Part shown: one piece after another, positions 1 to 64,000 of the stretch
Layout: each line of letters opens with the position of its first letter
Numbering within the stretch: position 1 is the stretch's first letter
Source: Ceratodon purpureus
Lineage: Eukaryota; Streptophyta; Bryopsida; Pseudoditrichales; Ditrichaceae
Length of the DNA: 64,000 nt
Assembly: GCA_014871385.1 (NCBI GenBank)
Contig: CM026433.1
Coordinates: 3,419,101-3,483,100, forward strand
Reading direction: 5' to 3'
Made by a program: the position numbers and the translations under genes
The notes under the pieces: generated by a model
The model's input: the letters and a program-made list of their open reading frames with translations, nothing else
Told to the model about the DNA's origin: nothing
Databases searched by the model: none

Positions 1-33
1 CGTCACGACGTGCTTGTAGATAAAGGTGTTTCA

Positions 34-300
34 TTGATGAAGTGCAAGAACTGGAATATCCACATACAGTACAAACATTGTTGGAAGCACCAAGGAAGAA
101 CAGGAGAGTGGGTCAGGAGGAGGTCAAAATGACCAACATCCTCAAATTTGACCTTCAGGGTATCAGTATCTTATTGGACGACAAGAACTAGTAGTTGACA
201 TGTTATTGAACTTTAGTGACAATATAAAGACAGGCGATGGATTTCCGAACGTTTCTCAATGCTTCTCCAATGTCAAATTACTACAAGTTTCTCAATGTCA
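34..300. repeat. Diverged direct repeat, left copy
   Basis: This stretch aligns by eye with 1306-1590. Shared blocks include a GTGCAAGAACTNGAATATCC word (38 and about 1308), a GACCAAC...CAAATTTGA block (about 130 and 1390) and an AAGTTTCTNAATGTCAA block near the end. The offset is about 1.27 kb. The right copy lies upstream of the S1-like gene on the minus strand, so the left copy is probably the promoter side of a neighbouring tandem paralogue beyond the window edge. That last point is inference. Confidence 0.5.
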
Positions 301-418
301 AACTCTGTGACATTGAGACATTTTATTTCCGTTACTTTTTGTATTCGACATCATGCTTCTAGAATATATAATGTTCAAGAAGAGAACTGGTTATTGCAGA
401 AGAACTGCAACTTGATAT

Positions 419-860
419 TTAGCCCCAATTGTGAATGTATCCACTCGGGCCACAAGTGATACCCTCCTCATTTATGGTCCAACGACAAAACATTCCAGTG
501 CACCCACATGGTTGATTGGAAGAACCACCTGTCCCCAAAAACACATTGAAGGAGGTAGTTGGCTTCGTATCTGCCTGAAATTCACACCAGTACCTTATCC
601 CTGCCCAATTTCTCTTATCCTGGGCCACCTTTGTCAAGGAGACTGAAAGCCCAAAAGGATTGGGTAGGACCAAATATGCGGGCAGGTGGATTGTCTCTTA
701 CATTTGAATAACAATGCATCATGACCATCTTATTATTATTCAAGTTGTTGTAGAATATCACATCCATATTTGCTTCCACCACTGGTGCCATAGCCATCAG
801 CACCACCACGATCATGATAAAGACAACGGGCTCGGTGACCAAAGAGTATTTTTCTGCCAT
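419..860 (-). pseudogene. S1/SPH-like small secreted protein, frameshifted
   Basis: The minus-strand ATG at 860 opens a hydrophobic signal peptide (MAEKYSLV, then a long I/V/L/M run ending in VVEA). A mature part with the look of plant self-incompatibility S1 homologues (SPH family) follows: an N.L....M.HCYSN block, then GIRYWCEFQ, then FCRWTINEEG and a Cys-rich end. The reading frame changes once, around 665-675: the 5' frame ends at 615 while the family-like sequence continues in the next frame to 419. No GT-AG intron restores the frame, so this is a one-base indel, either a real pseudogene or an assembly error. The family is known for small secreted beta-sandwich proteins of about 120-150 residues, which fits. 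The family assignment rests on spacing and motif resemblance only. Confidence 0.45.
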
Positions 861-1305
861 GGTTGCACAGCTGCTGCAGGAGACAAACAATGGTTGGTAT
901 TCACAAGCTGAAAGAGAAACGATTAGAGAAGAGAGTGATTGCAACCCAAACAGACGGTTAGTACCTAAGATTGCTAAAAGACGAAGCACGAAGTCTAGAC
1001 TCTGCAGGTGAATGAAAGACTTAGGTTCACAGTAACTGATAGAAACCTGTATTTGTTAACAAATGATATGAAAATAGCTAGCAGCAAGGACCACATAGCA
1101 CTGCACACAAGACCAAGTTGAACAAGACCGTGTCCAGAGTTCTTACTTGATAAGGGAGATGTAGTTCAAGAACGGACCAAAAGGTTGTAGACAATGTGAA
1201 GCCTTGGAGCTCTCTATATGTTACCACACAAGCGAGGTACCTCCATATCACCATCGAGGAGGACAAAGTCATGAGGCGGTCGTAGATTAGGTGAATCACT
1301 GATAT

Positions 1306-1590
1306 AGTGCAAGAACTAGAATATCCACATACAAAATTGTTGACCGGATGAAAGACGAAGTAGGGAGACTGGAATTGAAGGTAGTCAATTTGACCAACTT
1401 CCAAATTTGATCCGAGTATCAGGTTCGTGATGGATGACACACGAAGTCATTTTCAGTATGCCATTCGACAAGTTATCCACCATTGTGAAAACTATGGCAG
1501 GCCATAGAAATACAAATTAACGTGATTATCAACTTCAATCCCATTCAAAACATTCCTCCAAGTTTCTTAATGTCAATCTCTGACGTGTTT
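1306..1590. repeat. Diverged direct repeat, right copy
   Basis: This is the partner of 34-300. It lies upstream of the minus-strand S1-like gene, between that gene and the LysM receptor kinase, and reads as a duplicated promoter region. The rest of 861-1960 shows no convincing coding sequence. Confidence 0.5.
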
Positions 1591-1962
1591 AGATACAAGG
1601 CACATTGTGAAGCAACACATTTGGTGATGCAGGGAATCAATGAATGACAAGCGATGAGCTTTGCGCAGCAGCAACCACAGATTGACTGTCTTCGCGTGCA
1701 ATCAATTTCACAACTAGCTTCAATTGTGAAACAACATAAATGCAATTATGTACATACCGAACTCTACAAGACTCTGCGGCCAGCGATCACGTGCACCTTG
1801 TTTACGAGTTCCACTTTCCTAGAGACAGGACACTGAACATGAAAACCTGCACCTTGCACCTCAACTTGATCAGGACCTGTTGAAAACGTGCAAAATTATC
1901 GGTGCAGCAATATGCGTCCGCGCTGCAAAATTAAATCAAGTGACTGAGGGTTTCTACTAACA

Positions 1963-3915
1963 CTACCGGCCACTACTCACATCTGACTCCTGCCGCATAA
2001 ACGACGTTGTGCCTTCTGAGGACTCAACCGAGCAAATGGAATACGGAAAATGTGGTTTCTTATCTGGTAACGGAGGCAGATCCATCGCTCCCACCTCGCT
2101 TAATGCCAAGAACCATTGTTTCACGGCTCGCATCGATGGTCGTTCACTTGGATCTGGCAGGCAGCATAGAAGTCCCAAATGTAGAACGTTGCCTATCTTC
2201 TCTTCAAGGTTGTCGTCACCTGGGCTTCTAGCCATGGCCAAGTCATCGTGAGAATTAGTACTCGCAAGGATAAGTGATGGATCTGCCACTCTCAGGATAC
2301 AGCCAGCTTCGTGTGCGCGCCACACGCTCTCCAGCAACACAAAGTCTAAGGGATCCAAAACTTTGGAATCCAGTGGTCGTCTTCCACACACCACTTCCAG
2401 CACCACAACTCCGAAGGCGTACACGTCCGACTCCTTGGTTGCGGTCCCTAGATAGTGCATTTCTGGAGCCATGTAACCCAACGTCCCTGCCAACAATGTC
2501 GTTTTCTGCAACTTTTGGTGATCTATCAAGCGGGCGAGCCCAAAATCCCCCAAGCAGGCGTTGAAATCCTCATCTAACATGACATTGCTGGACTTGATGT
2601 CACGATGCAGCACGCATTTCACCCACTCCTCATGCAAATACGCCAGACCCGATGCTACTCCCGTCAGGATGGAATGTCGTATTGTCCATGATAACGCCCC
2701 TTCCGACTCCTTCGGGTCCCGGTAGAGCCACTTGTCGAGGCTCCCGTTGCACATGAAATCGTAGACAAGGAACAGCCCTTGTCTGGTGTGGCACCACCCT
2801 CGCAGTTGCAGCAGATTGCGGTGCCGAATCTGCCTAAGACTTGTAGCTTCGGCGAGAAAGCTCTCTTCTCCAGCTTGCTCTTTATCCTCCTTAATACGCT
2901 TTACTGCAACAAGCTTCCCCGAAGGAAGCGTCCCTCTGTAGACAATCCCGAATGCACCACTCGACAAGAGCTCGCTTGGGCTGAAATTCTTGGTGCAGCG
3001 TCGCAGCTCTTTGTAGGTAAAAGCGCGTGAAGCTCCCTCGGTGTCTAAGTGAGAGAGCTGCTCTAGCTTCTTATAAGAAGATACCCTCTTCCAGATACAA
3101 ACGAGGAGTCCTGCAACAATAGCTGCGCTGATGGTTGCACACAAACCAGCAATCAAACCAACAGATTTTGACCTTGAAGGACCTTCAGTGTGGCCTGGGA
3201 CAAATCTGGCCGCAGGCATGGGTACGAGAGCTGGAAGAGGAATCACCAGCGCACTGAACGCGTTCAGCGCTACTGGGTCCGTCAAGTTGTTTGCAAGTTG
3301 CAACTCCTGCACCGAAATGTTGAACCTGCTGCTGATGAAACTTAGGGTTTCATTAGGCCAAATTGGATATGACAGCAAGAATCGAGTCCCACCTGCCTGC
3401 TGCGCAAGCGTAGGGCAAGCACACATCAATGGGATCAACAGGACGTAGCCGATCCCCAACTTATACGGGTCAGCACTTGGGTTCGCGGCCATGATTGCTT
3501 GGTAGTTAGTGAGCCCCTCGAAATTGTTTCTAGCAATAATATACATCGTATCGCCGGTTTGAACCGCCTTAGACGATATGGGAGCCTGGAGTGTGCCATT
3601 GTAACAGTCACAGGCAAGAGGGATGTAGAGAAGCGATTCATCACCTGTGAAGTAACGGCCTGTCAACGCAACATCGATACCATTCGCTGTTGCAATCTCT
3701 GTGGCGCTGGCGTTCAAAAGCGTAGCAATGGATGTCAGGGTGGATTCGTTCCCCTTCGTTCTGAAGAAAGCGTAAGATTGACAGCGTCCCGCTAACTCAC
3801 ATGAGTAAAAGTTTGCGTTGAGGTTTTGTTGCTGCGCACTTGCAGGATGAACCGCAAGTGACAACAATATGAGCAGCGCTGCTATCCTCAGCAACCCAAA
3901 CGCACACTGATGCAT
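1963..3915 (-). CDS. LysM receptor-like kinase, intronless
   Basis: This 650-residue plasma-membrane receptor kinase is predicted to sense N-acetylglucosamine-type glycans. The open frame runs upstream to 4194, but the Met at 3915 starts a clean signal peptide (residues 1-27, ending PASA), so I chose it. Three LysM units (about 48-97, 113-162, 177-226) are separated by CDC (102-104) and CAC (165-167), the hallmark of plant LysM-RLKs. A membrane helix lies at about 252-274. The kinase (about 312-605) has K339 in VAVKR, HRD at 437-439, DFG at 457-459 and GTLGYMAPE. The first Gly of the P-loop is replaced (SSGAFGIVY). The kinase resembles L-type lectin receptor kinases (LDPLDFVLLESVW, VADPSL) more than the usual LYK type, which is my reading. 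No intron is needed. The ectodomain could bind chitin- or Myc/Nod-factor-like ligands; which one cannot be told from sequence. Confidence 0.92.
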   Translation of the reverse strand: MHQCAFGLLRIAALLILLSLAVHPASAQQQNLNANFYSCELAGRCQSYAFFRTKGNESTLTSIATLLNASATEIATANGIDVALTGRYFTGDESLLYIPLACDCYNGTLQAPISSKAVQTGDTMYIIARNNFEGLTNYQAIMAANPSADPYKLGIGYVLLIPLMCACPTLAQQAGGTRFLLSYPIWPNETLSFISSRFNISVQELQLANNLTDPVALNAFSALVIPLPALVPMPAARFVPGHTEGPSRSKSVGLIAGLCATISAAIVAGLLVCIWKRVSSYKKLEQLSHLDTEGASRAFTYKELRRCTKNFSPSELLSSGAFGIVYRGTLPSGKLVAVKRIKEDKEQAGEESFLAEATSLRQIRHRNLLQLRGWCHTRQGLFLVYDFMCNGSLDKWLYRDPKESEGALSWTIRHSILTGVASGLAYLHEEWVKCVLHRDIKSSNVMLDEDFNACLGDFGLARLIDHQKLQKTTLLAGTLGYMAPEMHYLGTATKESDVYAFGVVVLEVVCGRRPLDSKVLDPLDFVLLESVWRAHEAGCILRVADPSLILASTNSHDDLAMARSPGDDNLEEKIGNVLHLGLLCCLPDPSERPSMRAVKQWFLALSEVGAMDLPPLPDKKPHFPYSICSVESSEGTTSFMRQESDVSSGR

Positions 3916-5008
3916 CGATCTCTGCAGACATCCCAGCTCCGGTCTACTCTTTAATATGCATCCGCCTAACATGATCTCACGGCATCCAATCTTCAGAATC
4001 CTAGTATTCACGCAATCGACATCATAAGCTCGAAAGTGAGACGCACAAAACGTGACTCGACGCTCGAACGTGGAATGCACGATCATGAGACGCACAAAAC
4101 TTTCAGAACTAGCTCCTTCTTGCTCTGGTAAGTTAAGTATCTTCAATCTGTTTGAATGCCATGTTGTGTTGCCCGCCTCCACTGGCTCCAACAATTTCCG
4201 ACGAGCCAGATGTGCTAGACTTGGGGATGCTTACCGATTGTTCTCAATTGTCTGCACATTACTGTAGTCGATAGAGAGAATATATTCAGGTATCACCTGC
4301 CTGAGATCGATTATTTTATTATTTTTGCATGTTTCGAGATTTAATAATACCGAGTCCCTTGACAGTTTCCATGGTGCGACCTCGGCAACCACGACTAACT
4401 TACCGTATCCAGTCGGTTACTTCCCCACAAGCGCCAATTCCACACGCATTGACAATACATGTTCACCACCAAACCATCCCCGTCGGAGACCAGAATCTCT
4501 TGATACATAATAAATTTAAAGTAGGTGTGTGAAGAGCGAGGAGCATGTTCTGTGTTGTTGCCCACTTGTCTGCTTGACTATTATCTTAGATAATAAAGGA
4601 GCACCGTCACAGGTGCATTGTTCAACCAATATACAGTTATTCCGACTTAACCAAGGCCCTAACTACAGTGTTTGATCTTGGGTTCTGTTTGGTCTTAGGC
4701 CTTCTGTTTGGCCTTAGGCCCCACTACAGTGAAAAGCCAAGCTATGAAAAGCCGTCTAAGGGTATGTAAAATAATTCATTATCAGATGAATTTTGGAATT
4801 ATTGGCTAGAATGAACATGTGTGAATCAAAGTAATTAGATCTTGACATACATAAGTATTTTAACATCCTTTCAAAGATCATTGTATTGGAAATTGTTGAT
4901 CAAATGATAACACTATGAAGAAGTTTATTATTTTGGGATATTATTCTGTATGTTAATTGTAATCAATTGTAGATTATCATTTTATTTTTTTTGAGTGTAA
5001 TGAGGTTC

Positions 5009-5941
5009 TTTAACCCCTAAAGGACAATAGTCCTAGAATGGGGTTTTTTAGAACTCAGGCATGTACCTATGACATCAATTGAAGTCAAGATTTTTTGAAA
5101 CTTTTTGTGAATATAGGCCATAACAAGAACTTTGAGGGAGTCTAATTTTTTTTCAATTGGACGTTTATAGTTATGGTACTCGAAGTAGAAAAAAGCTGCT
5201 CAATAGGCAATTTGGACATCCATGCTAAATATATCAATTACCTATGAGAATATTTCTATAAATACTTCATGATGTCATCTTTGAGGTTTCCATAAAAAAA
5301 ACGACTTTGAGTGCACTCCACAAAATATCAAAGTTTTCTCACCGTTTCGGGCAGTCACCAGTGTAGTAAAAACATTCTTCTTTCCTTCATAAAAGTTAAG
5401 AAAAGTATTATTTTAGGTTTTATTATTTTTTTCAGTGAAAGGATGGACATCAATCTTTACTTTGGCCCTTTGGATTGGGACTTTATTAAATAATGGAATT
5501 TCTAGGAAAGAAATAAGATTTAGCATTCTTGTGTTTTCAACTCAATAAAAATATTTTTTTCAACATGTTACACTTGACTTTTGAGAGTTTTTTTTTAAAA
5601 TACAATTAGCTAACTTAGTTTTCTTTGACATGCATCAAAACCTCCACAATCTATCATGCAAAAAACATAAGGAAAAAAAAGTTAGAGTGTGTCAACCTAG
5701 TCAAAAATCTTGTAAAAAAATTTTGTTTTCAAATTTCAATTGCTATGATCTTCTAATCTCTACGGTCGATTATACTAAAAAAACTTTGATCTTTCTATTT
5801 AAATAATCTAGTTGAAGATTTTACAGTTAGAATTAGAAAAAAAAATGATATTTTAGTCATTCATGCTTTTTACATTGGAAATGGCAGTTTTGGAGCGTTT
5901 TTTGGTGAAACATAGTCAAAGAAAGAACTTTAGGGGTTAAA
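5009..5941. mobile_element. MITE-like element with 14-bp inverted ends
   Basis: TTTAACCCCTAAAG at 5009-5022 is matched by its exact reverse complement at 5928-5941. Similarity continues weakly outward (TAATGAGGTT against the complement of AACCTTAC). The interior is AT-rich and non-coding. This fits a non-autonomous DNA transposon, but I could not fix a target-site duplication and the ends may extend a few bases. Confidence 0.4.
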
Positions 5942-6320
5942 CTGTAACCTTACAAGTGTCATTGAGATTAAGGTTTTTAAAAAATACAAAACTACGTATT
6001 TTAACATATTTGGGTGAGGTAGACGAAAGAGCCCCATATACTTATATTGATTAGTGCAACTTAGTACAATTCTGTAAAATTTTCATTTACATGCTCATAC
6101 CATGACGATGAATCCACAAAATGTAGTAAATAAAGATGTGAAAGTTGAGTAAACTCATTTTTGAAGTGACCAATATATTTGTCATATCAAGGGTCCAATG
6201 TGTAAAAACCATGGAAACAATTCTTTTTTTCAATTTAAATTAGTAATCAACTCATTACGATAAAATTATTAGAAAAAATTGTGCACGTAAAGTATGTATA
6301 TTTTTGAAATAGAACACAAC

Positions 6321-6324
<4 letters not shown>

Positions 6325-6368
<44 letters not shown>
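6325..6368 (+). repeat. Poly(A) tract
   Basis: An uninterrupted run of about 44 A. It could be a retroposon tail or a simple microsatellite; no retroposon body is recognisable next to it. Read length may be unreliable in such a run. Confidence 0.9.
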
Positions 6369-6369
<1 letters not shown>

Positions 6370-6740
6370 ATTATTGATTTCTTGATGGCTACTTGCTTCA
6401 CCTTGATAACCATCTTAATATGAATCATAAAACTCATTCAAACACAATTCTCATCTAACATTGTTGAATGAAAGGTGGTATTTTCAATAGTTTCAAAATG
6501 TTAATAATGGTGTTTATATTCCAAACTAGAATTTCAATTTATATTCTTTGTTTTTGTTTTTTAATTATTATTTCTACATTCTAATACTCAATTATTCTAA
6601 TTGAAATATATCTAACTACAAAAAAACCATAAATTACCTTTATCTAATTACCAAATGTCTTCCATCCTTTTAGATGATATCATCAACTTAAAAGAAAGTA
6701 TATCTTAATATATGGATGTAATTTTATTCTATCCAAAATA

Positions 6741-7867
6741 TGGATGAACATCAATATATGTGGCTTTACTAAAATATTTCACATTGCTACTGTAACCACA
6801 TCAGGGGGAAAAAAGAAAGTAAAGGAAAAAAAAGCCTTGCACTCCAAACTATTTGGATTCACAGTCCTACAAGCTGAATGGTTTACAGTGATATGTTCGA
6901 CCGGTAATGTTCACCGTGATTCATATGACTTCATCTGCTTGACACAAAGCATGGGCCTGCCTGTGTCTCGGATTACGGCATCTCAGATGCGGATGTCCGT
7001 CCTCTTCGCTTTCCATTTCGGATTCACATCCACAACTCTCAGTTTAGGGCAACAATACATGTCATTGAACGGCCGCCGCTCAACCATCACTGTAACTCAA
7101 GACACTGGTGCCCCATGCCTGCAACTATAAGTTATGGGTGTGCATCCCTCAGTCACCGTGCTTGTTGTTCCTTGACATGTCTAGAGATATGAAAGTTGGT
7201 TCGGTGATGTATCAGCAACATAGTCTTGCAGTTTTGTGCATTTAGGTGTGTCTAGGAATGTCACTGGAGTTGTGAATGAGCGTTTTGCTCTGGTTCTGTA
7301 CCTTCACTTGCCGTACCTCTCGTTCATTTTTTGTTGTCTAGACATTTGTAACTCTAGACGTGGTGTGCGTCCCGGTTGATGAGAATAATCTATCACTTGA
7401 AGTGGAAACACTATGGAAGGATAAATTTAATGAACTTCTCTGACGGATACTGGTATTGAGTAGAATGTTGTGGTTTGTTGCTTACTGCAAAGTTCCATGC
7501 ACTCGCTGTTTCTATGAGCAGAGTGCCCATCCTTTGCAAACATGCTTTGCAGCCTCTTGTGGAAACAAAGCTCCTTGTAAGTTTATCTTACATGGAGCTT
7601 GAAGAGAACTGCCTCTGTGCCAGTCGCATTGGTGAACACTACAGGGCCTACATATATTCTTCCTTATTCGTAATTAGACTGCTGAACATAGTTCCCGAGG
7701 ATGACAATATCCATGCTAATCCTGATCTTGTGATGAGAAAACGGTCTCTTGATTGAGGGAACCAGCACTTCAAATATGATATACTTCTTGCATACTTGAG
7801 AGCCCACAATCACCGGGTTTTCACTATCCTCTCTTGAATAGTGAGCGGATGTTGGCTGAACACGGTT
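6741..7867. other. Spacer with short uncertain ORFs
   Basis: Base composition here is less AT-rich than on either side, as in transcribed leader or trailer sequence. Plus-strand open frames of 128 codons (6744-7130) and 93 codons (7475-7756) have no recognisable motif and ordinary composition. I do not call them genes. A non-coding transcript or untranslated region is possible. Confidence 0.4.
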
Positions 7868-8128
7868 TCATGTGGAAAATAAGTGCTTGAAGACCTTGTA
7901 GCCGGCGAGGGAAGTGGCCAATGGGTACGGGCAGTAATCGATGAAGCTGGCTTTTTGTGTTGTAGGTCTTTGAAAGAGATTCACGAAGCTTTCTTGTACA
8001 CCTTCAGGCTTCACCACCCAAAGTGAGATACCTTTAAATAAACACGGTATCTCACTAGGCTCGGTACCTTCTATTTTCCTAGCCCTGTCCAAGGTTTTTT
8101 TCCTTGCCGGAGGCAGACAAACGGCCAT
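7868..8128 (-). CDS. Hypothetical protein or exon, 86 aa
   Basis: An ATG at 8128 opens 86 codons. The start is basic (PPARKKTLDRARK) and the end is compact and aromatic (FIDYCPYPLATSLAGYKVF). I do not recognise a family. The sequence looks more protein-like than its surroundings, so it could be a single-exon small gene or the last exon of a minus-strand gene whose upstream part includes 8561-9001. Neither link is supported by clear splice sites. Confidence 0.25.
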   Translation of the reverse strand: MAVCLPPARKKTLDRARKIEGTEPSEIPCLFKGISLWVVKPEGVQESFVNLFQRPTTQKASFIDYCPYPLATSLAGYKVFKHLFST

Positions 8129-8560
8129 TTGATGTAGTAGACTGTCCGAGATCCAGTATCTTCGTAGTCCAGAATTTCTATTAAATTTTGTAAAATTACT
8201 TCAACGATACTGTCTCCGAGGACAGCTGCCTCCAACCTTCAATCTATCATACGAGATAGCTCATGAACGAATGCAAGATGGAAAGCTCGGAACAACACAA
8301 GGTGATACAGTTTTAGAACCTTAACCTCGCTGAAAATGAGCATTTCTAAGAAACCGCCCTGAGAGAATGCTAGTGTCTAGAATATACATTCTGCAATCTT
8401 CTCTTCTTCAACTCTCAAATGGCGAAGGAAAGAAAACGCACTTGGGTATCCCTCTTTGCGTGCAATTTACACATACAGAAGTGTTTTACGACATGATATA
8501 TAGTGAACAGATTACAGTGGATCACAGTCACTACTCGTATTACGCATAATTACTGCATGG

Positions 8561-9001
8561 TCACCGATTATCAATTTGGGACCATGTATAGGGATTGAAA
8601 ATCTTCGGCTTGTCTTGTGTACTTTGATCTTCCCAGATGCTCCAAAGAGGTTTGGTTGCTGTGGGCTTGGGAGATCCAACTTCATTATCCTCTGAGGATA
8701 CTTTTGGTCTCTTATTAATATTGTTGCACTTGCTATGTTTTTTATCAAGTTGAGTTCTGGATGGCAACACCTGGGCTTTATTTTGTGATTTTCTTTTGCT
8801 GTTACTTGAATCTTGTGAGGTACTACCGAGTTCTTGCTTGGTTGATTTAACAACAATTGTCCTCCTGATTTTTCTTCTTTGATGATCTGGTTTCAAAAGA
8901 ACTATACTTGGGCGAGGTGGTTCTCGATATCTGGGACCATTGTTCCTCTTGTGCCACGATTTGGGAGATAAGGGCAACGGTTTGGAGGATTTATGTTCCA
9001 T
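8561..9001 (-). CDS. Hypothetical basic protein, 146 aa
   Basis: An ATG at 9001 opens 146 codons rich in Lys, Arg, Ser and Pro (KSSKPLPLSPKSWHKRN at the start, KPLWSIWEDQ near the end). No known domain is visible. The composition suggests a disordered, possibly nuclear or nucleic-acid-binding protein. It lies between AT-rich repeats with no visible intron. It may be a lineage-specific gene or a chance frame. Confidence 0.3.
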   Translation of the reverse strand: MEHKSSKPLPLSPKSWHKRNNGPRYREPPRPSIVLLKPDHQRRKIRRTIVVKSTKQELGSTSQDSSNSKRKSQNKAQVLPSRTQLDKKHSKCNNINKRPKVSSEDNEVGSPKPTATKPLWSIWEDQSTQDKPKIFNPYTWSQIDNR

Positions 9002-9227
9002 GATAAAATGTAGAGATGAAAAAACAAGTCCTAATAAAAACAGAAATAAATATAAGTATTGCCGGAAAAAAGCTAGATTGAAAATATGTAAGCAATTATA
9101 CTAGTAATTATGAAAATAATATGATTTAATTACTTCTCTTTGGGACATTAGAATCTCACATACAATATATAGAAACCACACTCTTTTACTTTTAAAAAGT
9201 CAACTTTTACATTACTTTTACATCACA

Positions 9228-9540
9228 TTGTATTTTGCTGATTTTGGATCTGATTTTTCTAGTTTTGGATTTTCTTTTCCTAATTTTGGATCTGATTTTT
9301 CTAATTTTGGATTTTCTTTTCCTAATTTAGAATCTCATTTTCCTAATTTGGATTTTGTTATCTCAATTTTAAATCCCATTTTCTTGATTTTGGATATCAT
9401 TCAACTAATTTTGGATTTTGTTTTCATAAATTTGGATATCATTTCCGTCATTTTCTAATTTTGGAGGCCATTTATGGCATTTTCCGATTTTTTTATCTTG
9501 TATTCCTAATTTTGGGTCATTTTTTCCTAATTTTGCAAAG
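9228..9540 (+). repeat. Degenerate CTAATTTTGGAT repeat
   Basis: About ten imperfect copies of a 20-21 base unit around CTAATTTTGGATTTNTTTT follow each other. The open frame across it translates to a repetitive Asn/Phe peptide and is not a gene. Confidence 0.7.
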
Positions 9541-9735
9541 TTAATTACATTGGACCATATCAGAGTTTAACAACAGATAATGTAAAAGTTTTACATTTCA
9601 GGCAATCAAACTATGGTACAACTTATGCCAAGCCAATAGATGTTTCTAGAATTTGTTCAGCCCTAACAAGACATGATTAAACTTAGTAAGAGTTGTGGCA
9701 GTTGGTGTACATAGGAATTCCTACTCCTAAAAGTA

Positions 9736-10120
9736 TGTTCGCACTTGGCCTTAGAGGTGGTCTTAAAAGGGGGTCTTCCATCCTTCAAAAAATGTGTGTT
9801 CACACCTAGGTTCTTTAGTAATTACCAATCCTACATGGATGTACACCTGGCACACTTTTAAGAATGGGCATTTAGGAGGGCAAAAAATATTTGAACAATA
9901 GTAGGCAATTATTAAGGAAACACCAAAATAGAAAATATTCTCTAGTTTTGAATGGTCTTAGCTTATGTGGCACTTGATGGGCCATTATGTAATTTCCCTA
10001 CTACTGCTCACACTTTTCCAAACCTCATTGATGACACCTTTCCTGCAAAGAAGGTATTTTTCCCAAAATTGTAGGAAGTTAAATTTTTATCCATGGTCTT
10101 TGCAAAGACCAAGTGCAAAC
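9736..10120. mobile_element. MITE-like element, 385 bp
   Basis: TGTTCGCACTTGGCCTT at 9736-9752 is matched inverted at 10104-10120 (AAAGACCAAGTGCAAAC) with about three mismatches. The interior is non-coding. This is the size and form expected of a non-autonomous hAT- or PIF-like element; the superfamily is not assignable without target-site duplications. Confidence 0.4.
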
Positions 10121-10224
10121 GGGTCTTAAGCATGACAAAACAATCTACCCTAGGTTGCTAAATTCTTAGGCAGAAAATAATTATTTTCAAGTCTATCTAA
10201 ATTTTGTGGAAATTCTTGACTCTA

Positions 10225-10350
10225 TTTGCCCAACTTTGAGATATTATTATGTGACTTTGAGGTATCGTTTCCTTGACCTTGAGATACTATTGCTCCAAAA
10301 TACCTAGAGAAATTAAAAAAATTGTCCAATTTTGAGATATTATTTTTTGA
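10225..10350 (+). repeat. Degenerate TTTGAGATATTATT repeat
   Basis: Four imperfect copies of a unit of about 35 bases containing ACTTTGAGRTATTRTT follow one another just before the DUF2306 gene's 3' end. Non-coding. Confidence 0.45.
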
Positions 10351-10480
10351 CCTGCCTAATCACTTTTAGCACTTTAATTAATTATCAGGCAAAACAGTGC
10401 CCAAGCTGCTAGTAATCTACGCTATTCACTCACACATGAGTGAATTGTAATGCATCTTGTCTAATCCAGTCAAATACTAT

Positions 10481-11638
10481 TTAGAATACCTTGGTGCTCT
10501 TGCCTCTGGGTGTGTGTCCTGCACCTTGATTCATGGATGTACCTTTCCTTGCAGCTGGCTTTGTCAAATACGTTTGAATATAAATTTCGGCAAGACCACT
10601 GTTGAGAAGCAAGGTCAGGATGATGCCGTAATCCAGAGCTTCCACTCTCGAAAGTTTCCTGAACAGCAGTTGTATGGGGAAGGGCAACGTGCGACTATAC
10701 ATCACCGAGTAACTGCACAGACAGAAAAAAATCAAATCCTAAATCCTCAAAACAGTCACCACCGGCCAATAATCCTCATTGCTAATTGAGCATATTCAGA
10801 AAGCAGATCATGACACTGCTAACAAACTAGCTGTTTTTCACTGCAAAGTATTGTTATTCAATTCACTGAAGATGCGAAAAAGGTACCTTTTCCTTGTTTG
10901 TTATGTCCATTCTTACTCATCAACTTGTGCAATGCTGAAAATAGGAATAAAAAACAGACAGGTTTAGTAGCAGCATGAGCTTGCAAAAATGAAGGCAGCC
11001 TTACCAGATGGCAGCAGAGCGGAGGATCCACCTTCGGTGACGCTCAAAGTCCTTGTTGCGAGCAGCGTTGATGGAAATGACGAGGGCAATCAAGCTCGCA
11101 GGGGTCATGAACAAGGGGCTTAACCTTGGCATTGCCATGGGGGTTTCAATCTCGCCATTTAACCTCAACGTGGTCCCTCCTGTCACAGCTACCACCACTG
11201 TACACACAGAAAATGTGTATCCGAGTCGCTTGTGGAGAGTTGGGTATTTGTTGCGAAACGATGCGTTGAACTGAAGCGGGCCTATTATCATATACAAAAG
11301 AGCTGCTGTTGCATGCACCTGCAAGCCATGGAATACGCCACAACTTAGTTGCCTGACTTGTGGGTTGGACGAAACTAGTGTTCAAAATGATGAGGAAGGT
11401 GCTTTGGGCATGGAAACTGGGTGTTCACCTGCCATGCTCGAAGATTGTGCAGAATATTAAGCCCGGCCAAGTCGTAGTTCCCGAGTGAGGCATGCAAAGT
11501 GAAGTGCTTGTAGATCTCGAAGTCGCCATAGACGAAGGGCACTGTGTACACAGTGAACAGCACCGAGTAGCACGTCACTATCCACCACGCTAGGTTGCCC
11601 CATGTCCTCATCCATCTCTTCTCGCCTACCTCCTCCAT
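10481..11638 (-). CDS. DUF2306 membrane protein, three exons
   Basis: The exons are 11429-11638, 11005-11318 and 10481-10712 (minus strand), joined by GT-AG introns with matching phases (0 and 2). The product is 251 residues. It looks like the DUF2306 family of polytopic membrane proteins: several hydrophobic helices, an N-terminal WWIVTCYSVLFTVYTVPFVY helix, the loop HKRLGYTF, and HRRWILRSAAICYS, which matches the conserved RRHRxWMLRS-type element. Biochemical function is unknown for the family. Length agrees with the usual 220-260 residues. The C-terminal 30 residues are basic and polar. The 11429 donor (CAG/GTGAAC) and the 10712 acceptor (GTGCAG) are both clear. The ATG at 11638 is the only one in frame near the start. 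Confidence 0.8.
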
Positions 11639-11969
11639 CGATTTACACGGAGAGCTAAGTCACCTCCAACACAATGCATCGAACTCACTTACAATCCAGG
11701 TTGCAAATGTAGAAAAGCGTCTGAACCCCAAGTTCACTCCTGAACCGAGCTATGTTTGTGATGCCTCATCATCGCCCACCAGAGGACGTCATAGCCATCA
11801 GCGGCCATCACCATTAAAGTAGGTGTACGATCACACCAAACTTTTTTCCTCCCAAATGGCTCCACCACAAGTCACCCATAAGCGACTTTCATGTCCAATG
11901 TGTTCATCCCAACCTGCAATGCTTCTCGAATGGGGAAGCTGGAGATAAAGCTTTAAACGGTGCTAAAAC
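11639..11969. other. Spacer upstream of the DUF2306 gene
   Basis: This is the likely promoter of the minus-strand DUF2306 gene and the boundary of the eIF2-beta pseudogene. No distinctive site is seen. Confidence 0.4.
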
Positions 11970-12511
11970 TTGAAGTTGATCATGATGACGAACCTGGTGA
12001 AGGTGTTTAGTTGGGAACCGCCTATGCTTGGGAAGGAACAGACCGAGACTAAAAGTATGACGAACTTCTAGGGCGGGTGACCAGTATTCTGAAAGAGAAC
12101 AATCTCCGTCTGTCAATACTGTATAGACAGATGGAGACTGTTCTCTCTCAGAATAGGAACAAGAAGAGTGTCTTCGTTAACGTTATGGATCTGTGCAATT
12201 TGACAATGCATCGACAATCAGAGCACGTCATGACTTTCTTGAGAACTAAATTGGGTAGTAGAAGGTCACTTGATGGACAACAGAGACTGGTTTTCAAAGG
12301 TCAATTTGCTCCGAAGGTGTTCCAGGGTATTTTAAGGCGTTACGTCAATGAATACGTTGTATGCAATGGTTGCAAGAGTCCGTACACTATCCTTTCTAAG
12401 AAGGGTCGGTTGTTCTTCCTTCAATGTGAGCAGCGTGGATGCTCGCGACCAGTGGCACCTATCATAGCTGGTGCCGTTGCAAGGGTTGGACGTCGTAAGG
12501 CAACGACTTAG
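11970..12511 (+). pseudogene. eIF2-beta retropseudogene
   Basis: The translation is clearly translation initiation factor 2 subunit beta: AYAWEGTDRD, KYDELLGRV, FVNVMDLCNLTMHRQSEHV, LDGQQRLVFKGQFAPK, ILRRYVNEYVVCNGCKSP and VARVGRRK. All of this runs through one continuous intronless stretch, as expected of a processed copy. Two in-frame stops interrupt the upstream part: a TAG after GEGV where Gln is expected, and a TAA after GTDRD where Tyr is expected. The zinc-binding end is altered too: the third pair reads CEQRGC instead of CxxC. Downstream of the stops about 144 codons stay open to 12511, so it is a fairly young, dead copy. The functional gene must lie elsewhere. Confidence 0.85.
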
Positions 12512-13289
12512 AGGGTGGTTCCTAGATATTAGTATAAGAAAGCATTTCAAGTGTATGTCCTGCCCGGAAAAATCTCTCCGGAGCATATCTGGTACAATCA
12601 AGTTCCACAAGACATGTCAAGACTGTCAACCCCTACACTTGGGGGCACAATTGGTAGTCAATTATCATGCAATAATTGTAGTCACTGGAAATAATCTTTG
12701 TGACCAGTGTAATCTGTACAATCAACACAAACAATATTGTAAATTCACTTCTGAAGATTACGCATTTGTGACTCTGCACTGCGTCTTGAGGAAGTGAGAA
12801 ACTCGTTGGCAATTCATCAGCACTGAGTGGTGAAACTCTGCAGTTGTAACTCTAGGCTTGAGGGACCGGGTAGAGTAACAGCCAACGGAGAAAGGCCATG
12901 AGGAGAGACAACAGGATGTTGTTTTGCTGCAGGCATCCACTCAGCGTTGGAGGGCTCGGTCGAAAATTGATTAGCTGCCGATCAGACCAAGGCACAGAAC
13001 AATCAGCTTTGACTCATATTTAACTTTCTCCGAATTCTGGTTGCAAATTTACACTTTAGTTAAGTAGTATCATGTCTAGACCTTGTACAAGAGAAGTCAT
13101 TGGAAAACATGATTGCTTTGTAATCTACAAGGCTTTAATTGATGAATGCTCAAATGAATAAGGAAGAAAAATCTCCATTCCCCACACATTACTGTATGCA
13201 ATTGTTCAAAGAATTCGTGTTGCTAAGAGAAGAGTTGATTATTTGTAATTCGTCTATGAGTTTCAAAGAGATATTTACTTTCCAAAATT
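12512..13289. other. Probable 3' region of the CPP gene
   Basis: No independent gene is seen. The CPP reading frame stops at 13290. A good donor (GAG/GTCAGT at 13339/13340) could instead splice to a further short exon in this interval, so part of it may be 3' coding or untranslated sequence. Confidence 0.35.
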
Positions 13290-16200
13290 CTATGCCGTTG
13301 GAGCATAGGAATTCGAGAATAAAAGTTGCAAATACTGACCTCTTCTGTTTCCGAGTGAAACGATCCTTCGTAAGCAGTCCCGGAATTCTGACAAGATTAC
13401 TCGCTCTTGGTCCACATAGAGCGGATTCAGATCATGAGATGGTGAGGAGGGAGCAGTAAATAACGGGTCCTTCTCATCGCACATCAATGCCAGCGTTCCC
13501 GGCGACATAGGTCTTTGACCTCGTGATGCTTCCTCCTTGTCTGCAATCTCGAAGGCTTGGTTTGCAGCAGTCGCTGAAGTGCTCGTCAGATTATGTACGC
13601 TTGCATCCTCTTTCATGGATGCTTCAGCTATAGATGTAGGGACAGAAGAAGGGTCGTCAGATGGGCGATGCTCTGCATGAGGTGGGTTTATGGTCAAAGT
13701 GGTGGGGATTTCATTTTCCACTGGTGAAACTCCTGCCACAGGGAAAGACAAGTAAATTCCTGCCACAGGTAAAGAAATCGTTGATAAAAGAAAAGTTTGT
13801 TAATGGAAGGAAAAACAGTGCTTCTCAATCCATAGAACGATGTCAGAAAAAAGGAAAACCTGATACTTCGTGCTGCACGTCTGCGGACACAATGACCAGA
13901 AGTTTGCAGAGTTCCTGTATGACGTCTGTGTGCAAGACGTCCGCCAGCAAGGACCTGCCACAAAAATAAAGGGAGCCCGACAGCAACCATTTACACAAAA
14001 TTTCAGTGAGGTTATTATATAAGTGACAGAAATTGAACGAAACACAACCACATATAATGCAATATGTAATGTGCTATACTTGTCATGCAGCACACTGTAG
14101 AGGCTCAAATAGAAATTTGGTTAAATCTACTGCAAATGCAATGTTGGCCATCAGAGGGCAGAGGTGCTACCTGTTCGGGATTTTCACAGGTTGCTCTGTC
14201 CTATGCTCCGCACAAGCAGTTTGTGCAGACACGTTTGGAGAAACTGCAGTATGGCGGGCAATATGATTCTCTACCTTCATAAGGATGGCCTAAGCAAGCA
14301 ACGAAAAGGTCAGTACACAACTACCTCTTGTACCACCGAGCAATTCATTATCAAGATTGATTAAGATGACATAACAATACCGATGAATCAAGGACATGTG
14401 TTGGACGGTAACGTGCACCAAAATTTGGAAATAGTCTGGACCATTTTTATTTACGAAGTTCTCTTGGAGATGTTCTCTTTAAATATTCCACTTTACTAAA
14501 GATCGAGTTGTATTCGAGCACACACATGCTTCAATCCAGTGTAATTTTCACAGTAGATCAATTGAAAGTCCAGACTAGTTCCAATTTTAGGTGTAGCCTC
14601 AATAGGAATGTGAACAAGTAGTCACAGTTAAAACTCACCTTATTTGCCTGGAAACGAGGCATGACGTACTCCACATCCTGAGTTTTCCGCTTCCTTGACA
14701 ACGGTGACATGTGCCCAGCCGCACCACATGCAGAAGGCCGTTGCACGAAGCTCAACCCCAGTGCAGGATCACTTGGAAACAGTGATCTTCTCTCGTCACT
14801 GGTGATAAAGTTTCGGCAATCTACACATTTGCAATTTTCAGAGCATAATATGTTGGCTTGATAGCACTCACAATACTTCTTCAAGCATCCTGACTTTTTG
14901 CAATGGCAGCCTTTGTTATGTTTTGCAGAACTTCCGTTGCGATCCCCGACATCATCCTACATGGCAATGGAAAGGAGATGGTGACGTTACATTAAAATCA
15001 GGCCGATTAGAACCAGTCATTTCAATACTGCGAAAGGTCGCCCATGATACATATAATCCTATCAAAAAGTATATACTAATACTATACTGCAGGTCAATTT
15101 TTTTGCAAGAGTGCTAACATGAATACAAAGTATATTGATACCAACTGGTGTAGTCCTGAATACAGTAGCTACCTTTCCGTCATGTGAAATGCCAGGACTA
15201 TTGGCAATCTTCGGGCGAAAGGCATTTGGATTTCGCTCCAACGTCGCCTCCACAGCTTCTTGTCTCACTACCTCATGCTCACTATTGTTGCAGCAGTTCA
15301 CGCAATTGCACCCATCACAATATGTTCCTGATGCAAAGCATTCGCAATACCTGCCACATGACCTCCAGCCATGTCAATCTAACGGAGTATGATTGAGATT
15401 ATTTGCAGGCCATCGTTACACTTAATCAAATAATACCTCAAATTAATGAATAGTCAAAGTAAATGGTCTACGATTGCCAATAAAAGCCACTGCACAGTAC
15501 CATATTTATATATTAAAAACAGAAAACTGAAAGCAAAGTGCAGATGTCAGCTCACAGTTTCAGACACCGAGAATTCTTGCAGTTGCATTGCTTGCATTTT
15601 TTAGGAGTCCCTTCCTTGCCCTCCAAAGCTGATCGAGGGCGTGCTACTGGTCTACGAGGAGAACTGTGTTTTCTGGTCTTTCGCATAAGCACACACACGC
15701 AAACAAGTAACGAAAACAGGTCAATGTGGTGCCCACACATGCGCATCGTAATGTGCAATTTCTGAACTGGGGAGGAAAACGAACTTGGAGAAAGGTAAAC
15801 TCCATGAATAGGCAACACTACATCAGAAACAATCTACATCCAAGGTGGCAAGAAGGTCACTATGTGTGTAGAAGTCCTACATGCTTGATTGGTTAGAACG
15901 ATGAGGAGACTCTGAAGAAGCCAATGGACCTCCATAAGCAGACGTAAAGTCAAGCTGACGAGGTACTGCCTTCCGTGCTGGCTCACTTGCGGAAGCAGCC
16001 ATGATTGATGCCGATACGGAACCAAGTGCCGAACGTGGGTTCGATAACAGACTGTTATCGTCGATGTTCGATGAGTGGAGCATGATTCTGAAAGACATGA
16101 AAAAGCTCATCAGAACAAAATAGATTCGTGACCATAAAATCTGCAAGACAAACAGTTGACTATTTCAAGCTTCAAATGTGTACATTCTGCAGATCGAGAG

Positions 16201-16627
16201 ATGATGCACAACGAACATAGAAACAAGCGACTCAGTCGAACCATATTATCCAATCAATCCCTTACCTTGTTGTCGGCATCATCGAAAGAGACGGAAACAT
16301 CGGCCGAGGATACTCCTGATGCGGTTGAGTATTTCCATGAAAAGCTGCACCCGCTCCATCTGTACACTCCATCCAAAAACACAATGAATTGCTAGTCCGA
16401 CCGAGAGAGAATTCCAAGTGCAACTCCAAAGTTGCACAATCAATCAAGAGTAGGGTTAGGGCAGTAGGGGTCACCAAAACAGAATGCACTAAGCAATATG
16501 GACACAAGACTTTTATGCATTGTAAGCTCAACAAACTAAAAAACCAACACAAGTAGTGCTTGATTGGCACCCAGGAACCACACATACCAGGAGGAGCTGG
16601 CGACAGCCCATTCTGCAAAGACTGCAT
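13290..16627 (-). CDS. Tesmin/TSO1-like CXC (CPP/TCX) protein
   Basis: The nine exons are 16588-16627, 16266-16359, 15881-16087, 15556-15672, 15173-15350, 14639-14956, 14171-14289, 13860-13954 and 13290-13732. All phases agree and give 536 residues. Two CXC motifs form the CRC DNA-binding domain: [19 protein letters not shown]...CNCVNC (about 137-175) and [16 protein letters not shown]...CKCVDC (about 225-262). They are separated by the family spacer with RNPNAF. The plant C-terminal signatures SLLADVL...[24 protein letters not shown] and EFRDCLRRI are present. CPP proteins are nuclear and bind TTYGAA-type (CHR-like) sites; animal LIN54 and plant TCX5-type members sit in DREAM complexes, and TSO1 controls cell division and floral development. 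The exon 3/exon 4 junction (15881/15672) is the least certain. The last exon may continue past 13340 by splicing. Confidence 0.9.
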
Positions 16628-18205
16628 CCTCCCACCCCTTCCTTGATCCCAACGAATGCCGAACTACCAAAACCCAAAGAGAGGTCAACTCTCTAAACTC
16701 GATCAACAATTAACCTCCGATCACCTTGAAAAGAGACACAAAGACGCCTCGACTTCTTTCATGGCAGGCAAAACCCAACCATGCTCCCATCCCTGCACCG
16801 ATCGACCACACGCTGCGTGTACTACCCCATCCTAGAGCTTGAAACTCGAAACCCCTGCCATATCCCTCACTCACCAACAAACCTTTCCCAAAGGTTAATA
16901 ACCTAACGCATTCTGGCATCAGTCAGCCATCGCTGCCATCAAACCCAACTCGCTCCATACGAGTGTGCGCCATGTCGCCACACCCAGAAATGCAGGCTCC
17001 TGACCATCGACAAAGACACTCCTCGCTGAACTCTGGGGAGTAAAACCACAATGAGCACACCTAGTCTTCATTCAGGAGTGTACCGTCAATTCCCATCAAG
17101 CCTGATGCGATTGCTTGACGAGTCAAAAGTTAAGAACCCAGGTTATGTTTGAATGATCTGTGCAGTGGCGTGAGCAGAGGCGGCCTCATAAGATGATCGT
17201 GGCGAGGTCAGAGAGTGTGGGCGACGCATGATTGATTGAGTGCCGCCATTGATTTAAGTTACCTAGCTACTCCTGCACACCACTCGCAGGAATGAAATGA
17301 ATGCGGCTCACGTTTTTTGAAATTCTTTCGGGAAACACTCAGGCACCTCTCGTTGACTCTCTTGTTGCAGACAATTCTTCGGCTTCCGTGCCAGACAGAG
17401 CATTTCAACTGGATGTGCGAGTTTGGTCAAGTTTTAAACTTCGCTTTGCCGCTCTCCCGCCGGCATGAATTTAGCCTTGTTTCGGGTCCACCACCAGAGA
17501 TATCCAGTCGCACCGACCTCACTGTAGAGTGAAATTCAATGAAAAACATCACAACTTTGCAGGCTCCAGTACTGTAATTCAGCTGCCGTACTCTTACTGA
17601 CGGTTTTAATAAGAGTTGGTTGTTGTTCAGAGGGGATCATTTGCATTTGTACTGGGAGTTAACTTAGATGAGTGAAATTCGATTTTAAAACTAACCCTCC
17701 AGGGCCCTTCTTATAATCTCTGGATGTAGAATGACGTAGTTCAAACACTCCGTTAGGATTCATTGCACACCTGTTGTGATTCGTGAGCATTGATTATGAT
17801 CGTGTAAAAATTTATGTCGGAGGACACTGATTGCGAGAGATGATTGATGACTCTTTTTTATTTTGAATTTGGAACGGTGGGGCAGGTTGAGTCAAAGTTC
17901 TAAGCATGGTGAGGATTTTGTCACTCTGTAGTGCTTGCAAAGTGGTCGCCAGGCGGAGTTAAGCAGCCGCTCAGAGGAGGATGAGGCAAGCTTGAGGGGT
18001 GACTCAACAAAAAACAATGATCGGATATGCAGCAGAGAATTGCTAGCTTTCAAGGATGATAAGCAAAACGGACGCCAGCTCAGGACGAATGGTGCAGTGA
18101 TGTCTATGAGAAAGAATGCAAATCCATAATAAAAATACATACAGTTTCTGGCAGCTTGCCCTTCGGGGTGCCAAGGAGCTACTATGACACACAAACCATC
18201 AAAAT
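16628..18205. other. Intergenic, probable promoter and UTR of flanking genes
   Basis: The right-hand part of 16628-17050 has the GC-richer look of a leader and promoter for the CPP gene. Short open frames at 17317-17532 and 17892-18194 have no recognisable motif. No gene is called. Confidence 0.4.
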
Positions 18206-19758
18206 TTACTTCTTGTTGCCGCCTTGCAATCTCTCAGTGATGTCCAGATTGTCTTGTTTGCCCATTCTTCCGAAGGCCACTTCCTCTAAGCTCTGCCCTT
18301 GCCTCTTGTACCGCCCTCCAGCATCCACGAACGCCGGGCAAGGCCTGTATGCCTTGATGGGAAACCACCCGAATCCTGGCACCGAGCTCAGGCCTCCCAG
18401 AATCCTGCCCTCGCCGTTGCAACCACCGACCTTCTCCTCCTTCCCGCAGGCTTGACATGCCGTGGGCGAGAAAGAGCGAGCGGGCTGCGAGGTTGATACC
18501 TCTGATGCACCATCATCTCCTGGACTTCCCTGCTATTAACAAACCACGTCCAATCAGTCCACAGACCAACACTCTCCCCCAACTCTTCCTTCCAGTCATA
18601 GCTGTTCATAATGTATTAATCAAACTGAAAAAGTGGAATGCACTACTTGACAGCACGTACGTCTCAATCAGAGACAACCACATACAGAAGAGAAACTGCA
18701 TTATATTTACGAAGAAAACCTAATACAGAAACACTGCAAGACATTCCTCTACATTGCCAATAGATTGAAGGACTAAGTTGGTACAACAAAGATTCGACCG
18801 AAAACTCCCAATTCAAGTACACGACTCAGCAAGGCCGAAACGAAGAACCTCCATGAATCTAACTACTAAGAACTGTTACACATTTACCCCTTATAGAGTA
18901 ACAGTCCTTATAGAGTTTGGACAATTGAGTTTCTACACCCTTGTAAAGTAACAGTCCAAGACAATCTTCACGCCTTGTCAACACAGAGAAGGACCCAGTC
19001 GGGAGATCAAACATTTAACAACTCACCCCATCTCAACCTAAGTTCACAACTCAGTTAAATCCAAAATACGAAAACCTCCAAAATGCTTACCACTAAAAGA
19101 AACCTCTCAAATACTCTCAGAAACACCATAGCCAGATAACCAAAAATCACCACTAGTACCAACCCCATCAATACACCAACAATTCGACAGAAAGTCCCAA
19201 TTCCAAATTCACTACTCAGCTGAATACCAAACACAAAAACCTCCATGGAAAACTTAAACCTCCAAAAAAATAGACCCAAAACTTAAGAACCTGTCACAGA
19301 ATCGCCATTGCCAGCGTAACCAAAACGGCTGCATCACCTCGTTTGTAGACCAAAACATTCGACCAAAAACTTCCAACATCAAGGTCACGACTCAGCTGAA
19401 CACTACACATGAAACACAAAAAGCTCAAACCTTCAAAACAGACCCAAAACCACAAGAATTCTTCACAGAACCTCCGTAGCCCAAAACACCGAAACGGACA
19501 CCAAAACGGGAACCAAAACGAAGACCAAAATGTGACCAAGAGCACACTCACCTCAGTCCCTGAACTGGTAACCGCCGCCTCCTCCTCAGCAACCGACCCA
19601 GTAGGCGATGCCCCAGACCTAACAAGACGCAAAACTGTAGACCTTCGGCTCCCGAGGGGCGTCACCCTGGCGGTGGTGGTGGACGATGGAGACGATGCTC
19701 TGGAACTGGAAGGCAGCTGCAGGGACAGCGCAGACGAGGCTGCCAGAGAAGTCGCCAT
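18206..19758 (-). CDS. Plastid-targeted DnaJ-like Cys-rich protein
   Basis: Exon 1 is 19552-19758 (69 codons) and exon 2 is 18206-18529. Phase 0 is kept across the intron, and the product is 176 residues. Residues 1-55 are Ser/Ala/Thr/Arg-rich with almost no acidic residues, a typical chloroplast transit peptide. The mature part has CQACGKEEKVGGCNGEGRI (half of a DnaJ-type CxxCxGxG zinc finger) followed by a conserved block, FGWFPIKAYRPCPAFVDAGG and RGQSLEEVAFGR-like sequence. That block recalls an uncharacterised plant family annotated as DnaJ/Hsp40 Cys-rich proteins of the plastid. Related small plastid zinc-finger proteins act in assembly of photosynthetic complexes; the exact role here is unknown. 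The donor ACTGAG/GTGAGT and acceptor TAGCAG/GG are both strong. Confidence 0.75.
18785..19440. repeat. Intronic repeat, three or four units of about 170 bp
   Basis: Inside the intron of the plastid gene, a unit containing ATTCGACNRAAANTYCCAA, CGACTCAGCTGAA and ACACAAAAACCTCC recurs near 18792, 19183 and 19353, with a partial copy near 19030. Copies are diverged. They look like an old internal tandem duplication. Confidence 0.5.
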
Positions 19759-20128
19759 GACGGCACAATCCTCTCCACCTCTTCCCTGACTGCCCTACCT
19801 CGCCACTACCTCGCCACAACACAACCTCGGCAATGGCGATGGCGAAGCGGAGAGCAATCCAGTGCGAGCTCGGCCACAATCCACTCCATCACCGATACAG
19901 TTGTGCGGTGTAATCTACCAGACATGGATATTTGGGAGATTTTCCGGGGTTGGGTGTAAGGATGGGGTAGATAGTGGCGGGTTTGGGTGCGGTGTGGGTT
20001 TGGGGTAGTGGTGGGATCCTGGTGGCCAAGAGCGTGGAGATCACGATCTGCTTCTGTCTCCCACTTTCTCTTTCTCAAGCTCTCTCTCTCTCTCTGTGTC
20101 GGCTTCTTTCTGGCTGGGCTTCTTTTTC

Positions 20129-20375
20129 GCTCTCTCGGGTTTCTCTTTCTTTCTCGCTCTCTTTCTTTTTTGCCCTCTCGGGTTTCTCTTTCTTTCTCGC
20201 TCTCTTTCTTTTTTGCCCTCTCGGGTTTCTCTTTCTTTCTCGCTCTCTTTCTTTTTTGCCCTCTCGGGTTTCTCTTTCTTTCTCGCTCTCTTTCTTTTTT
20301 GCCCTCTCGGGTTCTCTTTCTTTCTCGCTCTCTTTCTTTTTTGCCCTCTCGGGTTTTTCTTCTCCTTGTTTTTTT
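20129..20375. repeat. 43-bp pyrimidine-rich minisatellite
   Basis: About six copies of a 43-base unit (GCCCTCTCGGGTTTCTCTTT followed by a CTTTCTCGCTCTCTTTC run) start near 20129, 20172, 20215, 20258, 20301 and 20343. On the minus strand it reads as an AGAAAGAGCGAG-rich tail directly downstream of a tRNA-like SINE head. Long Arg/Lys/Glu frames across it are artefacts of the repeat. Confidence 0.85.
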
Positions 20376-20560
20376 TGGGGCACACGAATTGCTTTTTGCA
20401 GCCTGCGGCAAAGGTAACGAATTGCCTTTGGCAACCCACCGCCGGGGTTTTTCCATTCGGTAAAGGTGAGATTTTACGGCGAGTTGGAATCAAACCGACA
20501 ACTTCTTGGTACCGCGGCAATAACCAGTTGGTGTTCCTCTTCATCATCTGGTAGTTTTAG
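20376..20560 (-). mobile_element. Candidate tRNA-derived SINE with repeat tail
   Basis: On the minus strand the sequence has an A-box-like CAACTGGTTATTGCCG and a B-box GGTTTGATTCC at tRNA-like spacing (about 20475-20545). A GC-rich body follows, and then the 43-bp minisatellite as a possible tail. This is the layout of a SINE. No second copy of this one is seen in the window, so the family is unproven. Confidence 0.4.
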
Positions 20561-20579
20561 GGTCATTTCGGACCGGTAG

Positions 20580-23500
20580 TTTAAAGTCATTCCAAACCAT
20601 CTTCTCTTTTTTTTTTGCTTTCTTAGATTTATTTTTATCATTCATTTTCTCGAATTTTTTTTCCTTTTTCAAATGATGTGTCACCTTTCTCAATCTTGCT
20701 AAAGTTTCTCTTTCTCTTTCTCATGATGTTTCATCTTTCTCTTTCCCTTCAAGTATTATCATTTATTTTCTATTTTTTCCTCGTTGATCGCTAAGTTTCC
20801 AAATTTGATTTATTTTTATGTTTTTGGTGTTATTCAAAGATTTATGGGAATTTTGCAACAAAGAATGGTTTTTTAAATCTCAAACATTTTAATATTGAAT
20901 CTAGAGAATTTTATGAAAGATATGTTATGTATAGAAGTATATGTATAAAAAATGTAAAAAAAGTTTTAAAAAAACATTTTTAAGCTTGTTTTTATTTGTC
21001 AATTAATATTTTTTAGGGGAGCACAATTTACAAAACTCATAAGAATTGCAATAATATGTTTAAGCTCACTGGATCTACATAACATTAATTAAAAAGTATG
21101 CAAAGCTCCAAAATTAATGTAGGAATATAATTTTTTTTTTAATAATTGTATTTACTATAGTGTAGCTAATTGATTAAAGCAAAAAGGCCATGAGGTTGTG
21201 AAGGTGGATTGCAAAAAATCATAAATAACAAATAATATTATTTTATTTTTAATTAATTCTTTTTTTCATTCTTTTTTCTTTTTATAATCCTTAAATTTAT
21301 TTTAGAAAATGACATATTATCTAAATAATCCTTTGAGTTTCTTGCTCGGTTATTGTTCTATTTTAGATGAAATTTTCATTTTGAAAAATTGAAATCATAT
21401 ATTCTCTTTAATGTAACGTATCACATGATCATGAATTTATGACTTCATTCGACACTACTAGCAAATTTGTTGTTTTTTCATTCTTGTTTCTAGCCATTGT
21501 AGAAGATGGTGAATGAAAATAAGTTAATTTAAGGTGCATGTTGAACAATGTATATCTGTCTATATATAAATTGAATTGGTTAAGAACATATTAAAATAAT
21601 TAAACTAACTGAGAAATAAAAATAAATTACTCATTAAAAAAGAGATTAATGAAAGACTTGAATATATTTAATCCCTAATGTTATTTGATGTTTTTTGGCC
21701 AACAAACATCTACTAATAACAACCTACCAATTTTGAAAAATAATCGGCTTTATGAATTTTTCAATTTTAGGATCTTCTATCCACCATGTATACAAAATAC
21801 AAGAGCAATCCACCATATAAATTCAAAAATTACAAGGTTTAAAAACATTTGACACTGCCCAAGTAGAATACTTAAGTTTTGATGCCCAAAAAGCATACAT
21901 TTCAAAGACATTTGATGTATAAAGGGTCATTGCTTCTTGTATGTGTTGAAGTGAGGTTTTTACTCACCAAGTTTGAGCCTTATGCATGCTTGAAAAGGGT
22001 GAGAAATCCTCCTTTTGGTCATTGAAAGTGAACTAGAATTTCTTTATACTTTCCACATTCAAAACACCTAAAAGGATAAGCGTTTCATGTCTAATTGAAA
22101 ATCCAAACAATATATGTGTTTTAGTTTGTAAGAAGAACAACCGCAAAACACTAGAGGACAATTGGAGTAAATTCTAAATTTACAAGACATTTTTGAAGTA
22201 AAAATAGTTTGTTCTTCTAGAAATTCAAGGGTGCAGTTGTCAAATTGTGAGTATACTAATGAAACCGCTGCCATATCTTACAAGCTACAGAGGGAATGAT
22301 AATTAATATGGTTGAAAATTCAGAATCATCAAATTGGATGAAAGTTGCACATTGGATGAAAAATCCATCTAGATGAAAATTGTCCACAAGATTAAAACTT
22401 TCATTACTGAGAATGGATGGAAAAATATTGGGCCAATTATATTGCAAATGTCTACCCTTTGCAAAATAGTCTTATTCTTTTCTACCCTTGCCTATGATGG
22501 GGACTATAGGCAAAAAATGGAGATGGTGAGAAGTTGCTACCTGCCAATATTTAAGGCAAATCCTTCTAAATTTCACAACTTTTACAATATGACTTCAAAT
22601 TCTTCAAAAAAAAGTGTTGTTAGAAAGCCAATGCAAAAATGAATGCAATATAAAAATAAAAAAATAAAAAAATAAAAAAATCCAAAAACTATGGAACTTA
22701 TGATAGCATTCGTAGAAGTGCTGCAACCACAATATGGACTAAAAAAAATTTAGGGATTAAATGTTGATGATATAAATCCTTATTAGTGCTTTCCTTAATG
22801 TTTGAATGTATATAATTAAAGAATTCTTCATTTTGCATTATTGTTCAAAAGAAAATGGCCCTAACTCTCTTTATTCCCTCGTGATTAATCAAAAACCTTG
22901 ACCGTTGTTTTTTAGAATTTCATATAAAATATTATTTTATTTATGTTTGCATATTTTTTTTATATGTGTTTTGGTATGATATGTTTGTTGATATATGTAG
23001 TGGCATATGTTTCCAAACATCAAAACAACGGGATCGTAAAATCAAAAATTACAAAATAAGTGAAAAACTAATTATCATGGTCAGGTTTGGATATCAATTT
23101 GCTCATAGTTTTAGAAGATAAGTTATTAATAATTTTTAGTTTTATTTTTCTAGTGATTTGTATTATGATTTTCTTCAAGTATTTTTATTGTGACTATTCT
23201 TTTATTACATTATAATTTGATTGTGTTTTTTATTATTTAGGCATGTACATATTTTTTCAAAAAGACAAAAATGAAGGAAATAGAAAAACAAACAAACATA
23301 GCGTGTCAAAATGATAAATTGAAGAAATAAGTAGATTTTTTTATCACTAATTTAACACAATGTCTAATCAAGTAATTATCTAATTGTTATTATAAGTTAT
23401 ACAATATGTACAAATTGTCTCAATGAATAAAACAAATGATCATAACACCTTTCTTAGGTAATAATAGAAATTATTGATGATTATGCAAGCATGCATGACA

Positions 23501-24960
23501 TAAACAATCGAGATCATGGTATAATGTTAATTTTTTGAATTCTTGGTAGAACATAGTGTAGAATTTTATGTTTACATGTTAGAAATGAGTTTTTATTGCT
23601 TGAATATGGAGTATATTTTCAACCAAGACCATTTTGTTTTTAAAGCTAACATAGTATAGCATTGTACAAGAAAAAATATAGGTTATATATAAATAGGTGC
23701 TCATTGTATACTAAGATGAAATTAGTGAAAGGTACTGAAAAATGGAATGATATTGCAAAGTTAGTTATAATAAAAACAAATTAGATACTTACTAAATAAT
23801 ATCTAAATTTTATATTTTACAATTACTCCTGGCATTAAGCCTTTGTTTTACAATTTATTAAGTAAAAAGAAAGCCACCCATAGTCAAGGCTTCTAGCTAT
23901 AACACCCTCAAGCTTTCTTGTATAGGAGCATTTTGGCCAAAATCCGGGAGGCCATCTCAACCCACTCTCATGCTATGGGGATGCGACAACTTTCTCTTTG
24001 GTGAAAACCTTGAGGGTGTTACCAAAATTATTCTATATCTCACAACCCTAAATTGTTTCAACAATAATTGCAAATAATGAATAAACGCATTAAAATTGTT
24101 AAAGACAAAATGAAACACTAATTTTTTTTACAAATCAATGTGAAAAAGAAATTATTCCTAACACTTCTCCACACATATATCGATCAAGACATATAAAATG
24201 TTCAAATATTATTACAATAACCTAAACATTAAGTGAATTAGCACAACTTTAGAATAAGCATATATTTTTCCTTAAATTGGGATACATATACTGGGATCTA
24301 TTTCAACACCTCGAGTCTGCTATCAACACAAATTACAATTTACAAATCAAGCTTTCAATTGCAGAACATTAGAAAAGACAAACACCTTTTATCCAATTTG
24401 TCCACACCCATCTGCTCTGAAATCCAAAGCGAGTCGAGTGTCATTCCAATCAAATCGGGGAACCCGTCCGTTCCATAAGGCTTTCCGTCGCTTCGGGAAC
24501 GCCACAAAACTAGGGCGTTCGAACTTAGCCTCGGCCCCTCCGAACCTCTCCCACAACCTCGCTTCCGTTCTCCCGAACCTGAGCAGGAGCCTCAAACGCC
24601 AGGTTCGGGGAGCCGTTAGTTGGATGCGCATCTCGAACCTCCCCCGAGCCTCGCGTTCCTCTCAAGACACCAGAACCGCCAACTCTTCTGTCGATACCCT
24701 CGTATACCTCTATAACACCACTTTGATACTATTTCAATACCTCAGTGATACTATAGCTTTTACATGGGTTGATACCTAAGCGGGCATGGTTCTAAAATAG
24801 ACTTTCGAGGAGACTCTGTTGTGAGCTTTTCGAGAAGAGTTGCGCTCTGAAGGCAGTTTTTGCGCAGGTGATGCGTCTTTGCTCGACTGGCGTGCGAGAT
24901 CGAGGTTGCGAACACGGATGCCGCTGATGTCTGGTTGTGGCGGGCGCCTCGCACTTTCAT
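20580..24960. other. Long AT-rich gene desert
   Basis: No gene is supported over more than 4 kb. It holds AT-rich sequence with small A-rich runs (a TAAAAAAA-type repeat at 22650-22682), a small inverted-repeat element at 23900-24021, and a GC-rich patch at 24430-24680 whose frames look like decayed repeat rather than protein. Confidence 0.6.
23900..24021. mobile_element. Small MITE-like inverted-repeat element, 122 bp
   Basis: TAACACCCTCAAG at 23900-23912 is exactly inverted at 24009-24021 (CTTGAGGGTGTTA), and the similarity continues inward for a few bases (CTTTC against GAAAA). The interior is non-coding and less AT-rich than its surroundings. Confidence 0.4.
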
Positions 24961-24964
24961 GTTA

Positions 24965-25340
24965 CGAATTCACGGCGTTTTGTTGAAGTGTTTTGGAGGT
25001 CGAATGGAAGAATTCCGTGAGCTGGTTGAGTTTTTAGAAGAGGTTTAGTGAATCTGGCTCTTCCATCTTTCGGTTCGTTAAGCATTGGCGTTTTTTGCGT
25101 AGTTTTTCTTGGCAGTAGTTGTCGCATTAGCTCGATTTGTGGCGGCAGGCGTCGAGTGCTATCATTTGGCGAATCTGCGGCGTTTTTGGTCGCTCTGGGA
25201 GGCTTGAGAGAGGAATTCCGTGAGGTGATTGAGTTGTGAGGAGAGATTTCTGAGAGGTTTGTTCTTCCGTCTCTGGCATGAATTTGATTCTTAATGAACA
25301 GTTGGCGTAGCTTAGCTTGACTTTAGTGCCGCATTAGCTC
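24965..25340 (+). repeat. Duplicated segment in the shugoshin promoter
   Basis: Two diverged copies about 203 bases apart share CGGCGTTTT, GAATTCCGTGAG, TTGAGTT and TCTTCCRTCT blocks (AATTCCG at 25012 and 25214). The second copy ends about 500 bases before the shugoshin ATG. Confidence 0.45.
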
Positions 25341-25846
25341 TTCACCTTCCTCTGTAGTTGTAAGAAGGTACTCCTTGCTGTCGTTTGGATTTGGTTAAGG
25401 TTTGGAGGAGAGATGGTGCGATTTTTCCGAAGTGAGCAGCGAGTGTGGCAGAAATAATTTCCTGAACAGGACTTCGCATTGGACTGAGAGTGTGCGTGTG
25501 ATGCATTTATACATTTAGGTTGCGTTGTTTTTAGTTTTGCTGCGTTGCTGGTGAGAGGGAGACCTTTCCTGAGAGCTTCTTAAATCGTCTACAGCCTCAG
25601 GTGATTGCGGCTTGTAGTTCTTTTCTGTAGCGGCTGGTTTCAGTAGTTGTACGTTTTTAGTGGCGCTTGGTAGCAGCTGTTGTTCACTTCCCCGACGTTT
25701 CTCTATGAAGGTTAGGTACGACGAGGTGATTAGAGCAGATGTGGACTATGCACGCAGAGGCAGGGTGATGTGACGGGCTAGGGGCGTTTAGAAATTGTGT
25801 GAGAAGTTAGATACAGAGTTGTAATCATTAGGAGTTTGAGGAAGCG

Positions 25847-28800
25847 ATGGCCGCGGAGTTTAGGACAGCGAGGAAGACGCTAGGGACGACGCCATCGCAT
25901 AGGGGCCGTCTCTCAAACATCACCAATATCATCAATGGGAACGGCTGGACTAACGAGAACGAGCTTGTCAAAAGCGTTCAATGCTACAGCAAGCCCGATT
26001 TGCAGCTGCAGCAGGTAATTTACGCAGTCTCTTGCTCGCATTTTAGTCATTCTTACTTTGATACTTATGCCTGATGGATTCATGAGGTCACTTGAAATCG
26101 AACGGGACCATATGAGATATCCCTGCCTGGCCGCACTTTGATTTCTGATGCAACAGATGCTTACGCTTAGTTCCGAACAGGCCAGGGCTTTGGTTATGGG
26201 AGATCATATCAACCTTAAGAGCTGGCGTGCCTCCCTTATACCTTGTGCTCCATAGCGTGACTAGCAGTTGAATTTGCAATGTAGAATTACTACCGCAGCT
26301 GTGCATGTTTATGGAACTAACTCACACTTCTACTGAAAACAGGATATCAAGACGCTCGAACAGATAAATGCTGAGAAGGATATGATAATTGCTGAGAAAG
26401 AGTATCCACCTTAATTCTGCTTCCAAAAGATGTGCTCACGTCTCTGAAAACTAATTGGTCTGTTAGGAGAAATAAAGTAATGCTGGTCCAAATTCCGTCG
26501 GAGTACGACACGTTCGGACCACTTTAGAAAGCTCAAATTACCCTCATGTGCAGTGTCTACGTATTTGCCTCAGGTTTTAGTGAACTTCTTTCAGCTAGCT
26601 TAAAGGTTTGTTATGATCTCAGAATTCTCGGTGACTTGATGTGTTCAGTACGCCTTAACTCGAGAGCAAGTCATTGTTACTTTAAGTTCTATTCCTGCAT
26701 GATGACTAGACGTCAAGCGATCTTCATTTGGTTGATGCATAATAATCACATTTCGTGACTGAAACCTTAACCAATTCATGAAACAGTCAGGAGATAGAAA
26801 CGCAAAAGTTATTCATGCAGAAAATGCAGAGAGACTTTTACACCAACATCTGCAAGCGATCTCAGCAGAACGAGGAGATTATCACCTTCAACACCCGCCT
26901 ATCCAAGGTTGATTCCCAAACTCCTTACTCCAAGCCAATCTTGTTATTGGAAGCGCTCTTTGCCTGCCTTTTATCTTTTACGCATGCCTCATAGGTGCAC
27001 TTGCGTAAAATAAGAATGAGCTTTTACAGCTTGTGCTTGTGATACGTCACATTTGCTGAAACTCACACAGCTTATGTGCTATGCCTCACAATCGTTATGG
27101 CTTTTGTAAGTTGAGACCCTCTGGGATGGATTGAGATATCTTGGCTTTTGTAAGGAAGGATAGGAGTTTACTAAGATACATTCCAAAAGATTCATCCTTG
27201 TGTTTCACTTTCCTGTACCTGTGTTCGGCAGGAGCTGAGCTACGTACGGGAACAAGTAAGTATTTCATCTTCACTAAGTCACTGAATTGCTTCCATCCAG
27301 TCTTTCATCTTGCATTGTTACGGTTAACCTGATATGATTTCCCTTTTCAATTTTGATGCTTTACAACCTGGTTCTAACATTTGCGCAGCTCAAGCTACTA
27401 CATCATGAGTATTCGCAAATGGTACTAGTCTACAAAATCAATGAGAGTGAGCTTCAGGTACTACATATCATCCCATTCTCGTGTGCCTACGCTTCCACGG
27501 ATGGCCTATGTCCGATTATGAACATTAACTTTGTGCAAGACATCCCTACTCACTCAATTTTCTGCCTGTCACCATTTATCCAGACGAGACTAGCAGAGAT
27601 ACAAGAGCAGTTGAAGCGAGTCTCTGAGGAGAAGGAGAAGGTAATTGTTCCAACGATGACAACGCTTTATTCTATAGGTTATATTGAGGTCCTGTAAAAG
27701 AGGATTTCGCCACTTCTTATTTCTAATAGTGTACGTTTTAAATAATATCCTCATTAAGCATATCCAGTAATTTAAGCAACCAATGAATGTACAGAACGAT
27801 AAGAAATTTGTTTTCAGATCCCGATAGAAATGACGTTAGATGCTGATTCGATTCCCTGTTATGCAGGGTTCCAATGACCTGGTGAATACCAACGATATTC
27901 CAACCACTGCGACACGAAGAACACGGAATAGTTCTGCTCGAAGGCATTCGATGACGCTGAATGGAGGTAATTTTCCTCTGACTAACTTTGTCGAGCCTCT
28001 TGCGAAGGTTTCTTATGGATGGAAGCTGACCTCTTTACGAGAACCTACTCTGCTCTCAATATCTTTCAATATAATGATTTGAGATCTCTCGCAGTGGGAC
28101 TGGAGCCAGACATCTGGAATTCCTCTACAAGCGCGTATCCGGCCAGCTGCCTTGACACAACTTCAGTCACCACGAGGTAATAATTCACTCCTGAAGCCAG
28201 TCACCTCGGCTATGAGTATAGCCCTTCTATGGGATCATTGGTTGAGTTCGTCCATTACTTGCAAACCATCCGTATCGGCATTTCTACAACGATGACCGAA
28301 ACAGACGGAGCCCACAGATTGCTCTTGAATTAGGAATGCTTGATTACAGTTAACACGTGGTCTCACTGACCAGGTAGCTCAAAGTTGCTGTTGCTTGTGC
28401 TGCTGGTTTCCAAGGGTTCTTTGTGATATGTTACTACAAAAAAACGTGGATCTACAGTGTTTCGTGAATTTGATGGAGTTTTATAATTGGCAGAGGTGGG
28501 GGACGACCTAAAGGAAGTGGATTGTCTCAAAAGGATAACTCCTCAAAGTCGAAGGTCCGACTACAGGAATGCGCGGTCACGACTATTACAGGTAATATTC
28601 TGTCATCCTCTAGGGATCTGGATTAACTGAAATGCTTGAAGTTTATAAGGCCCTGATTCTGGAATGTCACAGATGTGTGAGTGAGTAGATTAAGTTTTGA
28701 GTTTCTCACGCGACGAATACGTCTGTACCGCCCAGTATTCTAAACTATACACCAACGTGTAAATTCTCTCCACCATGACCTAGATCAGAATTGTAATACA

Positions 28801-29728
28801 CTAGCCGTGTCTTCCGAAGTTATCATAGATTTAGCAGGTATTGCAAACTAGTTCGCTAAAGTATTTCTGGTGGTTTACCTCCGCATTTGCGGAGAACAAA
28901 CCTCTTGTGTGTTTACAGTGCCAAATTTTCCTGACCGGCCAGTTGCTAAGTGCTCAGGTAAACGCTACAACAACCGATATGGTCACCTCAACAACCTGGA
29001 ACCTATGCAAGAGGTCGAGGAGTCTGAGCCCCAACTGTCAGCTGGCAGTACCTCTTGTATCTCTCAAGGTAATCCATCGTTTGGAGCCTCCCGCAGTGAG
29101 GTCACGGAAAGCGAGACTGCTGTTAGTGAATGGAGTAGCACTGAGCATCGTGTTGGCGACGTGGCGTCCAGAAGTGAATGTAACGGAGCTGGAGTAACCA
29201 AGTCTACAGGGCCTAGACTAGCAATTAGAGTGCACAAGAATCCCTATGATAAGAATCCTCCTCCTGCTCGACCGAACAGTCCTCAGCGAAGAGCGTCGTC
29301 TCAACCATCAACACCGCGTAAAAGGAGCGAGGCTTATATTTCTTTACAGGTATGTCTGCTAGCTCCAGTCATACGCAGATCTTAAGTAGAAGAACCTTGT
29401 GCATGATATAACTTTCTCGATTACATCCAGTGGGTTGGCGGTTTCTAATGGTGCACTCCCGAGGTTGCAGAAGAAAGCTGCCTCGCAACCTTGTACGCCT
29501 GGATCCACTTCTCCAGTTCGCCATACGGATTCGCTCCTAGCGTCGAGGCCTTCCTTAAGCAGAACTCAAGCTTCATCCCCCTGTAGGGCGCCCAAAGAAG
29601 CAGACCAAAATCAAACTCAGCTTCCGTCGAGAATGTCTATAGGTGGGCGACCTTCAAGACGAGCGTCGGAAGTCGTGGTTTCGTATAAGGAACCCAACCT
29701 CGTCTCCAAGATGCGGCGACCTCACTAA
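25847..29728 (+). CDS. SGO: Shugoshin, eleven exons
   Basis: The exons are 25847-26014, 26343-26401, 26787-26907, 27232-27255, 27389-27457, 27584-27640, 27867-27966, 28095-28176, 28494-28591, 28919-29349 and 29471-29728. All phases agree and give 488 residues. Shugoshins protect centromeric cohesin (REC8) by recruiting PP2A-B'. Residues about 57-166 form the N-terminal coiled coil (DIKTLEQINAEKDMII, then KQLKLL-type heptads). The C-terminal SGO box is at 461-488: GRPSRRASEVVVSYKEP followed by a KMRRP end, as in plant SGOs. The middle is Ser/Pro-rich and divergent, as in the family. The last acceptor (29470, GTTGCAG) was chosen because it keeps phase; an earlier AG at 29431 does not. Exon 10 contains a GGTAAAC that could be an alternative donor at 28955. 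Confidence 0.9.
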
Positions 29729-31975
29729 CCATCAACTGCTGGTGATACCTTTCATTTACAGTCTTCAATGGTCGTCTTTTGTTCGAGAGTACCTTCCGCA
29801 GTCAGAATTGCATCCTCAGCAATTCGATGGTGGAAAGTGTTCTTAGCAGGAGCTAGCAGCCTGAGTTTGGAATATCGTAAATATTGCAGATTGGTCTAAC
29901 TAATCCTGAATTGCCCAACTTCCCTCTTGACGATCTGCCTGAGACAGATGGCTATACGTCTTCTGGGTGCCGATGGTACATTACCTCTAAGCAGTTTATC
30001 TCTCGGGTTAGGATCTGCTGGATGGGCAATTGTGGATTTTGTAGTATAAGCCAATGATTCGTTAAAGACATTGAGCTGGGCTAGCACTAGTACTAAGTGG
30101 CATGCTCCTGTAAATCATGGGCAAACCGACGAGAATACAATCACGGGGAACACATGCGCTGAAGGTACGTCAGATGGGCTCCGCCTGGATTTGTACCTGA
30201 TGTGGAATTGTGATCTGAAAGGTGAGGTGTCTACACTGTATGATGCCGATGATCTTCGACCTCATGATCTTTAGCTCTACTAAACGATGAATACATGGGA
30301 GTTGACTCTGGAAATGTTGCACTGAATGGGCAGCATCTGATGTAATTTTTCTTCTGTTAGAGAATCATGATTTTTTCTTCTAAAGGTCTCAAGACTGAGG
30401 AGTTGGCCGTCAATCGGTGTGCAGTCGATAAGGGTGATGACATGTAGAGTGTAGAATGAAGAGATAGTGACATCATTTGAATTATCATGTATCATGGATC
30501 GCCTATGTTTTAGCTTTTCACTTCGAAATCTCATTTTGTTAACATGGACAAGGCAAACTTCTCCTTAAATCACATACGGAGCATAGCATTTCTGAAAGCT
30601 GGTTTACATTGTACTTGTGGTGACAAGGACAGCACGCTGTTGTAAAACCTTCCATGGTTAAGAAGATCAGGGATCATGGAGCAGCTCTTATTCCATAAGA
30701 AAGTTATCCAAATATGCCCACAAAATCAATGCATAGAGGAATCATATAAAATGACAATGAATACAAACTAAGCAATGAAGAGTCTTTTAAAAAAATAAAA
30801 ATTGACATAGTTCTTAATTGTATTAATTTTCACAAATTTAATTTGGAATGTGATAACAACATTGTTCTTGTAAAAATTTATCTATTAAGTAAAACTAAAT
30901 CCTTCTATAATATATTTTCTATTCATGATTATATAAAAATGACAAATAATTGTTATTCTTAAACAAAACTCTTCCATGTTTTTTTTGGCACATGTACTTT
31001 GGTTGGAGCTTCAAAACATTCTTATTAAATAGTTATTCATTTTGACACCACATATACAATGAAAGAACTAAAATGAAAGTAACAAATGCTTCACCTTTTA
31101 ATAACTCTTGTATCAATAATAAAATCTTTTGTGAAGAAAATGTTGATCAGGTTTACAACTTGATTTGCAAAGATGGAATGTGGTGTTTTGAATGATGCCA
31201 AATTTTTCTCATGATTCTTTGTTCATGAATGCACTTTAGATGAAGTCAAGTGAAGATGGCTTTTATAAAATATTCACAGAGAGATAAATTTGAAAGTATA
31301 TAGTGATGCACAACATGTATGTGTTCTCTTTTTTAATTTTGAATGTTTTGATACAGCAATGTAACTTGAAAAACATTGAGTTTTTTTTTATAAAAAAGAG
31401 CAGTATTGAATTGAATAGAAAGAATTCAAATGTCTCATACATTCATATACAAAATGCTATTATAAATTCTTTTAGATTAAAAGAGATTTATTGATCATTC
31501 ATATTATTTAAAGGGTTAAATTTCAATCATGATACTTTAAATTAATTTAATTATGCGTTGACATCCAAAATGAAGTAGAGATTGTAAAATTTGATGAATT
31601 TTATTTAACAAGATAAAAAATTGTTTATGGATTTTAAGAATAAAACAATTACTATGACTATATCAACAATACAAAGTATATTAATTATATAATTCTCTAT
31701 AATACTAATATTATCATATTATATGTTATTATTTTTATGATTGTGATTATTAATCTAGTGAATTTTTAAGGAGAGATGAACTTTGGTCTCCGAAGGAGAC
31801 CAACGTGAATTAAGTGCATGTTCGATTTACCCCCAATCCAAAGCCCACAGGACAAAGGTATGGAAGTAAAGATCTACTCCCCTTTTCAAGAGTAGACACT
31901 TTGGTCACAAGTAACCAGTAACAAAAAACCATAAGAATCAGCATATAAGTTAGTTTGCAGTACAAGTTTGATCAC
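29729..31975. other. Shugoshin 3' region and AT-rich spacer
   Basis: Positions 29729-30540 keep host-gene composition and are the likely 3' untranslated region of the shugoshin gene. From 30550 on the sequence is very AT-rich with no supported gene. Confidence 0.5.
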
Positions 31976-32185
31976 CAAGCCACAAGCTCATTGTTGGTTC
32001 GAGGTGAACATTTGTCTCATTTATCTAGTCCGGGTTTGAACCTTGATAGACTCGTTTGAGCGAATGTGGGGGATGAAGTGGCTTGGTAGTGCTGAGTGAG
32101 CAATCGCAGGCAAGAAATGAGTTGTGCCAACTAACAGCCACCTTTGCGAAAAGTGACAAGAGACTTATCACCCGTATGTTAACAG
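31976..32185 (+). mobile_element. tRNA-derived SINE, copy 1
   Basis: It begins CAAGCCACAAGCTCATTGTT (A-box region) and has the B-box GGGTTTGAACC near 32032. It then shares a body with the copy at 33398-33618: ACTCGTTTGAGCGAAT, a GGCTTGGT block, GCAGGCAAGAAATG, CCAACTAACAG and GTGACAAGA. The two copies are in opposite orientation and perhaps 70-75 percent alike by eye. Confidence 0.65.
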
Positions 32186-33397
32186 TTAAATAAAGTAGTT
32201 GTAGCTACTAAATTTTTTGTTTTTATAGTGTTGGCTATGGGGGGTCAAATGTCTTGGGTGGTCAAATGTCTCTGGTAATGGTTGGTGGTTTCCTATTCTT
32301 CTTTTGTGGAGAAGGATAGACATGGCGTATTGTATGGCAATGGTATTTATATTTTTAAAGGTGTTTTTGATGGTAGGCATAGGAATTTTGAAGTTGTCTT
32401 CGAGTAGTTTCATTGATGGAATGTATGTGGTGGCTCGGGCGCCAGCTGTGATGACTATGAGAGGGTTGACTTTCCATCCTTTAGCAATGATATTGGCAAT
32501 TAATGGATTGTATTTGTTAGTTTTGGCTAGAAGTGTTTCTGGAGAGAATCAGTCATTACAGTATGTCAATTCGATGAATTGTATGAACACTATATTCATT
32601 AATTTGGGAATTTCTCATGTACCAATTTGTTCATCACCTTAAAATTGGAATGTCCATCTTAATTAATGGAATATCAGGAAGACCTCAAATGTTCCGAATA
32701 TATGAAATGTGTCATAGGTCAGGGAATTATTAGATCTGTAATTGTCGGCTACCTGATTGGGAACCTGGTGGGAACACATTGGGAACACATTGGGAACACA
32801 TGGGGAACTCATTGGGAACATACTGGTAAATATAACTTCCAACGAACTGTACTCGGAATATTCCTTGCATACATCTGTCATTTGTTCGGAGCACTGCAGA
32901 AATTAGATGAGAAGTTTCTGGAATTTTATTCAAAACAATACAAGATTACAATTTCAGATTTAAAAAATACAACCGATAACTTGCTTACAATGTGGATTGT
33001 AAGTCTTTTGGAATGTTCAAGACAGAAGTAATGAGCAAAGCGATCTTTATTTTAGTGTTTTGGATCTTGTACTCAATTTGTCCAAAGCATGGTTCAGTAT
33101 TCTCAATAAATTCTATAATTATAGGAGATGCTTAAACTATTTGTATCTTACCAAATAACGGAAAATATCTTGTACTAAATATACTTCATATATCAACTAT
33201 ATATAAACATTTATTTTGCTAGTTAACACAATAGAGGATAAAAATGTTCAAGATATATAATGTATTCAATTTGGCACTCTTGCTAATTATGTCTAAGCAA
33301 TTAAGATGACCACCTTAAATGCATGTGATATAAAAAGTTGTACTTCATAAAAGGGGTAGTGATAACTACCGCCTTTTATTGAGGTGGTGGCAACAGC
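32186..33397. other. AT-rich spacer
   Basis: No gene is called. Plus-strand frames at 32304-32642 (hydrophobic) and 32666-33031 are open but unrecognised. The second includes a short GGGAACACATT tandem (32757-32822), which accounts for its repetitive EHIGNTWGTH-type peptide. The spacer may be a decayed element. Confidence 0.35.
32757..32822 (+). repeat. Short GGGAACACATT tandem repeat
   Basis: Five or six imperfect copies of an 11-base unit follow each other. Confidence 0.75.
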
Positions 33398-33618
33398 CAC
33401 CGTTGTTAAATCTTGTCACTGCATCTTCAAGCTCTGTCTCAGGTGCTTCGGGTGGGCCCTGTTGGTTGGTACAACATTTCCTGCCTGTGAATTTCTCCCT
33501 AGCAGCACCAAGCCATGAAGTACCACAAATTCGCTCACAACGAGTCCAATGGGTTTCGAACCCGGACCGATTTTATGGAACGCACTCATTCCAACCAACA
33601 GATTTGAGCCATGGCTTG
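33398..33618 (-). mobile_element. tRNA-derived SINE, copy 2
   Basis: On the minus strand it starts CAAGCCATGGCTCAAATC, has the B-box GGGTTCGAAACCC at about 33550-33562, and shares the body of the copy at 31976-32185. Next to its 3' end lies a GGTGGCAACAGCCACC hairpin. The RNA-polymerase-III boxes are intact-looking; the two copies are well diverged, so insertion was not recent. Confidence 0.65.
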
Positions 33619-33619
33619 G

Positions 33620-34870
33620 CGACAAAACATATACTTCACATTCTAATATAGAGATCTCATCATTTCATCATCACAATGGCCTACTATTACATTACTTGCT
33701 CCTCTTAAAAAACTGTCAACTAAAATTCATTCAAAACAATGGCAATCATTACACTAGATAATATGGACTAGAATCTATGATTCGAAGTAACCATGTCCAA
33801 AATGTAAAAATATTTTCCTACTTAATATTCACATGGATGTTTTTTTAGGCTACATCAATCTTTAATTATTGATGGACATGCCCTTGTATGAGGGCCTCAA
33901 GTGATGTAAAATTTATTTGTTGCCCTTGTGAAAATCCGTTCAAACTCATACATAAATAAGTCATATACAAGATTTAGGTTGCCACCTTAATTTCTAGAAT
34001 TTCACCTCTTGAAAATGATCAACGTCGTTACTCAAATATGATTAAGGTGACCGCCTTAATGCTAACCTCTTAGACTCAAATATCTCAAAAACGGCTACGT
34101 AATCGAGATGTTAGGAGACCATGAAAGTATTCATCTACCCTACGATGAAAATTTGATCCCCCTCTGTTATACAATAATCCTGACCACTGCACTATTTTAG
34201 TACATGACTGAATATATAGAAACATGCTAATTTTATTATGAGCAAATTGAGGGGTCTACACTTAACAGCTTTAGTCAACGATGTCTACGTAATTCCATAC
34301 GATATGTTTATCGTGACACGTATCCATTGCACAAAATTCAACCAAGACGATGTGGAAGTGAGGAACTACTGCAAGTAAAAGGATTGGCTTGAACACAAAA
34401 TAAAGTTGGTCACCTTCCGCCAAGAACACCCTTCCTGATATTCAAATATATATAACACACCTTCTGCTGAATGTATTATCATACATACCACTCTTCAAGT
34501 TAAGAGGCTTACTTTACCCCTTTTCAACTGTTAGGTTATTCAACTTGACACAATACAGCATAGACCTCGATGACACTTACAGGGCCAACTACCTTTGCAG
34601 GGATCACATATGAACGATGATTTATAACTAGACATTTCTCACTGATTCACAATCCCAAATCTGTTGAATTATCTTTATTTCAAAATATAAAAGTTAATTA
34701 TTTGGAAAACGACATACAACTTTTATCTTAAAACCAACACTTGATCCTACAAACCTAAACCACACAATCCGCTGGTCTTTCTCCCCCTCTAAACTACAAT
34801 ATACTACGTACAAAGTTTAGAAATAATTCTGCAATCACTAAATCTCTAATTACGTAACACATTAGCGACA
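33620..34870. other. AT-rich spacer with scattered palindromes
   Basis: No gene. It contains two of the AAGGTG/CACCTT palindromes and is otherwise unremarkable. Confidence 0.5.
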
Positions 34871-35200
34871 CCACACCCTCATGTTAACATAGAAGGACCA
34901 TGTCAGATTGAGGTGAACACCTTAATGTAATCTCACCTCCAAGAGAAGGTGAATCGAAATGTATCTGTAATTACGTTACCTTATAACCACAGAACAGCCT
35001 GACAGTAACGTAGACGGATCATGTCAGATTAAGGTGAACACCTTAATTTCGTCTCACCTTCAACAAAAAATCTATCCAAAGGTATCTCTAATTACACTAT
35101 CATGTTAACCACACTACTGCCTGAGGGTAACATAGGAGGACCACGTAAGATTAAGGTGAACACCTTAATGTCATATCACCTTCAACAAACAAATCTATCG
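34871..35200 (+). repeat. Three tandem 121-bp units, each with one palindrome
   Basis: Each unit runs GTTAACATAGGAGGACCATG, then the palindrome ATTAAGGTGAACACCTTAAT, then a TCACCTTCAACAAA segment, ATCTATCGAAA and a run ending in an ACGTTAC-like word. The palindromes at 34907, 35028 and 35150 are spaced 121 and 122 bases. The array ends about 65 bases from the stop codon of the DUF7869 gene, on its 3' side. Confidence 0.8.
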
Positions 35201-35265
35201 AAAGCTAGAGAAACATCAAAGAATACCTCACATGATGGAACACCATTCATTAAGAGTCCTCAGCT

Positions 35266-37164
35266 CTATGCAGTACCTGAATCATCGGATTCAGAAGCAG
35301 AGTCCGAGCACCGATCCAAATTATCCTTGGCTATTGCAATTTGCAAAGCTGGGATGCCAATGTTAACAGCTCCAGCTCGAGGTCTCCATGCGGTCAATAT
35401 GGAGTCTGTGTGTACCCAGCATGGTGGTTGTGTCGAATCAGCCCTCCACCTCAACGCACTCCTTCCAGTGATATCCCATCCACGATAGAAATCCTGCACT
35501 TCGCGGTCCTTCTTGAGAGGTGTGAAATACTGGACATAAATATGTTTGTAGTGTTCACTCGTTGCTGATAGCTTTGGGTCGGATAGGGCCAGGGCCAACC
35601 ACACAGGTTTCGGCTCCTCTTCACTTTCTCCGGGGCGCAACAAAAGCCTGAAGCCTTCGGCACAATCCCGGGCAACTCGAAATGAAGGCTGCGGCCTAGC
35701 CCTTGCCGGCCCAATGAAGTGGTCATCTACATCAAACTCCTCCCTTACGCTCCCATCACCATGGAACATATCTCTCGCTCCCTCATGTACTCGAGTCGTA
35801 GGCCAAAATCCGTCCAAAAGTTGCTGCGACGGTAATGCAATTGGAGTCGGTAACATAAGCGCGTCTCTCACATTCTTCCAGTACGTAATCAGGTGCCCGT
35901 GCCGTGCAAGATAATTTCCCGAATCATCTTGTGCTGCAAGGGACTCCCAATAGGTGATAAATCCCGCCAAACCCTTCACGATTTCGTCTTTGTTTCGCAT
36001 TGCAATAGGAACAGCTGCAAGCGGCTCTCCATCGGGCAACATCTGCTTCCCTGCAATGTCTGTACTCCAAAGTTTTATTCCTTCGGTAGGCTTCCAGAGC
36101 TCGTCTGTGCATTGAATCTTAAACTGCATAATCGGTTCACCATCGCGCATGGAGAACTTAAACTGTTGCCCTTTAGTGTGCCCGATAAGTTTGTCTCCAT
36201 CCTTGGCAATGTATGGCTCAACAAATGCCTTGAAGTCAGGAACTTCCTCAATCAGATGTGGAATTACTTTCCCACAGTTCTCGTCTATGTTCATGTAAGA
36301 CTCCATCAGAGAGGGTAGTGTAGGATAATCATTCTCTCGTAGTTTCATGCTCCACCTATCGAAAGAGGCGTCAATATCTTCATGTGTGTGACCGACAAGT
36401 AGAAACGATACAAAAACCTCTTCAAAAACACCCTTTGCAACAAGAAGAGACCAGTAGCAAAATACGAACCTACTTTTGTTGTCCTTCCAACAATTGTCAA
36501 GTTGGACATGAAGAACCGGCGGGAGAGGACTTGCATCTCTAGATGCCCCTGAAATTCCTAGAGCTTGAATGCAACTTTCTTTACCCTCTAGCAGTGCGCT
36601 AAACAACGGAGTCCTTCCAGAATTCTGGAACACGCAGCCAGTGGCTGATGCTTTAGGCTGCTCAAGATCTCGGAGAAGTCTTGCAATAGACCCAACAGTA
36701 TGATTCGAATCAGCTTTGTAAAGATCAAGAGCGTAATGAGCATATCGAACATCGCCATGACCATAGGCTATCATACCCGTCACTGACACAGGGAGTTTCA
36801 TTAGTCCATCGGTGTTTTTGTTTTTCGTTGCCAAGCATGGTGAAGCCGTTTTCGAATGATCCATTTTATCGTGAATAATAGTCAACACCTGCTCGGGCCT
36901 CTGGATAGACAGATATCGTGCAGCATAATATGCCTGACGGTGCGCCTCCTGCTCTGCAAGATGGCGGTCTAATAACTTCGCATAAAATGCGTAAGCGGAA
37001 GAACCCAAAGGATGGGCATCCCTCATTTGCTTCCTCCTATCACAGGTACCACATCGAGCAAACATATCACCTCGGCGTTTGATTATACAGTCGCTGAACT
37101 CAAGGCGCCGGAGAAAGCTCACCGTTGAGGCCGAAATTTCAGGTAACCCCAAAGCAGCGTTCAC
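35266..37164 (-). CDS. DUF7869-type transposon-associated protein (5' exon not found)
   Basis: This is a 632-codon exon starting after a strong acceptor (CGTGTGCAG at 37164/37165, phase 0) and ending at 35266. The frame stays open to 37263, but that extra part reads like intron. The exon start resembles the family's usual N-terminal part: VNAALGLPEISASTVSFLRR and CGTCDRRKQ (a CxxC pair). The core has VQLDNCWKDNKSRFVFCYW and SFLLVGHTHEDIDASFDRWS, the signature of DUF7869. That family is multi-copy in algae, mosses and some animals and is often linked to mobile elements. The end is acidic (SDSASESDDSG). The conserved D..N..K and GHTHEDID suggest a metal-dependent, nuclease-like site, which is inference. 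No break was seen in the exon. The upstream exon or exons should lie in 37265-38100 on the minus strand, but I could not define one. Confidence 0.75.
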   Translation of the reverse strand: MNAALGLPEISASTVSFLRRLEFSDCIIKRRGDMFARCGTCDRRKQMRDAHPLGSSAYAFYAKLLDRHLAEQEAHRQAYYAARYLSIQRPEQVLTIIHDKMDHSKTASPCLATKNKNTDGLMKLPVSVTGMIAYGHGDVRYAHYALDLYKADSNHTVGSIARLLRDLEQPKASATGCVFQNSGRTPLFSALLEGKESCIQALGISGASRDASPLPPVLHVQLDNCWKDNKSRFVFCYWSLLVAKGVFEEVFVSFLLVGHTHEDIDASFDRWSMKLRENDYPTLPSLMESYMNIDENCGKVIPHLIEEVPDFKAFVEPYIAKDGDKLIGHTKGQQFKFSMRDGEPIMQFKIQCTDELWKPTEGIKLWSTDIAGKQMLPDGEPLAAVPIAMRNKDEIVKGLAGFITYWESLAAQDDSGNYLARHGHLITYWKNVRDALMLPTPIALPSQQLLDGFWPTTRVHEGARDMFHGDGSVREEFDVDDHFIGPARARPQPSFRVARDCAEGFRLLLRPGESEEEPKPVWLALALSDPKLSATSEHYKHIYVQYFTPLKKDREVQDFYRGWDITGRSALRWRADSTQPPCWVHTDSILTAWRPRAGAVNIGIPALQIAIAKDNLDRCSDSASESDDSGTA

Positions 37165-37947
37165 CTGCACACGAAGTAGCAAAATAGTCAGTATAAGAAT
37201 TAAGGTGATCACCTCAATTTGAAGCAGAACACAATCTACAGAGATAAAGAAATTGTATATCAACTGTTATCCATAACAATCGAAAGGCCATGGCCCAAAG
37301 ACAACAATTCAATACCTACAGAAATTCCTACCGAGAAACTACAGAATCCGCAAGATTATAGAAAAGAATCCGAGCTAAACTTAATCAAAAGAGAAAATCA
37401 GAATTTGGTAATATGAGTCAGTAAATCGACTTCCACTTGGACAGGATTAAGGTGGCCACCTTAAAACGAAGGTGACATCTGTCGCATTTGCAGTGAAAAA
37501 AAACAGAATTAAATTATCAAGTAAATAATACCCTTCTACGAAGTTTGAGCTCAGTGGCGGGATTATTAACTACACGCCACGAAAAAGGAGATCAACAAAT
37601 TAACCCATTCATTCTTAGAAAGGACGCTCGGTTGGAGGCAAAGCAATTTAAATTAGTAACAGCGGTTCTGGATCGAAATCCCCATATTAAGGTGTCCACC
37701 TTAATTCGTATGGCGAACCCATTCCCAAAACTTGTATACATCCGGAGGGATGTAGGTACTACGTCGTACAGAAATGCCTGATACTACTGCAGTAATACCA
37801 AATGTCATAGAGAAGAGGCTCGGCAATTCACTGATTATTCACTACATACGAAATAAACTATAGTCACGACTTAATTTGGTAAGACACCTTATTGTTCAGC
37901 GATGCTACTGTGGCAGCGGCGAGCAGTGAGCAGTGAGCGGTGAGCAG

Positions 37948-38036
37948 CCAAAAATCGCACCGGGGGTCAAAAGTGAGCAGACAAAAACCGCACCGGGGCC
38001 AATATTTTCGTGTGCAAAAAACGCACCGGGGACCCA
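37948..38036 (+). repeat. Three 33-bp units with CGCACCGGGG
   Basis: AAAAANCGCACCGGGG recurs at about 37949, 37982 and 38015 with changing spacers. The array lies about 120-210 bases upstream of the ATG at 38158. It is preceded by a GTGAGCAGTGAGC short tandem (37921-37947). Confidence 0.75.
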
Positions 38037-38157
38037 TGGCCGTGGAAATTTGTGGAGCATGTGTGGCATATAACCGTGGAAATTGCGAGGTACCGCCCCC
38101 GAATATTGGCAGCGGAAAGACTGTAAAATCCGACAGACGCTCTTGGGCGACCATAGA

Positions 38158-38658
38158 ATGTTGAGGTACCTCAGATGTGCGCAAGTGATTAGCGGCATGG
38201 GGATGGTGAAAGAGGACTGTGAAGTTTGGGTTCCGAGTGCGGAAGAGTGCGAAGTAATTGATATCCTCTCAAACCTAGGTGACTATTCGATTCAGTCTGG
38301 AAGGGAAGTGGCTGTGATCGACAAAGCAGAAAACATGGAGAACTTGATTCCTCCAAGAGCAGGCCCATATTCTCAGCTTCGCGGTTCGAGGAACATTCCA
38401 AGGATCGCAAGTCCGTGTTGGAAGCCAAAGATGATGAGACCGATCGTGACAAGGACGTTGAGATGCGCGGCCAATCCATATGCTGGTGCCGTTGGGGATG
38501 GAAAGATGTACGTATCGCAATTGCCCAAGCATTTAGAGAGACCAACAACGCCAACCATATCGGCGACTGATACTGCAATCAATCTTGAAGAACACCAAGG
38601 ATGGGAGAGGCTAGACTTTTCTGTTGATGGAGAAGATAGTATTGCCGTTGAGCAGTAG
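38158..38658 (+). CDS. Hypothetical protein, 166 aa
   Basis: The first ATG of an open frame is at 38158; the frame is open back to 38083 without an ATG. The 166 codons encode MLRYLRCAQVISGM..., a central segment GDYSIQSGREVAVIDKAENM, and an acidic end (DFSVDGEDSIAVEQ). Codon use and composition look protein-like, and the frame is the longest in the interval. I recognise no domain. It may be a single-exon orphan gene of the island, like 39454-40128, or the last exon of a longer gene. Confidence 0.4.
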   Translation: MLRYLRCAQVISGMGMVKEDCEVWVPSAEECEVIDILSNLGDYSIQSGREVAVIDKAENMENLIPPRAGPYSQLRGSRNIPRIASPCWKPKMMRPIVTRTLRCAANPYAGAVGDGKMYVSQLPKHLERPTTPTISATDTAINLEEHQGWERLDFSVDGEDSIAVEQ

Positions 38659-39453
38659 TAAGGCTAACAAAATATTTAAGTGTGAACTGCATTAGTGGTT
38701 GCAGCCGTAGCATCGTCCGAGCCTAGGAAATCTAAATGTCGTTATCATGTATCTTAACCAACCTGGGTACAATAAAGAATGACATGGGGGGCGAGAAAAT
38801 ATTTCAATTTTGGCATTTCAATTTCACTCGATCTAATGTGACATGTTTCACCTCCATTCTGGGTACAATTAAGATCCGTAACAAGGACGTAGTGCGAAGG
38901 ACGGCCGGCGTTATGAACTTTTATATTCATTATGAAACCATAAGTTACCGTGACGTAATTCTACAATTCCAATGTTAGTCCTGAACGGGTGGGCACCCTC
39001 GATATTGTTGGCAAGACTAAACTTACTGACGAATCCGTCAGCCACATACAGGAGAATGGTAGGGGTGCGGTACTAAGGTAGTAGGGTGAAGGGAAGGACG
39101 ACCGAGTGTCATGGGACTCCGACGGCCGGACTACTGCATCATCTGGAGCCGGTGGTACCTGGATTATAGTGAGATAGGAAATGAAAATAGTTTGTGGGAC
39201 AGTTTAGTGACAAAGAACTCAACATACACAGCCACTTGGTTTGTGAAACGGGGCTTGATGATGCACAGTCTGCTGTTAATTTGGTTCAAGAATTAAAGTG
39301 TAGTGGTTCAAACAAAGTGCAAATGTAAGCTTGGCAAAGATAGACTGATATCAAAGTGATTACATATGTATTAAGGGAGCAAGTTAAAAGCAGTACAACG
39401 ACTATACCCTGTTACAAAACAGCGACTATATCACGATGCTGTCAACATAGATG
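38659..39453. other. Spacer between two orphan genes
   Basis: No gene is called. A possible degenerate copy of the GC-rich inverted-repeat element lies at about 38985-39070 (GGGTGGGCACCC, then CTGACGAATCCGTCAG, then GGGGTGCGG). A TGGGTACAATNAAGA word occurs twice (38763 and 38865). Confidence 0.35.
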
Positions 39454-40128
39454 TCAAACGGGAACTTCCTTCGCCACCTCCGATACAGACTGCAGACTTG
39501 GACCTATCACAGAACTATCACAAATCCATCTTTCGCCATTTCGTTTCCATAGAGAAATCATGCGCAGCGTAGGGCACTGCGTGGAAGGGTTGTCAACAAC
39601 GTTAAGAACCTGCAGCCCCGAATACGCTTCCTGGCGGTACGTGTCCCTCCAGAAATCGACTCTCAGAAACGTGACTGGGTCGGGTGGGGAGGGCTGCGCA
39701 AAACACAACGTCACGCTATTGCCGTCCGGGAAGAACCCCACCTGACTCAGTCGATGAAAGGTTGTGGACTCACTCGGAGGAATATGAGGTGTCATGATTC
39801 CACCGGAAGGTGCTTCTTGAAAGCCTTGGCCAGGTACCCAGACAAAAAGCATGATGCACCTCATCATCTTTGGAGCGTTAACGGAATGGAGAAATTGATC
39901 ATCAAAGACCACACTGCAGGTAAACACTTTCAAAAGCCACGTCTTAAAATTCTGAGACCAATCCTCAGCGCACTGGTAGAGTGAGAACTCAATCTTGGCC
40001 TGGGCGGAGGGTTTGCGAAATACAATATCCCCGATCTGCGGATCCATCATGGAGCTGGTGTCTAACATAATTCGCGATTTACGGCCTAGGCTAAAATAGA
40101 TTGGTTTCATCGCGAGGTCCATTGGCAT
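39454..40128 (-). CDS. Uncharacterised protein, 224 aa
   Basis: A clean single-exon frame starts at an ATG (40128). A TATA box lies 40-50 bases upstream. The product has mixed hydrophobic and aromatic strands (FSLGRKSRIMLDTSS, MLFVWVPGQGF, VGFFPDGNSVTLCF, VDFWRDTYRQEAYSGLQVL). That suggests a compact beta-rich globular domain, without signal peptide or membrane helix. I do not know the family. Its neighbours and its upstream GC-rich element place it in the accessory island. Confidence 0.55.
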   Translation of the reverse strand: MPMDLAMKPIYFSLGRKSRIMLDTSSMMDPQIGDIVFRKPSAQAKIEFSLYQCAEDWSQNFKTWLLKVFTCSVVFDDQFLHSVNAPKMMRCIMLFVWVPGQGFQEAPSGGIMTPHIPPSESTTFHRLSQVGFFPDGNSVTLCFAQPSPPDPVTFLRVDFWRDTYRQEAYSGLQVLNVVDNPSTQCPTLRMISLWKRNGERWICDSSVIGPSLQSVSEVAKEVPV

Positions 40129-40167
40129 GAGGCTTCAGCTGAGAATGATTATGCGATCTCCACTAAC

Positions 40168-40180
40168 CTCATATATAGAG
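40168..40180 (-). promoter_or_regulatory. TATA box of the 39454-40128 gene
   Basis: CTCTATATATGAG on the minus strand lies 40-52 bases before the ATG, so the transcribed leader must be short. The GC-rich inverted-repeat element sits about 410 bases further upstream. Confidence 0.5.
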
Positions 40181-41171
40181 ACCATCCCACAAGCAATCAC
40201 AGAGCGCCGGAATCAGCAATGAAACATTGGTAATTGAATACAGCTTTATCGATTGAGGTGTATCGTACTCTCACGAATTCGGCGGCAGTCTGGCAGGATT
40301 CAGGTGAGTTAACCGAGATTTTTTGAACTCTGGTTATGAGGAAAGCGTGCATTTCGATGACCTCCAAAACATTATCTAATCATCATTTAGAATACAATAC
40401 ATATATCTCTCTTAATGGAGCAAACGGGATGATTATATAACGGGATATATACCTGCCAAAAAATCCGGCAGTAGGATCCCTGCAATATTGTGTCATCCGG
40501 GAGATCAACATGAATTTTACCGGACTTAAATTACTGAGATGTCATTTTGTTACCCGTAGGGTAGTTCTTTCAAGTGGTGGAAGGGCGCCACCCGTGGTTT
40601 TGGTTCGGACCCAGAACGTAGTGCCGGATCCGTCAGATGATTTCCGGGACGGACTTGAGGCAAGGTACCCTGCCGCGGGAGGGGAACGAAGTGGACTCAA
40701 AAAAACCGTCAGCCGGGTTTGGGAAGGGGCCGTGATGAGGGGGACCCGGCCCAATATCAGAATTCTTCATTATGCCATGACGACAACGTTTTTCGGGATG
40801 AGAATTGCGACGGCGTTTGGATGGATGCAACAGTTACATAGCAGAGAAGTGAGAGCATGTGCATTCTATGTCTTCGGTGTGATTGGGTACCATTGATAAT
40901 ATGAAATTTTACTATCGTTGGCGCATAAAGTAGATCAATTTCTGGGAAAACTTAGAATATTTATAGAAATAAATACAAATATACAAAAATGTCTGGATTG
41001 AACCGTATACTAAACGATGCTCATGCCAACACATGATCTGAATATCCGACATGAATACGAGCTGTTTTGCCACCGCTTTAATCTGTGACGTAATAGGAAT
41101 AAAAATGTCACCGAGTTCGTACCGAGCGCCCTAGGATGAAGGTAGGGGAAAAAGACACATCAGAAGCAAAC
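40181..41171. other. Spacer holding a GC-rich inverted-repeat element
   Basis: Apart from the element at 40588-40684 no feature is supported. A plus-strand frame of 128 codons (40510-40896) runs straight through the element and is probably chance. Confidence 0.4.
40588..40684. repeat. GC-rich inverted-repeat element, diverged copy (E1)
   Basis: CACCCGTGGTTTT on the left and TGCCGCGGGAGGGG on the right flank a centre GTGCCGGATCCGTCAG, which is nearly identical to the centre of the 53397-53480 copy (GTGTCGGATCCGTCAG). It is slightly longer and more diverged than the others. Confidence 0.55.
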
Positions 41172-44100
41172 CTAGACATTGATAAGCGAAAGAAGGCCAC
41201 TCTGAAAAATAGCCTTGACCTCGTTAAAGCTGAGGCTTGGAGCATGGATGTAGGAGTCCTGGTGAATATCAAGGTTGCATATAGCATTGAAGATGTAATA
41301 GAGATGCTTGCAAGGCACCCAGGGAGGTCGTTTTCCCAGCGACTTGATGGACATTTCCTTGAAGTTGGGGCAGGTGCAGGCGGGCTCCGGGCCAACTGTT
41401 ATTTTGTAGACGTTGGACTCCGATACGGTCTCAGAGACAACGCTGATGATGCACCCGAAACCTGGGTTAGGTATGAGTGTGACTGATTGGATTCGAATGG
41501 AGAGTAGAGTAGATGAGGCCCAGTTGTTCTCGTGCTCTGTTCGTGGCACCCGGTTACAACGCCGAATCTTGAATCCTCCTCGCACCGTGGGATATATTCC
41601 TGGAGCAGGGGGTACACTCCACTGCGATAGGTCAAACCGTGGCCGCTGTGGGAGAGATGCACCGTCGTGAAAAACTTGGTGAGCGGGTAATTCTTGGCGT
41701 TGAGGGAGTCTGAAACCGGCTGCCTCGAGGTCAAGTATGTCCCTCTTTGAAAGGCGAGAGCCACGCTTGACAGGCCAGACAAGCGGGGGAGGGGGCATGC
41801 TGGAGACCCAGTTCCGCTTAGTACCCATGACGCATCTCTGGATGTCGTCGTTACAGAAGCAGAACTGCATCCATTTTTGCTGATCCTTCCTGACGTCGGT
41901 GAAGATGCCCCAGTAGCATGGCACAATTGTAGCCTTCTTTCCCCGTATGAGCCTCGCCGTGCACTTCTTATTCGTCCTCGCCTGTTGAGCAAAACACGCC
42001 TTCGCCGATCCCTTTGGAAGCCTGACAAGGTGCCACATACTCTCGTCCACATCCGTCTCCTCCACAGCGGTTACGTGATGACGACTCCTGTTCTCGTCCG
42101 GGCTTGAGACTGGCGATGGGGGTGCCGCTTGGACCGTTTGTGGAGGTGAATCCTGTCGTTCAGCATCAGGCTCCTTGCGTGCTCGCGTATTCCTAGTGCT
42201 CAGACGAGGTTGAGAAAAATTTACCTTGTCCGGCCTGTGGGAGTCATATTCGGATCCGATCGGTTGATTCAGCTTCCGTTTCGTGGACCCAAAGAGCTCC
42301 TCGCCTTCGCGATGTGGCTCACGGGAGAGCAACTGTGGAGCGTCATGGAAGTGTTCAGTGGCATCGGCAAGGCGCTTGGGAATCCCTGATTTTTGAGCTC
42401 GCCGTAAACGGAGTTCGGCTTTGCAAGGTCCCTTACCCGGGGTCTCACCTCGCAGGTAGGCGCTATAGTTAGTGCATTGCATGAAGCCCCTGACATAATC
42501 GTCCACCGTGGCAAAGTAGATGTTGTCGCCACGATTGCCCGACATCTGAAGCCATATATTGTGCACAGTCTCCGAGAGGTTGCAAGAGGGCATCTCGTCC
42601 TTCTCGGCGTCCGTAAGGTCCTGCAATCAAAGAAATTGCTGATTCAATCAATTCTACGTCAAATAAGTGTATTAAGTGACTGGATAAAAAAAGAGATGTT
42701 GTACTCACCAATTGCATGAAGCCTCCCCACTGCCGATATCTAAAGTGCCAAAATACGAGCCAGAGTTCGAGGTCACGAAGACCGGAGGCAGTAGTAGCGC
42801 CTGAGGAGGTCCACCATGCTCGGATCGCGTGGAAACGAATGTCGGCTTCTTCCATGTTCTTTGCATCACGATACTGCTTGCAAAGCACGTAATGCTGCCT
42901 CTGCAAATCTGATCCGATGATGTAAGCCTCAGTGTGCTTCCTAAGTGAGGTTGCCCAATGAAACTGGCACGTACGCTCACGGTCTGGCATTGGAACCGTC
43001 GCGTCGCCACTTCCATAGATCTTACGCACACAGTTCCAGTTGGCCTGGGCGCTGTCCGCCATGAAGCCCTTGAAGTTGACTTTGTCATAGCCATATTTTG
43101 CCATTATTCCGTTCAGGAATTGCCACATCACGGTCTGGGCCCTCACGTCTTCTGACTGCATATCACAAATCGCGATAGTCATGACCCGGCAATACTGAGA
43201 GTCATAGACATGACATGCCATGGTTGTCCAACCCTTTGTGCGCTTGACGTGATCAAACATAATCCAGGAATCCTGGAGATCCCCGCCAGGTTGCATTCGC
43301 TTTACGAGGTCCACTCCCGACCCGGGACCTTTCTCGGACATCTTAAAGATAAAAACCTTATCCCCTTCAGAACCCTGCCCGGGAAATTTATTGTCATGAA
43401 TAAACTCCCACTTGCTGCAGCCCCGCAAGGCAGCGATGCCGTCGATAATGCCCAGGTTACCGATCCCCCTGAAGGTCGTCACGGCATTCTTAAGCCCGGG
43501 CTTGCTGAGTGTATAATACTTCTTGAACACCTCATCCAACTCTTCGTCCGAAAGAATGGTCCGCTTCTCCCCCGGTGCAGTTAGGAGGTACTCACTCAGA
43601 AAATCCTTACTCGCCTCTAGAGCTAGGGCCGATGTCTTGGCGTACGGAGTGTTCTGCATATGCAACTCGAGTAGGTCGAGAACCTTCTGCTTGGTCTCCC
43701 TGCACTCAACGTATCCAACAGGGTGGTTATGTGTACCGATATGGATACACGCACGTGACATCGCAGGATTCCCGAGCACGTAGTACATCCTTGCAGGGCA
43801 CGTGGCGATGCATTCCGGGGGATATCTGCAGATTTTGCATACAAGTGTGGACTTCGGAGGAGGATCACAACCAACGACAAACGGGGTAAGCGTGACACCG
43901 TCCCACTCAGACTCGTTCACCTCCATCTTGCGTTTGTCTCCTCGAAGCAAGAAGTCGCACTTCTCGTTCTGGCATTTCAGATGACCTGCACATACAGAAT
44001 ATCTGAAAGTCAGTCCTTGGTCGTTTGTGATGTTGGTCGTCATGGTCTTGCACCATGGATGTGCGTCTTACTTCTTATCCATCCCTGCCATCGACTTTGC

Positions 44101-44733
44101 GCTCGCTGCAGTGCCGCGATCAGGGATTGGTGGAAGCTCGAAGAGCACGTCCCCGTTAAACTCGGTCGGTAGAAATGGCACCCGATCCCTCTGAAGTGCT
44201 CTAAAGTCCAACCTCGACAATGCATTCCTCGCTCCGGGTTTGGAAAAAAGACGCATAAGGCCGGGGATGACACTGAAGCTACCCGATACTGGTTTCTGCG
44301 AAGAACTAGGCTGAGCTTGGGACGGCGTAATGAAATCATCCTTATCTGACTCACTTAGGACATGAATGCGTTGAGCTACGGGTTGTTTCACAGCAGGATG
44401 GGGCTCGGTTCCAACATCGACAGTCGATGTCATGGATCGGCCCGGTGTTAATATCTCAGTGGATGCAGCCCAACGATCCGCAGTGAGTCCCCTCACGACA
44501 TATCTTCTAGCCTCAAGAAGCCACTCCCTACCATCCTTAGCTCTAATCGGCATCTGATATACAGTTTGAATCAGTTCGCCGTCGTCGTTGACAATTTCTT
44601 CCTCAAGATGGACGGACTCAAGAACAAGGTTGTATCTCACGCTCAACAAGATAGCGGTAATCGACCCTACACCCTCCGAATTACATGGGACACAGAATGG
44701 AACATCGTGACCTTCAGCACGTATACGAGCCAT
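41172..44733 (-). CDS. MULE-like transposase-derived SWIM zinc-finger protein
   Basis: The exons are 44072-44733, 42709-44002 and 41172-42620, with phases 2 and 0 matching, giving 1134 residues. The ATG at 44733 was chosen; the frame extends only seven codons further, to a GTG. Exon 2 starts with a Cys/His-rich block (about 222-315: CAGHLKCQNEKC, CKICRYPPECIATC, CIHIGTHNHP). A MULE-type RNase-H-like segment follows, with acidic candidates D471 (WIMFDHVKRTKGW) and D537 (FMADSAQANWN) and a CQFHW at 566-570. A SWIM finger is at 1067-1091 (CTC...CKH). Mutator-like transposases share this order of zinc motif, MULE domain and SWIM. No third catalytic acid was assigned with confidence. The gene looks whole and is transcribed divergently from the ParB-methyltransferase gene, 442 bases away. 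It could be an active transposase or a domesticated one. Confidence 0.82.
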
Positions 44734-45175
44734 CTCTACGGGTAAGATGTGCACAGAGTGGAAGAGCCGAAGTGAAGCAGGAAGGCTGTTGCATTGGGTG
44801 GTTTAAGAGTTTTGTAACCAAGTAGGTGATAGTTCACCATTGCAGCGTGGTTCAAGTCCAGTATCATGTCCCAGAATATAGTTGAACAGCTTTTATTTTG
44901 GGCACACAATCAGCATTAATGACTGACAGATTCAAAAATAAATCGTCTATGAGAAGAAACCGTCATGGCAAAGCCTATGACGCCCTATGGAACCTCAATT
45001 AATAGGCGAACTTAGAGCTCGGTGGGGGACATTTAGCCTAAGTGCATCACACATTGGCCTTAGTCATTTTCAACATAGCACGGTTGAGGTTCATTTCTCT
45101 CTCAATGCATCAAGGATCTGATAAGAGTATGAGCCGGTTTTGTCTTCGAAGTAAGTTTTACGTTCACCGTCACAG
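44734..45175. promoter_or_regulatory. Shared divergent promoter region
   Basis: This 442-base interval separates the start codons of the MULE/SWIM gene (left, minus) and the ParB-methyltransferase gene (right, plus). It contains GACTGACAGATTC near 44920, a relative of the CTGTCGGAT word in reverse sense. No clear TATA box is seen on either side. Joint regulation is inference. Confidence 0.45.
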
Positions 45176-48100
45176 ATGCCCAAGTCACATCGGAGTGGGG
45201 GGTTAGGCTCCCCCAGTGAAGAAACCCAGGAGAGATCAGGGAAGAAGCGCAGAAAGAGTAAGACGGGGTTGCGCTTGACGGACAGGAAGTATCAGAGTCA
45301 GAGCAAGAGTCAAAGCAAGGTTGTTCGTTCAGTAAGCTCGATTCTCAGGGACTCGAGATCCAAGATTGAAGGGTGTCCGAGCGTCAACACTGGAGGATCG
45401 GCCACGAAAGTTAGCAGCAATCACTTCGTCGACGGGCAAATGACGGTGGCCGTCTCAAGGAGGGTGTTCAGCGATCTACACGCCAGTTCCATTCTTCAGC
45501 CGCGACATTCTGATGTAAGCTTGTCAGCACGATGTCTTGGTACGTTCTAGACGCAGCTGTAGCATCATGATTGATCAGCGAGATTTTCGCTAGCCAGTGC
45601 CAGGCGGGATCAAGTACTCGTAGGACTGGTTTGCGGCATCAGAATAGTGAGTGGTGTGATCGTCATGATAAGTGTTTTATGGTTTAATAGTTTGCCATCG
45701 CAATTTTCATGGTACGCTGGGCGTAGAGGAGGGAGTGGTTGTTGTCATCATCCAACCGGGTTGAAGCCGGCCGCGGTGTGTACTAGCGGCTTATGAGGGT
45801 TTTAAAAGTTTGTAGGTTCTTGGCATGCATCACAGTCATTGTCATACTTAACTTTGAGTAGGAAGTTGGTGCGGTCATCATTGTAGTTAGCTGTAGGAAT
45901 TGATGGTTGTCGCGTTTAGGGTAGAGTGGGGGCCGCCGCGAGCAGGAAGTGTGGCTTAGAAGCTAATCGTGGAAAGGGTGTGAGCAAGAAGTGTGACATA
46001 GAAGCCTCTCGAGGCAAGGGAGTGAGCACGCATAAATTGACAGACGGGAACCCTTGCTCTTCAGTTTCCTGAGGGTTGCGGTGTTGGAGGTCGGAGATGC
46101 AAGGAGGGGGTTTGGAGTGAGGTTCTTTGGTAGGTTAAGGGTATGCTGAAATGGTGTAAGTATAGGTTTTGAGAGGGTCTCAGAGGGGCGGCTTCAGAGC
46201 ACATCTCCATTTGGTTTGCCGTTGCAAGGTTTAGGTGGATAGTGCGAGGTCTGAATTATTGTGGCCGAAAAGGGTTTGTGGGTGTCAAGAGCGGCGTTTT
46301 TTCAAGGCTTTAATCATTGGGAGTGCACATCAACTAGTGACGGATTGCCGTATAATATGCATTACATCTGTAAGTGTTGCTTAGGGTTTTTGTGACTTCT
46401 TAGGGTTTATGATGTTATGCTTCGCATTTGGGTGTATTTGTTGTGCTCTGAAATGCGGCCTTCTATTGACTTGCATGTAACGTGCCTCTACCTTGCAGGG
46501 CGCGATGAGCACTTCCCACGATATGGTAGACGCGGCCACAGAGGCAGTGAAGAGCGTGATAGACGATATTCCGAGAGGTTCCTTCATGGACGAGGATATG
46601 GGTAGTTCGCAACCTCCCATCCGTAATGGCAGGGCCCCACCAAAAGTAAACTTTATGGGCTCCTTGCTCGAAGGAGATGATGAAGTGGGCAAGGCGGGGT
46701 TCTCGAGCGAGCAGCAGGAGGAGGGCTCGCGTGAGCAGCAGGAGGATGGCTCGCGTGAGCAGCCGGAGGAGGACTGGCTTCAGCAAGAACCCAGCAAGGA
46801 CAAGGACAGCAAGGAGGATGACGATCAGACCGAGGATCAGACCCAAGTTGGTGATGGCGAAGCCGACGCTGATACTCTATTGAGCCTTGGTGGGCAGGTG
46901 GAAGAGATTGAACCTCCTCGAAAGCCTGTGAATGTTCGGCAAGCATTCCGTCAATTCAGGGAGGAGTTGAAGCCGGACCCATACGCTGCATTACTCAAAA
47001 TGCGCCGCAGACCTCACCAATATTCAATGATCAAGATTCCCTTATGCCGGTTAATCCCATGTGATTTCGTGCGTCCAGCAATGCAGAGTGATGTACAGAA
47101 GTTGCAAGCTGAGTTCTTCAACGGCATAAGACCCGGGTCTGGGGCATTTTATGTTGCAGATACATCGCACACGGGGGACGTCGCAAGTGTCACCGAGGAG
47201 ATGAAGTCAGGATGGTGTAACGCTTGGAAGGTGTTGAACGCTGCGTTCGAGGATGAGATCAGGCAGCACAGGGAGACAAAAGATCTTACAGGAAAGATGT
47301 TTTATGTCTTCGATGGTAACCACCGCACAAGGGCATGGCGGGAGTTCATCGAAGTGGAATACCCAGATGATCTTGAATGGGCTAAAGCAAACGGAAGGCC
47401 GGACTGTATTCTGCTCGATGTGAAGGGAAGCCGTGAAGCTCTAGTGACAGCAATGCATGCCATCAACAAGTGAGTCCTAAACTGTGCAAGAGTATTGTGT
47501 TTTCTCCGGATGTTGATGTTGGATATAATAACATGGAAATTTAGAATCTTTGATATTAAAGAAGTGTGTGTTGTATTCGACACAGGGCCAATGAGGATGC
47601 TTACGTCAAAGAAAGGCTGCCGCACACTCTACACAAGATACAGACGTACGGGCAAATGTCTGTGGAGGAGCTGGAAAGGAGTGGAATTCTAACGCCGGAT
47701 CTTCTGGCGCGCACGAAGAGTTCAACTAAGAAGTCGTGGCACTCGATGCCTCAAGAAGTATTTGTGACGTTTTTACACAGCGTAAGTGTTATAAGAAATC
47801 AGTGCTGTCAATTCGTAATTGGATGATTCAAGTCCCGAGATGTTAATGGCACGTGGACTGAAACAGGCAACATTGGCCCAAGTCGCAGAGGAGGCTTCTC
47901 AAATTTGGATCAACGAGCACCCTGGTGATGATTCAGGGCACGAGATGAAGGCAGCTGTGGACAAGGCCGTGAAGGAAGCCAAGGATAGGCTGCAAACAAA
48001 GTTCAACAGAGAGCAAGCCGTTGCAAATCCAGTCCATGGCAAGGGATTTCAAAACGAGGTAAATACTTTGGAGTTGATCAATTGGGTTATTCTTTGAATA

Positions 48101-51100
48101 TAGGACGTTCAAATTTGTGGTGATGAGTGGAAATTGATCTCAAAAATGGTCTGTCGGATTGTTCTGTAAATCTTTGGACGTTCGGATTCCGAGGGGATGT
48201 GCCCATTTAGTTCGTAGAAATGATCTGTCGGATTCTTATGAGAAATTTAGGATGTATAATTTCCAAGGGGATGTGCCCATCGAGCTCCTTTAAAATGATC
48301 TGTCGGATTCTTGAAAGAATTTTCGGACGTTCATATTCCGAGGGGATGTGCCCATTAAGTTCGTATAATTGATCTGTCGGATTCTTATGAGAAATTTAGG
48401 ATGTATAATTTCCAAGGGGATGTGCCCATCGAGCTCCTTTAAAATGATCTGTCGGATTCTTGGAAGAAATTTCGGACGTTCAATTTCCGAGGGGATGTGC
48501 CCATTTAGTTCGTAGAAATGATCTGTCGGATTCTTATGAGAAATTTAGGATGTATAATTTCCAAGGGGATGTGCCCATCGATCTCCTTTAAAATGATCTG
48601 TCGGATTCTTGGAAGAATTTTCGGACGTTCATATTCCGAGGGGATGTGCCCATTAAGTTCGTAGAAATGATCTGTCGGATTCTTATGAGAAATTTTTGAT
48701 GTTTAATTTCCAAGGGGATGTGCTCATTGAGCTCCTTTAAAACGATCTGTCGGATTCTTGGAAGAAATTTCGGACGTTCAATTTCCGAGGGGATGTGCCC
48801 ATTAAGTTCGTAGAAATGATCTGTCGGATTCTTATGAGAAATTTTGGATGTTCAATTTCCGAGGGGATGTGCCCATAAAGTTTGTAGAAATGATCTGTCG
48901 GATTTTTATGAGAAATCTTGGATGTTCAATTTCCGAGGGGATGTGCCCATTGAGCTCCTTTAAAATGATCTGTCGGATTCTTGGAAGAAGTTTTGGACGT
49001 TCAATTTCCGAGGGGATGTGCCCATTAATTTCGTAGAAATGATCTGTCGGATTCTTATGAGAAATTTCGGACGTTCAAATTCCGAGGGGATGTGCCCAAT
49101 GAGCTCGCGGAAATTTTCTAAAAAATCCGACAGATCAATTTATAACACTCATGGTAGCAAGGTACCACAGAGATTTTACATACGTTTAGATGATTTGGAT
49201 CAATTAATTGCACTAAGATGTGTTTTTATAGTAATATTAAGGAAAATGTGCCTCAAAATGCGAAAAATACCGAAGTACCCTGGAATGTTTGAGTCGAGAA
49301 ATCATCTTTAGAATCCGACAGATGGTTTTTCTGTGTACATTTACCTAGGTACTCTGGAAAACTTGTCGCAAGAAATTATCTCTAGAATCCGACAGATGGT
49401 TTTCGAGTGTCAATCATCTCAAGGTACCTTGTCAAGTTGGTGATAGCAAACAAGTTTAGAAATCCGAGAGATGATTTTATTGTTTCCATTTACCTGGGTA
49501 CTCTGGAATGTTTGTCCGAAGAAGTACTCTCTAAAGTGTGTCAGATGATTTTAATGTGTCGATGACCGCAGGGTACTCTGTCAAGTTGGAGAATTTAGAT
49601 TAGCTCTGAAATCCGACATATGGTTTTGATTGTGTCCAATTACCTTGGTACTGTGGGAAGTAAGACAGTAGAAATAATCTCTGAAATTAGACTGTTGAAT
49701 TCAATGTGGCCAATTCCTCAAGGTACGTCAGGAAATTAGATATCGTAAACAATCTAAAACCTATGACAGATGGTTTATTTGTGTCAAACTACCTAGATAC
49801 CTTGGAAACTTGGAGATATGAAATAATCTCAATAATCCGACAGACGATATTGATGTGTCGACTTCCGCAAGGTACCTTGTCAAGTTGGCGATCAAAAATC
49901 ATCTCTGAAATCCGACAGAGAATTATTTTGTGTTCACCTAGCTAGGTATTGTGGACTATATGACTCAAGAAATATTCTCTGAAATCCATTACATGATTTT
50001 TATGTTTCGAATACCCCAAGGTACCTCGGAAACTTAGCATTGATAAATCATCTGTCTTATCCGATAGATGAAATCTATATCGTATTCTTTACATGGTACT
50101 GTGTTGCATTCGTATGACAGATCAGCTGTTGGACCCTTTAGCGGTGATCTAACACACTTTCTATGAAAGAAAATGATGATTTTACATAGATAGTTAATGC
50201 TCTGTTATGAGGAAATTTGGTATTCGATGCAATGATGTCTCTCGGATTCTAATCTTCACTAGTCTGATTACTTGGGATGCTGTTGATTTTCAGATCAAAA
50301 GACATTATGATCGGCACCAAACCAAGGTTGAGATGACCATCGACAAGCTCCAAGCAATTGCAACATCTGAGGTGTCGGCCAAAACAAAAGCGAAATGGCT
50401 GAGGTGGTGGAACGGGTCGGCGAGTTCAAGGAAAACACTGAAGTTTCCACCATCACCTTGCTCAATTGAAGTGCTTAACCCCTGGATTACAAAAGCTGCA
50501 TTTTGGGCAAACGTAAGTGTAGTTCATCATTTCTAGAACTCTGGGTTGTTACACTGATTCGAGGTTATAGCCGATGGCTTCCTCTTTAGTTATTTGTGTC
50601 TCACTCCTAAGTTGATTGTTTTGTATCAGTTGGAAGACGAAGTCGAGAAAGAGTGCCTCAACTGGTTGGCAACCAGTTCCGATGCAGAGGAAGACATTAA
50701 CTCCAAGCGCACTCCTATGGCCGAGTACATCGAGAAGTGGCGTGTGCTTCTATGGGAGAAGGCATACTTGTCGTTCTTCACTGGAGCTAATGTGTATTCG
50801 AAGTCGCAACCATTCAATTCCCAACCAGGGACCGACATGGCTTGGAAACGATGTCTGTATCGGTACTTTAAGCGGGAGCTCATCCCAGCTGGTGTAGTTA
50901 AGAGTATACCACCTCCGTGGTTCAGCTGGACGGAGACATCGAATTCCGAGTTCATCTTCACAACCAACCAGCGGAAGATGTTCAATTTGAACCATCTGAT
51001 TGAGTGCTGCTGGTATATCGAGTGCCCAAAGTCATTTGTAACTGCTGAGGAGAAGGCTATAAGGGAGATGTTTACCAAGAGGAAAGATGGGGAAGACGAC

Positions 51101-52791
51101 ACCCATGATATTTCAGATGAAGCACTTCCTGCTCATGATGCAGAGCCAGATCAGGATACACAAGGTGTTTCGACATCCACTGGTGCCGGGGATGCGAACA
51201 CAAAGAAACGGAAGAGGGGAGCGAAGTCGGCATCGAAGGAGTCCCACCAGGAACCAGTGAAGAAGAGGAGCAGGGGGAAGAAGTCGGACCCAGCGACTGT
51301 TGAGCCGAATGGTGCGGAGAATGAGACATTCTCTCCAAGGATTGGACATGCTGAGAAGCCAGACGTCAGCGCACCTCAAGCAAGATGCCCTGTTCATGAG
51401 TTGATTCTGAATGAATCAATAACTGAGTGGCAGATGGCAAATCCTAGAATGAGGTTGAAAAGCATGCCAAAGGCTTTCAACGACATGGTCCAGTGGATTC
51501 GGAGCGTCACCCCTCAACGGGTCCGGATGAAGGACGGGAAGAGTGTTCGGGGGGGTGGATTGGCAGATCTCATTATCATTGATATTCCGGAGGGTCTACC
51601 GGTCCCTGGTATATCCGATGAGGACGAGATTCCAGATTGGAACAGCAGAGGCGACAATTACCTTGCAGCCGTCTTTGGCTTTGTTAAACTCGTTCTCCAA
51701 GACCAGGGGTGTGTGATCATTATCCATCCGGATGACAATGGCAAAATTGAGGACGAGATTCGTGATTTTCATCAAGTGGTTGAATTGAAGTCTGAGAGGT
51801 CGTGGACAGGCATCAATAGATTGCTTCTTCGCTCCGCAAAAATAAGCGGCATGACAACATGCTTCTTTAAGGTGCAACTTCTCACATTATCCTCGAATAA
51901 CAGCTTTGAATTCAGACCGACACCCGAGGATTACAAGAAAAAGAGCATCGACATCGTTGACCGTGATGTCATCCTCAATTGGGTTACGCTGGAGCAACAG
52001 ACGATGCGCAAGGAGGTGCCATGGCGAGGAGCGAGGGAGAAAGACGTGCTGTTCATCGAGAGCTTAATCAGAGCCACCACCGACCCTGGTGACGTCGTCG
52101 TCGATATCAGCGCCGGAACGGGTAAGTCTCGTCGTTTTTGCACATGCGAGGTAACTTTGAACAAGGCCTTTTTATTGAAATTTGAAACTATTAAAATCTA
52201 ACAGAGAGGCACTCAATTGTATCAGGTGCATCAATCAAAGCATGCCGGCAGTCAGGACGGAACATAGTTGCGCTTGAGGATGATCCTGAGCTGTATACAG
52301 AAGTCCTTAAGAAGTTGGCTTTGCCGCCACTGCCTCTTCCGAAGGCGGATTCATCCCATGTACCGATCAAGCCGATGATCGAAAATGAAGTTCTGGCCAC
52401 CCCTAAGCCGGTGAATAAATTCATCGCCATGATGACTGAGGAAAGCGACGACGAGTAAGTGAGTATTTCAATGAACATTTTCTAAATGTGACATTTTGAA
52501 ATGACATGGTTTTTTGTTAAATATGAATCTGTTTTTTAATACGGTTGTGGTTGCAGACTGCTAAGTCCGCGTTCTGAGGGGATAATTAACGAATGCATCA
52601 AGAAGATTGCACTATCACCTGATATGCTACGGCTGCCAGAGTATGCCGAGCTAGGGGCTCAATTTCAAGCTACTGTGGAGTCTCCCACATTGAAGAAATT
52701 TACGCGTAGAAAATACGATGGTCGAGTCCTAAACTTTGTGGATATTGAAGCCGAAGTTGTTACTCATAGCATTCTTGTTGATCCAGAGTGA
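45176..52791 (+). CDS. ParB-like domain fused to a DNA-methyltransferase-like domain
   Basis: The eight exons are 45176-45514, 46499-47469, 47586-47781, 47840-48058, 50294-50512, 50630-52121, 52226-52454 and 52557-52791. Every phase matches, giving 1299 residues. An acidic, Gln-rich region (about 170-235) precedes a ParB/sulfiredoxin-like domain at about 290-450 (IKIPLCRLIPCDF; the family hallmark is FDGNHRTRAW at 384-393). A nuclear localisation signal (KKRKRGAK, KKRSRGKK) lies at about 840-864. The C-terminal part resembles beta-class DNA N6/N4 methyltransferases. Motif IV reads DIPEG (966-970) where DPPY is expected. The late block REKDVLFIESLIRATTDPGD leads to motif I, DISAGTGAS (1140), and GRNIVALEDDPELY. 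ParB plus methyltransferase fusions are known in phages and bacterial mobile elements. Here the SAM-binding loop is kept but the catalytic motif is not, so a DNA-binding pseudoenzyme is likely. Intron 4 is filled by satellite repeats. Confidence 0.82.
48120..49130 (+). repeat. 75-bp intronic satellite, forward half
   Basis: Thirteen units are spaced almost exactly 75 bases apart; CTGTCGGATT starts at 48151, 48225, 48300, 48374, 48449, 48524 and so on to about 49043. The unit is TGATCTGTCGGATTCTT, then AGAAATTTNGGANGTTCAAT, then TTCCGAGGGGATGTGCCCAT. Two unit types alternate (a TTCGTAGAAA start and a GCTCCTTTAAAA start), which gives a 150-bp higher-order repeat. It fills the first half of intron 4 of the ParB-methyltransferase gene. 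Confidence 0.92.
49110..50010 (-). repeat. Intronic satellite, inverted and more diverged half
   Basis: AATCCGACAGATGGTTTT and relatives recur about every 72-75 bases (49123, 49313, 49388, 49461, 49606, 49837, 49906), each followed by an ACCTNGGTACTNTGG-like block. The core word is the reverse complement of the forward half's. The flanking part of the unit differs, so this is a second satellite sharing the same core rather than a simple inversion. Confidence 0.75.
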
Positions 52792-53170
52792 TCGTAGTTT
52801 TATATGTTAAAGATTTCTGGATTTCCAGTTATTCCTTATGTATCGAGGATTTTCAATTATACAGTTATTAATTTCATCAATACGGCCTATTTACTTATTT
52901 TGCTTAATAGTTACTGATTTGAATGATCTCAGTCCCACATTGCAGTGATTAGATACTTCTTAATTAAACCGCCTTTATCCATTCCAAATTGAAATAGCTG
53001 ACTCAATCTTATTTGTTCACATGCTAATATGTTATGTTGTTATTTATTTTTTGGTCACTATCTCTTATTTTTCTGATAATTTGTTTCTACTATCTTGAGA
53101 CTTCAATAGGCAGTTATCTCTCTCTTGCAGTTACAATCAATTGTAACAATATTTAAAAATTCATTTAACC
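52770..53170 (+). repeat. Direct repeat across the ParB-methyltransferase 3' end, copy A
   Basis: This segment covers the last seven codons and the 3' flank of the gene. It aligns with 53665-54070 at an offset of 895 bases (GTTGATC at 52777 and 53672; GGATTTTCAATTATAC; GATTAGATA; TAGCTGACTCAATC). Confidence 0.75.
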
Positions 53171-53396
53171 GAGCTGGTGTTAATATCACAGTTTATATTA
53201 GAACAATTATAAACATTAAATGTTTTGTAAACTTTTCTCTGATTTATTTTTCTATTAAATTCTAATAAAACTATGCGCACATTTCTTATACATCCAATTC
53301 GGATCCGGGAGTCCGTTATGTATACTTGCATGCGTTTCATCTGAAAACGCCCATAACCGCAAGTCAATCTCCTATTTCCGGGTCACACCTACCTTC

Positions 53397-53480
53397 GACC
53401 CCGGTGGTTTTCTCGGAGCTTAGAAATCCTGTGTCGGATCCGTCAGTTGCTTTCGGCTTGCTTGACAAACCGCCGGGGTC
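53397..53480. repeat. GC-rich inverted-repeat element (E2)
   Basis: GACCCCGGTGGT on the left and ACCGCCGGGGTC on the right are inverted ends (11 of 12 match), 84 bases overall. The centre is GTGTCGGATCCGTCAG. It lies between the two copies of the 895-base direct repeat. Confidence 0.75.
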
Positions 53481-53664
53481 GATCTCCCGCTTCGTTGCTT
53501 GCCCTTTCTAGTGCTTGGTTTAGCACATGGATTTCCTGCGCGGTTCGGCACATGGTTTCTTTTTGCACTTGATATTACATTATTTTGCTGCTCATCCAAT
53601 CAATCTCTCATTCTTTTATCCGTTTTATTTTTATATATTTACTTCCATTATTATCAAAGCTTGC

Positions 53665-54070
53665 CATTTTAGTTGATCTGGAATAATCGCAGTTTATCAC
53701 GTGAATGTTTTTGGATTTTCAGTTATTCTCTATGTATTACGGATTTTCAATTATACTGGTTTTTATTTCAACAATACGGCATATTAACTTGGTTTGCAAT
53801 ATAGTTTCTGATCTAAACGAACTCTGTTTTTATTTTACAATGATTAGATATATCGTCATTAAACCGTCTTCATTCTTTCCAAATTCATCGAAAAAACGAT
53901 GTAGCTGACTCAATCATGTTTGTTGATATCCAAAAATGTTTTTTTGGTAATTATTTTTGTTTATCCTATTCAGCATCTTTTATTTTATCTCTCTCTCTAA
54001 TTTCAATAATAAGTTAACTCGCCCTTGCATTTTTTATTAAAAGTAATATTAATCAAGAATTCATTCAACC
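53665..54070 (+). repeat. Direct repeat, copy B: remnant gene 3' end
   Basis: This is the partner of 52770-53170. It begins with a decayed version of the last codons of the ParB-methyltransferase gene. It is therefore the stub of a former tandem copy of that gene or of its 3' flank, with E2 between. Confidence 0.7.
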
Positions 54071-54739
54071 TAACTTATGGAAATGCCTTACTTTCACAAC
54101 TCTGTTTTCTAATAAATGCATGCAACATTCAAAATAAATGAATTCAGGTTTCATAATAGACTTAAGTTTCTATTTAATCATATTAATCTAACAAAATCCA
54201 GCAACAAGTCCATTGAGACAATTTTCTCTTGCTTTCTTTTGTTCATTATATTACGCTCATATCCATTTATACGTTGATGCATAATCTTATATCGTTATTT
54301 TATTTCTTAAACTATTTGTCTAGTATTTATTCTACCACGCATTGATGCATTGTCTTCTCTTTGATTTCATCGTTTATACAATCCTTGACGGCTCCAAATC
54401 TTGTTTCATTTCGTCAGAGTATCACACAATTAATCATACATCCTTTATTCTCAAGTAATATGTTCTTTATTCTTTCATTACTTGATTGTACAAAAGAATT
54501 CTGCAGTTAACGTTATATATTCTTAGTCAAGAATTTACATTAATATACGCTTTTAGAAGGAGGTAATTCAGTACTAAAAATAGCCCTGATACTCAAATGA
54601 AAGTGGCTCAGATTTCAAGAATTGAATTACAAGTTTACATTTGTAGTATCTCAAAAACATGAAATGGTTTGTATGAACATGCTCCCCGAATATGAAACTC
54701 AGAGGTAGGCGCCTTGAATAAAAGAAACTCAATCTACTA
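54071..54739. other. AT-rich spacer
   Basis: Nothing is recognised. It is the 3' side of the minus-strand gene at 54740-55219. Confidence 0.5.
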
Positions 54740-55219
54740 TTACAACCTCACTACCCAAACACCACGATCAACGTCGAAATACTCATTTCCGATGATTGCC
54801 GACTCGCGGCAATTGCAAACCCCCTGGTCTGGAATGAGCCTGAGTCCAGTGGTCCGCTCAAAGATATCGCGTGGAGGTGCAAAGCAAGGCATAATCAGAA
54901 TATCAAAGGCCTCTTCCATCAGACGCATGAACTCTTCGGCGCCAGTCGCAATATCAGCTGTCTTCGAAAGGCCTGCAATCGCTCTCCGAAACTCATCCCT
55001 CTCGTGCTGAACGAGAGCATCATCCAGTCTTCTGACCTCTAACTCGACCTCACTCTCCTCACAGTAGTAAGCCCGCGATCGAGATTGCCTTTGAGGGGAC
55101 CTTTCTGTTGCACAATCTACTGACTTAAGGTACAGAGAAGCCTTTGCAATTTGCCTTCTGAATCTCCGAATGAGTTCTACGCGACGGTGATTGAGGCGCC
55201 TAGACAAAGAAATCGACAT
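54740..55219 (-). CDS. Hypothetical basic/helical protein, 159 aa
   Basis: The frame runs upstream to 55270, but the first ATG is at 55219, directly after TTTTAAG, which could itself be a 3' splice site. The 5' part is strongly basic (MSISLSRRLNHRR, IRRFRRQIAKA). A charged helical middle follows (ESEVELEVRRLDDALVQHERDEFRR), and then a hydrophobic segment FMRLMEEAFDILIMPCF. No family is recognised. A GC-rich inverted-repeat element lies about 295 bases upstream, the same arrangement as at the two paralogous genes at 58.0 and 62.7 kb. Confidence 0.5.
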   Translation of the reverse strand: MSISLSRRLNHRRVELIRRFRRQIAKASLYLKSVDCATERSPQRQSRSRAYYCEESEVELEVRRLDDALVQHERDEFRRAIAGLSKTADIATGAEEFMRLMEEAFDILIMPCFAPPRDIFERTTGLRLIPDQGVCNCRESAIIGNEYFDVDRGVWVVRL

Positions 55220-55513
55220 CTTAAAAGAGTTTGCTAACAAATCACTAGTCGAAAACAAAACAACATCCAATATTAGAAAGTGACCATTAGGTCAACTTGC
55301 GGTTTTATGCAGATTTTCAGGCGCCGCCGCAAACCCCTTGGAGTTCTTGCGACCTAATATTTACCCTAACCCTTACATCTACCCTCAACCTAGCATATAC
55401 CCTTACTTATGTCACAAGCTAACATATACCCTCAAATTGCCCATCTATCCAGATAGTATCACAACTGACCCTAAGACCCGAAGACCTTGACCCCGGGTAT
55501 GCATCCATACTCC

Positions 55514-55596
55514 ACCCCGGCGGTCATGGAGAAACGCAAAAACCCACTGTCGGATTTGACAGTCCTTCCTGGACTCCTTTCGATAGCGCCGGGGTC
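55514..55596. repeat. GC-rich inverted-repeat element (E3)
   Basis: ACCCCGGCGGT on the left and GCGCCGGGGTC on the right are inverted ends, 83 bases overall. The centre CTGTCGGATTTGACAG is itself a small palindrome. The element is located 295-377 bases upstream of the ATG of the gene at 54740-55219. Confidence 0.75.
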
Positions 55597-56059
55597 TCTA
55601 TGGGCAACATCCAGTAGCAATTTATCCAATCGACCATACATACCTCAACGGACTAAATTCTGATTTTCGATATGTATCTACTACTTTGAAATACCACTGA
55701 TACGATTTAGTAGTTTAAAAGTATGTTCATTACTAGTTTATGGTCCGTTTCTTGTTTCATGTTAATCATTGAACATCCAATTGAATGATGGAATTCTTGA
55801 CATACCTCACTGATTTCATTGTTAAAAATTTAATTACTTAGATTTCTTCAACTTGACTGATATACACTTATCATTCCATAGAATTCAACACAAGCACATA
55901 TCACTCTATCCATTCAGACATCTTATCAATAAATAAACACATCAACTTCATTTTATCAATGTAAAACACATCAACATCTTAGTACTTATCCTTACACTAA
56001 TTCTAAAACTTTCAAATATCAATCCTTATCCTTATACACTTTTGATTATTTATTTGCAA

Positions 56060-56380
56060 ATATAGATATTCTTATTAATAAATCACCCCAACTTCTCCAA
56101 TTCTACCACTCCTCCTTCAATATCTATTGTCAAATATTTCTCCACCAACATTATAGTAAAAATCCATTACTCAATAATCTAATGGACTTTGTAATTGATT
56201 CTCTTTTATTTTTTATTCCTTGTCTTCTATTTTTTCATTATAATTTCTTTGTCTTTGATAAGTTCCTTAAATCGTTATCTTCATTTGCTCGCGTTAATCA
56301 ATTTTATGTTAGATTAATCCATTCATTATCATGGTGACGAGTCTAGATATATTTAAAAAATAAATAAAATAAAGGAAACT
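56060..56380 (+). repeat. 440-base-offset direct repeat, copy C
   Basis: It aligns with 56500-56822: AATAAATCACCCNAACTTCT, ATTCTACCACTCCTCC, GTCTTTGATAAGTTCCTTAAATC and a TCTAGATATATT end. The copies are diverged. Confidence 0.65.
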
Positions 56381-56499
56381 CATCCCACAGCCATGCAACT
56401 CATCCCGCAGAGGGTTCATTAGACCCCGGTAGAGGGCTCATTTCTTCTCACTATTCTCAAAATTATAGCTTACACACTTGAGATTAAGTATCTTGGCAT

Positions 56500-56822
56500 A
56501 TACGTATTTTCTTCTTAATAAATCACCCTAACTTCTACAATTCTACCACTCCTCCATCATCTTCTATCATCATATATTTTTGCACCAACTTCATATCCAT
56601 CACAAGATAATCTACAAGACATTGTACTTAATTCTATTTTATTCCATTCCTTCTCTTAATTTCTCTAATTTTTTGTTTTTTTTTGTCTTTGATAAGTTCC
56701 TTAAATCTTGATCTTGCTCCTTTCATGTATGCCTTGAACTGATCAATTTATTTTTTGTCACACTAATCCATTTATTTATGAGGTAACGAATCTAGATATA
56801 TTGAGAAAATAATAAAAAATGA
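56500..56822 (+). repeat. 440-base-offset direct repeat, copy D
   Basis: This is the partner of 56060-56380. It sits just upstream of E4 and the promoter of the 58015 gene, so the promoter-side sequence was duplicated as a block. Confidence 0.65.
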
Positions 56823-57035
56823 GACATCATTATAAATTGCTGTTTTGTTTTCTAGACCTTTTCTTGAAAAATATAAACCATGCTTTGATCCCATAAATGG
56901 GCATATGCCCTCTGAAAATGCTTTATATTAGGCATGCACTCATCTGATCCTACCCATCCCGACAACTCTGGCTACGCACTGCAAAAGTTATACACACTCA
57001 CGAGCCATCCAACTCATCCCGCAGGGGGTTCACTC

Positions 57036-57119
57036 GACCCCGGTGGTCTTTACTTTTGGCAAGACACGTCTGTCGGATTATTCAAGAGTCGATGGCCCAT
57101 TGCCAATACCACCGGGGTT
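57036..57119. repeat. GC-rich inverted-repeat element (E4)
   Basis: GACCCCGGTGGT on the left and ACCACCGGGGTT on the right are near-perfect inverted ends, 84 bases overall. The centre is GTCTGTCGGATT. It lies about 255 bases upstream of a TATA box. Confidence 0.8.
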
Positions 57120-57164
57120 GGCACCGCCAACCGAGCTACCGGTGCCATGGTAGCCATGTCGCTT

Positions 57165-57285
57165 GCCCTGACCTAGTCGCCGCCAGCGCCGCGTTTTATT
57201 CGCTGACCTAGTCGCCCCCCCGCGCCGTCACCGCGTTCTATCCGCTGACCTAGCCGCCGCCAGCGCCGCCATTTTTGGCGGCCAA
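57165..57285 (+). repeat. GC-rich GCTGACCTAGTCGCC tandem in promoter
   Basis: Three copies of CTGACCTAGYCGCC with CAGCGCCGC-type spacers lie between E4 and the TATA box. Confidence 0.7.
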
Positions 57286-57290
57286 GCAAC

Positions 57291-57300
57291 CTATTTAAGA
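57291..57300 (+). promoter_or_regulatory. TATA box of the 58015 gene
   Basis: CTATTTAAGA follows the GC-rich promoter repeat. A likely leader exon ends at a donor (CTAAG/GTGCGT, 57345/57346) about 50 bases downstream. The coding start lies after the intron at 58015. Confidence 0.55.
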
Positions 57301-57404
57301 ATCATATGTTTCCACTGATCTTCATCTTCTCTTCGAACTGCTAAGGTGCGTTTCTTTACCTTCTCTTTGACCACATGAGATGCGTTCCTAAGATCCTTCA
57401 TTGG

Positions 57405-57730
57405 GTTTGTGAGGGCGGGCCGAATGGGGTGAGAGTGGATAGAGGGGATATAGAATGAGAGGAGAGGTGGGTGAGGGGTGAGGGCGGGCCGAATGGTGTA
57501 AGAGTTGAGGGCGGGCCGAATGGGGTGAGAGTGGATAGAGGAGATGAAGAATGAGAGGAGGTGAAGAATGAGATGGGAGCTGGGTGAGGGTTGAGGGCGG
57601 GCCGAATGGGGTTAGAGTTGATAGAGGAGAGGTGGGTGAGGGGAGAGGGCGGGCCGAAAGAAGAGAGAGTTGATAGAGGGGAGCTGGGTGAGCCGTGAGG
57701 GCGGGCCGAATGGGGTTAGGAGGGGATAGA
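57405..57730 (+). repeat. G-rich minisatellite in the 5'UTR intron
   Basis: GAGGGCGGGCCGAA occurs six times (about 57411, 57481, 57508, 57595, 57648, 57697) with GAGAGTGGATAGAGG-type spacers of variable length. It lies inside the proposed leader intron. Confidence 0.85.
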
Positions 57731-58014
57731 AGGTTTCTTTAGTCTGTGAAATGTGATTGTTGCAACTTCTTATCTCATAGTGCTAACGTGCCAAACGTGG
57801 TGGCTGACAGTTGTGATTCAGGCGTTTTTCAAACTTGTAGCGTTGCATCATCATTACCGTTCGATCAGTGAAGGTAAATAGTGTTATCATATTACACTCA
57901 TTCACCTATTTCATATTTTCATATTTTCGGCATTGCTTAGTATTCATTCTATCGATGTTCTTTAGTTATGCTAACATATTAACTTCAGAAAGATATGTCA
58001 ATTGCTCTTATCAG

Positions 58015-58545
58015 ATGGCACACTCCCCTCCCACCGCCGAGGAGCCTTGCAAGACGTGCTTAGATGGGACTGCATGCACCTGCTCCGCAACTCCAATCCC
58101 TCTCCCAAGCTCTGCGGAGGTCTGCAAGACTTGCCCTTTTCCCGGTGCTTGCACCTGTCCCAGCTTATCAAGTCCACCTGCGCTCAAGATCCCGGTCCCG
58201 AGGAGTTTGTTTCCAATGCCATCTGAGGAGCGCGTTGACCAGTGCGGCGACTCTCTCCCTGCAACCAGAGACACTATGCACGTGATGTGTGTGCAAGGTC
58301 ACGGGCGCTCAATTTGTTTTGAAGTGAAAAGTTCTGAGGATGGTCTCCCCGAGTGGGTCCAGAAGTGGATGGATGACGTTGCAGGTGGCGGCGACGGGCG
58401 TGACTACTACCCGAGTGGCTATGTATCTGAGGACGAGGACTCCGATTGTCTTGAGTACGCGGCAGAGTGTGTTTACGACGAGGTAGATAGTCCTGAGAAC
58501 CCCGTCGTACTCTTAAGCGACGATGACGAAGATTCGGATAAGTAG
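58015..58545 (+). CDS. Small Cys-motif and SIM protein, 176 aa
   Basis: The ATG at 58015 follows an acceptor (CTTATCAG), consistent with a 5'UTR intron. Residues 12-23 and 37-48 form a tandem repeat, CKTC...ACTC, reminiscent of metal-binding Cys pairs. Residues 89-120 (HVMCVQGHGRSICFEV, then GLPEWVQKWMDD) are conserved in the paralogue at 62658-63011. The acidic C terminus VVLLSDDDEDSD has the exact form of a SUMO-interacting motif. There is no signal peptide or membrane helix. A nuclear or cytoplasmic role in protein interaction is inference. No known family is recognised. Confidence 0.65.
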   Translation: MAHSPPTAEEPCKTCLDGTACTCSATPIPLPSSAEVCKTCPFPGACTCPSLSSPPALKIPVPRSLFPMPSEERVDQCGDSLPATRDTMHVMCVQGHGRSICFEVKSSEDGLPEWVQKWMDDVAGGGDGRDYYPSGYVSEDEDSDCLEYAAECVYDEVDSPENPVVLLSDDDEDSDK

Positions 58546-59416
58546 ATTTGTGCTTCTGTAGCTGTAGGTGTTCTATGCGGCAAACCATATTCTCGGCTCT
58601 CTAGGATGATGCTTCTGTATAACCAGTCGATCCCTTTAAACAGTGGATTTTTGTAAAAACAAGATATCGGGTTGTATAATATATTTGCATACTTTTGAAA
58701 CAAGCACAATTATCTTTGACTGACGATCAATATTTTCCTTCAATCAGCATCATGCATTTATCCTTAACCCCTAACGGCAAAAGCGGACGAAAAGTGTCCG
58801 CAACCAAACGATTTCTTTTATAACAATTTTATTAGTTTTTTTTTTATAACATGACTCTTACTGTTTAACAGTTTCATTGAAATTTCCTCATTCGAATTTA
58901 CTATTCACGCACTTTCCACATGTTGTTTATGAATCTATTCACTTTTTATAGTTTCAACTTTATATAAATTCTTCAACAGCAAGAGTCTTAATTCGGAAAT
59001 TTAAATCATTTTTTTAATACTGTTCACCGCTGCCACACCTTCATTCCAAACAATTCAAGTAATACTTCTCTTATCATTCTTATTCCTCGGATTTCATAAG
59101 TACGGTCGCATGAATTAATATTACAAGTTTTTAAATACGAGCATTAACTGCAAGTGTTCGCGGCCAGCAATTGGATATTGGAAATGTATGTGATAAGTAC
59201 TGGATATCTTTGAATAAAATAACTGCTATGTTAAACCGTTCTCTATTTTCAAAGGGTATAACTGTTACTGAAAAGGTATCGAGAGTGATATGAAAGGATG
59301 GGCACAATGCACATCAAGTTTTTTCAATATTTCAAAAATTAAAGCTCTGTAGTCTTTATTCAAAAGCTCCTAATCTTCAATTAGAATTCGATCAAATTTC
59401 ACATTTATTTTATAGC
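58546..59416. other. AT-rich spacer
   Basis: The 3' region of the 58015 gene, followed by AT-rich sequence. A GCGGACGAAAAGTGTCCGC hairpin lies at 58791-58809. Nothing else is recognised. Confidence 0.45.
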
Positions 59417-60445
59417 ATGGAATATCATAGACTTAAACCCATTTTTTCACTGTTGTATTACTTAATTTTGACAACTTTCCGACAAGTACGATCATTTGAT
59501 GAGGAAATTATACAGAATGTATTGTCACCAGTTGAAATTACAAATAATATGCACAAGAAGGTATGGCTAGATTGCTTCGAAAAGCAATATGAACGTGGTG
59601 TGCCAATAAAGCAAAATGTCGTCTTTGATCAAATCAAAGCTCATAAATCTGTCGAAGTTGGCCGCGGTCTTCTCGATTTTGAAGATAATTTGTTTTGCGA
59701 TTTTGAATACGAAATCCGCGAATGGAACTGTGCCAAAAAATATGAGATTAATTACATGTGCATCTGGGAGCATCCACATGCTCGTCTTATGCGGCACGAA
59801 GATGCAAATTTCAACGATGACAACTGTCCAATCTGTGAACAAGGTCCCAGCCCTGATACATATTTGTGTCGATGGAATATTGAACAAGATGGTCTGTATG
59901 TTTCTCAGTTCCATCCTTTTAGCGGTAGACATCAGTACAAGCTTTTAAGCAATGGAAGGAGGACGAGGACCACCACGAATTTCTGAAGGAGTATAGAGTG
60001 TCTATTTTCAATGATCTCGATGATGAATTACTGCTTACATTGGAGTTATGGATGCCCCAATGAATACTGTGATTATTCCAGGACGACTTCAAGCACACAT
60101 TTCCGAACGATTTTTTACATATCCTTAAATCCACGCACCGACGAGCGTTTACTCAGTTCACCTTGGATATGCAAATTTAAAGACCTGGGGAGTATGGCAT
60201 ATCGTAGGGATGTTAAAATATGGAAACCTCCTCTAGTCAACCACGTTTCAATGCCTATCGACTGTATAGATTGCGCATGGAAAGCAGATAATGAAGGGAT
60301 ATGGCTGGACCGAGTTGGATGCGGACAAACGGCATCAATTTGGGAAAAACGATTCGACTGGGTTCCAATACGAAAGCGGACAAGAGAACCTGATATTGAA
60401 GATCAACCACCAAAGCGTCCAAAACTAGATCACTTCGAACTTTGA
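59417..60445 (+). CDS. Uncharacterised locus, coding in more than one frame
   Basis: Protein-like sequence runs through the locus but changes frame. Positions 59417-59986 encode 189 codons: SFDEEIIQNVL, VWLDCFEKQYERGVP, IWEHPHARLMRHEDANF, CPICEQGPSPDTYLCRW. A second frame around 59940-60056 reads AFKQWKEDEDHHEFLKEYR. A third, to 60445, ends SMAYRRDVKIWKPP, CIDCAWKADNEGIWLDRVGCG and a nuclear-localisation-like KRPKLD. I found no introns of normal size that join them in phase, so this is either a multi-exon gene I have mis-split or a host gene with about two frameshifts. The CRWNIEQDGLYV and CAWKADNEGIWL segments look like two copies of one small module. No family is recognised. Confidence 0.4.
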
Positions 60446-60907
60446 AATTTCATGAAGAAAAGGCATTTCTTATATATTTATTGAACTTAAAAAAATCCGT
60501 AATCCACTTCATATCATTTTGAATCCTTTTATTTTAAAATTGTACTCAAAACACTATTAGTAATAGATTGTAAAATTATGAATACTGACATTAATTATGG
60601 AAAACAAAGTTAGCAATATAAAGTGTGCACATGGTGGTGGCCTACATTATACTAAACACTAATTCCTCTCTCTCAATTACAATCGTCATTACTTTCATTT
60701 TCTAATATAATATTTGACTGCTTCATTGTATAACATTTTTTATATTTTTTTTTAATTTCAAATAATATTTGCATTCCATCCATAGTGAGTATACAATTTC
60801 AATTTACTTCTTATGGTTCTATTACCTGGAACTGAATGCAATAAGAGTACTAATATAGATATCACAAGTCTCAGACGCAACAACCTTCCGAGCAGCACCC
60901 TCCGCCT

Positions 60908-60990
60908 GACCCCGGCGATTTTTGCAAAGCTTGAATTCCTCTGACAGATTTTTCAGATTGTTTGGGCTTGTTAGACAAACCGCCGGGATT
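60908..60990. repeat. GC-rich inverted-repeat element (E5)
   Basis: GACCCCGGCGAT on the left and ACCGCCGGGATT on the right are inverted ends, 83 bases overall. The centre is CTCTGACAGATTTTTCAG. The right arm GACAAACCGCCGGG is nearly the same as in E2, so E2 and E5 are close relatives. Confidence 0.75.
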
Positions 60991-61266
60991 AGCCTACAGG
61001 GCTATTATGCGTTTTTATTTCTTTCGTGCTTAATTGTTGCGATGTCAAAAATATAAATTCTTAATGTAGATATCTCGTTTAAATGACCAGTTGTTTGTTT
61101 ATTTATTTTAGTATTATCTATATTTTGTTTTCCAATGAGTATTAAACATCATATTTGTTCTTCTAATACCATCTTACAAGACATCTCCGTCCTACAGGTT
61201 TATGTCCTTTTGTGTTGCGTTTCTATCATTCTTATCGTAAATATCTTATCTAAAGGAGCTACTTGA

Positions 61267-61268
<2 letters not shown>

Positions 61269-61349
<81 letters not shown>
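61269..61349. repeat. (AT)n microsatellite
   Basis: About 80 bases of AT dinucleotide, broken once by a C near 61321. Confidence 0.95.
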
Positions 61350-61719
61350 CAATCATATACATTATGTAATGTGATTTGTAAAACATTCTAAACCCCAAAC
61401 ACTCCATTAAATTATGTTGTAACAGTATTGACCACTAAATTATCTTCATTACCCTTAAAAGCAAAGTATATGATTATAGTTCAGATGATTTTACATTACT
61501 GATGTGTTAAGATTTGTTTTGTATATACCTCTATTTTAATTGGCAAACGTCTACTTATTTCCAATATTTTAATCCTCTGAATAGTCTTTATAGTTCCAAC
61601 TTTGTTCATGGTAGATACCCCATACCCCTATATATATTCCAGCCTCCGATGCTCAATTACCCACTCGATAACCCCTACCCGGTGACCTTTGGACGCCTCC
61701 CGCGGAGTGCAACGTCAAA

Positions 61720-61775
61720 ACCCCCGGCGATAGATGGAGAGCGAGAAACCATCTGTCGTATCGGACAGAGGGTTT
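61720..61775. repeat. GC-rich element, left half only (E6)
   Basis: ACCCCCGGCGAT, followed by a variable stretch and CATCTGTCGTATCGGACAG, matches the left arm and centre of the E family. The right arm is not recognisable. It lies about 270 bases before the TATA box of the 62658 gene, the same distance as E4 from its TATA box. Confidence 0.5.
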
Positions 61776-61986
61776 AGGCATCAGCCCCAAACCTCCGACC
61801 TTGGTCACGCACTTGGATTGTCGCCCAATTCAAGGAACCCGCGCAGTCTCTGAGCAAACCTAGCCGCCAAACTTCTCCGCGAATCATGCGCTGCAATGAC
61901 CCTAAGCCCGCCAGGCGTCATTCCCGCCTTCCACCGCCGACTAGTTCTTCTTACAAACCTGGACAACCGCTTGGCTTGGGTTCAGC

Positions 61987-62000
61987 GGATATATATATAT
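61987..62000 (+). promoter_or_regulatory. TATA box of the 62658 gene
   Basis: GGATATATATATAT precedes a leader, CTTCATCTTTTCAC, that resembles the leader of the 58015 gene (CTTCATCTTCTC). A donor CTAC/GTGAGT follows at 62044/62045. Confidence 0.55.
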
Positions 62001-62069
62001 CAAAGTGATACTTCATCTTTTCACAAACAACCACCTTGTTCTACGTGAGTCTCTAATTCTTGTATTCAT

Positions 62070-62185
62070 GCTTATTGTTTGCGTGACCTTATTGTTTTGT
62101 GACCTTATTGTGTTCTTGACCATAATTGTTTGCGTGACCTTATTGTTTCGTGACCTTATTGTTTGCGTGACCTTCTTGTTTTGTT
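62070..62185 (+). repeat. GTTTGCGTGACCTTATT repeat in the leader intron
   Basis: Five or six imperfect copies of TTGTTTNGTGACCTTA follow each other inside the proposed 5'UTR intron (62045-62630). Confidence 0.75.
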
Positions 62186-62657
62186 TAGTCATCTTTTGAT
62201 ACTAAAGTTGGTGGCTTTTATCCAATATGTGAGGGCATAATAGTGTAATTCTTGGTGTATGAGAAAGAAACGGAGGATACATTTCTAAGTGCTAGGTACT
62301 GATCTGGTAGTGGGCATTGCACTGATGATTGATGTCGGAGGTTGTCGGCAGAAATAATGGAGTTCCTAAGGTGGTGACTTAGAGAGGGTGGCCCTGCTTA
62401 GTCAAGGAAGTGGAGTTCGTTGTTGTCAGCAGTCAAGTCATAGGAGAGAGTCTTTTAGGCGGGACATCAAACGTGTGGCTAGTCTTGTTAGGGCAGAGTG
62501 TTGAAAAATATCGATAGTCCGTACATGATAGTGCCGCTCCGGGAATAGGAGAGGAAGTCGGGACAATGTAAGGGGATGTGAGGAAACCAAGATTTGATAG
62601 TCAATTACAAATGCTTTCCTTTTATCGCAGATTATCCCCCTTCTACGAGGCTGAATG

Positions 62658-63011
62658 ATGGCTTCCCAATCTGGACCAATGGATCCCGCTCTTTCCGGCA
62701 CAGTAGGGCCTTGCAGTACATGCTCTTCAGACAGACCTTGTACCGGTCATGCAGCGCCCAAGCTTTCCAAGATACGGCGTGTCCCAAGAGGAGTTAGTCC
62801 GCCCCAATCCGAAGACCGAGGCGATACACTTAATATCATGTGCGTCGAAGGGCACGGACGTTCGCTGTATTTTGAAGTGGATAGCTTCGATGACGGCATC
62901 CCTGCATGGGTGCAGCGGTGGATGGAAATACATGCTGCTGACAATGTAAGGGATGAAGTGCGCTCAGAGGCTGCTTATGAATCTGATGAGATAGCTCCTC
63001 GATTAGCGTAG
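62658..63011 (+). CDS. Small protein, paralogue of the 58015 product, 117 aa
   Basis: The ATG is at 62658, with another at 62655, after an acceptor TTATCGCAG (62630/62631). The core IMCVEGHGRSLYFEV, then GIPAWVQRWMEI, matches MCVQGHGRSICFEV, then GLPEWVQKWMDD, of the 58015 gene, with conservative changes. The N-terminal Cys region is shorter (CSTCSSDRPCTG) and the acidic C-terminal tail with the SUMO-interacting motif is absent. Both genes share promoter layout, so they arose by duplication including the promoter. Function unknown. Confidence 0.65.
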   Translation: MASQSGPMDPALSGTVGPCSTCSSDRPCTGHAAPKLSKIRRVPRGVSPPQSEDRGDTLNIMCVEGHGRSLYFEVDSFDDGIPAWVQRWMEIHAADNVRDEVRSEAAYESDEIAPRLA

Positions 63012-63911
63012 ACAGTGCTAAGGACATCACTACTGTAGTTGGTTCTGGACCTCTCTTATCCTCTTGAGTGACTCTGACAGTGACTAGACTTGCTTCGTAG
63101 GAGCACAACGTAAGGCCCGTAATCACTTCTTGAGGTTTCTTTATATACTCGGAGTTATATTAGATAGATTTATGCGTCTCCTGTCTTTTGTAAATTTTAT
63201 ATGTGAAATACCGGACTTGAGAGCCGAGGCCCTCTTTATGCAATATATTTGTTTGCAATGAGCCTTACGCACATGTATATTTTGTTTACCTAGTTTCGGA
63301 TACGAATTTGAAATGGAAGAAATAAAAATGGAAGATGAAAAAATGGAAGTTGTACTATGTCATGCACAACAGGATCACTTTAAACAATTGCTCAAGACTC
63401 CTTATGCAAAAACACTGCAAAAACTTGGACTTCTTTATTAAATAAGAACTGATCTATACATGCCATTCCAATTTTTGCACTTGAAGACGCACATTCTATC
63501 CTAAACCTAAACTGATATTCCAAATTCCGAAAGCCGCAATCATATTCCTTCACATAATCTATACTTCACATCACTTCAGGTGCCAACTGCATAACAAAAT
63601 CAAGTTCTAGTTCTAATTAACCTTTATAGTAGCAACGACTACACTAGTTAAAGGTTTCAGAACTATGTGTTGGATCTATATAGTACAAACTACAAGCCTA
63701 TGGAAAACTTTCATTCAATGTTAAATGACACCTTCATGTATGCTACTGGAGAATTGGTATATGACCTGCAAAGCACCAAATCATTAGCACAAAACGAGAT
63801 CTGCAATTCATACATCAAGCAACGCGGCTATAACATGCATGGTAAGCAATTGCTGTTTCACTCCCTAAAAATTATCAGTAGACCAAAAATGGATTTTTGC
63901 AAAGCACCTAC
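63012..63911. other. 3' region and spacer
   Basis: AT-rich. A plus-strand frame of 93 codons at 63667-63948 overlaps a better minus-strand exon candidate and is not called. Confidence 0.4.
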
Positions 63912-64000
63912 CTTTACTGAGGTGATCGCTTTCCAAGCACCGCGTTGAGATGCACCTTCCTTCGCAAAGGCCACGAGAGAAGACCGCAACGCAGTGCTCG
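63912..64000 (-). CDS. Partial exon of a minus-strand gene, cut by window edge
   Basis: On the minus strand the window end reads STALRSSLVAFAKEGASQRG, then AWKAITSVK, and stops at a consensus donor AAG/GTAGGT (63911/63912). GC content and codon use return to those of the host genes. The family is not identifiable from 29 codons. It marks the likely right border of the accessory island. Confidence 0.4.

Follow-up and report, generated by a model that had tools for sequence, protein, structure and literature searches.

A ParB-like and methyltransferase-like accessory gene of a MULE-like moss transposon, with a motif array in its own intron

What is a gene that joins a ParB-like motif to a DNA-methyltransferase fold doing in the genome of a moss? 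The window in which it lies is a stretch of 64,000 nucleotides of Ceratodon purpureus DNA, and a preliminary description made from the letters had read there eight exons in phase encoding 1299 residues. The predicted exons do join in frame through GT-AG junctions, and the product is 1290 aa long rather than the length first given (Table 1). The motifs that had been named are all present, with FDGNHRTRAW at residue 384, DISAGTG at residue 1131 and LEDDPEL at residue 1153, as are a basic stretch (KKRKRG, residue 831) in a protein credited with a nuclear localization signal and the acidic tract, found as an acidic repeat in exon 2. The same model gives an unbroken frame of 1298-1306 aa in four of six other copies examined; the C11 copy has a frame error, and the C4 copy has no exon-1 match. 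Kept across copies and in a diverged second family, the predicted eight-exon gene goes far beyond chance.

Table 1. Coordinates, in the window, of the element, its genes and the intron 4 array.
Feature	Position	Strand	Basis or remark
Transposon body	37897..64000	+	Left end common to C7, C3, C11 and C12 copies; right end estimated 1.9 kb past the window
Presumed 10-bp target duplication, left copy	37887..37896		Length per C7, C3 and C11; right counterpart stretch reads N
Left terminus CAGCGATGCTACTGTGGCAGCGG, start of terminal inverted repeat	37897..37919	+	
MULE-like transposase: exon 44733-42709 (presumed start codon), intron, exon 42620-41172	41172..44733	-	Splice sites read by eye
ParB-MTase-like gene, exon 1	45176..45514	+	Gene model and other copies
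Exon 2: acidic repeats and ParB-like region (46940-47467; FDGNHRTRAW from 47309)	46499..47469	+	
Exon 3	47586..47781	+	Gene model and other copies
Exon 4	47867..48058	+	Gene model and second-family matches
Intron 4 satellite block 1, period 74.5/149 bp, TGTCGGAT forward	48143..49098		
Intron 4 satellite block 2 (diverged), TGTCGGAT in reverse	49312..50025		
Exon 5	50294..50512	+	Gene model and second-family matches
Exon 6: basic stretch from 51203, methyltransferase motif IV position (D-I-P-E) 51581-51592, motif I from 52103	50630..52121	+	
Exon 7	52226..52454	+	Gene model and other copies
Exon 8, including stop codon	52557..52791	+	Gene model and other copies
Third gene, function unassigned, matched in both families	59294..60445	+	Protein-level matches

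The ParB-MTase-like gene is carried, as an accessory gene, by a terminal-inverted-repeat DNA transposon of 26-28 kb. It had been described as carried in a transposon-rich island; it belongs to a transposon, and sits inside precise ends with target duplications. Both ends could be placed in three of six copies (C7, C3 and C11), and all three have perfect 10-bp target duplications. The terminal inverted repeats mismatch at bases 2, 4, 5, 8, 11 and 12 and are identical from base 13 to 35, the end of the compared span. The left terminus, CAGCGATGCTACTGTGGCAGCGG, has 130 matches genome-wide at two or fewer mismatches, with the reversed pattern giving none. The C3 copy aligns to the window at 99% up to position 64000, and its right end lies 1.9 kb beyond. 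On C4 and C5 the left terminus recurs in inverted orientation; this was considered as the right end and rejected, as sequence common to both continues past that point and the true end, with its target duplication, lies elsewhere.

Divergently oriented on the opposite strand, and adjoining the ParB-MTase-like gene, is a MULE-like transposase with a candidate DDE core and SWIM finger recognized by eye; Pfam returned nothing for it up to E 10, nor did the PDB below E 0.1. Its core has 92 matches in the genome, with a frame of 777 aa in 33 of the 92 rows and of 532 in that of the window, where the copy is broken by an in-frame stop at 44068-44070; the frame is open across this position in the L026 locus. 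An intron spanning the stop was rejected, since the frame would be lost and the C3 copy is open at that position. MULE target-site duplications are 8-11 bp long (PMC6446971, PMC3903597), a range that includes the 10 bp seen here, and terminal inverted repeats, another MULE trait, are present. The superfamily name, MULE-like, reflects by-eye motifs and duplication length.

When exon 6 was compared to its own genome, 87 matches were retrieved: 61 near-full-length copies of gene 1 (90-100% identity, 53 of them stop-free within the match), 10 partial ones, and 16 at 50-52% identity. A second family (gene 2, approximately 50% identity) has collinear protein-level matches to exons 2-8, that to exon 3 from one search, and exon 1 was not found within about 500 bases upstream. 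Across exons 2, 4, 5 and 6 the two genes differ with pN 0.29 and pS 0.76, meaning that synonymous sites are saturated, and identity between families is 74% in the ParB-like region vs 49% in the methyltransferase region. Among the 20 best of the 61 gene-1 exon-6 copies (17 distinct), omega is 0.24 over distinct variants and 0.19 pairwise over the 20 copies, and the N/S ratio of 0.88 lies below the minimum of 1.26 (mean 2.58) reached in 500 neutral simulations. These values show purifying selection on gene-1 coding changes, with omega at about 0.2.

The two halves of the proposed fusion fared differently. The ParB-like domain of the preliminary description stands as a resemblance to the FDGNHRTRAW motif, and every profile test of ParB homology failed. 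Searches of Pfam and NCBIfam up to E 10, ParB_N (PF02195) included, retrieved no ParB match, and Pfam found nothing in the gene-1 protein beyond methylase models. The best PHROG value was E 0.13, phage sequences gave no match at E up to 1, and hhalign against 81 Spo0J-like ParB sequences gave 0.5%, a weak test with a query profile of three rows. A PF02195 scan of the moss's own genome found nothing at E up to 1, though the model matched in 11 of 14 control genomes. The methyltransferase fold found support in gene 1: N6_N4_Mtase (PF01555) matched at E 2.3e-7 with 31.4 bits against a curated cutoff of 26.7, a PHROG DNA methyltransferase at E 3.6e-9, and DpnA and RsrI in the PDB at E 3e-4 to 7e-4. 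The corresponding region of gene 2 gave no PF01555 match. PDB searches with two-family profiles of either region returned weak, unrelated matches alone, so that adding gene 2 brought no gain, and single-sequence AlphaFold2 models had a pLDDT of 30 for the methyltransferase region and of 38, too poor for use, for the ParB-like region. That the fusion descends from phages or prokaryotes, as also proposed, found no backing: besides the missing phage match to the ParB-like region, the viral contigs searched held no relatives of exon 2 or exon 6, and the four phage records examined, out of 264 with methylase matches, encode methylases of merely 238-319 aa.

In active beta-class DNA methyltransferases motif IV reads [DNS]PP[YFW], with an aromatic last residue. 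Gene 1 has D-I-P-E at this position; gene 2 has D-V-P-E, as does a third family at a single place. The tetrapeptides aligned with these in four phage methylases are DPPF, DVPY, DLPY and DPPY, from which it follows that the aromatic residue has been lost, with glutamate in its place in all three families read. As a motif IV of this kind has no aromatic residue, the methylase domain is probably not an active enzyme, which suggests that such a domain can be retained once its catalytic motif is gone.

Intron 4 of the gene contains a two-block satellite, in which the 8-mer TGTCGGAT recurs. The window holds 24 sites, 19 of them in intron 4 in the middle of the element, and intron 4 of one copy of the diverged second family holds 24, where 200 base shuffles predict 0.03 and 0.06; a second gene-2 copy, L039, has 30 within 3.2 kb upstream of exon 5. 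This is the top 8-mer common to both intron-4 sequences, and the two families have in common the intron occupied, the two blocks, the 149-bp period and the 8-mer. The number of forward motifs varies from 6 to 15 across six copies examined. Part of the similarity reflects common array ancestry, as the two introns can be aligned over short segments (best E 4e-4) and share further k-mers (for instance, AGGGGATG, 13 and 5 times). The best-conserved eight columns of block 2 are GTACCTTG, which differs from the motif, so that the latter does not stand out in that block. In the three complete copies, single motifs lie approximately 230-240 bp from the left end, on its inner side, and a palindrome lies approximately 1.2 kb inside the right end. 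The palindrome TGTCGGATCCGACA occurs at 591 places genome-wide; the reversed pattern has none, and with GC assumed to be 0.42 chance would yield about 0.8. Of the 50 places listed, 46 are no more than 30 kb away from an element landmark, in regions that make up 2.2% of the covered sequence. Partition arrays in bacteria are known as parS, of which this palindrome is reminiscent.

We tentatively read the protein as a self-recognition factor of the MULE-like transposon, possibly anti-silencing, with confidence a little short of even. It would bind the TGTCGGAT array in its own gene's intron and scattered motif copies elsewhere in the element, then spread or bridge along the element, and could so keep the element incompletely silenceable by the host, or ready it for transposition; its methyltransferase-like domain would be a DNA- or SAM-binding module and not an enzyme. 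An unlikely, more specific version has a moss MULE repurposing a ParB-methylase fusion that is non-catalytic, loads on a parS-like intron array and keeps the element unsilenced, an independent invention of sequence-specific anti-silencing of the VANC type, assembled from partition and methylation components. The motif's binding partner might instead be the transposase or a host factor. A role of the protein in transposition itself, as a ParB-like nuclease or by bridging the ends with the transposase, the array being a loading or transposase site, is likewise a minority reading; the adjoining divergent transposase, the sites near both ends and the nicking activity reported for a Bacillus ParB-methylase (PMC5512222, in the text available) are in its favor, but most window sites lie mid-element, away from the ends.

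An active N6A/N4C methyltransferase that binds and marks the transposon's own DNA, as the available text of PMC12477816 suggests for the Ectocarpus Sola1 element, is a reading of the protein that we consider improbable. The above-cutoff PF01555 match, the motif I (DISAGTG) retained in gene 1 and the departure from PP in two of the four compared phage methylases fit this suggestion, but the glutamate in motif IV and the unmatched gene-2 region speak against it. It is also rather improbable that the intron array is a satellite evolving neutrally and the gene selfish cargo with no part in self-recognition: satellites arise readily and this one varies in copy number, yet intron, blocks, period and 8-mer agree between families whose synonymous sites are saturated, and the protein is under purifying selection. 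Least credible is the domestication of a prokaryotic ParB-methylase as one host gene. The intact frame and introns would suit it, but for this locus it is ruled out by the precise ends of the transposon and by the 61 copies, near-identical and dispersed.

The closest likeness is to Sola1-1_Ec32 of Ectocarpus, whose accessory gene encodes a ParB-like plus N4/N6 DNA-methyltransferase protein (PMC12477816, here and below as far as its available text goes), the one direct precedent in the literature searched. Both are giant DNA transposons (21.5 kb there, 26-28 kb in the moss) with one large protein of this kind encoded opposite the transposase strand, and the same source cites similar proteins in green and red algal transposons (Iyer 2011, Petroll). 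The algal element is a Sola1 in an algal host, whereas the moss element is MULE-like, with a 10-bp duplication, in a land plant. The replaced motif IV and the motif array in the gene's own intron are features seen in the moss element. A literature search for ParB with moss, plant genome or Physcomitrium showed no moss case in titles and abstract openings among the matches listed, which does not establish absence from print. Most likely the range of ParB-methylase accessory genes extends from algal transposons to a land plant.

VANC proteins of Arabidopsis VANDAL MULEs bind a short tandem-arrayed motif, including in the VANC21 intron (PMC5735166, available text). VANDAL elements resemble the moss element in being of MULE type with an accessory gene, and in a short motif in non-coding tandem arrays of variable copy number, including in the accessory-gene intron (PMC5735166, PMC10398659, available text). 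For VANC, binding and methylation loss have been demonstrated in Arabidopsis, whereas the moss case is known from sequence (same sources); the moss protein also differs in having a methyltransferase fold and no Pfam match besides methylase models. Bacterial and phage ParB-methylases share the domain pairing (PMC5512222, available text), but the moss gene has introns, lies in a plant genome and gives no profile-level ParB match, and no ParA was noticed. Sequence-specific detail of how transposons escape silencing is known for few systems, and here a candidate protein and a candidate motif coincide with a diverged counterpart of both, gene 2 and the array it carries, which makes target specificity testable with two proteins and two arrays.

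The element carries a third gene, with no Pfam match. Its matches, at 63-95% identity, are in five of the six gene-1 copies (C4, C7, C1, C3 and C11) and at the gene-2 loci L039 and L040; the gene is disrupted or partial in the C3 and C11 copies, that of C3 differing by gaps.

The gene of the window whose product resembles ParB and DNA methyltransferases (gene 1) is a multicopy transposon gene, carried inside a MULE-like terminal-inverted-repeat element. As the preliminary description had it, this is an eight-exon gene, with GT-AG junctions at all seven introns, a rebuilt product of 1290 aa and the motifs named there present in the protein. The same exon model gives a stop-free frame of 1298-1306 aa in four of the six other copies fetched from the genome; under it the copy on contig C11 has a frame error, and the C4 copy has no exon-1 match. 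A second family (gene 2), about 50% identical, has matches to exons 2-8 in the same order, and within approximately 500 bases upstream no exon 1 was found in it.

Features of the element and its surroundings, in window positions
Feature	Position	Strand	Remark
DUF7869 protein frame	35266-37266	-	E 9.6e-43; just outside the element's left end
Left boundary of the element	37897		
In-frame stop in the transposase frame	44068-44070	-	
Gene 1	45176-52791	+	
Intron 4 of gene 1	48059-50293	+	
Small frame	57841-58545		
Third gene	59294-60445		matched in both transposon families
Small frame	62655-63011		

The left boundary is common to four of the six fetched copies, right ends were located in the C7, C3, C11 and C4 copies, and all three copies with both ends (26.5, 28.0 and 26.8 kb long) show perfect 10-bp duplications (attgctggac, ccaccgacac and ctgttacatc), a length that fits the 8-11 bp target-site duplications given for MULEs in PMC6446971 and PMC3903597. 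Within the first 12 bases the left and right ends mismatch at 6 positions, and from base 13 onward they match; the right arm is variable among copies. For the window copy, the right end is estimated to lie 1.9 kb beyond the window, and its target duplication is only presumed because the 500-base stretch fetched from that place consists of N.

Between the left end and gene 1, on the minus strand, lies a transposase frame in which we read by eye a D...D core, a CxxH and a downstream SWIM-like CxC...CxH, which we take to be the MULE pattern; it had no Pfam match up to E 10. Its core has 92 genome matches, with a 777-aa frame in 33 of the 92 rows, 25 of these stop-free inside the match. The window row has a frame of 532 because of the in-frame stop, a position at which the C3 copy has an open frame; the window copy may therefore have to rely on other copies to move. 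The transposase of gene-2 elements shares about 72% identity with that of gene-1 elements. The third gene had no Pfam match, its first part also lacked a PHROG match, and its frame is disturbed by gaps relative to the C3 copy. The two small frames contain, by eye, an alike stretch, GRS-I/L-x-FEV...WVQ-K/R-WM, and are perhaps a duplicated element gene.

A search of the genome (151 contigs, 362,488,568 bases) with exon 6 gave 87 matches, these counts being lower bounds: at least 61 near-full-length gene-1 copies, of which 53 are stop-free, at least 10 partial pieces, two of them maybe from one copy, and at least 16 gene-2-type copies at 50-52% identity, three with a stop. The protein is under selection. 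Among the best 20 of the 61 copies, 17 of them distinct, the distinct exon-6 variants counted against the majority comprise 41 synonymous, 36 non-synonymous and 1 stop, giving an omega of 0.24 (0.19 pairwise), and the observed N/S of 0.88 compares with a simulated neutral mean of 2.58 and minimum of 1.26 over 500 simulations. Between genes 1 and 2, pN is 0.29 and pS 0.76 over exons 2, 4, 5 and 6. It is very probable that gene 1 is an accessory gene of the transposon.

The methyltransferase fold proposed in the preliminary description is recovered by matches to PF01555 (E 2.3e-7), PHROG 3008 (E 3.6e-9) and PDB 5hfj (E 3.2e-4). Motif IV, the catalytic motif, is replaced: it reads DIPE, aligned with DPPF, DVPY, DLPY and DPPY of four phage methylases, all of which have the aromatic residue and not all of which have PP. 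It is DVPE in gene 2 and likewise at L053, one place of a third family. Judging from known methylases, a motif IV that lacks its aromatic residue speaks against catalysis, and the fold probably does not methylate. Further PF01555-like families were noticed in the genome, where the matches number 150 in all, including C1:5958254, C5:15306119 and C8:9595672, the last matching over nearly the whole PF01555 profile; at L052, one of many short-frame places, a motif X/I stretch resembles gene 1.

Of the ParB-like domain, the motif resemblance stood, namely a GxxRxxA within FDGNHRTRAW plus a possible first strand, presumably the ParB patterns; a profile-level match did not, as every profile test failed, among them a weak hhalign test (three query rows) against 81 Spo0J-like sequences, 80 from bacterial genomes and one from a viral contig. 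This region is better conserved between the families than the methyltransferase region (74% versus 49% identity).

In both families the gene's own intron 4 holds an array of the 8-mer TGTCGGAT. In the window's gene 1 this intron has 13 forward occurrences, spaced 74-75 bp apart, and 6 reversed ones (6-15 forward and 5-7 reverse in the six fetched copies). That of the gene-2 copy L040 has 24, mostly at 149-bp steps (9 forward and 7 reverse in block 1, 1 and 6 in block 2), and six of the 24 form the palindrome TGTCGGATCCGACA; in another gene-2 copy, L039, the 3.2 kb before exon 5 contain the 8-mer 30 times and the palindrome 8 times. Base shuffles of the two introns predict 0.03 and 0.06 occurrences. 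TGTCGGAT is the commonest 8-mer common to the gene-1 and L040 introns, the rest of which aligns only in short pieces. In the diverged block 2 of the gene-1 intron, however, other columns are better conserved, which counts against a special role of the 8-mer. The palindrome occurs at 591 places genome-wide and its reversed control at none; counted outward from element landmarks (exon-6, left-terminus or transposase-core matches), distances of up to 15, 30 and 45 kb take in 44, 46 and 49, respectively, of the 50 matches listed, which come from C1 and part of C2. One palindrome, at C1:29000489, lies within about 500 bp of the C1 end, far from any landmark used.

VANC, as described in PMC5735166 and PMC10398659, is a MULE accessory protein that binds a 9-base motif, arrays of which occupy introns and further non-coding parts of its own element. 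For a bacterial ParB-methylase, PMC5512222 cites nicking activity. We tentatively propose that the ParB-like region would recognise TGTCGGAT, that the methyltransferase fold would do no methylation and that the protein would shield or organise the element, a scheme that as a whole falls a little short of an even chance.

Stops in near-full-length gene-1 exon-6 copies number 5 of 13 on C6, the largest contig (110.5 Mb), versus 3 of 48 elsewhere. C6 is presumed to be a sex chromosome; PMC8000587 gives about 360 Mb for Ceratodon purpureus, where U and V each exceed 100 Mb and make up about 30% of the genome. Roughly 68 kb away, in inverted orientation, is a copy whose exon 6 is the same as that of the window (C13:3537410-3538897, minus strand).
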